Assembly (NCBI GenBank): GCA_016281125.1
Contig: JAEEIA010000017.1
Span: 1-64,000 of the forward strand
DNA length: 64,000 bases
Direction: 5' to 3'
Source: Oscillospiraceae bacterium
Lineage (GTDB): Bacteria > Bacillota > Clostridia > Oscillospirales > Ruminococcaceae
Shown here: one piece after another, positions 1 through 64,000 of the stretch
Layout of the letters: every line of letters begins with the position of its first letter
Numbering within the stretch: the stretch's first letter is position 1
The notes under the pieces: model-generated
What the model was told of the DNA's origin: nothing
Database searches by the model: none
What the model saw: only the letters and a program-made list of their open reading frames with translations
Translations under genes and position numbers: made by a program

Positions 1-237
1 GAGAACGATCCGTTCGCAAAGCTGGATCAGGTCGGTGTCGGCAAGCTGATGAAGATGGCGATCGAGCTGGGCAAGCCGGTCAACCCGAAGCTCCACTGCG
101 GTATCTGCGGTGAGCACGGCGGCGATCCGACTTCCGTTGAGTTCTGCCACCAGATCGGTCTGGACTACGTGTCCTGCTCGCCGTTCCGTGTGCCGATCGC
201 AAGACTGGCTGCGGCACAGGCTGCACTCCGCAAGTAA
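1..237 (+). CDS. ppdK: Pyruvate, phosphate dikinase, C-terminal fragment
   Basis: Only the last 78 codons are in the window; the frame is open from base 1. The residues [11 protein letters not shown] followed by a conserved [20 protein letters not shown] stretch are the C-terminal PEP/pyruvate-binding end of PPDK, including the cysteine region used in PEP-pyruvate proton transfer. The enzyme interconverts ATP, phosphate and pyruvate with AMP, PPi and PEP in the cytoplasm, and in anaerobic Clostridia it often works at the glycolytic end. A hairpin terminator follows 30 bases later. Upstream parts cannot be judged. Confidence 0.93.
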
Positions 238-267
238 TCCGATCCGATTCTGAAACCGAATCAATCA

Positions 268-303
268 AACGTCCCTCACAGGTTCGCGCCTGCGGGGGAC
301 GTT
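268..303 (+). terminator. Intrinsic terminator of ppdK
   Basis: Arms AACGTCCC and GGGACGTT enclose a GC-rich inner stem (CAGG/CCTG) and are followed by TTGTTT. Confidence 0.75.
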
Positions 304-316
304 TTGTTTCCATAGC

Positions 317-357
317 AAAAAAACAGAGGTACTGACATTGTTGTCAGTACCTCTGTT
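317..357 (-). terminator. Intrinsic terminator of the U32-like gene
   Basis: A perfect 16-bp stem, AACAGAGGTACTGACA with its complement, has a 4-base loop. On the minus strand it is followed by a run of seven T. It lies just downstream of the stop at 376. Confidence 0.85.
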
Positions 358-375
358 GACTGAATCAGACTTCCG

Positions 376-1332
376 TTATTCGTCAATACGGATGACGCCG
401 TTCCGCGCCAGCCACTTCATAAATTCAAAGCGCGCACGGTCTTTGCACTCCGGCCTGATCATGTAGTACATGTAATGCTCCATGAGATTCAGGGTTCCGG
501 CGGTGCGGCCCTCGATCTTGAACTGCTCAAAGCCCATGGGGATATACGTGTTCCAGATCTCGTCCGGCGAGATGTGATTTTTCAGCCCGGTGATCTCAAA
601 GAGATTCCGCTCCGCACAGGGACAGTTGTCAAAGCACAGGATATCCGGATGCTCCCGCTGAATTTTCTCCATATCAAGCGGGGCATCACCATGTTTCCGC
701 ACATGCTCTGCGTAGATGATCTGCTGTGTGCCGATTGCCTTGTAATGCTCCGAACGCGTCGGACAGCCGGGATTGCAGCAGGCATTGACGAGCAGCTCGC
801 ATTTTTTCTTGTCCGGAATCTTTTTCAGTGTTTCAAAATCGTGATTCAGATCATAGTCAATCACAACAATATGATAATCCTTTTCCACTTCACTGCAAAG
901 CTGCGCTGCATCGGTGATGCGCTTGCAGGTCGAGCTGGTGATTTTGAACCGCGGATACTTGTCGCGGATATAGGCTTCCAGCAGCGGCGACAGCACAATG
1001 ACCTCATTCAGTCCGTTATCCGCCAGCTTCATCACCATATTGCAGAAGGGGTCAGCAAGGTGCTGCTCCTCCAGCATGGGATTCGTAAACGTAAACCGCA
1101 GCGGGATCCCACGGTCATTGAACGCCTTGAGAATCCCCTTCACGGCCTCCGTGTCGCAGATGCCGGTCTGTGTCCGGCCGCCGTTCCACATGGAGGGCGG
1201 GAACACGCCGTAGACCGAAGCAATCTCCACGCCCTCGCGGAAATACTCCGGATACCGCTTCAAAAACTCTGCAAATACGAGATTAAATTTAAAATGCCCT
1301 GCAAAATCGGGCAGATGAAAACGTGCTTTCAT
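376..1332 (-). CDS. U32-peptidase-like TIM-barrel protein with clustered cysteines
   Basis: The 318-residue cytoplasmic protein has no signal peptide. It carries an STCKRI segment, a CCNPGCP cysteine cluster near the middle, a CFDNCPCAE segment, and a FKIEGR motif near the C terminus. In U32/UbiU-type proteins a KIEGR motif and clustered cysteines are typical, the latter often binding an iron-sulfur cluster. I therefore infer a U32-like or related cysteine-cluster enzyme; the substrate is unknown. The start is supported by AAAGGATG upstream. It is a single gene between its own terminator and a divergent promoter region. It could also be a distinct clostridial family that only resembles U32 in the FKIEGR segment. 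Confidence 0.6.
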   Translation of the reverse strand: MKARFHLPDFAGHFKFNLVFAEFLKRYPEYFREGVEIASVYGVFPPSMWNGGRTQTGICDTEAVKGILKAFNDRGIPLRFTFTNPMLEEQHLADPFCNMVMKLADNGLNEVIVLSPLLEAYIRDKYPRFKITSSTCKRITDAAQLCSEVEKDYHIVVIDYDLNHDFETLKKIPDKKKCELLVNACCNPGCPTRSEHYKAIGTQQIIYAEHVRKHGDAPLDMEKIQREHPDILCFDNCPCAERNLFEITGLKNHISPDEIWNTYIPMGFEQFKIEGRTAGTLNLMEHYMYYMIRPECKDRARFEFMKWLARNGVIRIDE

Positions 1333-1389
1333 TCAGGATTCATCCTTTCTCCGTCCTGCCCGCGCAAAAGCGCCAGGCATGATATGTAT

Positions 1390-1398
1390 AGTATACCA
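1390..1398 (-). promoter_or_regulatory. Possible extended -10 promoter for the U32-like gene
   Basis: On the minus strand TGGTATACT forms an extended -10 about 60 bases upstream of the start. No -35 at normal spacing is evident. Confidence 0.35.
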
Positions 1399-1469
1399 TA
1401 CTCACCCATGCGAGAATGTTAATATTCTGTGAACAAACCGTGTGCGAAGCACAGTTTCCGGTCAGCAGC

Positions 1470-1498
1470 TTGACATTTCCGCTTTGATATGCTATCAT
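1470..1498 (+). promoter_or_regulatory. Sigma-A promoter of the TraX-like gene
   Basis: TTGACA, a 17-base spacer and TATCAT, placed about 35 bases before the start at 1533. Confidence 0.8.
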
Positions 1499-1532
1499 GA
1501 AACCGAAATATTCCTGCAAAAGGAGTGATCAT

Positions 1533-2432
1533 ATGAGTGCAACCGCGCTGAAAATCATCGCCGTCATCTGCATGACGCTCGATCATCTGAGCACATATCT
1601 CGGCGCGCCGCTGCCGCTTCGGTATATCGGCCGGATTGCAGCGGTCATCTTCTTTTTCTGTGCAGCGGAAAGCGCTGTTCATACGCACGACCGGAAAAAG
1701 TATCTGCTCCGGCTCTATAAAATGTCGCTGCTCATGACTGCTCTGTCCGTCGTTGTTCCGTTTATCCTGAACGGCTGGTTCCCGGACAAGAGCTTTCTGC
1801 CGCCGGAAAACAACATCTTCACAGAGCTTCTGCCCGGCGTATGGATTATTGACATTCTGGAGAGTACAAAGCAGGATCCGGCGCGGCGGAAAAAGCGGCT
1901 CCGCAATTTCATCCTGTATCAGCTTGCGACAATTCCGATCTGTATGGCACTGATCATGCTGATCGGTGATACGCTGCATGTGCCGGATCAGGTGCTGGGG
2001 TGGCCGCTCGGTTCGATTTTCATATCCGAGGGCAATCTCTGGCTGACGCTGATGATCCCGCTGTTTTATGCCCTGCGCGGCAGTAAAAAGAAGCTGACGA
2101 TCGGGTATACTGCCTACTGCGCTGTATATGCACTGATTACCGTACCGCAGCTGCCTGCGCGGTTCTGTCGGTTCATCGTCGTGCGTGCGCCGCAGTTGCA
2201 TGATCTGCTCACGAACGTGATCAGTCTGCTCGGATTTAATCCAAGAGAGCAAAGTCTTTCGCTGACGGAATCCCTGCTGCAATACAATTTCCAGAGCTTC
2301 ATGATTCTGGCGCTGCCGCTGCTGCTGCTTTATAACGGCGAACGCGGCAAGGGGCACAAGAACTTCTTTTATGTCTATTATCCCGCGCATATCTATGTGC
2401 TGTATGTCATCTCGCATTTCTTACCCGCTTAA
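1533..2432 (+). CDS. TraX-family membrane protein
   Basis: This 299-residue polytopic protein has the N-terminal LKIIAVICMTLDHLS segment typical of TraX proteins, then several hydrophobic helices and a C-terminal FFYVYYPAHIYVLY segment that is also characteristic. TraX of the F plasmid acetylates pilin; chromosomal clostridial homologues are presumed membrane acyltransferases with unknown targets. The start at 1533 is chosen because AAAGGAG lies 8 bases upstream; an ATG 36 bases earlier overlaps the promoter. It is monocistronic, with its own promoter and a terminator directly after the stop. There are no conjugation genes nearby, so a role in pilus modification is not supported here. Confidence 0.8.
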   Translation: MSATALKIIAVICMTLDHLSTYLGAPLPLRYIGRIAAVIFFFCAAESAVHTHDRKKYLLRLYKMSLLMTALSVVVPFILNGWFPDKSFLPPENNIFTELLPGVWIIDILESTKQDPARRKKRLRNFILYQLATIPICMALIMLIGDTLHVPDQVLGWPLGSIFISEGNLWLTLMIPLFYALRGSKKKLTIGYTAYCAVYALITVPQLPARFCRFIVVRAPQLHDLLTNVISLLGFNPREQSLSLTESLLQYNFQSFMILALPLLLLYNGERGKGHKNFFYVYYPAHIYVLYVISHFLPA

Positions 2433-2436
2433 ACGC

Positions 2437-2467
2437 ATCCCCGCAGAGCACAAAACTCTGCGGGGAT
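2437..2467 (+). terminator. Intrinsic terminator of the TraX-like gene
   Basis: A 12-bp stem, ATCCCCGCAGAG with CTCTGCGGGGAT, followed by TCTTT. Confidence 0.85.
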
Positions 2468-2480
2468 TCTTTGATTCACG

Positions 2481-2969
2481 TTATATCTCCGGCTCCTGCA
2501 CCTCTGTCATTTCGTCCGGACAGCCGACATAGAGATCAATGTCAATTTCGGTACCGGTTTCCATGCAGAAGCGCATGACCGCCATGGACGGCGCAAGCAT
2601 CGGCGCAGGCTCGTCATACCGCACCAGCGGCACCACCTGCAAAAGCAGCTGTGCGTCATAGGTCAGCTTGATCTTCCGCAGCAGATCGGCCTTGGTCAGC
2701 AGCGGATCAATGGTCTGCATCATCTGGTTCGCAATGTCGAGCCGCGTGCTTTTGACCGTCCCGAACCGCCACAGCGCATAGTCATAGGTCGTGCCGTTCA
2801 GCTTCACATCCCCGATGCTCTGGGTGCGCTCCGGCACAAGGCGCAGATACGCGGAAATCGCGTCCGGATCAAATTTTCCGGTGATCTGGAAATAGGTCAT
2901 GCACTCGGTATGCTCCGTGTGATAATACACGCGCTTCATACCCTCCGGCAGCTGAAACTCCATGGCCAT
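2481..2969 (-). CDS. DUF4279-like cytoplasmic protein
   Basis: The 162-residue protein has the pattern TYFQITGKFDPDAISAYL, then YDYALWRFGT, then IDIDLYVG, which matches DUF4279 proteins as I know them. They are small soluble proteins of unknown function. The start has GGAGGG 8 bases upstream, and this Shine-Dalgarno lies inside the 3' end of the preceding GTPase gene, whose stop is 3 bases before this start. The two genes are very probably translationally coupled. Function is unknown; the coupling suggests a link to the TetM/Rae1-like fusion. Confidence 0.7.
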   Translation of the reverse strand: MAMEFQLPEGMKRVYYHTEHTECMTYFQITGKFDPDAISAYLRLVPERTQSIGDVKLNGTTYDYALWRFGTVKSTRLDIANQMMQTIDPLLTKADLLRKIKLTYDAQLLLQVVPLVRYDEPAPMLAPSMAVMRFCMETGTEIDIDLYVGCPDEMTEVQEPEI

Positions 2970-2972
2970 TGC

Positions 2973-5540
2973 TCACCCTCCGATCAGTGTGCGGATCTCC
3001 TGCTCTGCCGCACGGATCTCCGATTCAAATTCCCTTGCCGATATACGCATGGCGCCGTTGCCCAGAATAATGAGCTGCTCCAGCCCGTCCGAGGTCGCAA
3101 CGCGCACGCGGTTCTCCTTCAAAAGCTGCTTGGACACACGCTCGATATACGAATCTGCGGTTTCCGCCTCCTTGGTATACACCACGCTGACACCGCCGTG
3201 CTGCTCGACCTCCCGGCCGTGCCCCTTGATTTTGTATGCGTCAAACACAAGAATGACCTCGCATTTGCGGTATCCCTGATAATTCTGCAAAATACCGAGC
3301 AGCCTGTCCCGCGCATGCTCCAGACTGTCCTTTGCGAGCGCTTTCAGCGAATCCCACGCAAAAATGATGTTGTAGCCGTCCACCAGCAGATATTCCTTCT
3401 CCGGCGGTGCGGGTACTTTGACATTCCCGTCCATGAGCTCCGCTGTTTTATTGCGGCGCATCGCCTTGGGCTGGTCGCGGTTGATCTTGCCGTAGGTGCG
3501 CTCATAGATCGCCATGAGCTCCTCGTCCCCTGCTGCCGGAAGCTGCGATACCCGCTGCGTCTGTTCCGGCAGGAGCTCCTCCTCCGGAAAATCATAACGG
3601 TGCGGCAGCACGGCGGGCAGATGCATATACATCGGCACCTCCTGCCAGTTGACACTGTATCCGGCTCCGTGCGAGCAGAAGATCGAATCAGCACTGTTTT
3701 CCAGGTCACTGTCCGCATCGTATCCGATCCGGGCAATGACGTCTTCCGCATCATGGCACGGACGGTATCCGGCCACGGACAGCGTCAGAATTCCCCTGCC
3801 CCTGGTATAGCTCAGCACCTCTGCGGCGTAATCATTCAGCTCCGAAACCGGTGCACTGCCGGTCAGAACGGCGTTCTCCCCGAGAATCTCCGGCGGTTCA
3901 AACTGTCCTGCACGCTGCTGTATATCGGTCATGGCACGGCCGACACATTCTGCAGGGACTTCCAGCGTGAATTCGTAATACGGCTCCAGCAGAATGCTCT
4001 CTGCGGAGCGCAGCCCCTGCCGCACGGCGCGGTAGGTCGCCTGCCGGAAGTCGCCGCCCTCGGTATGCTTCAGATGCGCCTTGCCGCTGACCAGCGTGAT
4101 TTTCAGATCCGTAACCGGCGAGCCGGTCAGCACGCCGATATGTGTTTTCTCCAGCAAATGCGTCAGAATCAGACGCTGCCAGTTGCGGTCGAGCGCGTCC
4201 TCGGGACATCGTGTGCCGCATTGCAGACCGCTCCCCGCAGGCAGCGGTTCCAGCAGCAGATGCACCTCCGCATAATGCCGCAGCGGCTCGTAATGCCCGA
4301 CGCCCTCCACAGCCTCCGCAATCGTTTCGCGGTAGGTGACGGCGCCGCTGTCAAACGTGATCGCATACCCGAACCGCTCCGCAACCTGCTTCGTCAGCAC
4401 CTCCAGCTGCACCGCGCCCATCAGCTGCACAAAAATCGCTCTTGCGCGGGCATCCCACTCCACATGCAGCTGCGGATCCTCCGCCTCCAGCTGCTGAAAA
4501 TGTATCATCGCATCCTGCGGCGCAACCGTTTCCGGCAGCAGCACGCGGTAGCGCATGACCGGCGTCAGCATCGCCTCCGCAGTATTTTCGCAGCAGCCGA
4601 TACCGAGCCCCGCAAAAGCGGCGGTCAGGCCGGTCACCGCGCAGACAGCGCCGGGCTCCGCTTCATCTGCGGGCAAATATTTCGCACCGGAATAAAACCG
4701 GATGCCGGTCACCTTTTCGGTATATTCCGTATGGTCCGCACCTGTATAGCGCAGCTCATCCCGGTTATGCAGCGTTCCGCCGCGGATTTTCAGATAGGTC
4801 AGGCGGTTGCCCTTGGCATCCGCGGAAATCTTGAACACATGTGCGCCGAAGGCTTCCGGACGCGCCGGCTCCTTTGTATACTGCGCGAGAATTTGCAGCA
4901 GCGACTCCACACCGACCAGTTCCCTCGCCGCCCCGAAGCAGACCGGAAAGATCTGACGCGCCGCGATTGCATCCCGCAGCATCTCCTGCGAAAGCGTATC
5001 TTCCGCAAAATAAGCGGTCATCAGCGCCTCCGAGCAGGCCGCCGCATTCTCGCAGACGGTTTCATAATCCGTATCAAACTGCACGCATCCCGCAGACAGT
5101 CTGCCTTGCAGCTCCTGTATGAGCGCGGTTTCCGTGCGGTCAGAGAGATCCATTTTGTTGACGAATAAGATCACGGGGACGCCGCAGCGCTCCAGCAGTT
5201 TCCACAGTGTCCGGGTGTGGCTCTGCACGCCGTCCGTTCCGCTGATGACCAGCACAGCGTAATCCAGCACATGCATGATGCGCTCGGTTTCCGCGGAAAA
5301 ATCCACATGCCCCGGCGTATCGAGCAGTGTGAACACGGTATCCCCGAGCGTCACGGACGCCTGATGCGCAAACACCGTGATGCCGCGGCTGCGTTCAATC
5401 TCGCTGGTATCCAGCCAGGAATCGCCGTGATCGACACGGCCGCGCTTACGGATTTCGCCTGTCCGGAACAGCAGCGCTTCGGCCAGTGTGGTCTTTCCGG
5501 CATCCACATGCGCCATCAGACCGACTGTGAGCTGTTTCAT
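2973..5540 (-). CDS. TetM/EF-G-like ribosomal GTPase fused to a C-terminal Rae1/YacP-type NYN nuclease domain
   Basis: The 855-residue protein starts with a translation-factor GTPase: P-loop AHVDAGKT at 10-17, RGITVF switch I, DTPGHVDF, NKMD. EF-G-like domains II to V follow to about residue 700, as in TetM/TetO ribosomal protection proteins. A linker rich in Pro and Lys leads into a second domain (about 716-855) that begins YLLVDGYNIIF and keeps acidic residues D721, D767, D796 and D818, the NYN/YacP nuclease pattern. In B. subtilis the stand-alone YacP (Rae1) cleaves mRNA in the ribosomal A site. The fusion therefore suggests a factor that binds the A site through its TetM body and may cut mRNA there; this is inference. 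TetM alone is about 640 residues. The start follows a G-rich GGGGGG Shine-Dalgarno. Tetracycline resistance itself cannot be concluded. Confidence 0.85.
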   Translation of the reverse strand: MKQLTVGLMAHVDAGKTTLAEALLFRTGEIRKRGRVDHGDSWLDTSEIERSRGITVFAHQASVTLGDTVFTLLDTPGHVDFSAETERIMHVLDYAVLVISGTDGVQSHTRTLWKLLERCGVPVILFVNKMDLSDRTETALIQELQGRLSAGCVQFDTDYETVCENAAACSEALMTAYFAEDTLSQEMLRDAIAARQIFPVCFGAARELVGVESLLQILAQYTKEPARPEAFGAHVFKISADAKGNRLTYLKIRGGTLHNRDELRYTGADHTEYTEKVTGIRFYSGAKYLPADEAEPGAVCAVTGLTAAFAGLGIGCCENTAEAMLTPVMRYRVLLPETVAPQDAMIHFQQLEAEDPQLHVEWDARARAIFVQLMGAVQLEVLTKQVAERFGYAITFDSGAVTYRETIAEAVEGVGHYEPLRHYAEVHLLLEPLPAGSGLQCGTRCPEDALDRNWQRLILTHLLEKTHIGVLTGSPVTDLKITLVSGKAHLKHTEGGDFRQATYRAVRQGLRSAESILLEPYYEFTLEVPAECVGRAMTDIQQRAGQFEPPEILGENAVLTGSAPVSELNDYAAEVLSYTRGRGILTLSVAGYRPCHDAEDVIARIGYDADSDLENSADSIFCSHGAGYSVNWQEVPMYMHLPAVLPHRYDFPEEELLPEQTQRVSQLPAAGDEELMAIYERTYGKINRDQPKAMRRNKTAELMDGNVKVPAPPEKEYLLVDGYNIIFAWDSLKALAKDSLEHARDRLLGILQNYQGYRKCEVILVFDAYKIKGHGREVEQHGGVSVVYTKEAETADSYIERVSKQLLKENRVRVATSDGLEQLIILGNGAMRISAREFESEIRAAEQEIRTLIGG

Positions 5541-5574
5541 GCAGCCCCCCCTTTCCGTTTTTTTGTGTTATTTA

Positions 5575-5710
5575 GATTATAGCATATTATACCGAAAAGT
5601 GCAATGGGAGAAGTGTAAAAAAAGCGAACGCTGTGTAAAATGGGAGTAACAGCGGAGGTGCATGTTTGCCTGCGGCAAACTGCACAGTTTCGCTTTGCGA
5701 AACAGGGGGC
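5575..5710 (-). repeat. Copy 1 of a dispersed promoter-bearing intergenic element
   Basis: Read on the minus strand, this stretch has a hairpin TTTCGCAAAGCGAAA, a second hairpin with TTTGCC/GGCAAA arms, then TCTCCCATTG and a promoter ending in ATATGCTATAAT. The same order occurs on the plus strand at 27477-27617. The blocks align well at both ends, with a diverged middle. Confidence 0.65.
5576..5604 (-). promoter_or_regulatory. Sigma-A promoter of the TetM/NYN fusion gene
   Basis: On the minus strand TTGCAC, 17 bases, TATAAT. It lies at the edge of a repeated element found again upstream of the GNAT gene near 27.6 kb. Confidence 0.75.
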
Positions 5711-5904
5711 ACTGCCGCCTTACAGCATATTATCCCGCAAAAAGCAAGCGGAGAAAGCGGATATTCTGTGGTTCATATAAGCACTTACGGCGCGCCGAAA
5801 CAAAGCATTGGCCAGGCTATTTGCGTTAAGCCCGGCCAAATACTATTATTTTGACTTTGACAGGAAAGCCCTTGATCAGATCATTTTTCCGGCCGGTCAG
5901 TATC
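5711..5904. other. Non-coding stretch, no gene recognised
   Basis: No open frame here has a ribosome binding site or resembles a known protein. It separates the repeat element from the promoter at 5905. Confidence 0.5.
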
Positions 5905-5933
5905 TTGCAATTCCGGCCGATCTGTGCTATAAT
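5905..5933 (+). promoter_or_regulatory. Strong sigma-A promoter facing an apparently non-coding stretch
   Basis: TTGCAA, 17-base spacer, TATAAT. No credible open reading frame follows before the convergent HPr-like gene. Confidence 0.7.
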
Positions 5934-5939
5934 AAGAAA

Positions 5940-6098
5940 GCAAAAAAAAGACGCATCATTCTCTGCACACAGCAGAGAACGATACGCAGAGGGTTGTTTG
6001 CTCCCCATGGCATTGCGGTACGGGGAGCAACATGAAAAAAGGGGGATTTCGGGAGCAGCTTATGTCTCCCAAAAGGAGGTTATCGAAAGGTCGGTGTC
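5940..6098 (+). ncRNA. Candidate structured non-coding RNA
   Basis: The transcript expected from the promoter at 5905-5933 would form a hairpin at 5955-5983 (arms ATCATTCTCTGC and GCAGAGAACGAT, one mismatch), a second at 5998-6030 (TTGCTCCCC and GGGGAGCAA) and a third at 6051-6070 (GGGAG and CTCCC). There is no good open frame: the only AAGGAGG (about 6074) is followed by a short frame without a well-placed start. The 3' end is not clear and may overlap the end of the HPr-like gene. I do not recognise an RNA family. Confidence 0.35.
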
Positions 6099-6099
6099 A

Positions 6100-6348
6100 T
6101 CAGTGCACCGGATGATATAAAAATCTGCCGAGGGCTTTATTCAGCTTCTCCTGCTCGGCTTCGTCCGTGACGAATGCCTCAAGCTGGAGCGGCTGCTCTC
6201 TGTCGAGCGTAAAAATGCCCATGATGGACTTGGCATCGACGGAATAGCTGCCGACATGAAGCTGTGCCTCAAAGCGGAAGCGGCTCATGATGTTGACAAA
6301 GTCAGAAACATCTGCGATCTCGGGGAGATGAACGGTCGTTACGTACAT
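6100..6348 (-). CDS. HPr-like protein lacking the phosphorylatable histidine
   Basis: The 82-residue protein has the length and general pattern of HPr. The segment SVDAKSIMGIFTLD aligns with the HPr stretch around regulatory Ser46 (KSIMG). Where HPr has its active-site HARPA, this protein reads LPEIADVSDFVNIM, with no equivalent histidine. It thus resembles Crh-type regulatory proteins, which keep the serine but cannot carry phosphate from PTS enzyme I. A role in carbon-catabolite signalling is inference. The start has AAGGTGAGG upstream, and a 165-base leader runs from a sigma-A promoter. Confidence 0.75.
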   Translation of the reverse strand: MYVTTVHLPEIADVSDFVNIMSRFRFEAQLHVGSYSVDAKSIMGIFTLDREQPLQLEAFVTDEAEQEKLNKALGRFLYHPVH

Positions 6349-6520
6349 CGGTAAATCCTCACCTTTCGCGGGCCGAATACGGCAGAATCATCGGAAAAAA
6401 CAGCGGTGACGGGGCGCAGCGCCGAACAGTCTGCCGAGAGGGTTGACATACTGCTGCCGAATGCGTGCTCCCGCACACCAAAACGTTTTGGAGGGTTGTC
6501 ATGAATTACCCTAGGCTCAA
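6349..6520 (-). other. Leader region of the HPr-like gene
   Basis: About 165 bases separate promoter and start. It includes the palindrome AAAACGTTTT at 6481-6490, only loosely like a catabolite-responsive element. No open frame with a ribosome binding site was seen. Confidence 0.4.
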
Positions 6521-6549
6521 TATTACACTAGAATCGTGAAAAAGTCAAG
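6521..6549 (-). promoter_or_regulatory. Sigma-A promoter of the HPr-like gene
   Basis: Minus strand TTGACT, 17 bases, TAATAT. Confidence 0.7.
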
Positions 6550-6683
6550 TGAATTCGCGGCTTTTTGTACACCTGACCGATTTTTCGCACGGGTTTCGCA
6601 TTTCTTTTTTGCAATCCGAATAAACTGTTGGGGTTGCACAACGCAAGAATGTTGAAATTGTGCACTATAAACAGGAGAGAAAC

Positions 6684-7976
6684 ATGGAATTCAAGATCAT
6701 GACACTGGGCTGCAAGGTCAACCAGGCGGAGGGCTCCGGACTGGCGCAGGCGCTCCGGGAAATGGGACTGACAGAGGCGCAGAACGCCGCTGACGCCGCC
6801 GTCCTGATTGTCAACAGCTGTGCCGTCACCGCAGAGAGCGTCCGCAAGGCAAAGCAGCTCCTGCGCAGCCTCAGACGGCGGAATCCGCAGGCAAAGCTGA
6901 TTCTGACCGGCTGCTGGCCGCAGGCCTTCCCGGAGGACGACTTTGAGGACGCCGATTTCGTCACCGGCACGAAAAACCGGGATGACCTGCTCGCATGGAT
7001 TGCGCAGGCGCATGCCGAGGCGCAGACGCGCTGCATCGTGCCGTATCAGACCGGCGATGCCTTTTCCGCGCTGCCATGCGCGGATACGACACGCACCCGT
7101 GCATTCCTGAAAATCCAGGACGGGTGCAACCAGTTTTGCAGCTACTGTATCATCCCCTTTTCCCGCGGACGGTGCCGCTCCATGCCGCCGGAGCGTCTGG
7201 AGGCTGAGGTTCAGGCGCTGGCTGAGGCAGGCTTCCGCGAGATCGTCCTGACCGGCATCAACCTCGGATTCTTCGGGCTGGATACCGGACAGACGCTCGC
7301 AGAGGCGGTCGCGGCCGCCGCAAAGCATCCGGGTGTCCTGCGCGTGCGGCTCGGTTCTCTGGAGCCGGAGCGCATGGATCAGCAGACGCTCTCCGCGCTC
7401 GCTGCCTGCGAAAAATTCTGCCCGCAGTTTCATCTGTCTTTGCAGAGCGGCTGCGACAGCGTATTAAAGCGCATGAACCGCCGCTACACTTCCGCAGAAT
7501 ACCGGGACCTCGCTGCACGCATCCGCAGCATCTTCCCGCATTCTGCCCTGACCACCGATGTCATCGTCGGCTTTCCGGGAGAAACGGACGCCGATTTTGA
7601 GGAAACCCTCCGCTTTGTGCAGGAAATCGGATTTGCGAAGGTACATGTTTTTCCGTATTCTCCCCGCACCGGCACCAGAGCCGCAGCCTTCCCGGATCAG
7701 ATCCCGCAGAGCGTCAAATCCGAACGCGCCGCAAGGCTCTCCAAGCTGGCGGATGACATCCGGCGCACGCATCTGGCGCGGCAGGTCGGACAGACTGTGC
7801 AGGTGCTCGTCGAGGGTGAGAAACAGCAAAATGCACAGCGGTTTTACCAAGGTCACACGCCGGATGGTACAGTTGTGAAAATTTTTCAGGAAAATGCAGA
7901 AAAGGGTTTGCAGAATTCCGCGATTTGTGTTACAATAGAGGGGTACGAGGATGACTGTCTGACCGCGCGTGTCTGA
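6684..7976 (+). CDS. mtaB: tRNA t6A37 methylthiotransferase MtaB
   Basis: The 430-residue radical-SAM enzyme starts MEFKIMTLGCKVNQAEG; GCKVNQ is the MtaB signature, where MiaB has GCQMN. The radical-SAM cysteines are in DGCNQFCSYCIIPFSRG near residue 148. The N-terminal UPF0004 domain supplies the other three cysteines (in GCKVNQ, NSCAV, TGCWPQ), and a TRAM-like end follows. MtaB adds methylthio to t6A37 of tRNAs reading ANN codons. The start has CAGGAGAGAAAC upstream. Its 3' end contains the purL promoter. Length is normal. Confidence 0.93.
   Translation: MEFKIMTLGCKVNQAEGSGLAQALREMGLTEAQNAADAAVLIVNSCAVTAESVRKAKQLLRSLRRRNPQAKLILTGCWPQAFPEDDFEDADFVTGTKNRDDLLAWIAQAHAEAQTRCIVPYQTGDAFSALPCADTTRTRAFLKIQDGCNQFCSYCIIPFSRGRCRSMPPERLEAEVQALAEAGFREIVLTGINLGFFGLDTGQTLAEAVAAAAKHPGVLRVRLGSLEPERMDQQTLSALAACEKFCPQFHLSLQSGCDSVLKRMNRRYTSAEYRDLAARIRSIFPHSALTTDVIVGFPGETDADFEETLRFVQEIGFAKVHVFPYSPRTGTRAAAFPDQIPQSVKSERAARLSKLADDIRRTHLARQVGQTVQVLVEGEKQQNAQRFYQGHTPDGTVVKIFQENAEKGLQNSAICVTIEGYEDDCLTARV
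7908..7936 (+). promoter_or_regulatory. Sigma-A promoter for purL inside the end of mtaB
   Basis: TTGCAG, 17-base spacer, TACAAT, about 105 bases upstream of the purL start. Confidence 0.65.
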
Positions 7977-8041
7977 CTGCCGCCGCAGACGGCTCATTCG
8001 ATTTCCCAATATATACTATGTTACTGGAGGCTGATTCGTTC

Positions 8042-11000
8042 ATGGCTGTTTATCGTATTTATACCGAGAAAAAGCCGCAATATGCCGTAGAAGCACAGTC
8101 TGTGCTGTCCGACCTGCGCACCGCGCTGCGTCTGGACGTGCAGGGCATCCGCGTGCTGAACCGCTACGACGCCGACCATATTGAAGCGGAGGATTTCCAG
8201 CGTGCAATCCCGACCGTGTTTTCCGAGCCCGCCGTTGACTACGTCTACGAAAAGCTGCCGATGCTCTCAAACCAGGAGCGCGTCTTTGCCGTGGAGTATC
8301 TCCCCGGTCAGTTTGACCAGCGCGCAGATTCCTGTGAGCAATGTATCCAGATTCTGAACGGAAAAGAGCGCTGCCGCGTCCGCAATGCGCGCATCTACAT
8401 CGTTTCCGGTCTGCTGACGGATGCCGAGTTCGACAAGCTCAAGGCATATCTGATCAACCCGGTCGAAAGCCGCGAGGCTTCGCTGGAAACGGTGGAAACG
8501 CTCGATATGAACTATGCGATTCCGGAAACCGTCGAAACGCTGGACGGCTTCACTGCGCTCGATGAAGCAGGCAGAAAGGCGTTCCTTGCAAAGTACGGCC
8601 TCGCAATGGATCTGGACGACGTCGCATTCTGCCAGGCATATTTCCGCGACACCGAGCACCGTGATCCGACAATCACCGAAATCCGCATGATCGACACCTA
8701 CTGGAGCGATCACTGCCGCCACACCACATTCCTGACGACGATCGACAATGTCAAAATCGAAACGCCGTATATCAAGGATACCTATAATGAATACCTCGCA
8801 GCGCGCAAGGCGCTCGGCAGAGAGAAGAAGCCTGTCACGCTCATGGACATGGCAACCATGGCGATGCGCAAGCTGAAGGCGGACGGCAAGATCCCGGCGC
8901 TCGACGAGAGCGAAGAGATCAACGCATGCTCCGTCAAAATCAAGGTTGACACCGACAAGGGGCAGGAGGACTGGATCCTCATGTTCAAGAACGAAACGCA
9001 CAATCACCCGACAGAGATTGAGCCGTTCGGCGGCGCTGCAACCTGTCTGGGCGGTGCAATCCGTGATCCGCTCTCCGGCAGAAGCTACGTCTATCAGGCC
9101 ATGCGCGTGACCGGTGCGGCGAATCCGCTTGTTCCGGTCGCAGATACGATTCCCGGCAAGCTGCCGCAGAGAAAAATCACCGTCGGCGCAGCCAACGGTT
9201 ACAGCTCCTACGGCAACCAGATCGGTCTGGCAACGGGACATGTTTCCGAGGTCTATCATCCGGGCTATGTTGCAAAGCGTCTGGAAATCGGCGCGGTTGT
9301 CGGCGCTGCACCGGCGGAAAATATCCGCAGAGAGCGTCCGGCGCCCGGTGACATCATCATTCTGCTGGGCGGCAAAACCGGCCGCGACGGCTGCGGCGGT
9401 GCAACCGGTTCCTCCAAGTCCCATACGCTGGAATCCCTGACGCACTGCGGTGCAGAGGTTCAGAAGGGCAATCCGCCCGAGGAGCGCAAGCTCCAGCGTC
9501 TGTTCCGCGATCCCGCAGTCACCAAGCTGATCAAGCGCTGCAACGACTTCGGCGCAGGCGGCGTTTCCGTCGCAATCGGTGAGCTGACCGACGGTCTGGA
9601 CATCGACCTCAACGCTGTTCCGAAAAAGTATGACGGCCTGGACGGCACCGAGCTTGCCATCTCCGAATCGCAGGAGCGCATGGCGGTTGTCGTCGCACCG
9701 GAGGATGTGGACGCCTTCATGGCTGCGGCTGCAAAGGAAAACCTCCTCGCAACGGTCGTGGCAAAGGCAACCGATACGAACCGCCTCCGCATGAACTGGA
9801 ACGGCAAGACCATTGTCGATCTCTCCCGCGAATTTCTGAATTCCAACGGCGCAGAAAAGCACACCGACATTGTGGCGGCAGCACCGACCAAAATGCCGGA
9901 GCGCGACGAGCGCTTTGAGGATACCCCGGACGGCTGGCGCGAGCTGATGAGCAGCCTCAATATCTGCTCGCAGAAGGGTCTTGTCGAAAAGTTTGACTCG
10001 ACAATCGGCGCAGGCACCGTCCTGATGCCCTACGGCGGCGTCTATCAGCTGACACCGGCACAGGCCATGGCAGCCAAGATTCCGGTGCTCAAGGGCGAAA
10101 CCTCGACCTGCTCGATCATGGGCTGGGGCTTCAACCCGGTCATTTCCGAGCACTCCCCGTATCACGGTGCAATCTATGCGGTCATCGAATCGGTCGCAAA
10201 GGTCATCGCTGCGGGCGGCTCCTGGCATCAGTGCTGGCTGACCTTCCAGGAGTATTTTGAGCGCACCCAGAACAATCCCAGACGCTGGGGCAAGCCGTTC
10301 TCCGCGCTGCTCGGCGCTTTCCGTGCCCAGCTGGAGCTCTCCTGTGCATCCATCGGCGGCAAGGATTCCATGTCCGGCACCTTTGAAAATATCGACGTCC
10401 CGCCGACTCTCGTTTCCTTTGCGGTTTCCACAGCGGATACCAAGCGCGTGATCTCCACCGAGTTCAAGGAGGCCGGCAGCACGGTCATCCGGATTGCGCC
10501 GGAGTATTCCAGCAGCGGTCTGCCGAACTGGGAGAGCGTCCGTGCAGTATTTGATCAGGTTGAAAAGTTGATCTCCGACGGCAGAGCCAAGGCAATCTGG
10601 TCCGTCGAAAACGGCGGCGTCGCAGAGGGTCTTGCAAAGATGGCATTCGGCAACCACATCGGCTTTGAATTCACCAAGGTGCTGCCGGAGCGCGTCCTCT
10701 TTGATCCGTGCGCGGGTTCGTTCATCATCGAACTGAACGGCGCTGCCAAGCCCGGCGAGGAGGTCATCGGCAGAACGACCGAACAGTACAAGATTTTCAG
10801 CGATACGCAGACGATCAGCCTCGACACGCTCCAGAAGGCGTGGGAGGGCAAGCTCGAATCTGTATTCCCCTGCCGCATCAAGACCGCATTTGCAACCATC
10901 GAGGCCTATTCGCACAAGGCCGCGACGCGTCCTGCACCGGCTGTCAAGACCGCAAAGCCGCGCGTGCTGATTCCGGTGTTCCCGGGCACAAACTGCGAAT

Positions 11001-11755
11001 ACGATACCGCAAGAGCATTTGAGCGCGCAGGCGCCGTGCCGGAAATCCTTGTCGTGCGCAATCTCTCCGCAAATGACATTGAGCAGTCCGTGGAGGCTGC
11101 GGTCAAGCTGATTGAGAATTCCCAGATGATTATGATTCCGGGCGGCTTCTCCGGCGGTGACGAGCCGGACGGCTCCGGCAAGTTCATCACGGCATTCTTC
11201 CGCAACCCGAAGGTCACGGAGGCTGTGCATAACCTGCTGAAAAACCGCGACGGCCTGATGCTCGGCATCTGCAACGGCTTCCAGGCGCTCGTCAAGCTGG
11301 GCCTTGTCCCCTACGGCGAAATCACCGACATGAGCGAGAATTCCCCGACGCTGACGTTCAACACGATTGCGCGCCACCAGAGCATGATGGTCACCACGCG
11401 CATTGCGTCGAACAAATCGCCGTGGCTGGCTGCCTGCGAGGTCGGCGACCTGCACACGATCCCGATTTCCCACGGCGAAGGCAGATTCATCGCCTCCGGC
11501 TCGCTGCTCCAGCGCATGGCAAACAACGGCCAGATCGCAACACAGTATGTTGATCTCTCCGGACGTCCGACCATGGACATCCGCTTCAATCCGAACGGCT
11601 CTGTGGACGCGATTGAGGGCATCACCTCGCCAGACGGCAGAGTGCTCGGCAAAATGGGACACAGCGAGCGTATCGGCGAGCTGGTCTGCAAGAACGTACC
11701 GGGTGAAAAGGATCAGAAGATCTTTGAAAGCGGCGTCAGATATTTTGCTGACTGA
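8042..11755 (+). CDS. purL: Phosphoribosylformylglycinamidine synthase, single-chain type
   Basis: The 1237-residue enzyme converts FGAR, glutamine and ATP to FGAM in purine synthesis. It combines a PurS-like N-terminal region, the two AIR-synthase-like halves (DTYWSDHCRHTTF, FKNETHNHPTEIEPFGGAAT, GDIIILLGG and others) and a C-terminal class-I glutaminase with PGTNCEYD and the nucleophile cysteine in GICNGFQ at about residue 1077. Many Firmicutes split this into PurS, PurL and PurQ; this is the fused clostridial form. The start at 8042 is chosen for CTGGAGG at good spacing; the upstream ATG at 8018 has none. It has its own promoter and terminator, and no other pur genes are adjacent. Confidence 0.95.
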   Translation: MAVYRIYTEKKPQYAVEAQSVLSDLRTALRLDVQGIRVLNRYDADHIEAEDFQRAIPTVFSEPAVDYVYEKLPMLSNQERVFAVEYLPGQFDQRADSCEQCIQILNGKERCRVRNARIYIVSGLLTDAEFDKLKAYLINPVESREASLETVETLDMNYAIPETVETLDGFTALDEAGRKAFLAKYGLAMDLDDVAFCQAYFRDTEHRDPTITEIRMIDTYWSDHCRHTTFLTTIDNVKIETPYIKDTYNEYLAARKALGREKKPVTLMDMATMAMRKLKADGKIPALDESEEINACSVKIKVDTDKGQEDWILMFKNETHNHPTEIEPFGGAATCLGGAIRDPLSGRSYVYQAMRVTGAANPLVPVADTIPGKLPQRKITVGAANGYSSYGNQIGLATGHVSEVYHPGYVAKRLEIGAVVGAAPAENIRRERPAPGDIIILLGGKTGRDGCGGATGSSKSHTLESLTHCGAEVQKGNPPEERKLQRLFRDPAVTKLIKRCNDFGAGGVSVAIGELTDGLDIDLNAVPKKYDGLDGTELAISESQERMAVVVAPEDVDAFMAAAAKENLLATVVAKATDTNRLRMNWNGKTIVDLSREFLNSNGAEKHTDIVAAAPTKMPERDERFEDTPDGWRELMSSLNICSQKGLVEKFDSTIGAGTVLMPYGGVYQLTPAQAMAAKIPVLKGETSTCSIMGWGFNPVISEHSPYHGAIYAVIESVAKVIAAGGSWHQCWLTFQEYFERTQNNPRRWGKPFSALLGAFRAQLELSCASIGGKDSMSGTFENIDVPPTLVSFAVSTADTKRVISTEFKEAGSTVIRIAPEYSSSGLPNWESVRAVFDQVEKLISDGRAKAIWSVENGGVAEGLAKMAFGNHIGFEFTKVLPERVLFDPCAGSFIIELNGAAKPGEEVIGRTTEQYKIFSDTQTISLDTLQKAWEGKLESVFPCRIKTAFATIEAYSHKAATRPAPAVKTAKPRVLIPVFPGTNCEYDTARAFERAGAVPEILVVRNLSANDIEQSVEAAVKLIENSQMIMIPGGFSGGDEPDGSGKFITAFFRNPKVTEAVHNLLKNRDGLMLGICNGFQALVKLGLVPYGEITDMSENSPTLTFNTIARHQSMMVTTRIASNKSPWLAACEVGDLHTIPISHGEGRFIASGSLLQRMANNGQIATQYVDLSGRPTMDIRFNPNGSVDAIEGITSPDGRVLGKMGHSERIGELVCKNVPGEKDQKIFESGVRYFAD

Positions 11756-11764
11756 TGACAAAAC

Positions 11765-11799
11765 AACCGTCCCTCCGGCTCCGCGCCGGAAGGACGGTT
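11765..11799 (+). terminator. Intrinsic terminator of purL
   Basis: Arms AACCGTCC and GGACGGTT with an inner CCGGC/GCCGG stem, followed by TTCTGT. Confidence 0.8.
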
Positions 11800-11827
11800 T
11801 TCTGTATCATCAGAACCTGCATTGATA

Positions 11828-11867
11828 AAAAGAGCGCTGCTGTACTGTTTGTACAGCAGTGCTCTTT
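11828..11867 (-). terminator. Terminator of array gene 1
   Basis: Arms AAAAGAGCGCTGCTGTAC and GTACAGCAGTGCTCTTT. It is a variant of the hairpin that ends every gene of the array. Confidence 0.8.
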
Positions 11868-11888
11868 GTTGTATTCACTGAAAAGAAA

Positions 11889-13010
11889 TCAGCGATAATA
11901 GTAAGCAAGCCAGCAATTCGTATACGGAGAATACGTTGCATTGTGCTTGTACAGTCCGCACTGACCCCATTTTGAGGTCACAGTGATTGTAGAACCGGAT
12001 ACAGAATTAATGACAGCAGAATGCTGAAGGGCATTATTGCTGTTAGAGAAATATGTCATCTTGCGGTTCGCAGCGGCAACGCTCGTCCGTTTGTAACTTC
12101 CGTCCTTCCAGTATGCGCTCGGATCATTGATCCACTTATCATTGCTTGTAGACTGTTGATACCACGCATAGGAATGGCAGTTATATTTTCCGGAAGCTAA
12201 TGCCAACAGTTCTGCATTCGGATAAGCAGCAGTATATTGCAGAGTAATTTTCATTCTCTGCCAGAACGAAAGCGGCTCGGATGAATTCAAGTATGCGGCA
12301 ACAGCGGTTCCTTTCGGCGTATAGACATATGTGATGGTTGCACTGTCCCGAACTGACTGCATGTCATTCAGAATGGTGCTGTCCTTGCAATTCTTCTCAG
12401 TCAGATCGAACAGAAGACTGTTTGTAAACTCACCGTACACAGGAGAAGCAACCTTATCCTCCATCTTGGATGCAACATTCTTGACGAATCTGCACTTGTC
12501 CTTCTTGCTGAACTTGGTCGTGACAAAGTCCTGTGCCAGCAGAACTTCCATGTTGGTCAGTCTGAACACATCGTCATCAGCGGATGCGTCGGTCAGAACT
12601 TCCTCATCACAATACTTGTCCAGCAGCACAGTGGCAACGTCATCACGGTCAGCCAACTCCTGCACGCCGTTAAAGGTGTCCATCATCAGATCCACGCCGA
12701 CCTGAACATCTTCAAAAGCATAAATGTCATAGAAATAAGGATAATCGAGAACAGCCTCAACAAGTGCGTCGGTCGTCATGCGATCCAGCATGTACTGCGG
12801 CAGCTGAAGCATCTCACCGTTCGCTGCACGATCCTCAGAAGTCTGGAATGCCTTGGACAGAATCACGCGGTTGTAAAAGCTCTCCGCAGTTGTATAGTCC
12901 TTAATTGTGTAATCCATCGGTTTCTCAGCAGCAGCAGCGGAAAACGGTGCGGTGGTTACGGTCAGAACAGTGAGAACAGATGTTACGATTGATACGAGTT
13001 TTTGTTTCAT
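11889..13010 (-). CDS. Secreted CHSYAW-motif protein, array paralogue 1 of 6
   Basis: The mature start is MKQKLVSIV at 13010, set by AAAAGGAGTAAG 5 bases upstream; a frame extending to 13049 lacks this. The 373-residue protein has a signal peptide cut near SAAAAEK (about 28-30). An N-terminal domain (about 33-235) follows, with DYTIKDYTTAESFYNR, MLDRMTTDALVEAVLDYP, FNGVQELADRDDVA and ASPVYGEFT segments conserved in all six copies. A variable linker (TPKGT...SSEPL) leads to a C-terminal domain with NCHSYAW (Cys278), QHSAV (His330) and SKWGQCGLYKH. The Cys and His order suggests a papain/NlpC-like hydrolase fold; this is inference. It belongs to the short clade with paralogues 2 and 6. Function unknown. 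Confidence 0.85.
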   Translation of the reverse strand: MKQKLVSIVTSVLTVLTVTTAPFSAAAAEKPMDYTIKDYTTAESFYNRVILSKAFQTSEDRAANGEMLQLPQYMLDRMTTDALVEAVLDYPYFYDIYAFEDVQVGVDLMMDTFNGVQELADRDDVATVLLDKYCDEEVLTDASADDDVFRLTNMEVLLAQDFVTTKFSKKDKCRFVKNVASKMEDKVASPVYGEFTNSLLFDLTEKNCKDSTILNDMQSVRDSATITYVYTPKGTAVAAYLNSSEPLSFWQRMKITLQYTAAYPNAELLALASGKYNCHSYAWYQQSTSNDKWINDPSAYWKDGSYKRTSVAAANRKMTYFSNSNNALQHSAVINSVSGSTITVTSKWGQCGLYKHNATYSPYTNCWLAYYYR

Positions 13011-13059
13011 TTTCTTACTCCTTTTTTCATAATTCATCCGAAGATACATTGCGCAATAT

Positions 13060-13074
13060 TCAACCGGATGTATA
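13060..13074 (-). promoter_or_regulatory. Conserved TATACATCCGGTTGA box, array gene 1
   Basis: The 15-base box directly follows the -10 and recurs at the same place before all six array genes. It may be an operator or a 5' UTR signal. Confidence 0.55.
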
Positions 13075-13075
13075 T

Positions 13076-13104
13076 ATTATATCAGATTATCCGCAGATTG
13101 TCAA
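13076..13104 (-). promoter_or_regulatory. Sigma-A promoter of array gene 1
   Basis: Minus strand TTGACA, 17 bases, TATAAT: a consensus promoter. Confidence 0.85.
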
Positions 13105-13329
13105 CTTTTTCGGACGATTATTCACCGTTTTATCTTGTTAGCAGCAAGATATTTTTAACCGTAGCAGAATAGGTGAAAATCACCTGTGATAGATTATGTT
13201 AAAACTGCGCATAATAAATACGCATACAAATTTCCGGGTATTTTCCACAAAGATGAACGCACATTATTGTTAAATCTGCGACGCCGATACAACAAATTGT
13301 ATAGACATGTCCATATCCAAACAGAGAGA
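13105..13329 (-). promoter_or_regulatory. Upstream control region of array gene 1
   Basis: On the minus strand, moving away from the promoter, it holds CAAGATAAAAC (13127-13137), TTTTAACA (13197-13204) and ATACAATTTGTTGTA (13288-13302). Related boxes occur at matching distances before the other paralogues. No gene is seen in this 225-base stretch. Confidence 0.45.
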
Positions 13330-13331
13330 AA

Positions 13332-13368
13332 AAGAGAGCTGCTGCGTGGTGCAGCAACTCTCTTTGCT
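13332..13368 (-). terminator. Terminator of array gene 2
   Basis: Arms AGAGAGCTGCTGC and GCAGCAACTCTCT around a GTGGT-like loop; the same hairpin type as the other array genes. Confidence 0.8.
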
Positions 13369-13385
13369 TGTTGTAAGCTGACGAA

Positions 13386-14492
13386 TCAGCGGCAGTAATA
13401 CTTCAGAATGTTGCAGTAGGTATACGGGCAGTTGCGCGTCGTGTGACGATATACTCCATACGGACCCCACTTGGATTCCAGTGTCACAGCACCATATGCC
13501 GAAACGACAATCGCGGAGTGTTCAGGAGAATTGCCGGAGAAGAATTCGAGCTTGCGGCCGCCGGAAATCATGGACGTTTCATGATAGCTGCCATCGTTCC
13601 AATATGCGCTCGGATTCGGCATCCAGTGATTATTACTGGTTGAGGTCGAGTAGAACGCATAGGAATGGCAGTTATATTTGCCGGATGCGCTGCGGTATCT
13701 CGTTGCGGTCGGGTATTGGCTGTCAGCATATCTGTTCATATCATTGATTTCAGACTGTGTAAACGGCTCCGACGACGATTGCGTTGTAGAAACTCTTGTA
13801 CCGTTCGGTGTCTTCACATATGCGCCATCTCTGACCTTCTCCATATTCTTCTGGAGAGCGCTGTCCTTGGTATTTTCCGCGGTCAGCTCAAACATCAGGT
13901 TACTGGTGTATTCACCGTACACCGGAGAAGCAGCCTTGTCCGCCAGCTTTGAAGCGACTGTCTTGGTGTACTTGGACTTCTCTTTCTTGGAGAGCTTCGT
14001 CGTAACAAAGTTCTGAGAAAGCAGGATTTCCATGTTGGTCAGTCTGAACACATCCTCATCCGCAGATGCGTCTGTCAGAACTTCCTCATCGCAATACTTG
14101 TCCAGAAGAACGGATGCAACGTCATCACGGTCAGCCAGTTCCTGCACGCCGTTGAAGTGCTCCATCATCAGATCAAAGCCGTCCTGTGCATTGTCAAATG
14201 CATAGACATCGCAGAAGAACGGATAATCAAGAACAGCCTCAGCCAGTGCATCGGTTGTCATGCGATCCAGCATATACTGCGGCAGCTGAAGCATTTCACC
14301 GCGCGCAATGCGATCATCGGACTGCTGCCAGGACTTGGACAGAACCACGCGGTTATAGAAACTCTCTGCGGTGGTGTAATCCTTGATTGTGTAGTCCGCC
14401 GGCTTCTCAGAAGCTGCTGCGGAGAACGGAACGGTTGTTGCTGCGAAAACGGTGAGTACAGATGTGATGATTGCTGCGATGTTGTGTTTCAT
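13386..14492 (-). CDS. Secreted CHSYAF-motif protein, array paralogue 2 of 6
   Basis: The 368-residue protein starts MKHNIAAIITSV with AAAAAGGAGTATC upstream. Its signal peptide ends near SAAASEK and the conserved N-terminal domain follows. The C-terminal domain has NCHSYAF (Cys275; the others have W), PEHSAIVV and SKWGPYGVYRH. This copy lacks the YPNGFPIH insertion of paralogues 3 to 5. Its N-terminal domain is as well conserved as in its neighbours, while the linker and C-terminal region differ most, which suggests selection for diversity in the C-terminal part. Separate promoter and terminator show it is not co-transcribed. Function unknown. Confidence 0.85.
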   Translation of the reverse strand: MKHNIAAIITSVLTVFAATTVPFSAAASEKPADYTIKDYTTAESFYNRVVLSKSWQQSDDRIARGEMLQLPQYMLDRMTTDALAEAVLDYPFFCDVYAFDNAQDGFDLMMEHFNGVQELADRDDVASVLLDKYCDEEVLTDASADEDVFRLTNMEILLSQNFVTTKLSKKEKSKYTKTVASKLADKAASPVYGEYTSNLMFELTAENTKDSALQKNMEKVRDGAYVKTPNGTRVSTTQSSSEPFTQSEINDMNRYADSQYPTATRYRSASGKYNCHSYAFYSTSTSNNHWMPNPSAYWNDGSYHETSMISGGRKLEFFSGNSPEHSAIVVSAYGAVTLESKWGPYGVYRHTTRNCPYTYCNILKYYCR

Positions 14493-14542
14493 TTGAGATA
14501 CTCCTTTTTCTTATTATATCCTGAGTTTATCATGCGCACGAT

Positions 14543-14557
14543 TCAACCGGATGTATA
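14543..14557 (-). promoter_or_regulatory. Conserved TATACATCCGGTTGA box, array gene 2
   Basis: Identical to the box before genes 1, 3, 4 and 5, placed directly after the -10. Confidence 0.55.
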
Positions 14558-14558
14558 C

Positions 14559-14587
14559 ATTATAGCAAATCGCTTCAAAAATGTCAA
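14559..14587 (-). promoter_or_regulatory. Sigma-A promoter of array gene 2
   Basis: Minus strand TTGACA, 17 bases, TATAAT. Confidence 0.85.
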
Positions 14588-14840
14588 TAGTCTGCGATAT
14601 CTTTTATAGTTTTATCTTGCTTCGCCCGTCAATTCTCGGAATAAAAGTAGAAACGAAGAAAACGTGTGTTCATGTCGTTCTGTTAAATATAAGAATATTG
14701 CGATTCTGAACAAATTCCTGAAATTATTCACACATGTGGCGCTGACAGTTTCTTCCGCTTCACTGCTGATATATAACAAACTGTACAATCATACCGGCAG
14801 CGCAGCTCCGCCCCGACAGGTATCGCCGCTGATAATCTGC
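14588..14840 (-). promoter_or_regulatory. Upstream control region of array gene 2
   Basis: Boxes on the minus strand: GCAAGATAAAAC (14609-14620), CTTATATTTAACA (14681-14693) and TGTACAGTTTGTTATA (14772-14787). They stand about 25, 100 and 185 bases above the -35. The remaining AT-rich sequence is not conserved, and no gene is seen. Confidence 0.5.
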
Positions 14841-14845
14841 ATAAA

Positions 14846-14880
14846 AAAGAGAGTCGCTGCAAGGTGCAGCAACTCTCTTT
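14846..14880 (-). terminator. Terminator of array gene 3
   Basis: Arms AAAGAGAGTCGCTGC and GCAGCAACTCTCTTT. Confidence 0.82.
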
Positions 14881-14896
14881 GATGCATTGGTGCAAA

Positions 14897-16036
14897 TTAT
14901 GCGCGCTGGAAGAAACCGAGGCAGTAGTAGGTGTACGGGCTGTCGTTCCAGACGTGACGATACAGACCGCAGGAACCCCACTTAGATCTCATTGTGAGCA
15001 CATTGTTGGAGTAAGAGTAAACAATCGCGGAGTGGATCGGGAAGCCGTTCGGATACTCCGGGCTGTTCTTTGCGATGTAAACAGCCTTACGGCCGGAAAC
15101 GATCGAATTTGCGCCGACATAGCTGCCGTCATTGACATACGCAACCGGATTGTTCATCCAGTGCTTGTTGCTGGAAGAAGTAGAATACCATGCATAGGAA
15201 TGGCAGTTGTACTTTTTGGATGCGCTGCGCAGTTTTACTGCATTCGGATACGCCGAAGCACAAGAAGCGTCGTAGGAGTTGATCTGAGCCTGTGTCAGCG
15301 GCTCGGTATCATTCGCAATGGTGGGAACCTGCGTACCGTTCGGGGTCGTGACATAGGAAGAATATCCGCGATCTCTTGCCTCAGCCATGTCGCTCAGGAG
15401 CGCGCTGTCTGCGGAATTGTTCTCCAGCAGATCGAACAGCAGACCATTGGTGTATTCACCGTACACCGGAGAAGCAACCTTCTCTTCCATCTTGGAAGCG
15501 ACGGTCTTCACGAACTTGCACTTTTCCTTCTTGCTGAACTTGGTCGTAACGAAATCCTGGGACATCAGAATCTCCATGTTGGTCAGTCTGAGCACATCAG
15601 AGTCAGCAGCAGCGTCCGTCAGGACCTCTTCGTCGCAGTACTTGTCAAGCAGAACGGATGCAACGTCATCACGGTCAGCCAGCTCCTGCACGCCGTTGAA
15701 GTGTTCCATCATCAGATCGACACCGACCTGAACATCATCGAACGCATAAACGTCGCAGAAGAAAGGATAATCCAGAACCGCCTCAACCAGGGCATCGGTC
15801 GTCAAGCGGTCAACCAGGTATGCCGGCAGCTGAACCATTTCGCCGCGCTCTGCACGGTCTACGGTCTGCTGCCACGCCTTGGAAAGAACAACACGATTGT
15901 AGAAGCTCTCTGCGGTCGTGTAATCTTTGATCGTGTAGTCCGCTGCCTTGTCAGCTGCCATTGCAGAGAACGGAGCGGATGTGACGGTCAGAACAGTGAG
16001 AACAGATGTTACGATTGATACAATTTTGTGCTTCAT
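14897..16036 (-). CDS. Secreted CHSYAW-motif protein, array paralogue 3 of 6
   Basis: The start is MKHKIVSIV at 16036, with AAGGAGTATCTCA before it; the longer frame to 16054 overlaps this site. The 379-residue protein has a signal peptide ending near SAMAADK and the conserved N-terminal domain. The C-terminal domain has NCHSYAW (Cys278), then SPEYPNGFPIHSAIVYSYS and SKWGSCGLYRH. The YPNGFPIH insertion places it in the long clade with paralogues 4 and 5. It ends in GFFQRA; paralogue 5 ends similarly in GFKRA. Candidate Cys-His hydrolase by motif order only; the target is unknown. Confidence 0.85.
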   Translation of the reverse strand: MKHKIVSIVTSVLTVLTVTSAPFSAMAADKAADYTIKDYTTAESFYNRVVLSKAWQQTVDRAERGEMVQLPAYLVDRLTTDALVEAVLDYPFFCDVYAFDDVQVGVDLMMEHFNGVQELADRDDVASVLLDKYCDEEVLTDAAADSDVLRLTNMEILMSQDFVTTKFSKKEKCKFVKTVASKMEEKVASPVYGEYTNGLLFDLLENNSADSALLSDMAEARDRGYSSYVTTPNGTQVPTIANDTEPLTQAQINSYDASCASAYPNAVKLRSASKKYNCHSYAWYSTSSSNKHWMNNPVAYVNDGSYVGANSIVSGRKAVYIAKNSPEYPNGFPIHSAIVYSYSNNVLTMRSKWGSCGLYRHVWNDSPYTYYCLGFFQRA

Positions 16037-16104
16037 TGAGATACTCCTTATCATATTTTTTCATAATATTGCTATGCTTCATCCCGTGTTTTATTGGCCA
16101 ATAA

Positions 16105-16119
16105 TCAACCGGATGTATA
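16105..16119 (-). promoter_or_regulatory. Conserved TATACATCCGGTTGA box, array gene 3
   Basis: Same 15 bases and position relative to the -10 as in the other array genes. Confidence 0.55.
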
Positions 16120-16120
16120 T

Positions 16121-16149
16121 ATCATACCAGATTTTTTTAGAAATGTCAA
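16121..16149 (-). promoter_or_regulatory. Sigma-A promoter of array gene 3
   Basis: Minus strand TTGACA, 17 bases, TATGAT. Confidence 0.85.
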
Positions 16150-16428
16150 TAGCATTCGGCTTTTTTCTATTGTTTTATCTTGCCATATGTCATGACACGC
16201 GAAAAAACATGTATCATCAGATAATACATGCATTCCAAATTCATGTTAAATATAACATCGTTGCTCTTGACATACACTCTTTATTATTTTACTTCCACGG
16301 GGATCTGCAATTCGCCCAGATTCGCACCTGATAAATAACAAATAGTACAGTTCGCGCAAGGCATAATCCGCGTCGAAAAAGGCAAAATCATCCTATTTTT
16401 CAACAAGCCCGCTTCAGACATGCAAAAC
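16150..16428 (-). promoter_or_regulatory. Upstream control region of array gene 3
   Basis: Minus-strand boxes GCAAGATAAAAC (16172-16183), TTATATTTAACA (16244-16255) and CTGTACTATTTGTTATT (16334-16350). No gene is seen in this stretch. Confidence 0.5.
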
Positions 16429-16463
16429 AAAAGAGAGCTGCCGCAAATACAGCAACTCTCTTT
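16429..16463 (-). terminator. Terminator of array gene 4
   Basis: Arms AAAGAGAGCTG and CAGCAACTCTCTTT, with a two-base bulge. Confidence 0.8.
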
Positions 16464-16482
16464 GAATCATGTATGCAAATAA

Positions 16483-17631
16483 TCAGCGAACAGCAAAAGC
16501 AAGGTAATAATAGGAATACGGGCAGTTGGACCAAGTGTGACGGTACAGACCGAACTGTCCCCACTTGGACTGAAGAACAAGTGAACCAGTTGTTCCGCTA
16601 TACGAATATACGTTTGCAGAATGCATCGGATAACCGTTCGGATATTTCGGGCTATTATATGCACGATAAAGCACCTTCGAACCGACATTGTTGTTTTGTG
16701 TCCAATGATAGCTTCCGTCATTGATGTATGCATACGGTTCACTCAGCCAGATATTATTGCTCGTAGACTGAGAATACCATGCATAGGAATGGCAGTTATA
16801 CCTTGCAGATGCGCTGCGAAGTTTTGTAGCGGCCGAATAATAGGTTTGACAATATCCATCATATTCACTGATCTGTGTCTGCGAAAGCGGCTCAACATTA
16901 GACGCTCTTCCCTGAACAGGCGACCCATTCGGTGTGTAAACCGTGACCAGGAACGATTCGCCATCCTTGACCTCATTCAGATTCTTCAGGAAATTGCCAT
17001 CCTTGAAATTCTCCTCAGCCAGATCAAACAGCAGATTGTTGGTGAATTCACCGTAAACCGGAGAAGCAGCCTTGTCTTCCATCTTGGAAGCAACCGCCTT
17101 AACGAACTTGTTCTTCTCCTTCTTGCTGAGCTTCGCCGTGAAGAAGTCCTGGGTGAGAAGAATCTCCATATTAGTCAGCCTGAACACTTCACCGTCCGCA
17201 GACGCTTCATCCGTCAGAACCTCCTCGCCGCAGTACTTATCCAGCAGAACAGAAGCGACGTCATCACGGTCAGCCAGCTCCTGCACGCCGTTGAAGTGCT
17301 CCATCATCAGATCAAAACCGTCCTGAACATCGTCGAATGCATAAACATCATTGAAGTAAGGGAAATCGAGAACCGCCTCAGCCAGTGCGTCAGTCGTCAT
17401 GCGATCCAGCATGTACTGCGGCAGCTGGAGCATTTCGCCGCGCTCGGCACGATCCTCAGAGGTCTGGAATGCCTTGGACAGAACCACACGGCTATAAAAA
17501 CTCTCTGCTGTAGTGTAATCCTTGATTGTGTAATCTGCCGTTTTTTCAGCTGCGGAGGCAGCGAACGGCGCAGTTGTTACGGTCAGTACAGAAAGTACAG
17601 AAGCAACGATTGATACAAGTCTTTGTTTCAT
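16483..17631 (-). CDS. Secreted CHSYAW-motif protein, array paralogue 4 of 6
   Basis: The 382-residue protein starts MKQRLVSIV with ACAAGGAGTATC upstream. The signal peptide ends near AASAAEK. The conserved N-terminal domain has one extra residue in the acidic LTDEASADGEVFRL stretch. The C-terminal domain has NCHSYAW (Cys280), YPNGYPMHSANVYSYS (His337) and SKWGQFGLYRH. The loop before SKWG is two residues longer (GTTGSLVL) than in its long-clade neighbours. It has its own consensus promoter and hairpin terminator. Function unknown. Confidence 0.85.
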   Translation of the reverse strand: MKQRLVSIVASVLSVLTVTTAPFAASAAEKTADYTIKDYTTAESFYSRVVLSKAFQTSEDRAERGEMLQLPQYMLDRMTTDALAEAVLDFPYFNDVYAFDDVQDGFDLMMEHFNGVQELADRDDVASVLLDKYCGEEVLTDEASADGEVFRLTNMEILLTQDFFTAKLSKKEKNKFVKAVASKMEDKAASPVYGEFTNNLLFDLAEENFKDGNFLKNLNEVKDGESFLVTVYTPNGSPVQGRASNVEPLSQTQISEYDGYCQTYYSAATKLRSASARYNCHSYAWYSQSTSNNIWLSEPYAYINDGSYHWTQNNNVGSKVLYRAYNSPKYPNGYPMHSANVYSYSGTTGSLVLQSKWGQFGLYRHTWSNCPYSYYYLAFAVR

Positions 17632-17701
17632 AGTAAGATACTCCTTGTCATAATGTTGTATTGATGTTGTATTGATACCCTAAGTTGCTATTGCGCAATA
17701 T

Positions 17702-17716
17702 TCAACCGGATGTATA
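17702..17716 (-). promoter_or_regulatory. Conserved TATACATCCGGTTGA box, array gene 4
   Basis: Same 15 bases directly after the -10. Confidence 0.55.
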
Positions 17717-17717
17717 T

Positions 17718-17746
17718 ATCATACCAGATTTCCACTTGAATGTCAA
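17718..17746 (-). promoter_or_regulatory. Sigma-A promoter of array gene 4
   Basis: Minus strand TTGACA, 17 bases, TATGAT. Confidence 0.85.
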
Positions 17747-18002
17747 TAGCTCCAAATTTGTTTCACAATTCTATATTGCGTTTTACAGAAACCGCACAAA
17801 AGCGAGATGATGCATTGATTTCGCAGCGCAGTGCGCTTGTTAAATATAAGATCACTGCTTTTCACGACACAAATTTCATAATTTCTTAATCTGTCCAAAT
17901 CAATCACATTATATAACAATCTGTACAAAATAGCATCTCAAAATTCCATTGATTTCAGACTCGAAAAGACAAAATTCTGACATTTTCAAACCCGTAAGAG
18001 AA
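17747..18002 (-). promoter_or_regulatory. Upstream control region of array gene 4
   Basis: Minus-strand boxes CTTATATTTAACA (17838-17850), GATTAAGAAATTATGAA (about 17873-17891) and TGTACAGATTGTTATA (17912-17927). The distal box is 19 bases nearer the promoter than in the other copies, about two helical turns. The GCAAGATAAAAC box is not recognisable here. Confidence 0.5.
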
Positions 18003-18037
18003 AAAAGAGAGCTGCCGCAAATGCAGCAACTCTCTTT
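18003..18037 (-). terminator. Terminator of array gene 5
   Basis: Arms AAAGAGAGCTGC and GCAGCAACTCTCTTT. Confidence 0.82.
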
Positions 18038-18054
18038 GGATTTATTTCAGTGAA

Positions 18055-19206
18055 TCAGGCGCGCTTAAAACCATAGAGATCAAAATAAGAATACGGGCAA
18101 TTTGTCACACTATGGCGATACAGTCCGCATTGACCCCACTTAGAGGTCACCTTCTGAATCGCGTTATTGGAATACGAATAGAGGATTGCGGAATGTATCG
18201 GGAATCCATCCGGATAATCCGGGGAATTCTTTGCAACGTACACAAGCTTAAGACCCGAAGAAAGCTTTGATGCGCTGACATAGCTTCCGTCACTAACATA
18301 CAGTGCCGGATTGTTCATCCAATGCGAGTTGCTCGTAGACTGGGAATACCACGCATAGGAATGGCAGTTATACTTACCGGACGCATCGCGCAGTTTGGTT
18401 GCATTCGGATAATCGCGGGCGCACAAAGCGTTAATAACCATAATCTGGCTCTGTGTAAGCGGTTCCGAATCGTGGTAAGTCGTGCCAACCTTCGTGCCCT
18501 TCGGCGTCGTAACATAGCCGGGGCCGTATCCGTCTTTGACATCCTGCACATTCTTCAGCAGACCGCCGTCATTGAAATTCTTCTCAGCAAGGTCGAACAG
18601 AAGATTGTTGGTGAAGTCACCGCAAACCTCAGAAGCCAGCTTGTCTTCCATCTTGGAAGCGACGCTCTTGACGAACTTGTTCTTTTCCTTCTTGGTGAAC
18701 TTGGTCGTAACAAAGTCCTGGGACATCAGAATCTCCATGTTGGTCAGTCTGAACATCTCTGAATCCGCATCAGCGGAATCTGCCTCCATCATGACGTCCT
18801 CATCGCAATACTTATCCAGCAGCACAGAAGCAACGTCATCACGGTCAGCCAGCTCCTGCACGCCGTTGAAAGTATCCATCATCAGATCGAAGCCGACCTG
18901 AACATCATCGAACGCATAGACATCATAGAAGAACGGATAGTCAAGAACTGCCTCAACCAGTGCGTCCGTCGTCATGCGGTCGAGCATATACTGCGGCAGC
19001 TGAAGCATCTCGCCGCGCTCCACGCGGTCTTCCGACTGCTGCCATGTTTTAGAAAGGGTAACACGGTTATAAAAGCCTTCTGCGGTTGTGTAATCCTTGA
19101 TTGTGTAATCTGCCGGATTCTCCGCTGCGGATGCAGCGAACGGCATGGTTGTTACGGTCAGTGCCGAAAGTACAGATGCAACGATTGATACGAGCTTTTG
19201 TTTCAT
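18055..19206 (-). CDS. Secreted CHSYAW-motif protein, array paralogue 5 of 6
   Basis: The 383-residue protein starts MKQKLVSIV with CAAGGAGTATTTG upstream. The signal peptide ends near AASAAEN. The N-terminal domain reads CDEDVMMEADSADADSEMF, two or three residues longer in the acidic loop, and has ASEVCGDFT where the others have ASPVYGEFT. The C-terminal domain has NCHSYAW (Cys281), YPDGFPIHSAILYSYS and SKWGQCGLYRH. It is in the long clade and is closest by eye to paralogue 3. Function unknown. Confidence 0.85.
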   Translation of the reverse strand: MKQKLVSIVASVLSALTVTTMPFAASAAENPADYTIKDYTTAEGFYNRVTLSKTWQQSEDRVERGEMLQLPQYMLDRMTTDALVEAVLDYPFFYDVYAFDDVQVGFDLMMDTFNGVQELADRDDVASVLLDKYCDEDVMMEADSADADSEMFRLTNMEILMSQDFVTTKFTKKEKNKFVKSVASKMEDKLASEVCGDFTNNLLFDLAEKNFNDGGLLKNVQDVKDGYGPGYVTTPKGTKVGTTYHDSEPLTQSQIMVINALCARDYPNATKLRDASGKYNCHSYAWYSQSTSNSHWMNNPALYVSDGSYVSASKLSSGLKLVYVAKNSPDYPDGFPIHSAILYSYSNNAIQKVTSKWGQCGLYRHSVTNCPYSYFDLYGFKRA

Positions 19207-19276
19207 TTCAAATACTCCTTGTCATTTTTCTTGTCATAATTTTGCTGTGTTTATCCTGCATTTTATCGCGCAATAA

Positions 19277-19291
19277 TCAACCGGATGTATA
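19277..19291 (-). promoter_or_regulatory. Conserved TATACATCCGGTTGA box, array gene 5
   Basis: Same 15 bases directly after the -10. Confidence 0.55.
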
Positions 19292-19292
19292 C

Positions 19293-19321
19293 ATCATATC
19301 AGATTTCCAAGGAAATGTCAA
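19293..19321 (-). promoter_or_regulatory. Sigma-A promoter of array gene 5
   Basis: Minus strand TTGACA, 17 bases, TATGAT. Confidence 0.85.
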
Positions 19322-19599
19322 TAGCTCCCGAATTATTTTCTGATTCCCGCTTGCCCGAAGTGCATAAAATCGAAAGCGACGTATACACGTGTTATTCATC
19401 ATGCTGTGCTCATGTTAAATATCAATTCTTTGCAACAAAAGCGCAATCTTCATAATTTCTTAATCCGTCAAAATTGTGTTTGGACCGCCTTGCGGCCGTT
19501 CATCAATATAACAATCTGTACAGTATATCTGATACAAAAATACATACTCCGCTGTCCGCATAGTAAAAGCAGAACAATACAAAATATCAAATGCAAAGC
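19322..19599 (-). promoter_or_regulatory. Upstream control region of array gene 5
   Basis: Minus-strand boxes ATATTTAACA (19413-19422), GGATTAAGAAATTATGAA (about 19449-19466) and TGTACAGATTGTTATA (19507-19522). No gene is seen. Confidence 0.5.
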
Positions 19600-19639
19600 A
19601 AAAGAGAACCGCCGCACGTCGGTGCAGCAGTTCTCTTTT
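19600..19639 (-). terminator. Terminator of array gene 6
   Basis: Arms AAAAGAGAAC and GTTCTCTTTT with an inner GC-rich stem; a diverged member of the array terminator family. Confidence 0.78.
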
Positions 19640-19698
19640 TCATCACAGATCAGTACACTGCTTTCAAGCGTACCGGAAGCCGAATCCGTCAGACGGAA

Positions 19699-20826
19699 TC
19701 AGCGATAGAAGCAATAATACTTGCAGTTCGTGTACGGAGAGTTGGTCAGGCTGTGACGGTACAGTCCGCACTTGCCCCACTTGGAATTCACAGTGATCGT
19801 AGAGTTGGAAACAGAGTAAACGATCGAGGAATGCTGGAGGGTGTTCTTGCTGCGGTCAACATAGATAATTTTGCGGCCGGCTTTCGCAGTCGTGGTCTGC
19901 TTATAGCTCTTATCGGTCCAGTATGCGCTCGGGTTATTGATCCACTTATTGTTGGAAGTGGAGGTAGAATACCACGCATAAGAATGGCAGTTGTACTTGC
20001 CGGAAGCGCTGCGCAGTCTTTTTGCCTTCGGATATGCAGCGTCATATTTCTTATTGATGCTGCTGATCTGGGAGGAAGAAAGCGGCTCCGTCGAATATGC
20101 AGTCGCAGCCACCTTTGTGCCGTTCGGGGTCTTGACATAGGTGCTGGTTGCTTTGCCGTCGCGGACAGTCTGCATGTCCTTCAGCAGACCGCTGTCCTTG
20201 GAGTTCTCCTCAGTCAGGTCAAATACCAGATTGTTGGTAAAGTCGCCGTACACCGGCGAAGCAATCTTATCATCCATCTTGGATGCGATGTTCTTGACGA
20301 ACTTGCTCTTCTCCTTCTTGTCGAGCTTCGTCGTAACAAAGTCCTGAGAAAGCAGAACCTCAAGGTTGGTCAGTCTGAACACTTCCGCATCCGCAGAAGA
20401 TGCATCCGTCAGAACCTCTTCGCCGCTGTACTTATCAAGCAGAACAGAAGCAACATCATCGCGGTCTGCCAGCTCTCTTACGCCGTTAAAGGTCTGCATC
20501 ATCAGATCGACGCCTTCCTGGACATCATCAAACGCATAAATGTCATAGAAATAAGGATAATCGAGGACAGCCTCGACCAGAGCATCGGTGGTCATACGGT
20601 TCAGCATATATGCCGGCAGCTGGAGCATTTCGCCGCGCTCATTGCGGTCATCGGAGTTCTGCCAGGACTTGGACAGAACAACACGGTTGTAATAGCTCTC
20701 GGCAGCTGCATAATCCTTGATCGTGTAATCCGTTGTTTTTCCAGCAGCAGCAGCAGTAAACGGTGCGGTCGTAACAGTCAGGACAGTGAGAACGGATGTT
20801 ACGAGTGATACGATTTTTTGTTTCAT
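19699..20826 (-). CDS. Secreted CHSYAW-motif protein, array paralogue 6 of 6
   Basis: The start is MKQKIVSLV at 20826, with AAAAGGAGTATTATT before it; the frame to 20853 overlaps this site. The 375-residue protein has a signal peptide ending near TAAAAGK. Its N-terminal domain reads DYAAAESYYNR where the others have DYTTAESFYNR. The C-terminal domain has NCHSYAW (Cys280), LQHSSIVYSVS and SKWGKCGLYRH. With LQHS and SPYTNC it pairs with paralogue 1 at the opposite end of the array, so order and similarity do not run in parallel. Function unknown. Confidence 0.85.
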   Translation of the reverse strand: MKQKIVSLVTSVLTVLTVTTAPFTAAAAGKTTDYTIKDYAAAESYYNRVVLSKSWQNSDDRNERGEMLQLPAYMLNRMTTDALVEAVLDYPYFYDIYAFDDVQEGVDLMMQTFNGVRELADRDDVASVLLDKYSGEEVLTDASSADAEVFRLTNLEVLLSQDFVTTKLDKKEKSKFVKNIASKMDDKIASPVYGDFTNNLVFDLTEENSKDSGLLKDMQTVRDGKATSTYVKTPNGTKVAATAYSTEPLSSSQISSINKKYDAAYPKAKRLRSASGKYNCHSYAWYSTSTSNNKWINNPSAYWTDKSYKQTTTAKAGRKIIYVDRSKNTLQHSSIVYSVSNSTITVNSKWGKCGLYRHSLTNSPYTNCKYYCFYR

Positions 20827-20882
20827 AATAATACTCCTTTTATCGTTTGTCAAATGTAATCCTGAATTATACTGCGCAATAT

Positions 20883-20898
20883 GAACCCGGATGTTTCA
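20883..20898 (-). promoter_or_regulatory. Variant ACATCCGGGTTC box, array gene 6
   Basis: It corresponds to the TATACATCCGGTTGA box of the other genes but is diverged on both flanks. Confidence 0.45.
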
Positions 20899-20899
20899 T

Positions 20900-20928
20900 A
20901 TTATACCAGATTGATACTGAAAAGTCAA
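20900..20928 (-). promoter_or_regulatory. Sigma-A promoter of array gene 6
   Basis: Minus strand TTGACT, 17 bases, TATAAT. Confidence 0.85.
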
Positions 20929-21198
20929 CCTTGAAGAAATAGTTTACTGTGTTATATTACAGCGCAGGTACGCACGGATTCGCACAGTGTAGTCCGGCAA
21001 GAAATCAGTTGTATTGTTTTATGTTAAAATGAGAAGCGGAAAACTTTGTACAAATTAACGAATTCTTTCAACCATGAAAACACGCGAATTTTCTTATTTT
21101 TCCTCCCGTGCTATTAACAAATCGAACAGAAACGGCGGCAGGAACAGCAAAGCCGCGTATTCAAATCATTTGATCTGCACCCCGCTTCTGCTCCAAAA
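20929..21198 (-). promoter_or_regulatory. Upstream control region of array gene 6 and end of the array
   Basis: Diverged boxes on the minus strand: CTCATTTTAACA (21022-21033) and TGTTCGATTTGTTAAT (21113-21128), the latter again 185 bases above the -35. No gene is seen. Confidence 0.4.
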
Positions 21199-21462
21199 AG
21201 ATTATTATGCTATAATAATAAAAAAAGTGCCGGAAGCACTGCCGCCCGCATATGTCAGTGATGATACCGGCGCGCGACTGTTCAGTTATGCGGTGCGGTC
21301 AGATCAACAGCGTGCGGCAGTCAGCTGACCGGCTCCAATCGCCACCGGGCATTCCGGTTAATCTGTCCGGTTCCCCAACTGACAGGTGTATCATTGAATG
21401 GACTGCTCCGCATTCTCTTCGGTTCGGAACAGTCAATGCCGTGCTCCGTTGCGGACTTGCGC
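21199..21462 (+). other. Non-coding leader-like stretch sharing a motif with the GNAT leader
   Basis: TGCTATAATAATAAAA at about 21208 is followed by GCCGGAAGCACTGCCGCC and a GATGAT segment, closely resembling 27607-27680. An open frame through it (VPEALPPAYVSDDTGARL) has no ribosome binding site. No protein gene is convincing here. Confidence 0.4.
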
Positions 21463-21491
21463 TTGACTTTCCGTCAATAAAATGCTATACT
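21463..21491 (+). promoter_or_regulatory. Sigma-A promoter of the DUF3592-like gene
   Basis: TTGACT, 17-base spacer, TATACT, about 90 bases upstream of the start. Confidence 0.75.
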
Positions 21492-21583
21492 TAATACATA
21501 TCTGAATCCGCAAAGCTGCATCCGTCATGTACTATATGTTATAGTGTAAATACGGTAAACCGGAAATAAAGGAGTGTTTTTCA

Positions 21584-22042
21584 TTGAGACGCTATACGCC
21601 GAAGCGCAAAATTGCAGACGGAATTATCTGCTTCCTTGTTGCTGCCATCATGATCATACTGATGATCGTGCAGTATCAGAGCACATCCAGCAATGCAAGG
21701 CTGTACACAGTACCGGTGACCGGGACTGTGCAGCAATGCGAATCCTATCAGAAGAAAGTCAGGAGCGGACGCCACGGCAGTAAAGTCAAAACATATTACG
21801 CAATCACAATCGGCTATGAAACTGATTCCGGTCAGAAGCGGACAATCGAACGGAGAGAGCAGACCAGATCTTACCAAAAGGGTGAGGAAGTGGCACTGAT
21901 GTGCAATGCAGACACAGGTGAAGCGGTACGGAAAAGCGAAACTGTGCAGGATCCAAAGATATACATTTTTCTGAGTTTGTTTTCACTGGCTATGATCACA
22001 GGCGGTGTGCTTGGTGTGAAGCGCGGTCTGAATGAACTGTAA
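21584..22042 (+). CDS. DUF3592-like two-helix membrane protein
   Basis: The 152-residue protein starts at TTG with AAAGGAG 10 bases upstream; no ATG fits. A first membrane helix (about 12-30), an extracytoplasmic region rich in beta pattern (YTVPVTGTVQQCESY..., KTYYAITIGYETDSGQKRTI, YQKGEEVALMCNADTGE) and a second helix (about 125-145) match the DUF3592 layout. Function is unknown for the family. It has its own promoter, and a bidirectional terminator is shared with the opposite small gene. Confidence 0.65.
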   Translation: MRRYTPKRKIADGIICFLVAAIMIILMIVQYQSTSSNARLYTVPVTGTVQQCESYQKKVRSGRHGSKVKTYYAITIGYETDSGQKRTIERREQTRSYQKGEEVALMCNADTGEAVRKSETVQDPKIYIFLSLFSLAMITGGVLGVKRGLNEL

Positions 22043-22108
22043 CGATTTGCAGTCCCTTACAGCCCGCCTCCTCCTCCACAGGCGCAGCGTATCGACAAAA
22101 CATAAAAC

Positions 22109-22139
22109 GACCGGCGGAGTATTGCACTCTGCCGGTCGG
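22109..22139. terminator. Bidirectional terminator between two convergent genes
   Basis: Arms CGACCGGCGGAGT and ACTCTGCCGGTCG. T-rich on the plus side, and TTTT on the minus side. Confidence 0.8.
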
Positions 22140-22144
22140 CTTTC

Positions 22145-22381
22145 TCAGATGTATTGGTATTGTCCTTTATCCCGTTCTGCATTCTCAGCAGTCTTATAAA
22201 TCTTGACCGGATGCGGTTCACCGTCGGTGCTGGCTGCAACCCTGACAGGCATGTCTGCGAAATCTCTTTCAGCAAACCTGTTCGCTTCATCCTTGTTGCT
22301 GAAATAGTACAGTATGGTGCTAAAGCCGGTCGGGTTGTAACGTACTTTCCAGAGGTTAAGCCATTTTTCCTGTTTTTCCAT
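22145..22381 (-). CDS. Small soluble protein of unknown function
   Basis: The 78-residue protein starts MEKQEKWLNLWKVRYNP with ATAGGAGGATTCAC upstream. The segment WKVRYNPTGFSTILYYFSNKDEANRFAERD looks like a small alpha-beta fold. I do not recognise a family. No signal peptide or membrane segment is present. It has a consensus promoter and a terminator, so it is a genuine independent gene. Confidence 0.7.
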   Translation of the reverse strand: MEKQEKWLNLWKVRYNPTGFSTILYYFSNKDEANRFAERDFADMPVRVAASTDGEPHPVKIYKTAENAERDKGQYQYI

Positions 22382-22438
22382 TGTGAATCCTCCTATCAAT
22401 ATTTCCTTTGCCGCCGGACATCCCGACGGCTTATCTTC

Positions 22439-22467
22439 ATCTTATCACATCCGCAGCGCATTGTCAA
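22439..22467 (-). promoter_or_regulatory. Sigma-A promoter of the 78-residue protein gene
   Basis: Minus strand TTGACA, 17 bases, TAAGAT. Confidence 0.8.
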
Positions 22468-22595
22468 GTGTTTTTAGCAAATATGTTGCTCCGATTTTTC
22501 TGTTTCTCTGCAAGCTGCCGGAAACACCGCGCCGGTGACGCCCGCATGCATTGCAGACTGCATAAGAATACTCAGGCAAACATTCAAAAAACGAC

Positions 22596-22624
22596 TTGAC
22601 AACCGCAGCGGTTCCTTTTATAAT
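22596..22624 (+). promoter_or_regulatory. Sigma-A promoter of the small secreted protein gene
   Basis: TTGACA, 17-base spacer, TATAAT. Confidence 0.85.
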
Positions 22625-22686
22625 AAAAATGGTTATTTCGGTAACCGAATCTCATTCATCATATTCTCAGAAAGGAAGTTGAAACC

Positions 22687-22995
22687 ATGAAATCACGCAT
22701 CATCAAGGGTATCCTGGCAGCATCCCTCGCATTCGTATCTGTTTTGGGCACATACGACACGATTGCCAAAACGGACAGTCCCTATGCCATTACGGCAAGT
22801 GCAGCAGAAGTTCTGCGGCAGCATTATTACTGCTCCCGTCTGAAAGTGGACGGCACGCTGTTTATTGCGAATCCGGTTGAAGTCAAGGTCTATGACCGGA
22901 ACGGCGTACCTGTCGTCAAGGTCTACATCAACCACAGATATATCACAGAATTCCGCAATCCGAGAAGTACATATATCAGTGGATATTACTGCTGA
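22687..22995 (+). CDS. Small secreted protein with two tyrosine-flanked cysteines
   Basis: The 102-residue protein has a signal peptide (MKSRIIKGILAASLAFVSV) with a likely cleavage after ITASAAE. The mature part is about 62 residues: a beta-rich sequence with just two cysteines, in QHYYCS at its start and in GYYC at the very C terminus, possibly a disulfide. AGAAAGGAAG precedes the start. It has a consensus promoter and a strong terminator. I do not recognise the family; a small exported peptide or effector is possible but unproven. Confidence 0.7.
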   Translation: MKSRIIKGILAASLAFVSVLGTYDTIAKTDSPYAITASAAEVLRQHYYCSRLKVDGTLFIANPVEVKVYDRNGVPVVKVYINHRYITEFRNPRSTYISGYYC

Positions 22996-23258
22996 TCCGG
23001 CAGACAGGACAGACCGCCGCTGAACGGCAGCATAAGCATAAACAGCGTAAGTATCAAGAGATTGTATGATATGTTGCGCGAAATCAAAACCAACCGTTGC
23101 ACAGACGGGCGGACAATCGTCCGCCCGTTTTGCTGTATACGGCAAATGAAGCCCGGTGCAGGGCTTGCGGGCATCCGTAATTGACAGAAATGACACCGCA
23201 CGGGCTGCTGTTTTCCGGAACTTCGCAATAATCGGCAGGAATCCGCGGCGGAATCAGC
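22996..23258. other. Non-coding stretch with one terminator
   Basis: Apart from the hairpin at 23105-23128, no gene or repeat is seen. Confidence 0.5.
23105..23128 (+). terminator. Intrinsic terminator of the small secreted protein gene
   Basis: Arms ACGGGCGGAC and GTCCGCCCGT, loop AATC, followed by TTTG. Confidence 0.85.
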
Positions 23259-23287
23259 TTGCTTTCCGGTGCGGAAAATGGTATAAT
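23259..23287 (+). promoter_or_regulatory. Sigma-A promoter of the LRR-dockerin gene
   Basis: TTGCTT, 17-base spacer, TATAAT. Confidence 0.8.
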
Positions 23288-23338
23288 ATAATATCTGCTC
23301 TCTGACAGAGAGCGCCGTTTACTGCAAAAGGAGTTAAT

Positions 23339-25624
23339 ATGAAACTGATTCGTTACACATCTGTCCTGACAGCGTTCCTGATGCTGGCCGCCGCCGTGCA
23401 GCCTGTTCCGGCTGCCGCAGTGCCTTTTGCGGGATCTGCTGCTGTATCCGCTGCGGAAGAGGAGCCTGTTGCTGCGGATACAATCGGGGAAACGATTCGC
23501 TGGCAGCTGGATGCCGCCGGTGTTCTGACGCTTACCGGTTCCGGTGATATGGCAGCCGTGAACGGAAATGCATTCGGTTCCAACGCGGCAAAGATCAAAA
23601 GTGCTGTCATCCGGAATGCAGACAGCAAAAATGTGATTACGGCAATCGGCGCCGGACTGTTCCGCGGATGCACGTCGCTGGAAAGCGTTACCCTGCCGGA
23701 CACTGTTGTGTCAATCGGGGAAGATGCCTTTTACGGATGCACCGCCCTGACGGCATTTCCATTCCCGAAATCGCTGACCGAAATCGGCCGGAACGGTTTT
23801 CACAGCAGCGGCCTGACGGAAGTGACACTTCCGGGCTGTACGCTCGGCAGCGGCGCGTTTTACGCATGCGCCGATCTGAAAACGGTGACAATCGGAGAGG
23901 GTACGGAGATCATTCCGGCTGAATGCTTCCGGAAATGTGCTGCGCTGGAAAGCGTCACACTGCCGGATTCGGTGAAGGACATCGCCTGCGGCAGCTATAC
24001 AGAGCAGGGCGCATTTTCGGAGTGCCCGGCACTGAAAACGGTTTCAATCGGCAAGGGCATTGAAACCATTCACCAGAACGCTTTCCGTACATGCGGTGAG
24101 GGTCTTGCAGTCACCTTCCGTGAGGGCGTGACAGCAGTGCCCGCAGAAGCCTTCAAAAACCGCACGGAGCTTGCAAAGGTCATTCTGCCGGAAACGCTGA
24201 CATCTGTCGGTGAATCCGCATTTCAAGGGTGCAGCGCGCTGACGGACTGCACATTCCCGAAGTCACTGACAGAAATCGGCCGGAACGTTTTTCACAGCAG
24301 CGGCCTGACGGAAGTCACACTTCCGGGCTGCACGCTCGGCAGCGGCGCGTTTTACGCATGCGCCGATCTGAAAACGGTGACAATCGGAGAGGGAACGGAG
24401 ATGATTCCGGCTGAATGCTTCCGGAAATGTGCGGTACTGGAAAGCGTCACACTGCCGGATTCGGTAAAGGACATCGCCTGCGGCAGCTATACTGAGCAGG
24501 GCGCTTTTTCAGAGTGTCCGGCACTGAAAACGGTTTCAATCGGCAAGGGCATTGAAACCATTCATCAAAACGCTTTCCGCACATGCGGTGAGGGACTTGC
24601 GGTCACCTTCCGTGATGGCGTGACAGCAGTGCCCGCAGAAGCCTTCAAAAACCGCACGGAGCTTGCTAAGGTCATTCTGCCGGAAACGCTGACTTCTGTC
24701 GGTGAATCCGCATTTCAGGGGTGCAGCGCGCTGACAGACTGCACATTTCCGAAGTCGCTGACAGAGATCGGTCGGAACGGTTTTCACAGCAGCGGCCTGA
24801 CGGAAGTGACACTTCCGGGCTGTACGCTTGGCAACGGCGCGTTTTACGCATGCGCCGATCTGAAAACGGTGACAATCGGAGAGGGTACGGAAATCATTCC
24901 GGCTGAATGCTTCCGGAAATGTGCTGCGCTGGAAAGCGTCACACTGCCGGATTCGGTAAAGGACATCGCCTGCGGCAGCTATACAGAGCAGGGCGCATTT
25001 TCAGAGTGTCCGGCACTGAAAACCGTTTCAATCGGCAAAGACATTGAAACAATACATCAGAACGCTTTCCGCACGACAGGCGATGAACTGGAGGTTGTAT
25101 TCCGGAAAGGAACGGCTGCCATTCCGGATCACGCATTTGACAACGCACCCGTTACAAAAATCATTCTGCCCAAAAGCGTTGAAGCAATCGGTGCGGAGGC
25201 GGTTTCCGGCTGTGCGAGCCTGAAAGAAATTCTGATTCAGGCACCGGAATGCGAAATCGCTGACAGTGCCAAGGCGATTCCCAAGGGTGCGACAATCCGG
25301 AGCTATGAGGGCAGTACCCCGCAGGCGCATGCGGAAAAATACGAATACAAATTCGTGAAGCTGCTGCTGCCGGGCGATCTGAACGATGACGGCGCAGTCA
25401 GTGTGGATGACGCGCAGATGACGCTGAAAGCGTATACAGAACGCATCGCAGGAAACGACATGAAGCTGACAGCGGATCAGATTCTGGCAGCAGATGTGGA
25501 CGAAAGCGGCGAGCTCAGCGTGGAGGACGCGCAGTTTATCCTCAAATACTATACGGCAAAGACGGTTGCGCAAAAGGATATCACATGGGATGATATTCTG
25601 AATCCGCCTGCGAAGCAACCTTGA
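23339..25624 (+). CDS. Secreted BspA-type leucine-rich-repeat protein with C-terminal dockerin
   Basis: The 761-residue protein has a signal peptide (cut near AAVPFAG or later) and an N-terminal TIRWQLDAAGVLTLTGSGDM segment common before BspA-type LRRs. A long LRR_5 array made largely of a 164-residue unit repeated almost three times follows. At about 676-755 is a type I dockerin with two Ca-binding repeats, DLNDDGAVSVDDAQMTLKAY and DVDESGELSVEDAQFILKYY. Dockerins bind scaffoldin cohesins, so the protein is probably cell-surface or cellulosome attached. BspA-type LRRs often mediate adhesion; the ligand here is unknown. AAAGGAG precedes the start. Confidence 0.92.
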   Translation: MKLIRYTSVLTAFLMLAAAVQPVPAAAVPFAGSAAVSAAEEEPVAADTIGETIRWQLDAAGVLTLTGSGDMAAVNGNAFGSNAAKIKSAVIRNADSKNVITAIGAGLFRGCTSLESVTLPDTVVSIGEDAFYGCTALTAFPFPKSLTEIGRNGFHSSGLTEVTLPGCTLGSGAFYACADLKTVTIGEGTEIIPAECFRKCAALESVTLPDSVKDIACGSYTEQGAFSECPALKTVSIGKGIETIHQNAFRTCGEGLAVTFREGVTAVPAEAFKNRTELAKVILPETLTSVGESAFQGCSALTDCTFPKSLTEIGRNVFHSSGLTEVTLPGCTLGSGAFYACADLKTVTIGEGTEMIPAECFRKCAVLESVTLPDSVKDIACGSYTEQGAFSECPALKTVSIGKGIETIHQNAFRTCGEGLAVTFRDGVTAVPAEAFKNRTELAKVILPETLTSVGESAFQGCSALTDCTFPKSLTEIGRNGFHSSGLTEVTLPGCTLGNGAFYACADLKTVTIGEGTEIIPAECFRKCAALESVTLPDSVKDIACGSYTEQGAFSECPALKTVSIGKDIETIHQNAFRTTGDELEVVFRKGTAAIPDHAFDNAPVTKIILPKSVEAIGAEAVSGCASLKEILIQAPECEIADSAKAIPKGATIRSYEGSTPQAHAEKYEYKFVKLLLPGDLNDDGAVSVDDAQMTLKAYTERIAGNDMKLTADQILAADVDESGELSVEDAQFILKYYTAKTVAQKDITWDDILNPPAKQP
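23764..25050 (+). repeat. Tandem 492-bp repeats within the LRR gene
   Basis: Near-identical units begin at about 23764, 24254 and 24746, each encoding 164 residues from FPKSLTEIGRN. Identity is high at DNA level, with mostly scattered single-base changes, which indicates recent duplication or gene conversion. The last unit is partial. Confidence 0.85.
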
Positions 25625-25667
25625 GGTGAACAGCCGCATCAGCTTGTCGATAACCCCATGCAGACTG

Positions 25668-25700
25668 AAACCGCCCGCTTGGATGAAAAGCGGGCGGTTT
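25668..25700 (+). terminator. Intrinsic terminator of the LRR-dockerin gene
   Basis: A 13-bp stem, AAACCGCCCGCTT with its complement, followed by TCTAATG. The symmetrical arms may serve both strands. Confidence 0.8.
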
Positions 25701-25739
25701 TCTAATGCCTATGGACTTTCCGGATCAGAGCAAAAGTGC

Positions 25740-27218
25740 TTAATACCCTGCGTCTGTCAGGAACTGTTCGGGCGTTTTATGTGCTTTATGCAGCTTATAA
25801 ACCCATGTTTTCATATTTTTATCTGTCAAACCGCTGGGAAAGAAGTTTGCAATTCGTTTTTTCATAGCTGTATCCGCACTGTTTTTGACGCCGTCAAGGT
25901 TCCAGTCACCGTCCAGAACACCGTCGCTGTTGCTGTCCGTATAGGCAGCAGTATTCTTGGCTGCTTTCCACGCGACCTCTCCTGCATCTAAATATTCCTG
26001 CCTTGCAGCATTATTATCCTTGCGCAATAAAGCTTCATTCAGTTCTATTCCGCAGTTTTTATAGATCGAGTCCATTTGTTCCATTTGCTTTCTTGTTTTC
26101 ATAAAATAAGTATATGTCAAGTTTCCGCCGCTTGTTTCATCCCATGTAACATCAATGTAATACCATTTTCCTCCGATTTTTGCCAGATTCCAGGAATGTT
26201 CAGAACCTTTTGTATCCTGATACAGAATATACGAATCAATATGGGCTGCCGTCAGCAGTCTTTGATACGCACGCGCAAATGCGTGGCAGACTCCCTCACC
26301 GACCCAGTTTGTCAGCCCGTAGCTCATGAACAGGTTATCTGATGTCTGATATTCAATATTTTTTTCATCCTTGGGTTCGTCGAATTTTGTTCCCGTTGTC
26401 ATGTAGCCACAGTTACTGATCATCCAGTCGTGAAGCTGGCGGGCATGAATCGCGTCGCTCGTGCCGGCAACCAGTTCAGTCTTGATGATATAATTAATAA
26501 GCTTGTTGCTGTAATCCTTCATAAACTTGATATTGTCGCTTCTCATCATAAACAGCTCAATCAGCTTTTTCACATCTTTGTCTTGCGTAATCGCAGGCTT
26601 TCCGTTTGTACCGGTGCTGACAACAGTAATATTGTTGATCTTTGTCAGAGATGTGCAGTTATTAAATGAACCTTTGGCCGGTAATTCCGAACTGCTTGAG
26701 GCGGCACGAGAACAATTCGGATTCATGATAATGTTTTCCAGTGCAGTGCAGTTATTAAAGGCATAGTTATAAATCTTTGCGGCACCTTGGATCTCAGCTT
26801 TTTTGAGCTTTGTGCAGTAGTTGAATGCAAACGCCTTTATTTTCGTTACACTAGAGGGAATCACGATTTCAGTCAGCGAATAACAACCATGAAACGCATT
26901 TGTTTCGATTGTTTTGATTGTGCTGGGGATTTTAACAGATTGAATTCTGGTATTTTCAAAGGCTTCCTTCCCGATTGTTGTGACTGTTTTGCCGCCGCGT
27001 TTTTCGGGAATCTCAGGTTTCACATCACTGCCGATATATTTGACTATTGTCGCCACGCTGGAACCGGATTCGTAGGAATATCTCCAGTCTCCTTCAGTTT
27101 TGGTTGTGGCCGCCTCCGCAACGATCTCCGCCTGTTCAAAAAAAACGGGCGGGAAAGCCGTGACGGAAAAGCCCATCAGGGCTGCCGAGAGTAGAGAGAT
27201 GATTCTGCGATGTTTCAT
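25740..27218 (-). CDS. Secreted LRR-transglutaminase-like protein with dockerin-like C terminus
   Basis: The start is MKHRRIISLLSAALMG at 27218, with AAGGAGGATACACT upstream. The frame reaches back to 27377 without a site and runs into the promoter. The 492-residue protein has a signal peptide, four or so BspA-type LRRs (about 75-190), and a transglutaminase-like domain with Cys311 in GEGVCHAF, His341 in SEHSWN and Asp356 in YIDVTWDE: a complete triad. The end contains DGDWNLDGVKNSADTAMKKRI, like one Ca-binding dockerin repeat. It may cross-link or cleave cell-surface proteins. A similar end on the adjacent LRR protein suggests a shared scaffold. Confidence 0.85.
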   Translation of the reverse strand: MKHRRIISLLSAALMGFSVTAFPPVFFEQAEIVAEAATTKTEGDWRYSYESGSSVATIVKYIGSDVKPEIPEKRGGKTVTTIGKEAFENTRIQSVKIPSTIKTIETNAFHGCYSLTEIVIPSSVTKIKAFAFNYCTKLKKAEIQGAAKIYNYAFNNCTALENIIMNPNCSRAASSSSELPAKGSFNNCTSLTKINNITVVSTGTNGKPAITQDKDVKKLIELFMMRSDNIKFMKDYSNKLINYIIKTELVAGTSDAIHARQLHDWMISNCGYMTTGTKFDEPKDEKNIEYQTSDNLFMSYGLTNWVGEGVCHAFARAYQRLLTAAHIDSYILYQDTKGSEHSWNLAKIGGKWYYIDVTWDETSGGNLTYTYFMKTRKQMEQMDSIYKNCGIELNEALLRKDNNAARQEYLDAGEVAWKAAKNTAAYTDSNSDGVLDGDWNLDGVKNSADTAMKKRIANFFPSGLTDKNMKTWVYKLHKAHKTPEQFLTDAGY

Positions 27219-27340
27219 AGTGTATCCTCCTTGATAAATAAATAATATTCCAACCGCAGAAAAACCTCTGCGGTATGGTTTCGTGGTGTGATGTGATTGA
27301 GGAATTGTTTTATTCGGTTTGCGCATTACTCCGACAACAT
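27219..27340 (-). other. Leader of the LRR-transglutaminase gene with a hairpin
   Basis: ACCGCAGA and TCTGCGGT arms at about 27255-27275 form a small hairpin about 40 bases before the start. No coding frame is seen. Confidence 0.45.
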
Positions 27341-27369
27341 TATTATAAAGCAGCAACTTTATTCTGTCA
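27341..27369 (-). promoter_or_regulatory. Sigma-A promoter of the LRR-transglutaminase gene
   Basis: Minus strand TTGACA, 17 bases, TATAAT. Confidence 0.85.
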
Positions 27370-27476
27370 AGGTGCAAATCGGAACATTATGTATAATATG
27401 CAAAATGCGGTTCCGGATTTGTGCAAATTGTCAGAAGAAACGCCGGTTCGATTCGCTTCCATGAATCCGGGCGCTG

Positions 27477-27617
27477 TCCCATGTTTCGCAAAGCGAAACT
27501 GTGCGGTTTGCCATCAGCAAACATGTGCCTCCGTTATAAGGCCATGCGATGCAGTCGAAGTATAAACTTTTTTGCCGCTCTCCCATTGAAATTCACCTGA
27601 TAATATGCTATAATAAA
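27477..27617 (+). repeat. Copy 2 of the dispersed promoter-bearing intergenic element
   Basis: Plus strand: TTTCGCAAAGCGAAACTGTG, a TTTGCCATCAGCAAA hairpin, CATGTGCCTCCG, then CTCTCCCATTGAAA and ATATGCTATAAT. It is homologous to the reverse complement of 5575-5710. It ends in the promoter of the GNAT gene. Confidence 0.65.
27586..27614 (+). promoter_or_regulatory. Sigma-A promoter of the GNAT gene
   Basis: TTGAAA, 17-base spacer, TATAAT, 200 bases upstream of the coding start. Confidence 0.75.
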
Positions 27618-27704
27618 AATACGCCGGAAACACCGCCGGCCGCAGATGCAAAGGATGATCCCGCCGCAAGGCTGATCATAAATCTTTATTATAGGAGCGT
27701 ATTG

Positions 27705-27740
27705 TTTGAAACATTACAACACACCGGAGATTGTCGGCTG
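27705..27740 (+). CDS. Candidate 11-residue leader peptide before the GNAT gene
   Basis: A TTG start with AGGAG 8 bases upstream encodes MKHYNTPEIVG and stops at TGA, three bases before a strong hairpin. Position and spacing are those of attenuation leader peptides. There is no other support. Confidence 0.35.
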
Positions 27741-27774
27741 ACCGGGAGGTTTTCTGACAATCACAAACCTCCCG
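27729..27774 (+). promoter_or_regulatory. Competing hairpins in the GNAT leader
   Basis: Stem A pairs GATTGTC (27729-27735) with GACAATC (27756-27762). Stem B pairs CGGGAGGTTT (27743-27752) with AAACCTCCCG (27765-27774). The arms interleave, so they form either alternative structures or a pseudoknot. Stem B has no T-run, so transcription termination is doubtful; control of translation is more likely. Confidence 0.45.
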
Positions 27775-27816
27775 CTGAACAGCATTGCAGTCAACAATTT
27801 TCAGGAGGATTAAATA

Positions 27817-28443
27817 ATGGAATCAAATGACTATCAGATTCGTTTGGAAAAACCGGAAGATTACCGTGCTGTCGAGCATCTCGTCAGAGAGGCATTCTGG
27901 AACGTCTACCGTCCCGGATGCAGCGAGCATTATGTCATTCATGTGCTGCGCGATGACCCGGCATTTGTTCCGGAGCTGGACTTCGTCATGGAGCAGAACG
28001 GCAGACTGATCGGGCAGAACATGTTCATGAAAACGATCATCGAGGCCGACGGCGGACGCACGGTTGACGTTCTGACGATGGGGCCGATCGGCATTGCCCC
28101 CGGCCTCCAGCGGAAAGGCTATGGCAAGATTCTGCTGGATTATTCATTGGAACAGGCTGCCGCACTTGGATTCGGCGCTGTGCTGTTTGAGGGCAATATC
28201 GCCTTTTACGGCAACAGCGGCTTCGATTACGCAAGCAAATTCGGAATCCGCTATCACGATTTGCCGGAGGACGCAGACGCGTCGTTTTTCCTCTGCAAAG
28301 AGCTGATTCCGGGCTATCTTGACAGCGTGACCGGCGTGTACCAGACTCCGTCCGGCTACTACGTCGATGATGCTGATGTCGAGGCGTTTGACAAGGATTT
28401 TCCGGAGAAGGAAAAGCTGAAACTCCCCGGACAGATTTTCTGA
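27817..28443 (+). CDS. GNAT-family N-acetyltransferase
   Basis: The 208-residue cytoplasmic protein has the GNAT order: IRLEKPEDYRAVEHLVREAF at the start, a GPIGIAPGLQRKGYGKILLDYSL acetyl-CoA-binding motif A (about 90-110), and AVLFEGNIAFYGNSGFDYAS motif B. The length and the EAFWNVYRPGCSEHYV insert resemble the YhbS-like subgroup. The substrate is unknown. TTCAGGAGGATTAAATA gives a strong ribosome binding site. Its 200-base leader with a candidate leader peptide suggests induction by ribosome stalling, as for some resistance genes, but no drug substrate can be read from the sequence. Confidence 0.88.
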   Translation: MESNDYQIRLEKPEDYRAVEHLVREAFWNVYRPGCSEHYVIHVLRDDPAFVPELDFVMEQNGRLIGQNMFMKTIIEADGGRTVDVLTMGPIGIAPGLQRKGYGKILLDYSLEQAAALGFGAVLFEGNIAFYGNSGFDYASKFGIRYHDLPEDADASFFLCKELIPGYLDSVTGVYQTPSGYYVDDADVEAFDKDFPEKEKLKLPGQIF

Positions 28444-28452
28444 ACGAACAAA

Positions 28453-28482
28453 AACAGCAGGAACCGAAAGGCTCCTGCTGTT
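28453..28482 (+). terminator. Intrinsic terminator of the GNAT gene
   Basis: Arms AACAGCAGGA and TCCTGCTGTT, followed by GCTTTTTT. Confidence 0.88.
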
Positions 28483-28666
28483 GCTTTTTTCATATCCCCG
28501 TTCCCGCCCGGACGTCACTGACAGCATGGTAATAACTGTGCAGAATGCCGTGTTCCGCTGTGCAGTTTTGCAGAATGCATTGTCACAAGCAGAATTCAGA
28601 CCGAAGTCTATGCGGACTTATACTCAGCCGCGGAGCTGCCGTCCACCTGACGTCCCGCCAAATTGT

Positions 28667-29131
28667 TTACGGTTTCGTTTCTATCAGTTCAACAGTCCAG
28701 TTCAGCTCCTGAAGCAGCTCCTCATTCTGCCGGATTTCCTTTGCCAGCAGATCGAGTTCCTTTTGCAGCTTCCGGACATTGACGCTGCTTTCAATCCGGA
28801 TTTCCGTCTTGGAATACCGCGGCGCAAGGCTGCTCGCCTCATTCAGAAAGCCGCGCATAATCCGGCTTTTCTGCATCAGCGCATCCCGGTGCGCAATCCG
28901 TTCCGTAATCGTTTTGCCCTCATGAACCGTCTGTGCATTTGTCAGGTTGATCTGTGCAATCAGCTTTTCCTGTTCCGCAACAGCCGCGTCCAGTGCCGCC
29001 AGAAGCTCCGCGGGAGATTCCGTCGGCTTCTCGCCCTCCTGCACGCGTGCATTGTTATTGAGCCGGTTTTCCAGATCCGAGATCTGCGTTTGCAGATCAG
29101 CCCGGCGCATCAGTGCTGCTGCCAGTTTCAT
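28667..29131 (-). CDS. DIP1984-family protein
   Basis: The 154-residue protein starts MKLAAALMRRADLQTQISDLENRLNNNARVQEGE, which is the signature start of DIP1984 (septicolysin-like) proteins, and is largely coiled coil. Function is uncertain; the septicolysin label in databases is weakly founded. GAAAGGAGCGCAGT precedes the start. It lies 15 bases after the DUF4317 gene and is probably co-transcribed with it. No signal peptide. Confidence 0.8.
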   Translation of the reverse strand: MKLAAALMRRADLQTQISDLENRLNNNARVQEGEKPTESPAELLAALDAAVAEQEKLIAQINLTNAQTVHEGKTITERIAHRDALMQKSRIMRGFLNEASSLAPRYSKTEIRIESSVNVRKLQKELDLLAKEIRQNEELLQELNWTVELIETKP

Positions 29132-29146
29132 ACTGCGCTCCTTTCA

Positions 29147-30316
29147 TCAGCTGTCCCACGGCGTCTGTGCATCGGGATCGAGCACGCCGGGAACCTTCAG
29201 ATCATAGCCGTTGACCTCAATCAGCGCTTCGTCCAGCTCAATAACCATGCAGTGCCGCCCGTTGATCTTATCGAGCCGCACCTTGTCCTTGGCGCTGTTC
29301 TTGACGTTGACAACGATCTCCGGCGTCTTGATCACCGTTTTGGAGGAAACCAAGCGCTCCGGCTTGAGCGTCGATTCCACATGCTCCTCAAATACCTTTT
29401 CGGTATCGACCAGCTTTTCCTCAGGCACGCCCGATTCCGCGAGCAGCCGGTGCAGGATCCGCCCCGTAACCTCCGTCGGCGCATCGTCGGTCTTGTTCTT
29501 CGCAACAATCTCGTTCAGCTTTTCGTTGACGGCCGTCACCGTTTCATATGTCAGATCATCCCCGAGCAGAGAACCGAGCACATTCTTCATGTCCGCCTGA
29601 TCCTCCTCGACCGTGGTTTCAACATCACACTCCAGAAACGCATCTATGAGCTTTTCATTCGGCGTATTCGGCGTTTTCGTATAGTACAGAACATGGTGAA
29701 CATCCGTCGCACGGTCAGAAAACACCGGGAAGAAGAAGCCGTCTGCGGGCGCCTTGCTGATGACGGCATTCGGATTCTCCTGCCGCAAGATCTCGTCGTC
29801 GAACTGGTTATACACCAGCATGCCCTCCGTTTTTGCAATCGGACAAAGCGCCGCGACGAGATACCGGAACACCTGATCCGTAAAATCGGTTTCCAGCTCG
29901 TCCATTTTATTTTTCCGCGGCGGATTATACTGGCAATACGCCATAAGCACCGCATAAGGCGCATCAGAATCGACCTGCTCCGCAAGTCTACCAAGGAATT
30001 GCAGCGCAACATCCTCCTGTTTCAGCTCCGATGCAAGCAGCTTGGTCAGGAAGGCCTGTGCGCCGTCCTCGCCGTAGGCATGATTCCGGAACGGCAGCTC
30101 AGAACTCTGCTTGCCGATGTTGACGTTCAGCACCTTCTTCATGGTTTCATACAGAATCTGGCTTTCCGGCGATGCAATGGACGAAGCATTGCGCAGACAC
30201 ACACCGCGCACATTGCGCTGACTGTCAATAAACGCCGTCAGCACGCGATCCATCGTAAAATATTTTGCTTCCGGATTAAAATGATTCCGGATTTCATTGA
30301 GTTCCTTGCGGTTCAT
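29147..30316 (-). CDS. DUF4317 protein
   Basis: The 389-residue protein starts MNRKELNEIRNHFNPEAKYFTMDRVLTAFID, the typical DUF4317 opening common in Clostridia. It is soluble, with alternating alpha and beta segments and no recognised catalytic motif. The family has no known function. The start has GAAGGAGACATCC upstream. It is first of a two-gene unit with the DIP1984 gene. Confidence 0.85.
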   Translation of the reverse strand: MNRKELNEIRNHFNPEAKYFTMDRVLTAFIDSQRNVRGVCLRNASSIASPESQILYETMKKVLNVNIGKQSSELPFRNHAYGEDGAQAFLTKLLASELKQEDVALQFLGRLAEQVDSDAPYAVLMAYCQYNPPRKNKMDELETDFTDQVFRYLVAALCPIAKTEGMLVYNQFDDEILRQENPNAVISKAPADGFFFPVFSDRATDVHHVLYYTKTPNTPNEKLIDAFLECDVETTVEEDQADMKNVLGSLLGDDLTYETVTAVNEKLNEIVAKNKTDDAPTEVTGRILHRLLAESGVPEEKLVDTEKVFEEHVESTLKPERLVSSKTVIKTPEIVVNVKNSAKDKVRLDKINGRHCMVIELDEALIEVNGYDLKVPGVLDPDAQTPWDS

Positions 30317-30397
30317 GGATGTCTCCTTCTTCTCTCTCGGGAATAAGCAATATCATTACAAACAAAGATGCCGCCGAAAACCGACGGCAATCCGTTT

Positions 30398-30595
30398 TTA
30401 CTCTGCAACGGCAGCATTCAGCTTTGCGACCATCTCGTCTGCGCTGACGCCGTGTACCGCACAAGCATCCTCCAGCGACTCGCCGCGGGAAGCGGGGCAG
30501 CCGAGGCAGTGCATGCCCATTTCCATGAAATAGGGCGCAGTCTGCGGTGCCATATCGAGAATGTCACCGATCAGCATATCTTTGGTAATTTCCAT
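30398..30595 (-). CDS. DUF1858 small redox-type protein
   Basis: The 65-residue protein MEITKDMLIGDILDMAPQ...YFMEMGMHCLGCPAS matches DUF1858 with its conserved HCxGC pair. Such domains occur alone or with hydroxylamine-reductase-like and hybrid-cluster proteins and may bind a metal or act in redox. AAAGGATGATTACA sets the start; the ATG nine bases earlier abuts the Shine-Dalgarno. It lies 36 bases after the terminator of the zinc-ribbon gene. Confidence 0.85.
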   Translation of the reverse strand: MEITKDMLIGDILDMAPQTAPYFMEMGMHCLGCPASRGESLEDACAVHGVSADEMVAKLNAAVAE

Positions 30596-30630
30596 TGTAA
30601 TCATCCTTTCATCATCCGGGGAAATAAAAA

Positions 30631-30654
30631 GGGCGCAGTCTGTGCCGCGCCCTT
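30631..30654 (-). terminator. Terminator of the zinc-ribbon gene
   Basis: Arms AGGGCGC and GCGCCCT, followed on the minus strand by TTTTATTT. Confidence 0.75.
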
Positions 30655-30664
30655 CTGTTCTGAA

Positions 30665-30946
30665 TTAGTCCTGCTGGCTCTTCATCTGTGCATAGCACTC
30701 GCTGCAGTAAACCGGGCGATCCTCACGCGGACGGAACGGCACCTGAGCCTCCTTGCCGCAGTTTGCACATGTCGCGGTGAAATACTCACGCTCAGTCTTA
30801 CCGGCATTCTTTCTTGCGTCGCGGCAAGCCTTGCACTTCTTCGGATCGTTTGCAAAGCCTTTCTCAGCATAAAACTCCTGCTCGCCGGCGGTGAACACGA
30901 ACTCCTGTCCGCACTCATTGCATACTAAGGTTCTGTCTTCGTACAT
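30665..30946 (-). CDS. Double zinc-ribbon protein
   Basis: The 93-residue protein starts MYEDRTLVCNECGQEFVFTAGEQEFYAEKGF, the zf-trcl type ribbon, with its second pair in KKCKACRDAR. A second CxxC ribbon follows (FTATCANCGKEAQVPFRP, VYCSECY). CxxC-tRCL proteins are frequent in Clostridia near sigma or stress genes; function is unknown. The start has GAGGAAAATTCAA upstream. The upstream extension to 31009 has no site and overlaps a degenerate repeat. Confidence 0.85.
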   Translation of the reverse strand: MYEDRTLVCNECGQEFVFTAGEQEFYAEKGFANDPKKCKACRDARKNAGKTEREYFTATCANCGKEAQVPFRPREDRPVYCSECYAQMKSQQD

Positions 30947-30999
30947 TTGAATTTTCCTCGATTCTTGAAATTTGGACCTCGACGGAATTACGCCATCAC

Positions 31000-31045
31000 A
31001 GTTGCACATGTTTCGCCTGCGGGCATTGCCCTGAAGCGAACCGGG
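31000..31045. repeat. Possible degenerate third copy of the hairpin part of the dispersed element
   Basis: CACATGTTTCGCCTGCGGGC and later AAGCGAA resemble the hairpin block at 5659-5700, but without the promoter part. Similarity is weak. Confidence 0.3.
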
Positions 31046-31098
31046 TTGCAGGTGAAGAATTGCACATGCTGGAAGAAATGCAGCCGGGTCATCGAATA

Positions 31099-31121
31099 AA
31101 TGGAAGGGCTTTCCCCCGCCT
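31099..31121 (-). terminator. Possible terminator of the sigma factor gene
   Basis: Arms GGAAGG and CCTTCC; on the minus strand it is followed by ATTTATTC, a weak tail. Confidence 0.4.
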
Positions 31122-31162
31122 TCCGTTTCAGGGGCAGTCAGCCGGACTGCGGCGGGCGTACC

Positions 31163-31798
31163 TCAGGGTTCTGCCTGCGGATCCGCGGCCGTATCCTTTT
31201 GGCTCCATACGGCACGGAGCTTGCGTCTGGAACGCTGAATCGCGTTGTCAACGCTCTTTGCAGAAACCTGCAAAATCGCAGCAATTTCCTCATAGGAATG
31301 GCCGCTGACAGAAAGCCAGAAGATCTCACGCTCCTGTGTGCTGAGCACATCTGCGACCTGCTGATACAGCGCGGAGGCTTCTTCCTTTTCCAGGACGATT
31401 TCCTCGGGCGTTTCAGCCTGATCGGCCAGCGTTTCTGCCATCTGATTCTCCGGATCATCCAAAGACACATCCGGCAGATCGGAGCCTGCTCTTTTTTCAG
31501 CGTATTCCTTCCGGAAAAGATTCCGCATCCGGTTGCGGATGCAAACCGCTGCAAAGGTACGAAACCCGGCGGGCTGATCCTGCGAGTAAGCAGCGACAGC
31601 GGCAAGCAGTCCGAACATTCCCTCCTGCGCATAGTCCTCGGCATCCGCCGCATTCACGGCAAAGGATTTCGCCATACTGACGACCGTAGGACGGTAGCGT
31701 TCAAAAAGAACCTCAAAAGCCCGCGGCTGATCTGTACACACAGATACCAACGCTTCATCCGGCATACTGCGAAGCATTTCAACAGAGAACGAATCCAT
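31163..31798 (-). CDS. RNA polymerase sigma-70 family factor, SigH-like
   Basis: The 211-residue protein has sigma region 2 (AFEVLFERYRPTVVSMAKSF..., DAEDYAQEGMFGLLAAVAAYSQDQPAGFRTFAAVCIRNRM) and region 4 (LSTQEREIFWLSVSGHSYEEIAAILQVSAKSVDNAIQRSRRKL) separated by an acidic linker. DYAQEGMFGLLAAV and FRTFAAVCIRNRM are as in SigH/SigI-type factors of spore formers. Its targets cannot be read here. A consensus promoter lies about 90 bases upstream; AGGTTCAGC is near the start. The protein is shorter than primary sigma factors and lacks region 1. Confidence 0.88.
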   Translation of the reverse strand: MDSFSVEMLRSMPDEALVSVCTDQPRAFEVLFERYRPTVVSMAKSFAVNAADAEDYAQEGMFGLLAAVAAYSQDQPAGFRTFAAVCIRNRMRNLFRKEYAEKRAGSDLPDVSLDDPENQMAETLADQAETPEEIVLEKEEASALYQQVADVLSTQEREIFWLSVSGHSYEEIAAILQVSAKSVDNAIQRSRRKLRAVWSQKDTAADPQAEP

Positions 31799-31883
31799 GC
31801 TGAACCTCCCCGCAGCATTGAAGCCGTACCGTCAAAAACCGAGACTGCCGCAGAACCGGCAGCACGGTGTATGACCTATTATC

Positions 31884-31912
31884 ATCATACCCGAAAGCTG
31901 AACATTTGTCAA
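31884..31912 (-). promoter_or_regulatory. Sigma-A promoter of the sigma factor gene
   Basis: Minus strand TTGACA, 17 bases, TATGAT. Confidence 0.82.
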
Positions 31913-31994
31913 GCATAATCCTGCTCTCAGCAGGAAAAACGGCGTTTTGAACAGCTTTCAACAATCTGATTCGGCAATTAAGACAAATTCCGGA

Positions 31995-32558
31995 TCATCC
32001 GGCAAATTCTGCCCTGCCGTCGCGGAACAGATTGCCGCCTTTGGAATCAATCGCAACGAGCAGCGGAAACTCCGACAGCTCCAGTCGCTTGACCGATTCA
32101 CAGCCGAGGTCGTCATATGCGATGACCTCGCATTTTGTGATATGCGCAGCCGCGAGTGCGCCCGCACCGCCGACAGCGCAGAAATATACTGCATGATTGC
32201 GCTCGATTGCGTCACAGACAGCCTGTGAACGCTCACCCTTTCCAATCATGGCCAGCAGGCCGTTGTCGAGCAGCATCGGCGCATAGGGATCCATTCTGCC
32301 AGAGGTCGTCGGGCCGCACGCCCCGATGGGACGTCCGGGCGGCGCGGCAGTCGGCCCCGCATAGTAGATGACGGCATCCTTCAGCGGAAACGGCAGCGCA
32401 TCGACGCCCTGCTCCTTCATGGCAGCAGTCAGACGCTTATGTGCCGCATCGCGGGAGGTGTACACCGTACCCGAAAGAATCACCCGATCACCGGCGCGGA
32501 GAACCTGACGCTCTCTGACAAGCGCCGGCAGATCGGAAACATTGCATTGATATTCCAT
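31995..32558 (-). CDS. Class I fumarase/tartrate dehydratase beta-subunit
   Basis: The 187-residue protein has the beta-subunit signature AGDRVILSGTVYTSRDAAHKRL, YYAGPTAAPPGRPIGACGPTTSGRMDPYAPMLLDNGL and IGKGERS. It normally pairs with an alpha subunit carrying the 4Fe-4S cluster, to hydrate fumarate or dehydrate tartrate. The alpha gene is not next to it. The start is the ATG at 32558, six bases after the stop of the coiled-coil gene; the Shine-Dalgarno (GGAAC) is weak, so coupling to the upstream gene is likely. The pairing with a DivIVA-like gene is unusual. Confidence 0.88.
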   Translation of the reverse strand: MEYQCNVSDLPALVRERQVLRAGDRVILSGTVYTSRDAAHKRLTAAMKEQGVDALPFPLKDAVIYYAGPTAAPPGRPIGACGPTTSGRMDPYAPMLLDNGLLAMIGKGERSQAVCDAIERNHAVYFCAVGGAGALAAAHITKCEVIAYDDLGCESVKRLELSEFPLLVAIDSKGGNLFRDGRAEFAG

Positions 32559-32564
32559 GAACAA

Positions 32565-33998
32565 TCAGTTCCAGCCGTTGCCGCTGTCCCCTGCGCTCTC
32601 CGCAAGATCGTCAAAATTGAACTCACTCTTGCCGGCCTTCTCAAAGGAGGACTTGGAAGCGACCTCGTCGAAGCTCTCAAAGCTCGGAACGCTGTCATCA
32701 TCGCCGACCGTATTGCGGGCATCGGTGATGATATTCTTGGCTTCCGTCAAACGGCTTCCGGCCTGACCGGTGAGGTTCTCCAGCACCAGAGAAATCTCGT
32801 TGAACTTCTTGGTGACGGAGTCGATCTCGCTGCGGAGCAGTGCGCGGACTGTTCTTGCTGTTTCAGTCGTAGTCTTGGTTCTGCGCTCTGCATCCTCCAG
32901 GGAGGAGCGGACGGATTCTTCTGCATCTGCGACGGTCTGGATGGCCTTCGCATCGGCATCGTTGAGCTTCTTCTCAGCTTCTGCATTGGCATTGCTGATG
33001 GTTTCGTCAGCCTGCTTGTTTGCATCTGCGATAGTCTGCTCAGCCTGCTGATTTGCATCTGCGATCGTGGACTCTGCCTTTGCAGTAGCCTCACTGATGA
33101 TGGTTTCAGCCTGCGCCTTCGCCTCGTTGATTCGCTTGTCAGCTTCTTTTCTCGCCTCAGAGGAAACCTTCTTCGCAGTCATCTGTGCTTCCATGAACAG
33201 TGCGCTCATGTCGAAGCTGCTGTCCGCGCTGTTCTCCTTGAGCTCAGCGACCTGCTGCTGAAGATTCTCGATTTCGCGGTCCTTATCCGCAAGCTGTGCG
33301 GTCTGCTCGCTCATGAGTGCTTCGTACTCAGCGAGCTTCTGGAGATCGGATTCGCTGGACAGACCGGCGGACTCCTCGATCATTGTATTCTTGGTTTCCA
33401 GCTCGGAACGCAGTGCTGCAATTTCACGCTCAGATTCCGCAACCTGATCCTGAAGTGCAGCCAGCTGTGCCGCTGCCTCAACCGAACCCTCGCCTGCGAT
33501 GGCCTGTGCAGCCGCATTGGCAAGATCCTGACGGAGGGACTCATTGTCCTCGTTGAGCGTGGTCAGGCGGCTCTCAAGCTCCGTGATCTTATTATTCAGT
33601 TCCTGCTGCTCTTCCTGCGCAAGCTCCAGCTCAGCCTGCACCGCCTCAAGATCCGCTCTTGCATCGGTTGCATCCTGTCTGGCTGCTTCAAAATCTGCAA
33701 CCGGGATGCCGCCTTCGCCGCCCTCAATGACCGGACGGTTTTTCAGCTCATCCTGCGCAGCACGCAGCTGATTCTTCGTGGTACCGAGCTCACCGCGGAG
33801 GCGGGTCAGCTCAGACTCATATTCGGCTTCCTTTGCATCATTCAGACCGCCGCCGGCTTCCGCGCGCTTTTTCAGTTCGTCGCGTTCCTCCTGCAGGGCA
33901 TAGATCTGCGAGTTCAGCTCATCAACATAAGCTAAAACGTCTTCCTTTACAAAACCGCCGCCGATTTTCGTCGTTCTCAAAACATTTGGCTGATCCAT
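32565..33998 (-). CDS. DivIVA-like long coiled-coil protein
   Basis: The 477-residue protein begins with KIGGGFVKEDVLAYVDELNSQI, similar to the DivIVA membrane-targeting head, and then is almost wholly coiled coil. A middle part (about 275-385) has alanine-rich repeats of the ADANQQAEQTIADANKQA kind, as in ATP-synthase b-like stalks. The tail is acidic and disordered. Polar or septal scaffolding is inferred from the head and from its position just downstream of ftsZ. GATTGGAGCG precedes the start, and its own promoter lies about 150 bases upstream. Confidence 0.75.
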   Translation of the reverse strand: MDQPNVLRTTKIGGGFVKEDVLAYVDELNSQIYALQEERDELKKRAEAGGGLNDAKEAEYESELTRLRGELGTTKNQLRAAQDELKNRPVIEGGEGGIPVADFEAARQDATDARADLEAVQAELELAQEEQQELNNKITELESRLTTLNEDNESLRQDLANAAAQAIAGEGSVEAAAQLAALQDQVAESEREIAALRSELETKNTMIEESAGLSSESDLQKLAEYEALMSEQTAQLADKDREIENLQQQVAELKENSADSSFDMSALFMEAQMTAKKVSSEARKEADKRINEAKAQAETIISEATAKAESTIADANQQAEQTIADANKQADETISNANAEAEKKLNDADAKAIQTVADAEESVRSSLEDAERRTKTTTETARTVRALLRSEIDSVTKKFNEISLVLENLTGQAGSRLTEAKNIITDARNTVGDDDSVPSFESFDEVASKSSFEKAGKSEFNFDDLAESAGDSGNGWN

Positions 33999-34144
33999 AA
34001 GTTACGCTCCAATCCTCCGCAAAAAAATGAAATAAAGCATGGTAAAAAGATCGCGGCCGGCAAATGTACATCAGCTGTTCGCGGATGCAGCTGCTGGAAA
34101 AATATCACTCACCGTATAACGCCGCCCCTTATGTACCATATATT

Positions 34145-34173
34145 ATGATACCATATTTTCATTTTTTTTGCAA
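34145..34173 (-). promoter_or_regulatory. Sigma-A promoter of the DivIVA-like gene
   Basis: Minus strand TTGCAA, 17 bases, TATCAT. The interval 34004-34140 is an untranslated leader with no other feature seen. Confidence 0.75.
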
Positions 34174-34257
34174 GACACGGAATGTACAAATATCCGCTTC
34201 ATTTTCGTGCATTTTCACCATATATCTCGCTTGATTTCCGGAACAATCGACAAAAAA

Positions 34258-34287
34258 CAGCAGGTCTTTGCTGTGAAAGACCTGCTG
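34258..34287 (-). terminator. Intrinsic terminator of ftsZ
   Basis: A 12-bp stem, CAGCAGGTCTTT with its complement, followed on the minus strand by TTTTTTG. Confidence 0.9.
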
Positions 34288-34304
34288 CCACCGTACTTAT
34301 TTGC

Positions 34305-35474
34305 TTATTTCTTATCGAGAATCTTGAAGATCTCGGACAGATCGTCGTCGTCATCCAGACGCGGAATTGCACCGGACGGACGCTGCTGCTGCGGTTGCTG
34401 CTGACGGCGCGGCTCAACCGGAACAAAGCCCTCAACGAGCGGATTCTTGACCGGGATCGGCGCCTTCTGCTTGTTGTCGGCAGGGATCGGCACATCGTCG
34501 ATGAGCTCCTTGTCATCCTCGTCATAGCCTGCTGCAATGACAGTAATGACCATTTCGTCGTTCATCTCTTCCTTGAATGCCGTACCGAGGATAACCTCAA
34601 CGCCCGGCGCTGCGGTTTCCGTAATCTTCTGCGTTGCTGCATCGACCTCAGCGGAGAGCACATCTTCGCTCATTGCAATGTTGATGAGCAGGCGCTTTGC
34701 ACCGTTGATCGAGGTTTCAAGCAGCGGGCTGGAGATAACTGCATTGGCAGCCTCGTCGGCCTTGCTCTTGCCTGCACCGTGGCCGATGGCCATGTGCGCA
34801 TAACCGGCACCCTTCATGATCGTGGAAACGTCCGCGAAGTCCAGGTTGATATAGCCGTCCTCGACAATCAGATCAGAGATCGACTTGACACCGGTTTTCA
34901 GGATGTCGTCCGCCATTGCAAAGCTCTGACGCATGGTCAGCGGCTTGTCAAGTCCGACGAGCAGGCGCTCATTCGGAATGATGACGAGCGAATCGACGTA
35001 TTTTTTCAGTGTTTCGATACCGCGTTCTGCCTGTGCCATTTTCTGCTCGCGCTCAAACGCGAACGGCTTGGTCACGACAGCGACCGTCAGGATCCCGAGC
35101 TCCTGTGCGATCTGTGCAACGACAGGCGCTGCACCGGTACCGGTACCGCCGCCCATACCGGCGGTAATAAAGATCATGTCTGCGCCCTTGAGTGCATTGC
35201 TGATCTCATCGCGGTTTTCCTCAGCCGACTGTCTGCCGACCTCCGGTCTGTTGCCCGCGCCGCGGCCCTTTGTCAGCTTTGCGCCGATCTGGATTCTCGT
35301 CGGTGCTTTGGAATTGAGCAATGCCTTTGCATCCGTGTTCACGGCAATATACTCGATGTTTTTCACATCCGCCTGAACCATGCAGTCCAGCGCGTTTCCG
35401 CCGCCGCCGCCGACGCCGACGACCTTAATATTCACCTGCGGGTCAAATGAATCTTCATAAACAAAATCAGTCAT
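34305..35474 (-). CDS. ftsZ: Cell division GTPase FtsZ
   Basis: The 389-residue tubulin homologue has GVGGGGGNALDCM (20-32), the tubulin signature GGGTGTG (108-114), the T7 region and a C-terminal variable linker rich in Gln and Pro. It ends in a conserved peptide (DDDDLSEIFKILDKK) that would bind partner proteins; it is shorter and more acidic than the usual DIPxFLR type. The start at 35474 has AAATGGAGGAACTTTG upstream; the frame continues to 35534 without a site. A separate promoter and terminator show ftsZ can be expressed apart from the mra cluster. ftsA is not adjacent. Confidence 0.97.
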   Translation of the reverse strand: MTDFVYEDSFDPQVNIKVVGVGGGGGNALDCMVQADVKNIEYIAVNTDAKALLNSKAPTRIQIGAKLTKGRGAGNRPEVGRQSAEENRDEISNALKGADMIFITAGMGGGTGTGAAPVVAQIAQELGILTVAVVTKPFAFEREQKMAQAERGIETLKKYVDSLVIIPNERLLVGLDKPLTMRQSFAMADDILKTGVKSISDLIVEDGYINLDFADVSTIMKGAGYAHMAIGHGAGKSKADEAANAVISSPLLETSINGAKRLLINIAMSEDVLSAEVDAATQKITETAAPGVEVILGTAFKEEMNDEMVITVIAAGYDEDDKELIDDVPIPADNKQKAPIPVKNPLVEGFVPVEPRRQQQPQQQRPSGAIPRLDDDDDLSEIFKILDKK

Positions 35475-35541
35475 CAAAGTTCCTCCATTTCGACAGCCCG
35501 GTTGGGTCGGGTAGACTGAGCCGCCTACAAACATATATTAC

Positions 35542-35570
35542 ATTTTAACACAGTTTTCTAATCTTTTCAA
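35542..35570 (-). promoter_or_regulatory. Sigma-A promoter of ftsZ
   Basis: Minus strand TTGAAA, 17 bases, TAAAAT. Confidence 0.7.
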
Positions 35571-35622
35571 GTAGATTTATACTTTTCGTGTTGTTGCACA
35601 AATCAAATTTCGTTTATATTGC

Positions 35623-36549
35623 CTATTCTGGCAGTTTTGCTGTCGTTTCTGCAGCAGTTGTCACAGTATTTGCGGGATTTTCCGCGGCCGCAGTTGTGGA
35701 AACAGCTGTTGTCGTGACCGTTTCACGCGGAACAGCGGAATCACGCCTGCCTGTTTGCTTTTTGCGGATTGTGTCCTCCGGTATTTCTGAAATCTGATTG
35801 TTCCCGATCATCGTCAGGTGATATTTGCGCCCCGGCGTCAGATGCTCCGTGGTTTTGGCCGCAAACCGCAGCTTATAGACCGCATCGGCGGAGGTTCCCA
35901 TGTGGAAAGTCACATTGTCGCCGAACTGCACCAGAATATCGCTCTGATCTGTCATATCAATCGACTTAATTTGTTCATTCTTGCACTCGGATACCGCAGC
36001 CGTCAGCGTTTTCAGCACATTGTCGCGCTTCTCGTCCTCAGATTTCAGCACCATGCCGATCGTACCCTGCGCGGGATTGTAGCCTGTGATGATAATGAGC
36101 CCTTCGCGCGGCGCGCCCTTCAGCTCTTCCAGCACGCGGTTCGACGCGCTGACAAGCAGATATCCGTAGCTCTGCGAGATATTTGCGACCGGCTCCGCCT
36201 TGTCAACTTTGATCTCCACGGTGGACGGAAAAATCCGGCTCACCGTAACCTTTTCCGCGTAAGCGACGTGCATACGTACTTTTTCTGCGGCTATCGCAGA
36301 ATCGAGCCGCACCAGGTTGTCCTGATAGGAGATCCCGCTGAGGGCGATGATCTGATCGTCGGGCACATCCGTTTCGTTGATCACGACAATGTCCGTGATA
36401 TTGAAAAACAGCGTCATGGACAGCGCAATGCCGATGCCGACAACCAGCACGGCGACAAGCGCAAAGTAGGTTGTATGCCTGCGCGTCCGGCGCCGCTTGC
36501 GCTTGCTGTTCTGCTGACGCCGTACACTTGTTTTCACGACATCCCTCAC
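35623..36549 (-). CDS. ftsQ: FtsQ/DivIB-type division protein
   Basis: The 308-residue single-pass protein has a very basic cytoplasmic head (KRKRRRTRRH), one membrane helix (about 28-50), a POTRA domain (FNITDIVVINETDVPDDQIIALSGI...), an FtsQ beta domain and a Thr/Ala-rich tail of about 35 residues. It acts with FtsL and FtsB at the septum. The start is GTG at 36549, chosen because AAAGGAGG lies 7 bases upstream. It is the last gene of the mra cluster before ftsZ, as in many Firmicutes. Confidence 0.88.
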   Translation of the reverse strand: MRDVVKTSVRRQQNSKRKRRRTRRHTTYFALVAVLVVGIGIALSMTLFFNITDIVVINETDVPDDQIIALSGISYQDNLVRLDSAIAAEKVRMHVAYAEKVTVSRIFPSTVEIKVDKAEPVANISQSYGYLLVSASNRVLEELKGAPREGLIIITGYNPAQGTIGMVLKSEDEKRDNVLKTLTAAVSECKNEQIKSIDMTDQSDILVQFGDNVTFHMGTSADAVYKLRFAAKTTEHLTPGRKYHLTMIGNNQISEIPEDTIRKKQTGRRDSAVPRETVTTTAVSTTAAAENPANTVTTAAETTAKLPE

Positions 36550-36748
36550 ACAGCATCCTCCTTTCCGGCATTTTTCGTCTGATATTGCTCATGCGGACTG
36601 TGGAAAACGGCAGGACGGTTTTCGTATGCTTTTCCCACAATTTCCACAGAGTTTTCAACAGTTCAGCCTCGCATCTACGCCGAAACTCGCTGTTTTCCGC
36701 ATCCTGATTCAACAGTTTTGCACTGTTTCCACAGAGTTTTCAACATTT
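36550..36748. promoter_or_regulatory. ftsQ-murA spacer with DnaA-box-like repeats
   Basis: Two identical 20-base copies, TTTCCACAGAGTTTTCAACA, at 36641-36660 and 36726-36745, plus TGTGGAAA at 36599-36606 and, within murA, at 36820-36827. TTTCCACA is one base from the DnaA box TTATCCACA if the third and fourth bases are allowed to vary. No gene is seen here. Confidence 0.45.
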
Positions 36749-38047
36749 TCAGGCTCCGAGGCTCTGATTTTCACGTTCCTTTGCAGAAAATCTGCATCTT
36801 CTGACATCTCCGCCGAGGCTGTGGAAAGTTTCTGCAAAATGCTCATAGCCCCTGTCAAGATGCTCCAGCGCCCGCAGATCGGTAACGCCCTCTGCCGCCA
36901 GTGCCGCAACGGCCATTGCCGCGCCGCCGCGCAGATCGGTCGCTTCAACCGCAGCGCCATGCAATGCAGAAACACCAGTAATTACGGCAGTTTTATCCGT
37001 TACACGCACATCAGCACCCATGCTTTGCAGCGCCCTGACATGCTTATAACGGCTCTCAAAAATCGTTTCCTCAATCCGGCTTTCGCCGTTTGCCAGGCAA
37101 AGCACAGCAGTCATCAGCGCCTGTGCATCGGTCGGAAACCCGGGATACGGCATCGTCCGTATGTACGGCACGGCGCGAAGCAGCCCGCTGCGTTCCAGAG
37201 ATACACTGTTTCCGCTGACTGCAATCTGACACCCCGCCTGTTCCAGCACCTGCGTGCAGCTTTCGATATGCTGCGGAACGGTTCCGGCAATCCGGACAGA
37301 ACCGCCTACTGCCGCCGCTGCACACAGATAGGTCACGGCTGCAATCCGGTCGGGCATAACGGCATACTCCGTGCCGGTGAGCGGACGCCCGCCGGTAATG
37401 ACGACCGTGCTTCCGCCTGCGCCCCGGATCTCAGCGCCGCACTGATTGAGAAACTGCGCCAGATCGGTAATTTCCGGTTCTCTGGCCGCATTGGTCAGGA
37501 CGGTTTCGCCCTCTGCGCAGACCGCCGCCATGATCACGTTTTCCGTCACGCCGACAGACGGCACCGGCAGATCAATCCGCGTGCCGCAGAGCCGTCCCGC
37601 CTTACAGATAATCCGGCCGTTCTCCTCGCGGATTTCAACACCCATCTGCCGCATAGCAGCAAGGTGCAGATTGATCGGCCGGGGACCCAGTTCACAGCCG
37701 CCTGGCATCGTCAGCGTACACGCCCGCATCCGCCCGAGGATCGGGCCGAGAAACATAATCGACGAGCGCATCGCGCGCATATCCGCGTCCGGAATATCAC
37801 AGCAGCCCGTGCCGGAGTACCGGACGCTGACTGTGTTTCCTTCCGCCTTGCAGCGGCAGCCGAGCCGGTTCAGAATCCGGCATGCCGCATAGACATCCGA
37901 AAGCTGCGGAACGCGGTGCAGGACGGTTTCGCCCCCGCAGAGCAGCGCCGCCGCCATCAGCGGAAGCGCGCTGTTCTTCGCGCCCTGCACGGTGATTTCC
38001 CCGTGCAGCGGTTTTCCGCCGGTAATCCGCAGAATATCATCTGTCAT
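36749..38047 (-). CDS. murA: UDP-GlcNAc 1-carboxyvinyltransferase MurA
   Basis: The 432-residue enzyme adds enolpyruvate from PEP to UDP-GlcNAc, the first committed step of peptidoglycan synthesis. K24 and N25 in QGAKNSALPL, the fosfomycin-target Cys118 in MPGGCELGPRPINLH, and FPTDAQA are present. The segment DRIAAVTYLCAAA has Ala-Ala where most MurA have Glu-Ala/Thr-Gly. With MurG and MraY nearby it belongs to the cell-wall cluster, but the murA position between murG and ftsQ, where murB or murC often sit, is notable. Many Firmicutes carry a second murA; none is in the window. Confidence 0.94.
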   Translation of the reverse strand: MTDDILRITGGKPLHGEITVQGAKNSALPLMAAALLCGGETVLHRVPQLSDVYAACRILNRLGCRCKAEGNTVSVRYSGTGCCDIPDADMRAMRSSIMFLGPILGRMRACTLTMPGGCELGPRPINLHLAAMRQMGVEIREENGRIICKAGRLCGTRIDLPVPSVGVTENVIMAAVCAEGETVLTNAAREPEITDLAQFLNQCGAEIRGAGGSTVVITGGRPLTGTEYAVMPDRIAAVTYLCAAAAVGGSVRIAGTVPQHIESCTQVLEQAGCQIAVSGNSVSLERSGLLRAVPYIRTMPYPGFPTDAQALMTAVLCLANGESRIEETIFESRYKHVRALQSMGADVRVTDKTAVITGVSALHGAAVEATDLRGGAAMAVAALAAEGVTDLRALEHLDRGYEHFAETFHSLGGDVRRCRFSAKERENQSLGA

Positions 38048-38138
38048 TTTGCATCACCTCTCGCATCCGGCCGCAGCCGTTTTGCTTTAGCGTATGCCGT
38101 ACCCCGCCCGATGGTTCACGGACAGGCCGCCGACCGTG

Positions 38139-39263
38139 TCATGCTTTGACGCCGGTCAGCTCCTTTACGACGTTCCAGATCCGTTCGTTTGTGTCTGTCG
38201 GGAACAGTGCGCCTGCGCGCTGCCCCATTGCATTGCGCTTTTCAGGGTTCTGATAAAGCGCTGTGATATGCTTCCGCAGAAGCTCCGGCGTCAGATCCTT
38301 CTGTTCGATCACGATGGCCGCGCCTGCCTTACCGAGCACCATCGCATTGTGATACTGGTGATTCTCCGCGGCTGCGGGATACGGAATCAGAACCGAAGCC
38401 CGTCCGACAGCCTCCAGCTCGCTGAGCGTGGATGCACCCGCACGGCTGATGACCACATCGGCTGCCGCAAGACAGATATCCATATCATGAATATACTCCG
38501 TCACGCGGATGCGCTTGTCCGATGCGATGCCGTGCTGCTCCAGCGCCTGCGGCACGCTGTCCCTGCCGTGCCTGCCGTATGCGTGAATCTGGTTGATCTC
38601 CATATCCGAATCCAGATGCCACTTGATAAAGTCCGGCATCAGATCATTCAGGCATTTTGCGCCCTGACTGCCGCCGAATGAAAGAATCGTCATTTTGCCT
38701 TCAAAACCGAGCTGCCGTCTGGCCGCCTCACGGCTGCGCCGCGTCAGATCGCTGCGCACAGGCAGACCGGTCAGGACGGTTTTTGCCCCAGAGGGAAAAT
38801 ATTTCTTTGCGGCCTCAAAGGTCATCATGACGGCACCCGCTTTTTTGGAAAGCAGCTTATTCGTCACGCCGGGAAAGGCATTCTGCTCATGCACCGCCGT
38901 CGGGATCCCGAGCTGCTGCGCCGCACGGATCACCGCGCCCGACGCATAGCCGCCGGTTCCGATTGCGAGATCCGGCTGAAACCGCTTCACAATCGCGCGG
39001 GCATGTCCGCCGGACGCTGCAAGATATCCGAGCGCCTTGAAATTCCGCACGATATTCTGCGGACTAAGGCTGCGCTGAAAACCCGCAGCCTTGACAAATT
39101 CCATTTTGTAGCCTGCCGCCGGAACCAGCTCGGCCTCCATGCCGTCCGGTGTGCCGACAAACAGAAATTCCGCATCCGGCACATGCTCCGTAATGATGCC
39201 TGCGATTGCAAGCCCCGGATTGATATGTCCGCCTGTACCGCCGCAGGCAATCAGAACTTTCAT
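38139..39263 (-). CDS. murG: Lipid II synthase glycosyltransferase MurG
   Basis: The 374-residue enzyme transfers GlcNAc from UDP-GlcNAc to lipid I on the inner membrane face. GGTGGHINPGLA (8-19), GTGGYASG, VHEQNAFPGVTNK, FGGSQGAK and SRAGASTLSE are the family motifs. Its start overlaps the stop of the Nudix gene by four bases (ATGA), so they are translationally coupled. Confidence 0.96.
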   Translation of the reverse strand: MKVLIACGGTGGHINPGLAIAGIITEHVPDAEFLFVGTPDGMEAELVPAAGYKMEFVKAAGFQRSLSPQNIVRNFKALGYLAASGGHARAIVKRFQPDLAIGTGGYASGAVIRAAQQLGIPTAVHEQNAFPGVTNKLLSKKAGAVMMTFEAAKKYFPSGAKTVLTGLPVRSDLTRRSREAARRQLGFEGKMTILSFGGSQGAKCLNDLMPDFIKWHLDSDMEINQIHAYGRHGRDSVPQALEQHGIASDKRIRVTEYIHDMDICLAAADVVISRAGASTLSELEAVGRASVLIPYPAAAENHQYHNAMVLGKAGAAIVIEQKDLTPELLRKHITALYQNPEKRNAMGQRAGALFPTDTNERIWNVVKELTGVKA

Positions 39264-39787
39264 AGCTTTGTTCCTCTCCTTGATCCGCGTTCCCTGAACA
39301 GCTCAGGATAATGTGCAACGATCACCGCGGTGTGGTACGGGATCGTCTTATGCTCCTCTGCCAGCCGCAGATATTCCGCCGGCTGCACCCATTTCGCGTC
39401 ATCGGTTTCCCCTGCAAGCAGCCGGATCTCCGTCAGCGGCACATCCTTCCGGACGAGAAAAAACGCATGGATGTAATCCGAACGGCAGTACCGTCCGCGG
39501 AATTCCAGCTCCTGCTCCGTCACAACGATGCCCGTTTCCTCAGAAAGCTCCCGCACGGCGCCCTGCGCTGCGGTTTCGCCGGACTGGACGCATCCCCCGG
39601 TGATTTCCCAGCGGCATGCATATTTCTTTTCCTTTGCGCGCTTTGTCAGAAGGATCTCGCCGCTGCTGTTCAGCGTCAGAATGCTGACCAGCATCACGCA
39701 TCTCCCCGGCGGAACGCGCTGTCCCCGCGCAATCTTCTGTCCGGTGCGCGTACCGTCCCTGCGGTAAAGATCCAGATACTCCGGCAT
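39260..39787 (-). CDS. Nudix hydrolase inserted between ftsW and murG
   Basis: The 175-residue protein opens like IDI/Nudix enzymes (EYLDLYRRDGTRTGQKIARG) and carries a full Nudix box, GGCVQSGETAAQGAVRELSEETGI. The substrate is a nucleoside-diphosphate-X compound or an isoprenoid-like diphosphate; it cannot be fixed. Overlap with murG and the position in the cell-wall operon suggest a housekeeping or quality-control role for UDP-sugars or prenyl diphosphates, as inference only. GGAGGTACGCAGG lies before the start. Confidence 0.88.
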   Translation of the reverse strand: MPEYLDLYRRDGTRTGQKIARGQRVPPGRCVMLVSILTLNSSGEILLTKRAKEKKYACRWEITGGCVQSGETAAQGAVRELSEETGIVVTEQELEFRGRYCRSDYIHAFFLVRKDVPLTEIRLLAGETDDAKWVQPAEYLRLAEEHKTIPYHTAVIVAHYPELFRERGSRRGTKL

Positions 39788-39812
39788 CCTGCGTACCTCC
39801 CGTCACATAAAA

Positions 39813-41018
39813 TCAGTCGAGCTTGGCCTGTCTGGAGATATTGAGCAGCACGCCCATTTCGGCCAGCTGCATCATGAGTGCCGTTCCGCCGTAGGAGAAG
39901 AACGGCAGCGAAATACCCGTATTCGGAATCGCATTGCTGACAACCGCGATATTCAGCAGCGCCTGCAAGCCGATATGCATGGTGAAGCCGACAGCGACCA
40001 GCATCCCGAATTTATCTCTGGCTTTTGCTGCGATATAGAATCCGCGGAACACCAGCAGACAGAACAGCAGAATCACCGTGCATGCGCCGACAAAGCCGAA
40101 CTCCTCGCAGAGCACGGCAAACACAAAGTCGTTCTGCGCTTCCGGCAGATAGTTGTACTTCTGTCTGGATGCGCCGAGTCCGAGCCCGAACATGCCGCCG
40201 GAGCCGATTGCAATCAAAGACTGACAGGTCTGCCATGTTTCGTTCTGCATATACTCCTCATTGAACGGATCCAGCCATGAGAGAATACGGTTCTGGAAAT
40301 AGCCGACCCCCTTGCTGTGCATCAGATACAGCACAACGCAGGTCAGGCCGACCGCACCGACTGCAATCAGAATTGCAAAATGCGTCGGTCTTGCGCCGCC
40401 GACGAAAATCAGCGTCAGCGCAAGCACGCCGATGATCAGCGTACCCGACAGATGCGGCTCCTTCATCATCAGTCCCGCAATCAGACCGAGCATCAGCATA
40501 TACGGCACAATGCCGTACCAGAATGATTTCATGCGGTGCTCGTTCCGGATAATCAGCATGGAGAAGAACAGCACAATCGCAATTTTCATCATCTCCGAGG
40601 GCTGAAAGGTCATGCCGCCGACTGCAATCCAGCGGCGCGCAAAGGTTCCCTGGTCAGAGCCGATGCCCGGAATCAGAACCAGAATCAGCATGATAAATGA
40701 AACCGCAAATGCACTGCCTGATACCCAGAGCTTTGAGAAAAACTGATAGGGCACAACACTCAGAATGCCCATGATGACAAGACCCGCACCCGCGAATGCG
40801 AGCTGACGGGTCGCGTAATAGGTTCCGCTGCGGCCGTCCTCAATCGCAGCCGGGTACGAGGCGGAGAACATCATCAGGATGCCGATGACCAGCAGCGCAA
40901 TAACCACGCCCAGCAGCACGCCGTCCGCATCGCTGTGAATCAGACGTCTGCCCTTTCCGGCCGGACGCACCCGGTTGCGGGTGCCTGCTCTTGATGCTTT
41001 CGCAATTGTCGCTGCCAT
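39813..41018 (-). CDS. ftsW: FtsW/SpoVE peptidoglycan polymerase
   Basis: The 401-residue SEDS protein has about ten membrane helices after a basic cytoplasmic head. The conserved MMFSASYPAA, KIAIVLFFSMLI, MKEPHLSGTLII and NTGISLPFFSYGGTALM segments are present. It polymerises lipid II glycan together with the class B PBP encoded at 43716-46142. GATAGGAGCGGATACAA supports the start. Whether it serves division or sporulation cannot be told from the sequence; location argues for division. Confidence 0.94.
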   Translation of the reverse strand: MAATIAKASRAGTRNRVRPAGKGRRLIHSDADGVLLGVVIALLVIGILMMFSASYPAAIEDGRSGTYYATRQLAFAGAGLVIMGILSVVPYQFFSKLWVSGSAFAVSFIMLILVLIPGIGSDQGTFARRWIAVGGMTFQPSEMMKIAIVLFFSMLIIRNEHRMKSFWYGIVPYMLMLGLIAGLMMKEPHLSGTLIIGVLALTLIFVGGARPTHFAILIAVGAVGLTCVVLYLMHSKGVGYFQNRILSWLDPFNEEYMQNETWQTCQSLIAIGSGGMFGLGLGASRQKYNYLPEAQNDFVFAVLCEEFGFVGACTVILLFCLLVFRGFYIAAKARDKFGMLVAVGFTMHIGLQALLNIAVVSNAIPNTGISLPFFSYGGTALMMQLAEMGVLLNISRQAKLD

Positions 41019-41045
41019 TTGTATCCGCTCCTATCTGCGTCCGGT

Positions 41046-42071
41046 TCAGAGCTGAAGCAGAACGGCGATGACGCCTGCTGCAAGACCGGTCAGCGAGAAC
41101 ACTGCGACGATCTTGTATTCGCTCCACTTGCAAAGCTCAAAATGGTGGTGAATCGGGGACATTTTGAAAATTCTTCTGCCCTCGCCGTATTTTTTTCTTG
41201 TGTACTTGAAATAAAGCGTCTGGATGACAACGCTCAGCGCATCGAGCACATAGACAATGCCGACGAGCACGAGCAGCAGATGCATTCTGCATGCAACGCC
41301 GATGGCTGCGAATGCACCGCCTAAGTACATCGAGCCGGTGTCGCCCATAAAGCATTTTGCCGGATGGAAATTCCAGACCAGGAATCCGAGGCAGCCGCCT
41401 GCAATCGTGATCGCATACAGCGACAGCTCCGGCTGCATCAGCTTGGCGCAGAGCACCGTCAGCACGAGCATGGACACAACCGTCACGGAGCCGCAGAGCC
41501 CGTCGATGCCGTCGGTCAGATTGACCGCGTTAATGATATACATCATGAACAGCATCATCAGCGGGTAATAGAAAATGCTGAGGTTCAGCTTCACGAAGAT
41601 CAGGTCAACCGTGGTATCGGTATCGCCCAGTGCATACATGATTGCCAGAAATGCGGCACAAAATACAATCTGGAACAATATTTTTTGCTTCGGGTTCAGA
41701 CCCTCGTTGCGCTTTTTGACAGCCTTGATAAAATCATCGGTGAAGCCGCACGCGCCGGAATACAGCAGCGAGAACAGCATGACCGTCAGCAGGCGCAGCG
41801 CCCTGGTGCCGGTATCGGCTGCGGTTGCATCCGCGCCGCCCATGACGCGCCAGACCGTATAGCCGAGCGCGGTCGCTGCAAGGCTGCCCGCGATAAACAG
41901 GAAGCCGCCCATGATCGGCGTCCCCTGCTTGGACTTATGCCACGCGGGGCCGATATCCAGAATCGTCTGTCCGAAGTGAATGCGGCGCAGGAACGGGATC
42001 AGTACAAATCCCAGCAGTGCCGCGATGACCGCCGCAGTCACCGCCGCACATAAATTCAACCAAATCGGCAT
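41046..42071 (-). CDS. mraY: Phospho-MurNAc-pentapeptide transferase MraY
   Basis: The 341-residue polytopic enzyme makes lipid I from UDP-MurNAc-pentapeptide and undecaprenyl phosphate. [12 protein letters not shown], the acidic [16 protein letters not shown] and [12 protein letters not shown] with the [10 protein letters not shown] end are family hallmarks. The start at 42071 has GACGGAGGATATC upstream; the frame to 42092 is less well placed. It directly follows murE; murF, usually between them, is absent. Confidence 0.96.
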
Positions 42072-42113
42072 GATATCCTCCGTCCGCGGCAATGCCGCAG
42101 TTTCAAAAACAGG

Positions 42114-43571
42114 TTACGCTTTTTCCGCAAAGATCCGCTTGGCAGCATCCGCGACCAGCTCACGCTCATCCATGTGCAGGTGTACGCCGCCCGCAATGAT
42201 CTGATAATCCTCATGACCCTTGCCTGCCAGCAGCACGACATCGCCGGTCTTGGCCTGCTTCATTGCAAGGTAGATCGCTTCCGCACGGTCAGGCTCGGTC
42301 AGGTACGGTACTTCGGTGTCAGTGAGCCCCGCCAGAATATCCTGAATGATCGCCAGCGGATCCTCGTCCCGCGGGTTGTCGGATGTAACCACGACCAGAT
42401 CTGCGAGATTTGCCGCTGCACGCGCCATTTTCGGGCGCTTTGCCGCATCGCGGTTTCCGCCGCAGCCGAACACGGCAATCAGCCGGCCGACCGTGCATTC
42501 CCGCAGGCTCGCAAGTGTTTTTTCCAGCGCATCCGGTGTATGCGCGTAATCGCAGATCACCGTGAAGTCCAGCGCCGTCGGGATAACCTCGCAGCGGCCG
42601 CGCACACCGGTGTAATCGAGCAGCAGCTCCGTCATGACGTTCATCGGCAGGCCGATGCGTCTGCCGACCGCAAGCGCCGCAACCGCGTTGCTGACATTGA
42701 ACATGCCTGTCATGCGCATGGAAAGCGGCATGGCGCTGCCGTGCAGATGCAGCGTGAATTTTGTGCCCTCTGTACCGAGCACGATTTCATCCGCCATTGC
42801 ATCAAAGCGGTCATTTTCCTGCTGACGGATTCCGTAGGTGATCTTTTCACAGGCAGTTTCGGAAAAAAGCCGTCTGCCGTAATCGTCATTGCCGTTGATG
42901 ACCGCATAATCGCAGATATCAAACAGCATCCGCTTGGCAAGGTAGTAGTTTTCCATCGTGCCGTGGACGTCCAGGTGATCCTGCGTCAGATTTGTAAAGA
43001 CCGCACATGCAAAATGCGTCGGCCCGATGCGGTGCTGCTCCAGTCCGAAGGAGGATACCTCCATAACGACCGTCTTGACACCGGCATCTGCCATTCTCCG
43101 CAGGAGCGCAAAATATGCATCGGTCAGCGGCGTGGTATTCGGGGAGGGCAGAATCTCGTCCCCGATTTCATACTGCACGGTGCCGATCAGTCCGACCTTC
43201 TCCCCGGCCTTTTTCAGCATCTCCTTGATCAGCGTTGCCGTCGTCGTCTTGCCGTTTGTGCCGGTCACACCGATCATGCGCATCTGCTGCTCGGGATGCC
43301 CGTACCATGCAGCGCAGAGGTCGCCGTAGGTCTTGCGCGTATCAGTCACCAGAATCTGTCTGTCGCCGAGCCCGAGATCGCGCTCCGTCACGACCGCAGC
43401 CGCGCCCTTCTCAAGCATGGCCTTTGCAGCATCGTGCCCGTCATATTTCTGACCCTTGATGCAGACGAACACCATGTCCGGCTCCAGCTTCCGGGTATCA
43501 TCCGTCACGCCGGTGATTTCCGTATCCGGCAGCGCTGTTCTCAGCGTTTCCAGTAATGTATACAGTTTCAT
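42114..43571 (-). CDS. murE: UDP-MurNAc-tripeptide synthetase MurE, meso-DAP type
   Basis: The 485-residue ligase adds the third amino acid of the stem peptide. ATP loop GTNGKTT at 104-110, HLDVHG, and the specificity motif DNPRDEDP beginning at 398. DNPR is the meso-diaminopimelate type, so the cell wall is probably DAP-based. The start at 43571 follows ACGGAGAGTTTC; the frame to 43676 includes untranslated spacer. Confidence 0.96.
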   Translation of the reverse strand: MKLYTLLETLRTALPDTEITGVTDDTRKLEPDMVFVCIKGQKYDGHDAAKAMLEKGAAAVVTERDLGLGDRQILVTDTRKTYGDLCAAWYGHPEQQMRMIGVTGTNGKTTTATLIKEMLKKAGEKVGLIGTVQYEIGDEILPSPNTTPLTDAYFALLRRMADAGVKTVVMEVSSFGLEQHRIGPTHFACAVFTNLTQDHLDVHGTMENYYLAKRMLFDICDYAVINGNDDYGRRLFSETACEKITYGIRQQENDRFDAMADEIVLGTEGTKFTLHLHGSAMPLSMRMTGMFNVSNAVAALAVGRRIGLPMNVMTELLLDYTGVRGRCEVIPTALDFTVICDYAHTPDALEKTLASLRECTVGRLIAVFGCGGNRDAAKRPKMARAAANLADLVVVTSDNPRDEDPLAIIQDILAGLTDTEVPYLTEPDRAEAIYLAMKQAKTGDVVLLAGKGHEDYQIIAGGVHLHMDERELVADAAKRIFAEKA

Positions 43572-43715
43572 GAAACTCTCCGTTTTCTCCGTCCGGAGCG
43601 GAATGCTCCGTATTTCCGGCTCAGATTCTCCGCATCGACGGAGAACAGTTTCCCCGCCGGACACCCGAACCGGCATCCGGCGGAAGAAAGGATTGAGCGT
43701 CGCTTGTGTAAATCA

Positions 43716-46142
43716 TTATCCGCGGTCGTCATCCGTACCGAAGCTCAGCTCGATGACCGACCATTTCTCGACCATCGTGCCCGGCCGGATATTCTGATGT
43801 GTCACCTGGCTTGCACTGTGCGTGGAGCCCTTCGCCACATAGTTCAGGCCTTTTTCCTCCATGACCTCGTTGACCTGCTCCAGCGTCATGCCGGTGCCTT
43901 CGATCGTCGGCACCTCGATCATTTCCGAGCGCACGCTGCTTTCGGTGTAAAGCATCACCGTGCAGCCCTTCGCCACATTTGTTCCGGTGATCGGCATCTG
44001 CATTGTGACGATGTCGCCGTCGCCGGACTTCTCATATTTCAGCCCCTGCGACTCCAGCATCTTCACTGCCTCATCGACGCTCAGGTCAATAAGCATCGGC
44101 ACCGTGATGTCCTTATGCGCCGCTTCCTCCTCGGTATACTCCGGATAGAATCCGAGATACGGCAGCGTCTTTTCCATCACGGAACGGCAGTACGGTGCGC
44201 AGACCGTTGCGCCGTAGTAGCGCTCATCGCCGCTGTACGGCTCATCCGCCATGATCAGCAGCACAATCTCGGGATCGTCAGCCGGTGCAAAGCAGCAGTA
44301 CGATGCGACATATTCATAGGCCGGCCGCTTATCCAGCTTTTCAGACGTACCGGATTTGCCGCCGATCTTATAGCCTTTGATGTACGCATTGCTCTTCTCG
44401 TTGCCGTCCACAACGAACTGAAGCGCCCGGCGCATTTCCTCCGACGTTTCCTCGGAGATGACCTGACGGCGCACCTCCTTTTCATGGGACAGCACAATGT
44501 TGCCGGATTTGTCCACAACCTTGCTGACCACATAAGGCTTCAACAGATAGCCGCCGTTGACAACCGCCGCATAGCCCGTGACCATTTCAATCGGCGTCAG
44601 CGAATTGTGCTGACCGTAAGCACTGGCCGCAAGATCCACAACGCTCATTTTGTCGACCGGCGTGCTGAGCGAGCCGCTCTCGCCCGGCAGATCAATGCCG
44701 GTTTTTTCGCTCAGGCCGAACGAATCGAAGTACTTGCAGAACAGCTCCTTGCCGAGCCGCTGTCCGATCTGAATGAACGCCGGGTTGCACGAATGCAGCA
44801 GGATCTCCTCAAAGGACTGCGATTTGTGTCCGGGCTCACCGATAGAGCAGTGAATCCGCTCTCCGGCAACGACCTCCACGCCGCTGCAATAAAAGTTGTC
44901 GCCGTAATACTGAACCTTATCCTCTTCCAGACCGGCGGATGCGGTAAAGACCTTGAACACCGAACCCGGCACATAGGTTTCAGAAATGCACTTGTTGCGC
45001 CACTGGGTTTCATGTGCCTTATCCAGCGCATCCTTGCGCTTATTTTCATCCTGGATGCTCTCAATCTCGGCAGCCAGCGCCTGGTCATAGACCTCATAAG
45101 GCTCATTTGCATCAAAGCCGCCGGAGGTCGCCATTGCAATCACGGCGCCGGTTTTTGCATTCAGCATGACGCCGCAGCCGCGCTGTGCAACCTTGAACGT
45201 ATCCACCATGTCGTTGACTGCGTTTTGCAGATAGGTCTGAACGGTCATGTCCAGCGTCATGTAGACGTCGTCGCCGTCCTGCGCCGGATAGGTTTTGGAA
45301 TAGCGGTAAGGCATGGCATTGCCGTTCGCATCCACCGCCGTGATATTTCGGCCGTCGATGCCGGACAGATATTTGTCGTAGGATTTTTCAACGCCGTAAA
45401 AACCGTGGCCGTCCGCCATGTTAAAGCCGATGACGGAGGCGGCAAGCTCATTCTGCGGATAGTACCGCTTGGTATCGGAAAGGCGGCTGATGGAGGAAAG
45501 CGAAATCGTGCGTCCGCTGCCCGCAACGTGAATCTCACTGATGAAATCCAGAATGCGGTCAGCGCGGCTCTTTTCGACCTGCTTTTTCAGCACGACATAA
45601 TTGCTGTCCTTTTCAAACGCCTCGCGGACATCCTTCGGCTTGAGCTCCAGCGTATCGGACAGATAATCCACAACAATCGTTTTGATATCCTCCGGATCGA
45701 CAATGTCCGCCTTGGCAATGCCGCCGGATTCCTGCTTTTTGATGGCTGCCTCCAGAAGCTCCTTATTGCGCTTTTCGACGATCTGCATTTCCTGCTTGAA
45801 CAGGCCGGGATCCACAAAAATCTTGTAGACCGTCGCGCTCTGTGCGAGCACCGCGCCGTTCGCATCGTAGATGGAGCCGCGCGCCGCAGAGAGCTTCACC
45901 GTGTTGAACTGTCTGGAATTTGCCATATCGGTATAGACATCATGCTCCATCACCATGATCCGGAACAGATTGACGCTGAGTGCAAATGCACAGAACAGAA
46001 CAAACGTCAGAATCACCGCATTCGCACGGAGCTTCATGCTCTTGGACGGCGCTTTGGAACGGAATCCGCGCTTCCACATCTGGTGGTTCTTGGAGGCTTT
46101 GATTTTCTTTGTAATATAATTCCGGTCGGTTGACTTCGGCAT
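43716..46142 (-). CDS. Class B penicillin-binding protein with PASTA domains (PbpB/SpoVD type)
   Basis: The 808-residue transpeptidase has a basic cytoplasmic head, one membrane helix (about 40-62), a PBP dimerisation domain and a transpeptidase domain with active serine S394 in GSVFK, then the KSGTSE box at about K596 where most have KTG. Two C-terminal PASTA domains (from about 655) follow, beginning VPMLIDLSVDEAV and VPTIEGTGMTLEQV. PASTA modules and the operon place match SpoVD/PBP2B partners of FtsW/SpoVE. GAAGGGGTGAATCC precedes the start. Division or spore cortex function cannot be separated here. Confidence 0.94.
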   Translation of the reverse strand: MPKSTDRNYITKKIKASKNHQMWKRGFRSKAPSKSMKLRANAVILTFVLFCAFALSVNLFRIMVMEHDVYTDMANSRQFNTVKLSAARGSIYDANGAVLAQSATVYKIFVDPGLFKQEMQIVEKRNKELLEAAIKKQESGGIAKADIVDPEDIKTIVVDYLSDTLELKPKDVREAFEKDSNYVVLKKQVEKSRADRILDFISEIHVAGSGRTISLSSISRLSDTKRYYPQNELAASVIGFNMADGHGFYGVEKSYDKYLSGIDGRNITAVDANGNAMPYRYSKTYPAQDGDDVYMTLDMTVQTYLQNAVNDMVDTFKVAQRGCGVMLNAKTGAVIAMATSGGFDANEPYEVYDQALAAEIESIQDENKRKDALDKAHETQWRNKCISETYVPGSVFKVFTASAGLEEDKVQYYGDNFYCSGVEVVAGERIHCSIGEPGHKSQSFEEILLHSCNPAFIQIGQRLGKELFCKYFDSFGLSEKTGIDLPGESGSLSTPVDKMSVVDLAASAYGQHNSLTPIEMVTGYAAVVNGGYLLKPYVVSKVVDKSGNIVLSHEKEVRRQVISEETSEEMRRALQFVVDGNEKSNAYIKGYKIGGKSGTSEKLDKRPAYEYVASYCCFAPADDPEIVLLIMADEPYSGDERYYGATVCAPYCRSVMEKTLPYLGFYPEYTEEEAAHKDITVPMLIDLSVDEAVKMLESQGLKYEKSGDGDIVTMQMPITGTNVAKGCTVMLYTESSVRSEMIEVPTIEGTGMTLEQVNEVMEEKGLNYVAKGSTHSASQVTHQNIRPGTMVEKWSVIELSFGTDDDRG

Positions 46143-46482
46143 GGATTCACCCCTTCCTCAGGCTCATACCGGTCAATGATTTCATAAACAAAAAATAAGG
46201 CGGAAAGCATACCGGATGCCCCCGCCTGACTGCATGGCAGGCAAGCTCATGGCTCCGGGGATCTCCAGCTGTCCGCTGCGCATCACCGCATACCGGTCCG
46301 TTTGCTGTACGCAGGACCGTTTTTGCTTACCTGTTTTTTGATTGCAATGCGGAGCCGGTACGGGATCTTCTCCATCCCGCCCAAGCTGCTCCGTTCTTTT
46401 GCTCTACACATTTTTGACCGATCTCATTTCGGCATATCTGTTTCTATCTGTAACGGAGCATTGCCCCGGTTACATGCATATG
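46143..46482 (-). other. 340-base leader between the ftsL-like gene and the PBP gene
   Basis: No open frame is convincing. On the minus strand it contains AATGTGTAGAGCAAAAGAAC followed by GTACC. A similar block lies in the mraZ leader near 49160-49200. Several GC-rich arms could form hairpins. It may be a regulatory RNA region. Confidence 0.45.
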
Positions 46483-47382
46483 TTATTTGCCGCGCAAAAA
46501 TTCCCAGATTCCGACGAGCTTGTCATTGACGCGCACGAAGAAGTTCTCCTCTGGCTCGGTAATGATGACCTCATCCTCCGTCCGGAGCTGAATATAGGTG
46601 ATCTGTGACTGATTCAGTGGACGCAGTCCAAGAACATTTTCAGCGTACTCCTCAATATTCTTGACTGTCATCTTGCCCTCCATTTCGGAGCGCATACTGA
46701 CATTTTTCGCCGTCAGATCATCATATTCCGTTTGCAGCTTTGCGATTTCGGTATAGACCTCATTAAGCTGAACGCGCCCGTAAATCACCGTTCCGATCAG
46801 AACGCCGCACAGGATGCCGAGTGTAATGGCACCTCCTGTCGTGATCCGGTTCTGATACGTGCCGGAGCCGGTTCCGGAACGGGTATAGCGTCCGCCCTTT
46901 GCTGTCCGCGATTCCGCATCGCCAGCGGCTTTGCCGTGTTTCTTTGTCTTCTTTTTCTTCTTTTGTACGGGGGGCTTCTTTTTCTTCGGTTCCGGCTTCT
47001 GTTCCGGTTCGTCCCCCGTGGGGATATCAATGATAATATCGTTCCCGCCGTCCATCTCCGGCGGTTCGGCGGAAGGCGCTTCTGCCTCACTGACTGCAAG
47101 CATCAGGATCGCAGCGGCATCCTCCCTGTTGCGCTCTGACATTTCGCGGCGCATTTCGCGTTCAGCAAGAATCCGTTCCTGCTCCCGCATAATGCGCTCT
47201 GTTTCCGTCAGTCTGCGCGCTGCTTCTCCGGCGAGCTTCCGCTTCCTTGCTCTCGCTTTGGAGGCGTTGCTCATCGTCAGATTCCGCAGGGATTTCAGCC
47301 TTCGTTCTTTTGAAGTCAGGCTGCTCTCGCGGTCCGGGGACGACGCATAGTCCGTAAACGGAGCAAAATAGTCCTCGGCCAT
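46483..47382 (-). CDS. FtsL/DivIC-like division protein with long cytoplasmic head
   Basis: The 299-residue protein has the short FtsL-type module only at the end: a membrane helix (about 183-202) and a coiled coil (VYTEIAKLQTEYDDLTAKNVSM), ending with the VLGLRPLNQSQITYIQL pattern typical of FtsL/DivIC. The first 180 residues are charged: a helical MREQERILAEREMRREMSERN stretch and a run of lysines (PKKKKPPVQKKKKKTKK). FtsL is usually 100-130 residues. The start ATG at 47382 has GGAGG 9 bases upstream. Place between rsmH and the PBP gene is the usual ftsL position. Confidence 0.8.
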   Translation of the reverse strand: MAEDYFAPFTDYASSPDRESSLTSKERRLKSLRNLTMSNASKARARKRKLAGEAARRLTETERIMREQERILAEREMRREMSERNREDAAAILMLAVSEAEAPSAEPPEMDGGNDIIIDIPTGDEPEQKPEPKKKKPPVQKKKKKTKKHGKAAGDAESRTAKGGRYTRSGTGSGTYQNRITTGGAITLGILCGVLIGTVIYGRVQLNEVYTEIAKLQTEYDDLTAKNVSMRSEMEGKMTVKNIEEYAENVLGLRPLNQSQITYIQLRTEDEVIITEPEENFFVRVNDKLVGIWEFLRGK

Positions 47383-47573
47383 CCGCACTCACCTCCCTCT
47401 CCAATAAGGGCTGCCGATGCGGTCGGCTGCTGCTTTCTGTATATCATGCAGCCGGCCGCACAGCAAACGTCCACACTCGTTTTGTGCAGTTACCGGTGAA
47501 GGTGCTTCTTTCTTTTGCTTTGTAATGGTCTTTGTTCGGGATAATCGTTTTGTTTTGTTCTCTTTTGTGCTGA
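47383..47573. other. Spacer between rsmH and the ftsL-like gene
   Basis: A frame overlapping the end of rsmH continues across it but shows no start signal and has low-complexity Lys/Thr composition. I see no gene. Confidence 0.5.
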
Positions 47574-48500
47574 TTACAGCTTTTCGATTGACCGCAGCTT
47601 GGCGCTGTGGCTTCTCGGGTTCCGTGCCAGCTCCTCGGGAGAAGCGGTCAGCGGTTTCCGGCGCAGCAGTCTGCCCTCCGGCTGATGTCCGCAGACACAG
47701 ACCGGAAATTCCGGCGGACAGGTACAGCCTGTACACCATTTTGCAAACGCCTGCTTGACGATTCTGTCCTCCAGACTGTGAAAGGTCAGGATGACGAGCC
47801 GTCCGCCGGACTTGAGAGATGAAAATGCAGCCTCCAGTGCAATGCTCAGACAGTTCAGCTCATCGTTGACCGCGATGCGCAGTGCCTGAAAGCTCTTTTT
47901 GCAGGGATTCTTGTCGCGCCGTACCTTTGCAGGGACGCCCTTTTTAATCAGCTCCGCGAGCTCCAGTGTCGTTTCGATCGGCTTGATTTCTCTTGCCGAA
48001 ACAATCTGTGCCGCGATCTGACGGGCATACTTCTCCTCGCCGTACCGGAACAGAATATCGCTCAGCTCCGCCGCACTCAGCGTGTTGACAAGATCAGCAG
48101 CAGTTCTGCCCTCCTGTGACATCCGCATATCGAGCGGCGCATCCTGGTGATAGGAAAAGCCCCGGGAGCCTTCATCCAGTTCATGACTGCTGACGCCGAG
48201 ATCCAGCAGAATCCCGTCCGCCTTGACGCCGCGCTCTGCGAGCACATTGCCAAGCTCGGTGAAGTTCACGCGGATCAGCTCCGCCGGCAGTCCCGCAAGC
48301 CGTTTTCCGGCCTCCGCGATCGCATCGGGATCCTGATCGAGCGCGTAGAGCTTTCCGCCGTCCGTCAGCAGCTCTGCAATGGCGCGGGAATGATTTCCGC
48401 CGCCCGCAGTGCCGTCCAGATAAATGCCGTCCGGCTTGACCGCCAGATCCGCGATGACCTCATCCCGCATCACAGCTACATGATATACCTGTTCCGCCAT
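47574..48500 (-). CDS. rsmH: 16S rRNA m4C1402 methyltransferase RsmH (MraW)
   Basis: The 308-residue SAM enzyme has the start YHVAVMRDEVIADLAV, SAM loop GTAGGGNHS (about 31-38), LLDLGVSSHELDEGSRGFSYHQDAPLDMRM, RVFQALRI-like (KSFQALRIAVNDEL) and FHSLEDRIVK motifs. It methylates N4 of C1402 in 16S rRNA. Four bases separate it from mraZ, as is usual. Confidence 0.96.
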   Translation of the reverse strand: MAEQVYHVAVMRDEVIADLAVKPDGIYLDGTAGGGNHSRAIAELLTDGGKLYALDQDPDAIAEAGKRLAGLPAELIRVNFTELGNVLAERGVKADGILLDLGVSSHELDEGSRGFSYHQDAPLDMRMSQEGRTAADLVNTLSAAELSDILFRYGEEKYARQIAAQIVSAREIKPIETTLELAELIKKGVPAKVRRDKNPCKKSFQALRIAVNDELNCLSIALEAAFSSLKSGGRLVILTFHSLEDRIVKQAFAKWCTGCTCPPEFPVCVCGHQPEGRLLRRKPLTASPEELARNPRSHSAKLRSIEKL

Positions 48501-48504
48501 GGGA

Positions 48505-49005
48505 TCAGTCCTCGCTTTCCGCAGTCAGTGCCTCAAGCCGTTTTCTGCGATCTCTGTCCTTCTTTGCGCGTCTCTTTTTCTTGAGCTCCTCGCGCTCTGC
48601 CTCGTAAGCGATCAGGCGTTCCTCTGACCAGAGTTCCGCGTACTCACCGACGCCGACCACGACAACCTTGTCCGACAGTCCCGCGTAGCTGATCAGCTGC
48701 TCCGGAACCGTGATCCGTCCGTTCTTGTCCGGAGGGATCCGCGCCGTGTCCTTGCCGAAGTCACGCAGTTCGTCCTTGACGTCCTCATCGTCATAGCCTT
48801 CATCAATGAATTCCTGTCTGATGCGCTCCAGCTCCGCTCTGTAACCCGTTTCCGAGCGTACAACCAGAAATCCCCGGTTGTTTGCATCCGGAGAGGTATA
48901 CAGTGCCTCGCCGATGGCATTGCGAAAAGCCGCAGGGAAGCTGATACGTCCGCGCTGATCCATTAAAACGGTCTGTCTGCCCGACATATAGGTCTGTCCG
49001 TCCAA
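48505..49005 (-). CDS. mraZ: Transcriptional regulator MraZ
   Basis: The 166-residue protein has two SpoVT-AbrB-like halves (QRGRISFPAAFRNAIG and KNGRITVPEQLISYAGL) and a C-terminal basic tail (KKKRRAKKDRDRRKR) longer than in most MraZ (about 143-152). MraZ binds direct repeats in its own promoter and represses the mra cluster. The start is TTG at 49005 with GGGAGG 9 bases upstream; the first ATG 18 bases later has no site. It is first in the operon. Confidence 0.93.
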   Translation of the reverse strand: MDGQTYMSGRQTVLMDQRGRISFPAAFRNAIGEALYTSPDANNRGFLVVRSETGYRAELERIRQEFIDEGYDDEDVKDELRDFGKDTARIPPDKNGRITVPEQLISYAGLSDKVVVVGVGEYAELWSEERLIAYEAEREELKKKRRAKKDRDRRKRLEALTAESED

Positions 49006-49303
49006 AAATCAGCGCCTCCCTTCTCAGCTTCCGCAGGGAGATGCCCGTGAACGATCCGGTTTGCGGAAAGGCGCGTGCCTGTTTTTGTATCGGCCTGTGC
49101 CGTTCCGATCCGGTTCACCGATTCCGTCCGGAATCGGGATGCGTTCCGCGGGTGGTACCATCATCCTGCTTCGCATTCTTCTCTTCTACACATTCTGTAC
49201 AGCGCAGAGCCGGTCGCATTCCGCGGGTTTCAGTGACCGGATCCGGTGTATCCGTTTCCTTTCACTTCCATCCGATGGATTTGCTTTCCATCTCTGCCCT
49301 ATC
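49006..49303 (-). promoter_or_regulatory. Long mraZ leader
   Basis: About 295 bases separate promoter and start. It contains GATGGAAAG and GATGGAAGTG near the 5' end, which could be MraZ-type repeats, a GGTACCACC palindromic stretch and the AATGTGTAGA block shared with the PBP leader. No coding frame is seen. Confidence 0.4.
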
Positions 49304-49332
49304 ATTATAACAGATTGCCTTTCTCTTGTCAA
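49304..49332 (-). promoter_or_regulatory. Sigma-A promoter of the mra cluster
   Basis: Minus strand TTGACA, 17 bases, TATAAT. Confidence 0.88.
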
Positions 49333-49928
49333 GCCCCGCGCGCAAACTTTTTTGGACAATTTCTAACTTTTTTTGCAGCCTCCGAAGACGCAATTCAGCG
49401 GTCGCATGAACGCATGTTCCGTCTTATTGGAGCAGCGTAATTTCATCGTATTTATGTTAATTTTCGCATGTGAAAGCGGCGGTGCAGGCATGTGCCCGGG
49501 CAGCCTTCTTCCGGCACGGAAACGGCGTGTTTTCGTCGAAAAATGCGATGCAGCCCGCGCTGTCGAATCGACAGGAACGAGCATGCTTTTCCGGATTCGG
49601 TTTATGCACAATGCACAATTACTTAAAATCAATATATAGACAGTGTGCAGGTTTTTGCACACTACATCTTGTGTTTGACGGAAAAATCAGCCGTATTTTT
49701 CTCTAGATTTGCCCTGCGGATTTTTTGAAAAAATGTCCCGGAGCCCGCAAATAAATATTTTCGGGCAGTCAAAATCACATGCCGGGGCATGAATGGGCAC
49801 GGCATTTCCGGGAACCGGAACGGCAGCAGTCCGCAGCGAAAACCCGCCGCGGGCACGGATGGGCACCCCGATTCTGCTCCGTCCGGACAGCAGCGCCGTA
49901 AATCGTGAAACTTTTTTGCGCTTACCTC
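49333..49928. other. Divergent intergenic region between mraZ and pyrH
   Basis: No gene is credible. The one notable item is the palindrome AGTGTGCA-6 bases-TGCACACT at 49642-49663, which may be an operator or a weak hairpin. Confidence 0.45.
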
Positions 49929-49957
49929 TTTACAATATTGGCGAAATCGTGTATAAT
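49929..49957 (+). promoter_or_regulatory. Sigma-A promoter of the pyrH operon
   Basis: TTTACA, 17-base spacer, TATAAT, about 35 bases upstream of pyrH. Confidence 0.82.
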
Positions 49958-49991
49958 AAACTTGTATATCATGACTGCGGAGGTAAACCCA

Positions 49992-50702
49992 ATGGAACTG
50001 AAATATAAGCGCGTACTCTTAAAGGTCAGCGGCGAGGCCCTAGCCGGTGCAAAAAAGACCGGCCTGGACTATGACGTCATCATGCCGATCTGCCGTGCAA
50101 TCAAGCGCTGCGCGGATGCCGGCGTTCAGGTCGGCGTCGTGGTGGGCGGCGGCAACTTCTGGCGCGGACGCTCGTCCGGTGCCATGGATCGCACCAGAGC
50201 TGACCACATCGGAATGCTGGCCACTGCCATGAACGCTCTTGCGCTGGCAGATGCGCTCGAGGATCTCGGCTGTGAGGTGCGCGTGCAGACCGCACTGACC
50301 ATGGCAAGCGTCGCGGAGCCGTACATCCGGAACCGTGCGATCCGCCACTTTGAAAAGGGCAGAATCGTGATCTTCGGCTGCGGCACCGGCAATCCGTTCT
50401 TCTCGACCGATACCGCCGCCGCGCTGCGTGCCGCGGAAATCGAGGCGGATATCCTGATGAAAGCCACCATGGTGGACGGCGTCTACGACAAGGATCCGAA
50501 CAAGTACCCCGATGCAAAGAAGTACGAAAAGCTCACCTTTACCGAAGTCGTCAACAATCAGCTCGGCGTCATGGATTCGACTGCCGCCGCGCTGTGCCGC
50601 GACAACGGCATGACTGCTCTGGTCTTTGACCTCAGCAGACCGGACAACATTTACGATGCCTGCATGGGGCAGAGCATCGGAACGCTTGTCATTCCGGAAT
50701 AA
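49992..50702 (+). CDS. pyrH: UMP kinase
   Basis: The 236-residue kinase phosphorylates UMP to [46 protein letters not shown] and [19 protein letters not shown] are diagnostic. The start at 49992 has TGCGGAGGTAAACCC upstream. It begins the run pyrH-frr-uppS-cdsA-dxr, conserved in many bacteria; tsf and rpsB, often just before, are not adjacent here. Confidence 0.97.
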
Positions 50703-50779
50703 TCCGGAACAGAACACCTGTTTCAAATCTCATATTATAATAGTATAAGAAAACCAAATCCTGTAAGGAGATGAATCAC

Positions 50780-51346
50780 ATGAATGAGATCATTAAGGAA
50801 AAGCTGGATGCTTCCGAAAAGAACATGAAGAAGATTGTTGAGCGTCTGCAAAAGGAGTACGGTTCCATCCGTGCCGGCAGAGCCAACCCCGCCGTGCTGG
50901 ACAAGATCCCGATCGACTACTACGGCTCCCCGACACCGATCAACCAGGTCGCTGCCGTTGCGGTGTCCGAGGGCAGAATGCTCCTCATTACCCCGTGGGA
51001 TCCGAGCATGATCCGCCCGATCTCCAAGGCGATTCTCGCCTCCGATCTGGGCATCACCCCGACAGACGACGGCAAGACCATCCGCCTCGTCTTCCCGCAG
51101 CCGACGGAGGACCGCCGCAAGGAGCTCGCCAAGACCGCAAAGAAATACGGCGACGAGGCCAAGGTCGCAATCCGCAATGAGCGCCGCGACCTCATGGAAA
51201 AATTCAAGAAGCTCAAGAAAGATTCCGCACTGACCGAAGACGATCAGAACGAAGCCGAAAAGAAAACCCAGAAGCTGACCGACCGCTTTACAGAAGAAAT
51301 CGACAAGGTCGTCGCTGAAAAGGAAAAAGAGATCATGAGTCTTTGA
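50780..51346 (+). CDS. frr: Ribosome recycling factor
   Basis: The 188-residue protein with EKLDASEKNMKKIVERLQKEYGSIRAGRANP at its start and KDSALTEDDQNEAEKKTQKLTD near its end splits post-termination ribosomes with EF-G. Start at 50780 with TAAGGAG 9 bases upstream; the ATG at 50771 abuts the Shine-Dalgarno. Confidence 0.97.
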   Translation: MNEIIKEKLDASEKNMKKIVERLQKEYGSIRAGRANPAVLDKIPIDYYGSPTPINQVAAVAVSEGRMLLITPWDPSMIRPISKAILASDLGITPTDDGKTIRLVFPQPTEDRRKELAKTAKKYGDEAKVAIRNERRDLMEKFKKLKKDSALTEDDQNEAEKKTQKLTDRFTEEIDKVVAEKEKEIMSL

Positions 51347-51391
51347 TTTTCCGGCAAAAGGAAGATAAAAGGAAGTAAGGAGTCTGTTCCA

Positions 51392-52120
51392 ATGGCAAAA
51401 AAACACGAGCCGCCGGTTCCGCAGGACATGATGCCGAAGCATATTGCAATCATCATGGACGGCAACGGCCGGTGGGCAAAGAAGCGCGGAATGCCGCGCA
51501 CCTACGGGCATGTGCAGGGCGCGCTTGCGTTCCGCAAGCTGCTCAGATATGCAAATGATATCGGCATCAAGTATATTTCATTCTATGCGTTTTCAACCGA
51601 AAACTGGAAGCGCCCCGACGACGAAGTTCATGCGCTCATGGATCTGATGCGGAAGTATCTGAAGGAGGCCTATGACCACTTCGATCTGCGCACAAGATTC
51701 GTGCTGCTCGGTGACGAGGACGGCTTTGAGCCCGATCTCCGCAAGCAGTTCATCGACATCCAGAAGGATACCGATGGCTTTGAAAAGATGACTGCGGGCA
51801 TCGCGGCCAATTACGGCTCCCGTCATGAGCTCACCTGCGCGTTCCGCAAGCTGGCTGAACAGGTTCAGCGCGGAGAGCTTGCGCCGGAGGATATTACCGA
51901 AGATCTGATTTCTCAGAATCTGTACACCAAGGATATGCCCGACGTCGATCTGATGATCCGTCCGGGCGGCGAGCAGCGAATCTCCAATTTCCTGCTGTGG
52001 CAGTGTGCTTATGCAGAATTCTATTTCTGCGATACACTCTGGCCGGACTTTGATTCCAAGGAGCTTGATAAGGCAATCGTGGAGTTTGCGAGAAGAACCA
52101 GAAGATTCGGCGGACTTTGA
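51392..52120 (+). CDS. uppS: Undecaprenyl diphosphate synthase
   Basis: The 242-residue cis-prenyltransferase has IMDGNGRWAKKRGMPRTYGH with catalytic Asp23, FYAFSTENWKRP, and RPGGEQRISNFLLWQCAYAEFYF. It makes the C55 lipid carrier used by MraY and MurG. GTAAGGAGTCTGTTCC precedes the start. Confidence 0.96.
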   Translation: MAKKHEPPVPQDMMPKHIAIIMDGNGRWAKKRGMPRTYGHVQGALAFRKLLRYANDIGIKYISFYAFSTENWKRPDDEVHALMDLMRKYLKEAYDHFDLRTRFVLLGDEDGFEPDLRKQFIDIQKDTDGFEKMTAGIAANYGSRHELTCAFRKLAEQVQRGELAPEDITEDLISQNLYTKDMPDVDLMIRPGGEQRISNFLLWQCAYAEFYFCDTLWPDFDSKELDKAIVEFARRTRRFGGL

Positions 52121-52255
52121 TCCGGCATGGATTGACCCGCGGCCGCATACTGTAAAACGGTCGGCGGATCCTGTGATTCCGCAATGCGAAGCATACAGCC
52201 CTTGTACCGCATACTGAATCAGATTGGAGGCGCGGCGCTCTGCCGCATAGAATTT

Positions 52256-53089
52256 ATGGCAACAAGAATGATTACCGCTGCGATCGGTGTAGCGATCGCA
52301 CTGCTTGTGCTGTTTCTGCACAACACGCCCGTGCTGGCGATTGCTGTCTGTCTGATCTCCGGCATGATCGTCTACGAATATCTGCGCGTCAACAAACTGC
52401 TCCGCTATCACCTGACAACCGGCGCATGCATGTTCTACGCACTGCTGCTGCCGTATCTCCAGGTTGGCATGATTGCCAGATACCGCGGCATGCTGACGGT
52501 TGCAGCCGTCACCTGTGTGCTGTTCGACTATGTCCGCCACCAGAAGAAAATGGCGGAGCGAACCGTTTTCTGTGCGCTGACCGGCATGATGCTGCTCCCG
52601 CACGCAATGGCCACCGCCCTGACGCTGAACAATGCGCATGAGCAGCACGGCCTTGCGTATCTTGTTCTGGCACTCGCCGGAGCATGGATCGCGGACAGCG
52701 GCGCTTATTTCGTCGGCACATTTCTCGGCAGACAGAAGCTCTGCCCTGCAATCAGCCCCAAAAAGACCATCGCCGGATTCATCGGCGGCATTGCAGCAAA
52801 CATTGTGTTCTTTATCCTGTTCTGTGCCGTGTATCTCGGCATCATGACAAAGAAGGGCGTTGCGATGCAGGTGAACTGGATCACCGTCGTCATCCTCGCT
52901 ATGGTCTGCGCCGTGCTCGGTACGCTGGGTGATCTGGCCGCCTCGACGATGAAGCGTCAGATCGGCGTCAAGGATTTCGGCAATATCATGCCCGGCCACG
53001 GCGGTGTGCTGGATCGCTTTGACAGCGTTCTGCTTGTGCTGCCGTTCTTCTCGGCATTTGTGCAGGCAACCAATTTCTTTGAGTTGTAA
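52256..53089 (+). CDS. cdsA: Phosphatidate cytidylyltransferase
   Basis: The 277-residue membrane enzyme makes CDP-diacylglycerol from CTP and phosphatidate. The CdsA signature is at its end: LGDLAASTMKRQIGVKDFGNIMPGHGGVLDRFDS. About eight helices. The start is uncertain: the ATG at 52256 has a weak site, a GGAGG lies 27 bases upstream, and the frame is open to 52184. Confidence 0.93.
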   Translation: MATRMITAAIGVAIALLVLFLHNTPVLAIAVCLISGMIVYEYLRVNKLLRYHLTTGACMFYALLLPYLQVGMIARYRGMLTVAAVTCVLFDYVRHQKKMAERTVFCALTGMMLLPHAMATALTLNNAHEQHGLAYLVLALAGAWIADSGAYFVGTFLGRQKLCPAISPKKTIAGFIGGIAANIVFFILFCAVYLGIMTKKGVAMQVNWITVVILAMVCAVLGTLGDLAASTMKRQIGVKDFGNIMPGHGGVLDRFDSVLLVLPFFSAFVQATNFFEL

Positions 53090-53106
53090 AAAAAGGAGCT
53101 TCATCT

Positions 53107-54255
53107 ATGACAAACAGCGTTGCAATTCTCGGATCAACCGGCAGTATCGGCACACAGGCGATTGAAGTCGCGCAGAAGCACGGCATCAAGGTGACTGCCC
53201 TTGCCGCAAATACCAAAGTTGATGCGCTGGTGCAGCAGGCGCGCACGCTGCGCCCGGAGCTGTTATGCATCGCAGATGAATCCCGATATCCCGCATTAAA
53301 AGAAGCGGCAGCCGGTCTTGGCTGCCGCCTTTTGGCAGGAATGGACGGTTTATGTGAGATTGCACAGCACCAAAGCACCGGTACGCTTCTCAATTCCGTA
53401 GTCGGCATGGTCGGTCTGCTGCCGACGCTGACCGCCATCGAAGCAAACAAACCGATTGCGCTGGCCAACAAGGAAACGCTCGTCGCAGGCGGTGCGCTGG
53501 TCATGAAGGCCGCTGCCGACCGCGGTCTGCCGATCTATCCGATTGACAGCGAGCACTCTGCCATTTTCCAGTGTTTACAGGGAAATAAGCGTTCCCAGCT
53601 CAAAAAGATCATCCTGACGGCATCGGGCGGCCCGTTCTTCGGAAAGACCAGGGCGGATTTGCAGAACACGACCGTCGAGGAGGCGCTCAATCACCCGAAC
53701 TGGAGCATGGGCAGCAAGATCACGATTGACTCTGCCACGCTGATGAACAAGGGACTTGAATTCATTGAGGCACGCTGGCTCTTTGATCTGGCACCCGACC
53801 AGATCGAAATCGTCGTTCACCGGCAGAGCGTGCTGCATTCCGCCGTCGTGTATCAGGATGAATCCATGATCGGACAGATGGGCGTACCGGATATGAAAAT
53901 CCCGATTCAGTACGCGCTGCTCTATCCCGAGCGGCTCCCCTGCCCGACCAGACCGCTCTCGCTGACCGATTACGGCACGCTGACCTTTGCACAGCCGGAC
54001 TACGAAACCTTCGACTGTCTGACCGCCTGCATAGAAGCGAGTAAGACCGGCGGCAGTGCTCCGGCGATTGCGAACGGCGCAAACGAAGCCGCCGTCGCGG
54101 CATTCCTTGCGCGGAAAATTCCGTTCCTGCGCATTGGCGAGCTCGTGAAGGCTGCAATCGCGCAGATCCCGTCCGCACCGCTCACCTGCTATGCGGATGT
54201 TGTTGCTGCCGACCGTGCCGCAAGAGCATTCGTCGCAGAGCAGATTGCATCATGA
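53107..54255 (+). CDS. dxr: 1-deoxy-D-xylulose 5-phosphate reductoisomerase
   Basis: The 382-residue NADPH enzyme of the MEP pathway has GSTGSIGTQA (9-18), ANKETLVAGG, DSEHSAIFQCL, TASGGPF and HPNWSMGSKITIDSATLMNKGLE. AAAAAAGGAGCTTCATCT precedes the start. Its stop overlaps the CPBP gene start by four bases. Confidence 0.97.
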   Translation: MTNSVAILGSTGSIGTQAIEVAQKHGIKVTALAANTKVDALVQQARTLRPELLCIADESRYPALKEAAAGLGCRLLAGMDGLCEIAQHQSTGTLLNSVVGMVGLLPTLTAIEANKPIALANKETLVAGGALVMKAAADRGLPIYPIDSEHSAIFQCLQGNKRSQLKKIILTASGGPFFGKTRADLQNTTVEEALNHPNWSMGSKITIDSATLMNKGLEFIEARWLFDLAPDQIEIVVHRQSVLHSAVVYQDESMIGQMGVPDMKIPIQYALLYPERLPCPTRPLSLTDYGTLTFAQPDYETFDCLTACIEASKTGGSAPAIANGANEAAVAAFLARKIPFLRIGELVKAAIAQIPSAPLTCYADVVAADRAARAFVAEQIAS

Positions 54256-54926
54256 GCCTGAAGAAACTGGCCATGCCTTTGGCCGCAGCTGTCATCTTCC
54301 TGTTCTGCATGATTCTGACGGAGCAGACCTTTGCACCGCCGTATGCGGTCAAAAGCGCCGTCAAGCTCGTGCTGATTGTGCTGCTCATCTGTATCGGCAC
54401 CAAACTGGCAGGCGTCAGCATCAAGGACGGCATCCGCTTTCATAAGATGCAGCGACCGGCCCTGCTGATTGCTCTCAGCATCGCTGTCATTCCGGTTGTA
54501 CTGCTCGGCTTCTTCCTGCTGCGGAATCAGCTGGATCTCCCGGCCATCCGGGAAGGACTCATGGCCAAGGAACAGCTCACAAAGCAGAACTGCCTGTTTG
54601 TGTTTGCGTATATCGCGCTGTGCAATTCATTTCTGGAGGAGGCCTTTTTCCGCGGTTTCCTGACAGAACGCTTCCGGGAGGCAGGCCTGAAAAAATACGG
54701 CAGCTGGCTCAGCGCGCTGTGCTTCGCGCTCTATCACATCGGGATTGTGGACAGCTGGCTCAGCCCGCCGATGCTGATTCTCTGCATTGTGATGCTGTTT
54801 AACGCCGCACTGTTCCTGCAATGGATCTGCGACCGTTTCGGCAGTGTCAGGGCAAGCTGGCTCGTACACGGCTGCGCGAATCTCGCAATCAATTCCGTCG
54901 GCATCCTGCTGATTTATTTTCTCTGA
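54252..54926 (+). CDS. CPBP-family intramembrane glutamic protease
   Basis: The 224-residue polytopic protein carries the CPBP/Abi motif LEEAFFRGFL (E129, E130, R134) and a later ALYHIG histidine and VHGCANLAIN segment. Relatives process prenylated or small membrane proteins; in bacteria roles include bacteriocin self-immunity. The four-base overlap with dxr links it to isoprenoid genes. The substrate is unknown. Confidence 0.85.
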   Translation: MSLKKLAMPLAAAVIFLFCMILTEQTFAPPYAVKSAVKLVLIVLLICIGTKLAGVSIKDGIRFHKMQRPALLIALSIAVIPVVLLGFFLLRNQLDLPAIREGLMAKEQLTKQNCLFVFAYIALCNSFLEEAFFRGFLTERFREAGLKKYGSWLSALCFALYHIGIVDSWLSPPMLILCIVMLFNAALFLQWICDRFGSVRASWLVHGCANLAINSVGILLIYFL

Positions 54927-55038
54927 TCCGGCGCAGATTTTTACACGGTTTTCACATCCCGGTTCCGGATCTGCCATCATTTGCGGGTATCATAGAATCA
55001 TCCCGATCTGCAAATGAAACGAAAGGACTTTACTGAAC

Positions 55039-56088
55039 ATGAACATCATTACCATCATCGTCGCAATTCTCTGCTTCGGAATCATCATCATGATCCATGA
55101 GGCAGGACATTTCTTCGTCGCAAAAAAAAGCGGCATCCGCGTGCTGGAGTTTTCCGTCGGCATGGGCCCCGCCATCATCTCGCGCACAAAGGGTGAAACC
55201 AAGTATTCCCTGCGCGCACTGCCGATCGGCGGCTACTGCGCCATGGAGGGCGAGGACGACATCAGCGACGATCCCAGAGCGTTCCGCAAGGCGCCGGTCT
55301 GGAAGCGGATGCTTGTGACGGTTGCAGGCGCAACCATGAACCTGATCCTCGGACTGCTCCTCATTTTCGTGTTTATCTGCCTGGATGATGCAATCACCTC
55401 CACCACCGTCGCAGACTTTTTCACGAATGAGGCGGGCGAAACGGTTTCCGCCTCCGCGGAATGGCTCAAGCCGAATGACCGCATTCTCTCCATCAACGGC
55501 CTGCGGGTTTTCGCCTGGATGGATATCGGCTATGCGCTGCAAAATGACGACTGCGAAACCTTTACGGTTGTCGTCGAACGCGAAGGACAGAAGGTCACGC
55601 TGGAAAACGTGAAGTTCTATAACAGCGAAAACGGTCGGATGTTTGATTTCCGCGTATTCGGGCTGAAAAAGACACCCGGCAACGTCCTACGCTATTCCGG
55701 CAGACAGTTCGTTTCAATGGCCCGTCTGATCTGGATTTCCCTGCGCGACCTGATCCGCGGAAAATACGGTTTCCATGATATGTCCGGCGTCGTCGGCATC
55801 GTGGATTCGACGGTCACCGCCGTAGAATCCCAGGAGAGCTTCCATGATAAGCTGATGGAACTGATTGACCTGATGTCGTTCATTACAATCAATGTCGGCA
55901 TCTTCAACCTGATTCCGTTTCCGGCTCTGGACGGCGGCAGACTGGTGTTCCTGATCATTGAAGCAATCCGCCGCAAGCAGATTCCCGCACATATTGAGGG
56001 CATGATCCACTTTGTCGGACTGGCACTGCTGATGATCCTGATGATTGCCGTCACCTTCCAGGATATTACCAAGATTTTCCAGCGATGA
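55039..56088 (+). CDS. rseP: Site-2 intramembrane metalloprotease RseP
   Basis: The 349-residue membrane protease has zinc motif HEAGH at 20-24, a PDZ domain (about 120-185), and NLIPFPALDGGRLVF near the third helix. It cleaves transmembrane anti-sigma factors or signal-peptide remnants. The start has GAAAGGACTTTACTGAAC upstream. The gene after it overlaps by four bases. The dxr-rseP-ispG order is common in Firmicutes. Confidence 0.95.
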   Translation: MNIITIIVAILCFGIIIMIHEAGHFFVAKKSGIRVLEFSVGMGPAIISRTKGETKYSLRALPIGGYCAMEGEDDISDDPRAFRKAPVWKRMLVTVAGATMNLILGLLLIFVFICLDDAITSTTVADFFTNEAGETVSASAEWLKPNDRILSINGLRVFAWMDIGYALQNDDCETFTVVVEREGQKVTLENVKFYNSENGRMFDFRVFGLKKTPGNVLRYSGRQFVSMARLIWISLRDLIRGKYGFHDMSGVVGIVDSTVTAVESQESFHDKLMELIDLMSFITINVGIFNLIPFPALDGGRLVFLIIEAIRRKQIPAHIEGMIHFVGLALLMILMIAVTFQDITKIFQR

Positions 56089-56801
56089 AACGGCTGAAAT
56101 ATAAATGCCTGTTCAACGGAAGGAGCTGGCCGCTGATTGCAGCACTCATAGCAGCGATTGCCGGCTGGGGCTTTTCAGTCATACATGGCTGGCCGGGAGA
56201 AATCACCCGCCTCCTTCTGCTGGCTGCGCCGCTTATAGTACTGGCTGTCAGTTATTTCATCATACAGATTCCCACCCGCAAAGAACGCGAGCTGATCGCA
56301 AACGCAAATTATCCGCTCTGGATTCCGGCAGACCCGCGTGTCATACGCTGTGTCCGGGATGAGAAAGAGCACTTCAGCAACGACATGATCCGCGCACTCT
56401 ATGGTATCGGCGCCGTTGCAGCCGCCTGTCTGGTTCCCGTCAGAAGCAGCGTACCGAATTTCGGGGCAGCGATTGTCTTCGCAGTCCTCGGCGGATGCGT
56501 GCTTGCCGCGGATATCTGGCTGCGTAGCAGATGGAAGCCGATTGATCAGAGCGCCGTCATGACGATCATTCCGATTGACCGCATGTACGACATCAAGCAT
56601 ACCCGCGGGAAAGCCCTGAGAGGAACAGAATACCGTAAATATCTCCGTAAGTACGCGGTCTTTTATCTGCCGGACGGAAGATATGTTCTGCCCCTCGGCC
56701 AGAATGCCGGTTATGCAAAAGCGCTCTACATCGTACAGTATAACGGGATGCTGACATATATCCCGGCCTATGAAATCAAACCGGAGGATACCAAGCAATG
56801 A
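56085..56801 (+). CDS. Membrane protein of unknown function, first of a related pair
   Basis: The 238-residue protein has two membrane helices near the start (about 15-33, 41-60) and a second pair (about 102-145), with a conserved-looking cytoplasmic end YAVFYLPDGRYVLPLGQNAGYA...YNGMLTYI. I do not recognise a family. The end resembles that of the next gene (YAICYLPDGKYRIRCELN...SNGQTYCKL), so the two are likely ancient relatives. It overlaps rseP and the next gene by four bases each, implying coupled translation. Confidence 0.75.
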   Translation: MKRLKYKCLFNGRSWPLIAALIAAIAGWGFSVIHGWPGEITRLLLLAAPLIVLAVSYFIIQIPTRKERELIANANYPLWIPADPRVIRCVRDEKEHFSNDMIRALYGIGAVAAACLVPVRSSVPNFGAAIVFAVLGGCVLAADIWLRSRWKPIDQSAVMTIIPIDRMYDIKHTRGKALRGTEYRKYLRKYAVFYLPDGRYVLPLGQNAGYAKALYIVQYNGMLTYIPAYEIKPEDTKQ

Positions 56802-57301
56802 AAGCACTGCTGAACGCACCGTTTGTCCGCCGCATCACAAAGCATCTCACCAACGAGGATGAGGAGGCCATCGCGGCTGCCGTGATTCCTGCATCCGAAC
56901 CGGCCGAGCCCGAGCTGATTGCCGCCTTCCGCGGACAGCAGACGGCTGAGCGCACCGTCATGCTCCAGGCACTCCCGATTGCTGCAGCCGCACTGATTCC
57001 GGGCTTCATCACACATTCTGTCAATTACTGTCTGGCCGTCGGCATCACCATTCTCGTGCTGCTGGTTATGCTGTTTGTGGTGCATAAGCGCTGTCAGATC
57101 AGCGAGGATGCCGAAAAGATGATTCTCCCCGTTCACCATACGGAGGAGAGCGGTTCCCGCGATTATGCGATCTGCTATCTGCCGGACGGCAAATACCGGA
57201 TCCGCTGCGAGCTCAATCAGCCGAATCCCGCAGAGGCTGTGATTCTGCGCTCCAACGGTCAGACCTACTGCAAGCTCAGAGGAAAGGAAAAGCAATCATG
57301 A
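56798..57301 (+). CDS. Membrane protein of unknown function, second of a related pair
   Basis: The 167-residue protein has two helices (about 50-95) after an acidic N-terminal region rich in Ala, Pro and Glu, and the YLPDGKYRIRCELNQ end shared with the preceding protein. It overlaps ispG by four bases. No family recognised; the tight operon place between rseP and ispG suggests a conserved role in the envelope or in isoprenoid supply. Confidence 0.75.
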   Translation: MKALLNAPFVRRITKHLTNEDEEAIAAAVIPASEPAEPELIAAFRGQQTAERTVMLQALPIAAAALIPGFITHSVNYCLAVGITILVLLVMLFVVHKRCQISEDAEKMILPVHHTEESGSRDYAICYLPDGKYRIRCELNQPNPAEAVILRSNGQTYCKLRGKEKQS

Positions 57302-58335
57302 GAAAACTGCATCCGGTCAAAGTCGGCAGTTGTCTGCTGGACGGCAGTCATATTTACATCCAGTCCATGCTGAACACCCGTTCAGACGACATTGAAGGCT
57401 CTGTTGCGCAGGCGAAAAAGCTGGAAGCAGCAGGCTGTGAAATCATCCGCGCCGCGATTCCGAACACGAAAGCCGTTGCGCTGATCCCCGCGATCAAGGA
57501 GGCGGTTTCGATTCCGCTGGTCGCAGACATTCATTTTGATTATAAGCTGGCGCTCGCTGCTGCGGACGCGGGCATTGATAAAATCCGGATCAACCCGGGC
57601 AATATCGGTTCCATGGACCGCGTCAAGGCAGTCGCGGACAAGTGCCGGGAAAAGCACATACCGATCCGCATCGGCGTGAACTCCGGCTCGCTGGAAAAGG
57701 ATCTGCTGGCAAAATACGGCGGCCCGACGCCGCAGGCCATGGTCGAAAGCGCACTGCATCATGCAGAGCTGCTGGAGCAGTTTGATTTCAATGACATTGT
57801 CATCTCGATCAAATCCTCCGATGTGCAGAATATGATTGCCTGCTACCGTCTGGCCGCAGAACAGTGCAGTTATCCGCTGCACCTCGGCGTCACCGAGGCG
57901 GGCACCGCGCGCATGGGACTGATCAAGTCGGCGGCAGGCATCGGCTCGCTGCTCTGCGACGGCATCGGCGAAACAATCCGTGTATCCCTTACGGCAGATC
58001 CCGTCGAGGAGATCTACGCAGCACAAGATATTCTGAAAGCAATCGGCAAGCGCGGCGGCGTGCAGCTGGTTTCCTGCCCGACCTGCGGCAGAACGCGCAT
58101 TGACCTGATTTCCGCGGCAAAGGCTGTCGAAGAAGCGCTGCGCGGCTGCGAAAAGAATATCAAGGTTGCGGTCATGGGCTGTGTCGTCAACGGCCCCGGT
58201 GAGGCAAGAGAAGCCGACATCGGCATTGCGGGCGGCGACGGCTGTGCCGTGCTGTTCAAGGGCGAGCAGATTCTCGGCAAAGTGCCCGAATCCGAAATCG
58301 TCCCGGCGCTGCTCGCAGAGATTGAAAAGCTGTAA
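57298..58335 (+). CDS. ispG: 4-hydroxy-3-methylbut-2-enyl diphosphate synthase
   Basis: The 345-residue iron-sulfur enzyme makes HMBPP in the MEP pathway. SMLNTRSDDI, VADIHFDYKLAL, KIRINPGNIG, VSCPTCGRTRIDL and MGCVVNGPGEAREAD are present; the cysteines bind the 4Fe-4S cluster. The start overlaps the preceding stop. Ordinary in length for the flavodoxin-dependent type. Confidence 0.96.
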   Translation: MRKLHPVKVGSCLLDGSHIYIQSMLNTRSDDIEGSVAQAKKLEAAGCEIIRAAIPNTKAVALIPAIKEAVSIPLVADIHFDYKLALAAADAGIDKIRINPGNIGSMDRVKAVADKCREKHIPIRIGVNSGSLEKDLLAKYGGPTPQAMVESALHHAELLEQFDFNDIVISIKSSDVQNMIACYRLAAEQCSYPLHLGVTEAGTARMGLIKSAAGIGSLLCDGIGETIRVSLTADPVEEIYAAQDILKAIGKRGGVQLVSCPTCGRTRIDLISAAKAVEEALRGCEKNIKVAVMGCVVNGPGEAREADIGIAGGDGCAVLFKGEQILGKVPESEIVPALLAEIEKL

Positions 58336-58391
58336 ACAGCAAAATACAGAAAGACAACAAAACGATACCATGAAATAAACGGAGGCTCCGC

Positions 58392-58862
58392 ATGAGAAGA
58401 AACGACCGTGCCGTCACCGATCCGGCGGAAATTGAAGCGTTCCTTGCAAAGGAGCAGATCCTCCGCATCGCCTTTTATGATGCCGGCGAGCTCTATATTG
58501 TGCCGGTCAATTACGGTTACTGCAAAAAAAACGGGACATACCACTTTTATTTTCACGGTGCAGCGGCCGGACGGAAATATACACTGGCACAGAAAACGCC
58601 GAAGGTCGGCTTTGAGCTGGACGGGCAGTATGCGCTGATTTCTGCGGAGAACGGCTGCGGGCATTCCGCACGCTTCCGGAGCATCATCGGCACCGGAACG
58701 CTGCATCTTGTTGCAGATCCGGCCGAGCAGCTTGCCGGTCTGCGCTGCATCATGAAGCAGGCCACCGGCAAAGCGGACTGGGCATTTGATCCCGCCGTGA
58801 CCGCGAAAACAGCCGTGTTCCGTCTGGATGCGGAACAGCTCACCTGCAAGGCGAAAGCATAA
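58392..58862 (+). CDS. Pyridoxamine 5'-phosphate oxidase-like flavin protein
   Basis: The 156-residue protein has the split-barrel pattern of NimA/PNPOx-like proteins: IEAFLAKEQILRIAFYDAGELYIVPVNYGYCKKNGTYHFYFHGAAAGRK and FELDG. These bind FMN or heme; some reduce nitroimidazoles. The substrate is unknown. AAACGGAGGCTCCGC precedes the start. Between ispG and polC it is likely part of the same transcript. Confidence 0.85.
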   Translation: MRRNDRAVTDPAEIEAFLAKEQILRIAFYDAGELYIVPVNYGYCKKNGTYHFYFHGAAAGRKYTLAQKTPKVGFELDGQYALISAENGCGHSARFRSIIGTGTLHLVADPAEQLAGLRCIMKQATGKADWAFDPAVTAKTAVFRLDAEQLTCKAKA

Positions 58863-58897
58863 CCCCCGAACCGACCGACGAAGGGAATGGTATCTAT

Positions 58898-61800
58898 ATG
58901 CAGACACTGCGCGAATTTTTGCGTGAATACGCAGTTAAGCTCCCTGAGAACGTGCTGGAAGGCAAAATCCGGCGCGTTCTTTCCAACCGTGAGCGAAGCA
59001 AGCTGTATTTTGAAACAGAGTACCCGGCACCGCTGCCGTTTGCGCAGCTCTCCGAAACGGAGAACGAGCTCGCAAACCGGCTGGAGCTCGGGAGCTGCCG
59101 CATCCTCTGCCGGTATCCTGCGGAGAGCTTTTCCGCAGAGGTGCTGCCGGAGCTCTTTCTGACGCTGCGGCGCGAAATCCCGATGATCAACGGCTTTCTG
59201 GAGGACGCAGGGCTCACACTGAAGGACGGCGTCCTCTCGATTACGCTGATGCACGGCGGTGCGGAGATTCTGGAGCAGACGCATTTCCGGGAGGAGCTGG
59301 CGCGTGCGGTCCACACGATCTTCTCTGTGCCGCTGACCGTGCAGTTCACCGGGGATCATCTGCATGTGACTGCGGAGGAGCAGTCGCAGATGCAGTCAGA
59401 GGTGCTGGCTGCCCTGCCGCCGGAGCAGCGGCGGATTCCGCAGGAACCGCAGCCCGCGGAAGCGCCGGTCTTTTCTGCGCTGACGCAGCTGACGCCGGAT
59501 GCGGAGCCCGTCACGCCCGACCGCCCCGACAAGGAATCCCTGAACGTGCTCTACGGCAGAGTGATCAAGGAAAAGCCGGTCACAATCGGCAGCGTCGTGC
59601 AGCAGATCGGCATGGGCATGGGCGGAAAAGCCGCCAAATTCGCGGTCACCTGCGAGGTCTTTGCAAAGCCGGAATCCCGTGTGCTCAAAAACGGCAAAAC
59701 GCTGCTCACCTTCCCGGTCACGGATTACACCGGCAGCCTGCTCGTCAAAATGTTCCTGGACGAGGAAAAGCTCAGGGATTTCCCGTCTGGCGACCTCAAA
59801 AAGGGCACTGCGCTGATGATTTTCGGCACGGTCGAATACAGCGACTACGACCGCGATATCACGATGAAGCCCAACTCTATCAACAGCTACAAGGCGGAAA
59901 AGCGCACCGACGACGCGCCGGTCAAGCGCGTGGAGCTGCATCTGCATACGAATATGTCCGCGATGGACGCTGTCACCTCTGCGGAGGCACTTGTCTGCCG
60001 CGCACATGACTGGGGACACCGTGCGATTGCAATCACCGACCACGGCGTTGTACAGGCGTTCCCGGAGGCGATGAATACCGCCGCAAAATGGAAGGATTTC
60101 CGCGTCATTTACGGCTGCGAGGCCTATGTTGTCAATGACCTTGAACGGATTGCTGTCATTGATCAGGACGATCCGCGCACCCCGCAGGATGAGGTCATCG
60201 TCTTCGACGTGGAAACGACCGGCCTTTCCCCGCAGCATGACCGTCTGACAGAAATCGGCGCGGTCAAGATCCGCGGCATGCGCATCATCGACAGCTTTGA
60301 TACCTTTGTGAATCCGGAGCGCGAGATTCCGCAGTTTATTCAGGAGCTGACGCATATCACACAGGATATGGTCGCGGATGCGCCGAAGGAGCGCGAGGCC
60401 GTGGAGCAGTTCTTCGCGTTCTGCGGAGAAAACCCCGTGCTGATTGCGCACAATGCTTCGTTTGATACGTCATTCCTGCGCGCTGTTTTTGCGCGGCATC
60501 AGAATGCAAAGCCGTTCGTGACCGTGGATACGGTCGTGATGGCGCGCGCCGTGCTGCCGGAGCTCGGACGGCACAAGCTGGATACCATTGCAAAGCACTT
60601 AAAGCTCGGCAAGTTTGAGCATCACCGCGCCGCAGACGACGCCTATATGCTTGCAAAAATCTATCTGGCACTGATGGACCGCATCATTCCGGAGCACGGG
60701 CTGGAAACGCTCGGGCAGCTGAACACCGTGCTGCCGGAAATCGACCCGAAAAAGCTGAAATCCTATCACCAGATCATTCTTGCGAAAAACCAGACCGGCA
60801 TCAAGAACCTCTACCGGCTGGTGTCCTATTCGCAGCTCGATTATTTCTATAAAAAGCCGCTGATTCCGAAATCGCTGCTGATCAAGCACCATGAGGGACT
60901 GCTCTACGGCAGCGCATGTGAAGCCGGTGAGCTGTTCACGGCGATTGTGGAGGGCAGACCGGCCGCGGAACTGGAACAGCTGGCTTCGTTCTACGATTAC
61001 CTTGAAATCCAGCCGATTGCGAACAACCAGTTCATGATCCGCAGCGACAAATACCCCGCGCAGAACGAGGAGGACCTGCGGAATTATAACCGCAAGGTGC
61101 TGGAGATCGGCGACCGCCTCGGCATTCCGGTCGTGGCGACCTGCGACGTTCACTTCATGGACGAAAAGGACGGCATTTACCGGCAGATCCTGCAAAGCGG
61201 CAACGGCTTTGAGGACACCGGCAATCAGGCGCCGCTGTATCTGCGCACCACGGACGAGATGCTGGAGGAATTCGATTATCTCGGCGCAGACCGCGCCTAT
61301 GAGGTTGTTGTCACGAACACCAACATGATTGCGGACAAAATCGACCGCTGCCATGCAATCCCGAAAGGCACCTTTACCCCTTCGATTCCGGGCGCGGAGG
61401 AGGATCTCATCCGCATCACGACGGACAAGGCCAAAAGCATTTACGGTGACCCGCTGCCGGAGCTTGTGAAAAAGCGTCTGGACCGCGAGCTGGATTCGAT
61501 CTGCCGGCACGGCTTCTCGGTGCTGTACATGATCGCGCAGAAGCTGGTTGCAAACTCCGAAAAGCACGGGTATCTCGTCGGATCCAGAGGCTCGGTCGGA
61601 TCGTCCTTTGTCGCGTCCATGGCGGGCATCTCCGAGGTCAATCCGCTCGTGCCGCATTATGTCTGCCCGAAGTGCCTGTACTCCGAATTTATCACGGACG
61701 GTTCGGTCGGCTCCGGCTTTGACCTGCCGCCGAAGGACTGCCCTAAATGCGGCACCGATATGAAGCGGGACGGCCACGATATCCCGTTTGAAACCTTCCT

Positions 61801-63265
61801 CGGCTTCGACGGCGACAAGGCGCCGGATATTGACCAGAACTTTTCCAGTGAATATCAGTCCGAATCGCACCGCTATACGGAGGAACTGTTCGGCCGTGCA
61901 AACGTGTTCAAAGCAGGTACAATCTCCGGCGTGCAGGATAAAATCGCATACGGCTATGTCAAGCATTATCTGGAGGACTGCGGCCTGACCGTCAACAACA
62001 GTGAAATCAACCGGCTGGTCGCGGGCTGTGTCGGCGTCAAGAAAACGACCGGCCAGCATCCGGGCGGCATGGTCGTTGTGCCGGAGGATTTTGACATTTT
62101 CGATTTCACGCCCGTGCAGCAGCCGGGTGAACCGAGTGAAGCCGATGACTCGGACATGATCATCACGACGCACTTCGACTTCCACAAGCTGCATGATACG
62201 ATTCTGAAGCTCGATGAGCTCGGTCACGTTGTTCCGACGCTGTATAAGCACCTGGAGGATCTGACCGGCATCAAGATCGCGGACGTCCCGACGACGGATC
62301 CGAAGGTCTTTCAGATGTGTACGGACTGCTCCGTCCTCGGCGTCACCGAACAGGATATTTTCTGTCCGACCGGATCGCTCGGCATTCCGGAAATGGGCAC
62401 GAACTTTACCATCGGCATGCTGCTGGATGCAAGGCCGAAGCTGTTCTCTGACTTTTTGCAGATTTCCGGTCTGTCGCACGGCACGGACGTGTGGCTCGGC
62501 AACGCAAAGGATCTGATCGCGGACGGCACCTGCACGATTTCCGACGTTATCGGTACCCGTGACTCGATCATGACCTATCTGCTCTATCACGACGTTGAGC
62601 CGAAGCAGGCGTTCCAGATCATGGAGGATACCCGTAAGGGAAAGGCGCCCAAGACCTTCTCGTCGGAGCGCATTCAGATGCTTCTGGATCACAATGTCCC
62701 GCAGTGGTATATCGACTCCTGCCTGAAAATCAAGTACATGTTCCCGAAAGCACACGCCGCGGCGTATGTCACGGCGGCGATCAAGCTGGGCTGGTTCAAG
62801 CTGTATAAGCCGCTGGAATACTACGCAACATATTTCTCCGTGCGCGGCGGCGACTTTGACGCGGCGCTTGCAGTACAGGGCATCGACGCGGTGCGCAACA
62901 AGATTCAGGAACTGAACGCCAAGGGCAAGGAGCGCACCAAAAAAGAGGGCGACCTGCGCGATATTCTGCTGATTGTCAATGAGATGATGTCAAGAGGATA
63001 TTTCTTCCTGCCGGTCGATCTGCGGCGCTCGCATTCCCGTGATTATCTGATCGAGGACGGCAGACTGCGCATTCCGTTTGCCGCGATTGACGGCATCGGT
63101 GAAAAGGCTGCGGACAAGCTCTATGAAACCGCACAGAAGGGCGACTTTATCTCCGTAGACGAGTTTCAGCAGCTTTCCGGCGCGTCAAAAGCGACGATTG
63201 AAACGCTGGATGCGCTCGGTGCGCTCGGAAATCTGCCGAAGTCCAATCAGCTGTCGCTGTTCTGA
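58898..63265 (+). CDS. polC: DNA polymerase III PolC
   Basis: The 1455-residue replicative polymerase of low-GC Gram-positives has an N-terminal domain, an OB fold (about 205-310), and a PHP domain from about 345 (ELHLHTNMSAMDAVTS). This is split by a DnaQ-type 3'-5' exonuclease (VFDVETTGLSP at about 435 to RAADDAYMLA at about 575). The C-family polymerase follows (SRGSVGSSFVASMAG, DIDQNFSSEYQ near 975, APDID) to the end. Length matches B. subtilis PolC (about 1437). GAAGGGAATGGTATCT is before the start. It closes the long plus-strand operon. No clear terminator is seen after it. Confidence 0.97.
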   Translation: MQTLREFLREYAVKLPENVLEGKIRRVLSNRERSKLYFETEYPAPLPFAQLSETENELANRLELGSCRILCRYPAESFSAEVLPELFLTLRREIPMINGFLEDAGLTLKDGVLSITLMHGGAEILEQTHFREELARAVHTIFSVPLTVQFTGDHLHVTAEEQSQMQSEVLAALPPEQRRIPQEPQPAEAPVFSALTQLTPDAEPVTPDRPDKESLNVLYGRVIKEKPVTIGSVVQQIGMGMGGKAAKFAVTCEVFAKPESRVLKNGKTLLTFPVTDYTGSLLVKMFLDEEKLRDFPSGDLKKGTALMIFGTVEYSDYDRDITMKPNSINSYKAEKRTDDAPVKRVELHLHTNMSAMDAVTSAEALVCRAHDWGHRAIAITDHGVVQAFPEAMNTAAKWKDFRVIYGCEAYVVNDLERIAVIDQDDPRTPQDEVIVFDVETTGLSPQHDRLTEIGAVKIRGMRIIDSFDTFVNPEREIPQFIQELTHITQDMVADAPKEREAVEQFFAFCGENPVLIAHNASFDTSFLRAVFARHQNAKPFVTVDTVVMARAVLPELGRHKLDTIAKHLKLGKFEHHRAADDAYMLAKIYLALMDRIIPEHGLETLGQLNTVLPEIDPKKLKSYHQIILAKNQTGIKNLYRLVSYSQLDYFYKKPLIPKSLLIKHHEGLLYGSACEAGELFTAIVEGRPAAELEQLASFYDYLEIQPIANNQFMIRSDKYPAQNEEDLRNYNRKVLEIGDRLGIPVVATCDVHFMDEKDGIYRQILQSGNGFEDTGNQAPLYLRTTDEMLEEFDYLGADRAYEVVVTNTNMIADKIDRCHAIPKGTFTPSIPGAEEDLIRITTDKAKSIYGDPLPELVKKRLDRELDSICRHGFSVLYMIAQKLVANSEKHGYLVGSRGSVGSSFVASMAGISEVNPLVPHYVCPKCLYSEFITDGSVGSGFDLPPKDCPKCGTDMKRDGHDIPFETFLGFDGDKAPDIDQNFSSEYQSESHRYTEELFGRANVFKAGTISGVQDKIAYGYVKHYLEDCGLTVNNSEINRLVAGCVGVKKTTGQHPGGMVVVPEDFDIFDFTPVQQPGEPSEADDSDMIITTHFDFHKLHDTILKLDELGHVVPTLYKHLEDLTGIKIADVPTTDPKVFQMCTDCSVLGVTEQDIFCPTGSLGIPEMGTNFTIGMLLDARPKLFSDFLQISGLSHGTDVWLGNAKDLIADGTCTISDVIGTRDSIMTYLLYHDVEPKQAFQIMEDTRKGKAPKTFSSERIQMLLDHNVPQWYIDSCLKIKYMFPKAHAAAYVTAAIKLGWFKLYKPLEYYATYFSVRGGDFDAALAVQGIDAVRNKIQELNAKGKERTKKEGDLRDILLIVNEMMSRGYFFLPVDLRRSHSRDYLIEDGRLRIPFAAIDGIGEKAADKLYETAQKGDFISVDEFQQLSGASKATIETLDALGALGNLPKSNQLSLF

Positions 63266-63365
63266 ACCGGCGCTGTTTTGCACAACAAATACGACAATAG
63301 ATATTCCGGATGTTCCGGATGCTTTGGGGATTCTTCCGAAATCCTGCGGTCTTTTCTTCTTTCGC

Positions 63366-63394
63366 TTGACTTTTTCGTGATATTATGGTATCAT
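63366..63394 (+). promoter_or_regulatory. Sigma-A promoter upstream of hisZ
   Basis: TTGACT, 17-base spacer, TATCAT, about 150 bases before hisZ. Confidence 0.8.
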
Positions 63395-63479
63395 GTTATC
63401 ATGTTAGCAAGCTAAAGCGGACGGCGTTCAAGAGAATGCAGAATACCGCTTTTCCGATCCCGCATTCAAAAAGTGAACC

Positions 63480-63548
63480 ATGAAGGGAAAAAAACGAATC
63501 GTGATTTTCAGCCTTCACTTCATATATAACCCAAAGGAGTCTTTATGA
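63480..63548 (+). CDS. Possible 22-residue upstream peptide overlapping hisZ
   Basis: A frame beginning MKGKKRIVIFSLHF ends with a TGA that overlaps the ATG of hisZ (ATGA). Its start has no good Shine-Dalgarno, and it holds only one histidine, so a classical his attenuator is unlikely. Confidence 0.25.
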   Translation: MKGKKRIVIFSLHFIYNPKESL

Positions 63549-64000
63549 ACAAGTATGACCGCATTACGCCGGAAGGTACCCGCGATGCACTATTCGCAGA
63601 GTGTACACTCCGGCGGCAGATCGAAAACCGCCTCAACGGCCTGTTTACCGCGCGCGGTTACAGCGAGATCATCACCCCGACGCTTGAATTCTACGACGTG
63701 TTCAACCGCATCGCGCAGCCCTTCCCGCAGGAGCATATGTACAAGCTCACCGACGCCAAGGGCAGACTCATGGTGCTGCGCCCGGACAACACCGTGCCGA
63801 TTGCAAGAGTCTGTGCAACCAGACTGCGTTCCGCAGCACTCCCGCTGCGGCTCTGCTATCAGCAGAATATCCACGTCATCTCCCCCTCCCTGAAAGGACG
63901 CGATGACGAAATCTCCCAGGCAGGCATCGAGCTGATCGGCTCTGATTCCCGCATGGCGGATCTGGAGGTCGTGGCAGCTGCCGTCGATGCACTCCGCGTC
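63545..64000 (+). CDS. hisZ: ATP phosphoribosyltransferase regulatory subunit, N-terminal part
   Basis: The first 152 residues are present and the frame runs off the window. MNKYDRITPEGTRDALFAECTLRRQIENRLNGLF and GRLMVLRPDNTVPIARV are the HisRS-like fold of HisZ, which activates a short-form HisG. RPDNTVPIARV (HisRS has RPEGTA) argues for HisZ over a true histidyl-tRNA synthetase. CAAAGGAGTCTTT gives a strong start signal. A his operon probably follows. Confidence 0.88.
   Translation, partial: MNKYDRITPEGTRDALFAECTLRRQIENRLNGLFTARGYSEIITPTLEFYDVFNRIAQPFPQEHMYKLTDAKGRLMVLRPDNTVPIARVCATRLRSAALPLRLCYQQNIHVISPSLKGRDDEISQAGIELIGSDSRMADLEVVAAAVDALRV

Follow-up and report, generated by a model that had tools for sequence, protein, structure and literature searches.

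Six tandem exported proteins with a predicted papain-like C-terminal domain and a recurrent N-terminal partner domain in an Oscillospiraceae bacterium

What might six similar, neighbouring exported proteins do for one gut-type bacterium? The question is raised by a locus in a 64,000-nucleotide stretch of an Oscillospiraceae contig, the whole of which is referred to here as the window. Six consecutive minus-strand ORFs (11889–20826) encode exported proteins of 368–383 residues that align end to end; they lie exactly where the initial annotation had placed the starts of six consecutive genes. Gene 1 (11889–13010) encodes a protein of 373 aa with a signal peptide, an N domain (12327–12914), and a C domain (11892–12326). 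The same layout is found in gene 2 (13386–14492, 368 aa; N 13818–14396, C 13389–13817), gene 3 (14897–16036, 379 aa; N 15353–15940, C 14900–15352), gene 4 (16483–17631, 382 aa; N 16942–17535, C 16486–16941), gene 5 (18055–19206, 383 aa; N 18514–19110, C 18058–18513), and gene 6 (19699–20826, 375 aa; N 20137–20730, C 19702–20136). All six proteins begin with a stretch that, by eye, resembles a signal peptide and is similar among the copies. The 3.9-Mb genome (98 contigs, 95.5% complete) yielded no seventh copy.

When comparing the six proteins, the landmarks DYTIKDY, ELADRDDVA, NCHSYA, and SKWG can be noted in every copy. HSA is present in five copies, with HSS in one, and ASPVYGE/D in five, with ASEVCGD in copy 5. 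Averaged over alignment columns, identity among the copies is 83% for the N domain and 65% for the C domain, in line with the earlier description of exported two-domain paralogues with a near-constant N half and a varied C half.

Relatives were collected by a single contig scan with a 14-row alignment of the C domain, which gave 231 pattern matches; 212 of these were confirmed, and the best 80 of the 212 loci were used. According to the record titles, they belong to Bacillota, Bacteroidota, Chloroflexota, Planctomycetota, Actinomycetota, Elusimicrobiota, and others, and many are metagenome bins. Within the bacterial family, 4 of 197 genomes, the host's own included, match the whole-protein profile, and in the other three the match covers the N domain only. 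The C profile matches 7 of 398 genomes of the phylum (own included), and in a sample of 299 genomes the C and N profiles match the same two genomes, one of them the host's. The family is scattered and rare per genome. The array is absent from both congeners compared, whose PurL proteins are 91% and 86% identical to that of the host; in the 17-kb stretches compared, similarity to them stops at the purL stop codon (11756), so the array locus is not shared with them.

A scan of the six array proteins against Pfam and NCBIfam (E up to 10) yielded chance-level models only, namely three Pfam models for copy 2 (best 0.072) and one NCBIfam model for copy 6 (0.33), and no peptidase model. A search of PDB sequences with all six proteins gave no match. 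For the three copies compared with PHROGs and PADLOC, a single PHROG of unknown function was matched (0.067, over the C domain of copy 4), and PADLOC returned nothing. The earlier statement that no named family has this layout therefore stands for the databases searched. The relatives were scanned together with window copies (set A6, 83 members in all, E up to 1); 40 families were matched, 25 of them listed. DUF7689 (PF24738) was matched by 25 of the 83 members, with a best E-value of 2.9e-6; the four relatives with given scores are all below the Pfam cut-off of 22.6 bits, while the best relative, judged by its E-value alone, is probably above it. None of the six window proteins matches DUF7689, and no paper naming this family was found in the literature searched. 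CHAP (best 1.8e-5), Amidase_6 (PF12671; 4.7e-5), and NLPC_P60 (8.4e-4) were each matched by 2 of the 83 members; relative L100 reaches 19.3 bits against CHAP, under the 26-bit cut-off. Comparison of the C-domain profile with 11 CHAP proteins of the same bacterial family gave P 2.4e-4 over 35 columns, in an alignment that surrounds the conserved His and stops short of the Cys (controls: reversed CHAP 0.51, N domain against CHAP 0.33). Against 22 Amidase_6 proteins the result is weak (P 0.014, reversed control 0.078); the positive control, CHAP against Amidase_6 profiles, reached 80% probability.

AlphaFold models were made for copy 5 (pLDDT 93.6 for the whole protein and 97.0 for the C domain alone). 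In the modelled C domain, the elements follow the papain/NlpC order, with Cys281 as the first residue of a helix (249–255 in the whole model, 49–55 in the C model) and His338 (model 306) predicted within strand 303–314, downstream of strand 288–293. Cys278 and His330, previously named as the key residues, are correct for the first copy, with 281 and 338 as their equivalents here. In the list of structural matches, 13 of the 50 rows are confined to the C half and are NlpC/P60-type or untyped bacterial peptidases with modest Z scores of 5.2–6.4; Foldseek searches with the models gave nothing significant. The proposed papain/NlpC-like fold is supported by the predicted order of elements, the structural-list rows, and weak profile links, with Foldseek giving no match. 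In the A6 rows, His338 is conserved in 73 of the 73 letters of its column, SKWG, including Ser355, in 71 of 71, and His365 and Pro371 in 99%. Since the relatives were collected by a pattern scan, YNCH is conserved by construction; this does not apply to His338, SKWG, His365, and Pro371. Some relatives, L017 and L033 among them, have a GD motif, which is absent from all six window copies. As modelled, the C domain is most likely a divergent relative of the papain-like NlpC/P60-CHAP-amidase group and a putative cysteine hydrolase. Cys281 and His338 would form its catalytic pair, the third catalytic residue is probably Ser355 of SKWG or His365, and the putative substrate may be peptide bonds of peptidoglycan or another extracellular amide.

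The N domain is predicted to be helical. Among the best 80 of the 212 loci, N and C are fused in 44, are encoded by adjacent separate genes on the same strand in 15 (L082 among them, with the start of its C protein masked), and in 21 C has no detected N; L049 and L108 are near-duplicates of L048 and of the plasmid record L030, respectively. Seven of the 44 fused loci have an additional adjacent N gene. As judged from these arrangements, N and C are a separable, recurrent domain pair, which is new here. A simple in-house rule finds a lipobox in 9 of 27 N-only proteins, whereas the remaining 18 start with a sequence that is hydrophobic to a varying degree; this suggests that most N proteins acting in trans are envelope proteins as well. 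N is carried by three related genomes (G029, G030, and G035) in which the best C-profile match has an E-value of 0.058; N present without a convincing C speaks against a pure inhibitor role. The N domain had been described as a constant delivery or regulatory domain. Its constancy is confirmed, whereas delivery alone does not fit, because N is also a separate protein beside C genes with its own hydrophobic or lipobox start, and occurs in the three genomes without a convincing C. Because the two domains are elsewhere encoded by separate genes lying side by side, N is probably a dedicated partner of C, most likely a regulatory or inhibitory, pro-domain-like module that would dock on it.

A promoter-like site of the TTGACA-17-TATAAT type is located 65–86 bases upstream of the ATG in all six copies, on the minus strand, with TTGACT in gene 6 and TATGAT in three copies. 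In gene 1, the region 13050–13104 comprises TTGACA-17-TATAAT (13076–13104) and a conserved leader, ACATCCGGTTGAATATTGCGCA (13050–13071). The corresponding regions are 14533–14587 in gene 2 (TTGACA-17-TATAAT 14559–14587, leader 14533–14554), 16095–16149 in gene 3 (TTGACA-17-TATGAT 16121–16149, leader 16095–16116), 17692–17746 in gene 4 (TTGACA-17-TATGAT 17718–17746, leader 17692–17713), 19267–19321 in gene 5 (TTGACA-17-TATGAT 19293–19321, leader 19267–19288), and 20873–20928 in gene 6 (TTGACT-17-TATAAT 20900–20928, leader 20873–20894). The 22-base leader core, defined from the six array copies themselves, occurs genome-wide (up to 3 mismatches) only at the six array sites; the backwards control gave 0. 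A pattern search located terminator-like hairpins on the minus strand 3' of gene 2 (13329–13365), gene 3 (14843–14880), gene 4 (16429–16463), gene 5 (18001–18037), and gene 6 (19600–19640); a variant 3' of gene 1 (11827–11868), not matched by the search, was found by eye. With a promoter-like site, a conserved leader, and a terminator-like hairpin at each, every copy looks like its own transcription unit.

The expansion of the array had been considered recent. This is not supported by the Nei–Gojobori dS of the N domains, which averages 0.97 over 15 pairs, or by that of the C domains, which exceeds the N-domain value in every one of the 15 pairs and reaches saturation in four; with N-domain dS near 1, the expansion is apparently old. 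Trees were built for 50 two-domain proteins (L049, L108, L106, L086, L072, L082, and rows with short domains were left out). The six array N domains form one group (support 93/96), as do the six C domains (96/93, in a tree whose bootstrap had not settled), and this clustering makes it most likely that the C domains diversified in place. Over all 50 rows, N has the longer median end branch (0.64, against 0.40 for C); within the array this is reversed, with 0.076–0.16 for N and 0.13–0.47 for C. The N halves of the array look homogenised. AU topology tests with the C data reject the N tree at both levels (nucleotides 0.010, protein 0.007), and with the N data the C tree is rejected at the protein level (0.002) and not at the nucleotide level (0.14); these results suggest exchange between array copies.

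On balance, we lean towards the view that the array proteins are putative exported cysteine hydrolases, each joined to a dedicated helical partner, and that amplification let the catalytic halves specialise. On this reading, the N–C pair was amplified to six copies in this genome, each under its own promoter, and the N half stayed alike while the C half diversified across the copies. Such a pattern is what one would expect of copies that differ in substrate or target but share a control half. The export-type starts, the domain pairing, the predicted order of fold elements, the divergence pattern, and the promoter-like sites were computed here. Catalysis, inhibition, and an extracellular target are what we infer for the array proteins.

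The strongest rival, given the lipoprotein neighbours of the relatives, is a role in conflict, and we regard it as possible but doubtful that the array is a secreted antibacterial repertoire in which each copy is a cell-wall-active toxin. In 82 loci, a lipobox, called by a simple in-house rule, is present in 31 of the 62 same-strand non-N ORFs (100–330 aa) adjoining C genes versus 27 of 551 others (odds ratio 19, Fisher p 2e-19, uncorrected for relatedness of the loci). The window, L021, L022, L049, L108, and L132–L135 had been left out of this count beforehand, and L052 and L097 are also outside it, the gene picker having lost their C genes. With signal peptides trimmed, these lipoproteins include a family of six (five from Paenibacillaceae and one from Lachnospiraceae) and a family of five from Clostridia, two of them from Desulfosporosinus; the remaining ones showed no links at the sensitivity used, as expected of fast-evolving immunity proteins. 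Ten neighbouring lipoproteins tested gave no Pfam match above the cut-off. Protection in the relatives would then come from the lipoprotein or a separate membrane-bound N, and here from N in cis or an unlinked gene. Also consistent with toxins are the diversified C domains, one of which (L109) lies behind a SUKH-1 domain, the lack of synteny at the locus, and its GC content, 0.464 for 11889–20900 versus 0.559 for 1–11888 plus 28001–64000. However, no lipoprotein or other immunity-like gene was seen in the window array, no toxin-delivery domain was found among the Pfam-scanned proteins, and the trees point to divergence in place and not to the import of foreign C domains. The initial annotation had likewise seen no obvious immunity genes between the copies and argued from this against simple toxin–immunity pairs. 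The lack of such genes holds for the array but not for the family: since relatives often have a small lipoprotein gene beside C, it is a trait of this array.

It is rather unlikely that the proteins are housekeeping or niche enzymes that reshape the cell's own wall or break down peptides from the diet or the host, the copies having specialised by substrate and N serving as an adaptor or anchor. The consensus-like vegetative promoters before all six copies and the secreted LRR/dockerin-like proteins in the neighbourhood agree with such a role, as do genes near some relatives for envelope-type regulators, which we take to be a sigma factor and BlaR/BlaI-like proteins; the patchy occurrence in the bacterial family and the absence from both congeners argue against it. 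Non-catalytic receptors or ligands reusing the peptidase fold, with the conserved YNCH...HS...SKWG as a putative binding site and not an active site, are very improbable: neither the CH pair nor SKWG is typical of NlpC, and Foldseek gave no significant match, but the Cys that begins a helix and the His of a later strand are conserved across the records of several phyla.

Returning to the preferred hydrolase–partner reading, two unnamed domains become a recurrent pair, which gives exported proteins now called hypothetical a concrete and testable assignment as a putative cysteine hydrolase and its partner. Possibly, and we put this forward as a tentative generalisation, the pair belongs to a widespread, undescribed extracellular effector–regulator cassette, in which a helical regulator and an NlpC-like CH/SKWG hydrolase, fused or neighbouring, would often be accompanied by a fast-evolving lipoprotein, and in arrays the regulator would be homogenised by gene conversion while the enzyme diversifies into a target repertoire. 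Should the partner turn out to inhibit the enzyme, or the lipoprotein to confer immunity, the cassette would be a new secreted conflict or wall-control system, and the six-copy array a natural experiment in its specificity.

Among known systems, the array proteins resemble in their models the NlpC/P60 and CHAP families (PF00877 and PF05257), with Cys at a helix start, His on a later strand, an export-type start, and a similar topology. PMC10318531 places these families among papain-like peptidoglycan endopeptidases and amidases (cluster II), and its section 9 describes a GD motif on the first strand of the NlpC/P60-CHAP-amidase group. Unlike them, the window copies match neither model and do not have the GD motif; a His directly follows the nucleophile, and an invariant SKWG occupies the expected position of the third residue. 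To our knowledge, an N-type partner domain is not known from NlpC/P60 or CHAP families. In Tae3 the third residue is Ser, as given in PMC10318531, and SKWG could supply Ser in the manner of Amidase_6/Tae3-type amidases (PF12671); unlike in those, the profile comparison is weak, and no type VI context was seen. The I29 propeptides, which inhibit papain-like enzymes, are also known as separate, stand-alone inhibitors (PMC3355106, PMC6010012). The N domain may work in a like way, being found both fused to an enzyme-like domain and as a separate neighbouring gene, although no sequence relation to I29 was found, N domains also occur without C, and inhibition by N is putative. Finally, although no immunity gene was seen beside the array genes, the array has in common with polymorphic toxin–immunity systems a constant N part and a diversified C part.

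The array in the window has two leucine-rich repeat neighbours. A BspA-type protein of 761 aa, exported-looking, is encoded on the plus strand at 23339–25624 (LRR_5, E 9e-134); it has three near-identical blocks and a dockerin-like C-terminal end, where the Dockerin_1 match (E 7.6e-4) is below the cut-off. A secreted-looking protein matching LRR_5 is encoded on the minus strand at 25740–27377 and contains a transglutaminase-like segment (E 6e-4, also below the cut-off).

Among relatives of the array in other genome records, the papain/NlpC-like C domain is found behind other start domains. In a short protein at locus L109 (9833–10342), the C domain follows a segment matching SUKH-1 (SMI1/KNR4; E 4.5e-7) at the start, and the gene for this protein adjoins a lipoprotein gene. 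At L074 (2402–4389), a helix-turn-helix DNA-binding start is followed by a hydrophobic region and the C domain; a lipoprotein gene overlaps the end of this gene.

Plasmids also carry the N/C pair: the two genes overlap by 4 bases on a 251 kb plasmid of Parabacteroides distasonis (L030, 4811–6702), and the domains are fused on a 22 kb plasmid of Flavonifractor plautii (L029, 7236–8405). In the tree, the N domain of L032, from a record titled Alistipes senegalensis (Bacteroidota), clusters with the window copies with support of 100/96. This grouping can possibly be explained either by transfer or by a foreign contig within a metagenome bin.

The helical N domain also occurs without the C domain. 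Two tandem lipoprotein-like N-domain genes (L133, 8983–10474, contig 26 of the related genome G035) are flanked by genes which, judging from their sequences, we take to be grpE-like and dnaK-like, and thus lie within a heat-shock gene cluster. Pairs that we presume to be BlaI/BlaR1-like regulators are located near the N–C gene in L044 (8221–11125) and L137 (10577–12606), and may indicate cell-wall-stress control.

In L035 (4908–6135) and L036 (8224–9450), the N-domain protein has a long polar start and a hydrophobic span preceding the N domain. Downstream, L035 encodes a fused N–C protein, and L036 encodes separate N and C proteins. Fewer than 10 bases upstream of the gene for the polar-start protein lies a presumably sigma-factor-like gene. 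This arrangement looks like sigma/anti-sigma control via an external N domain.
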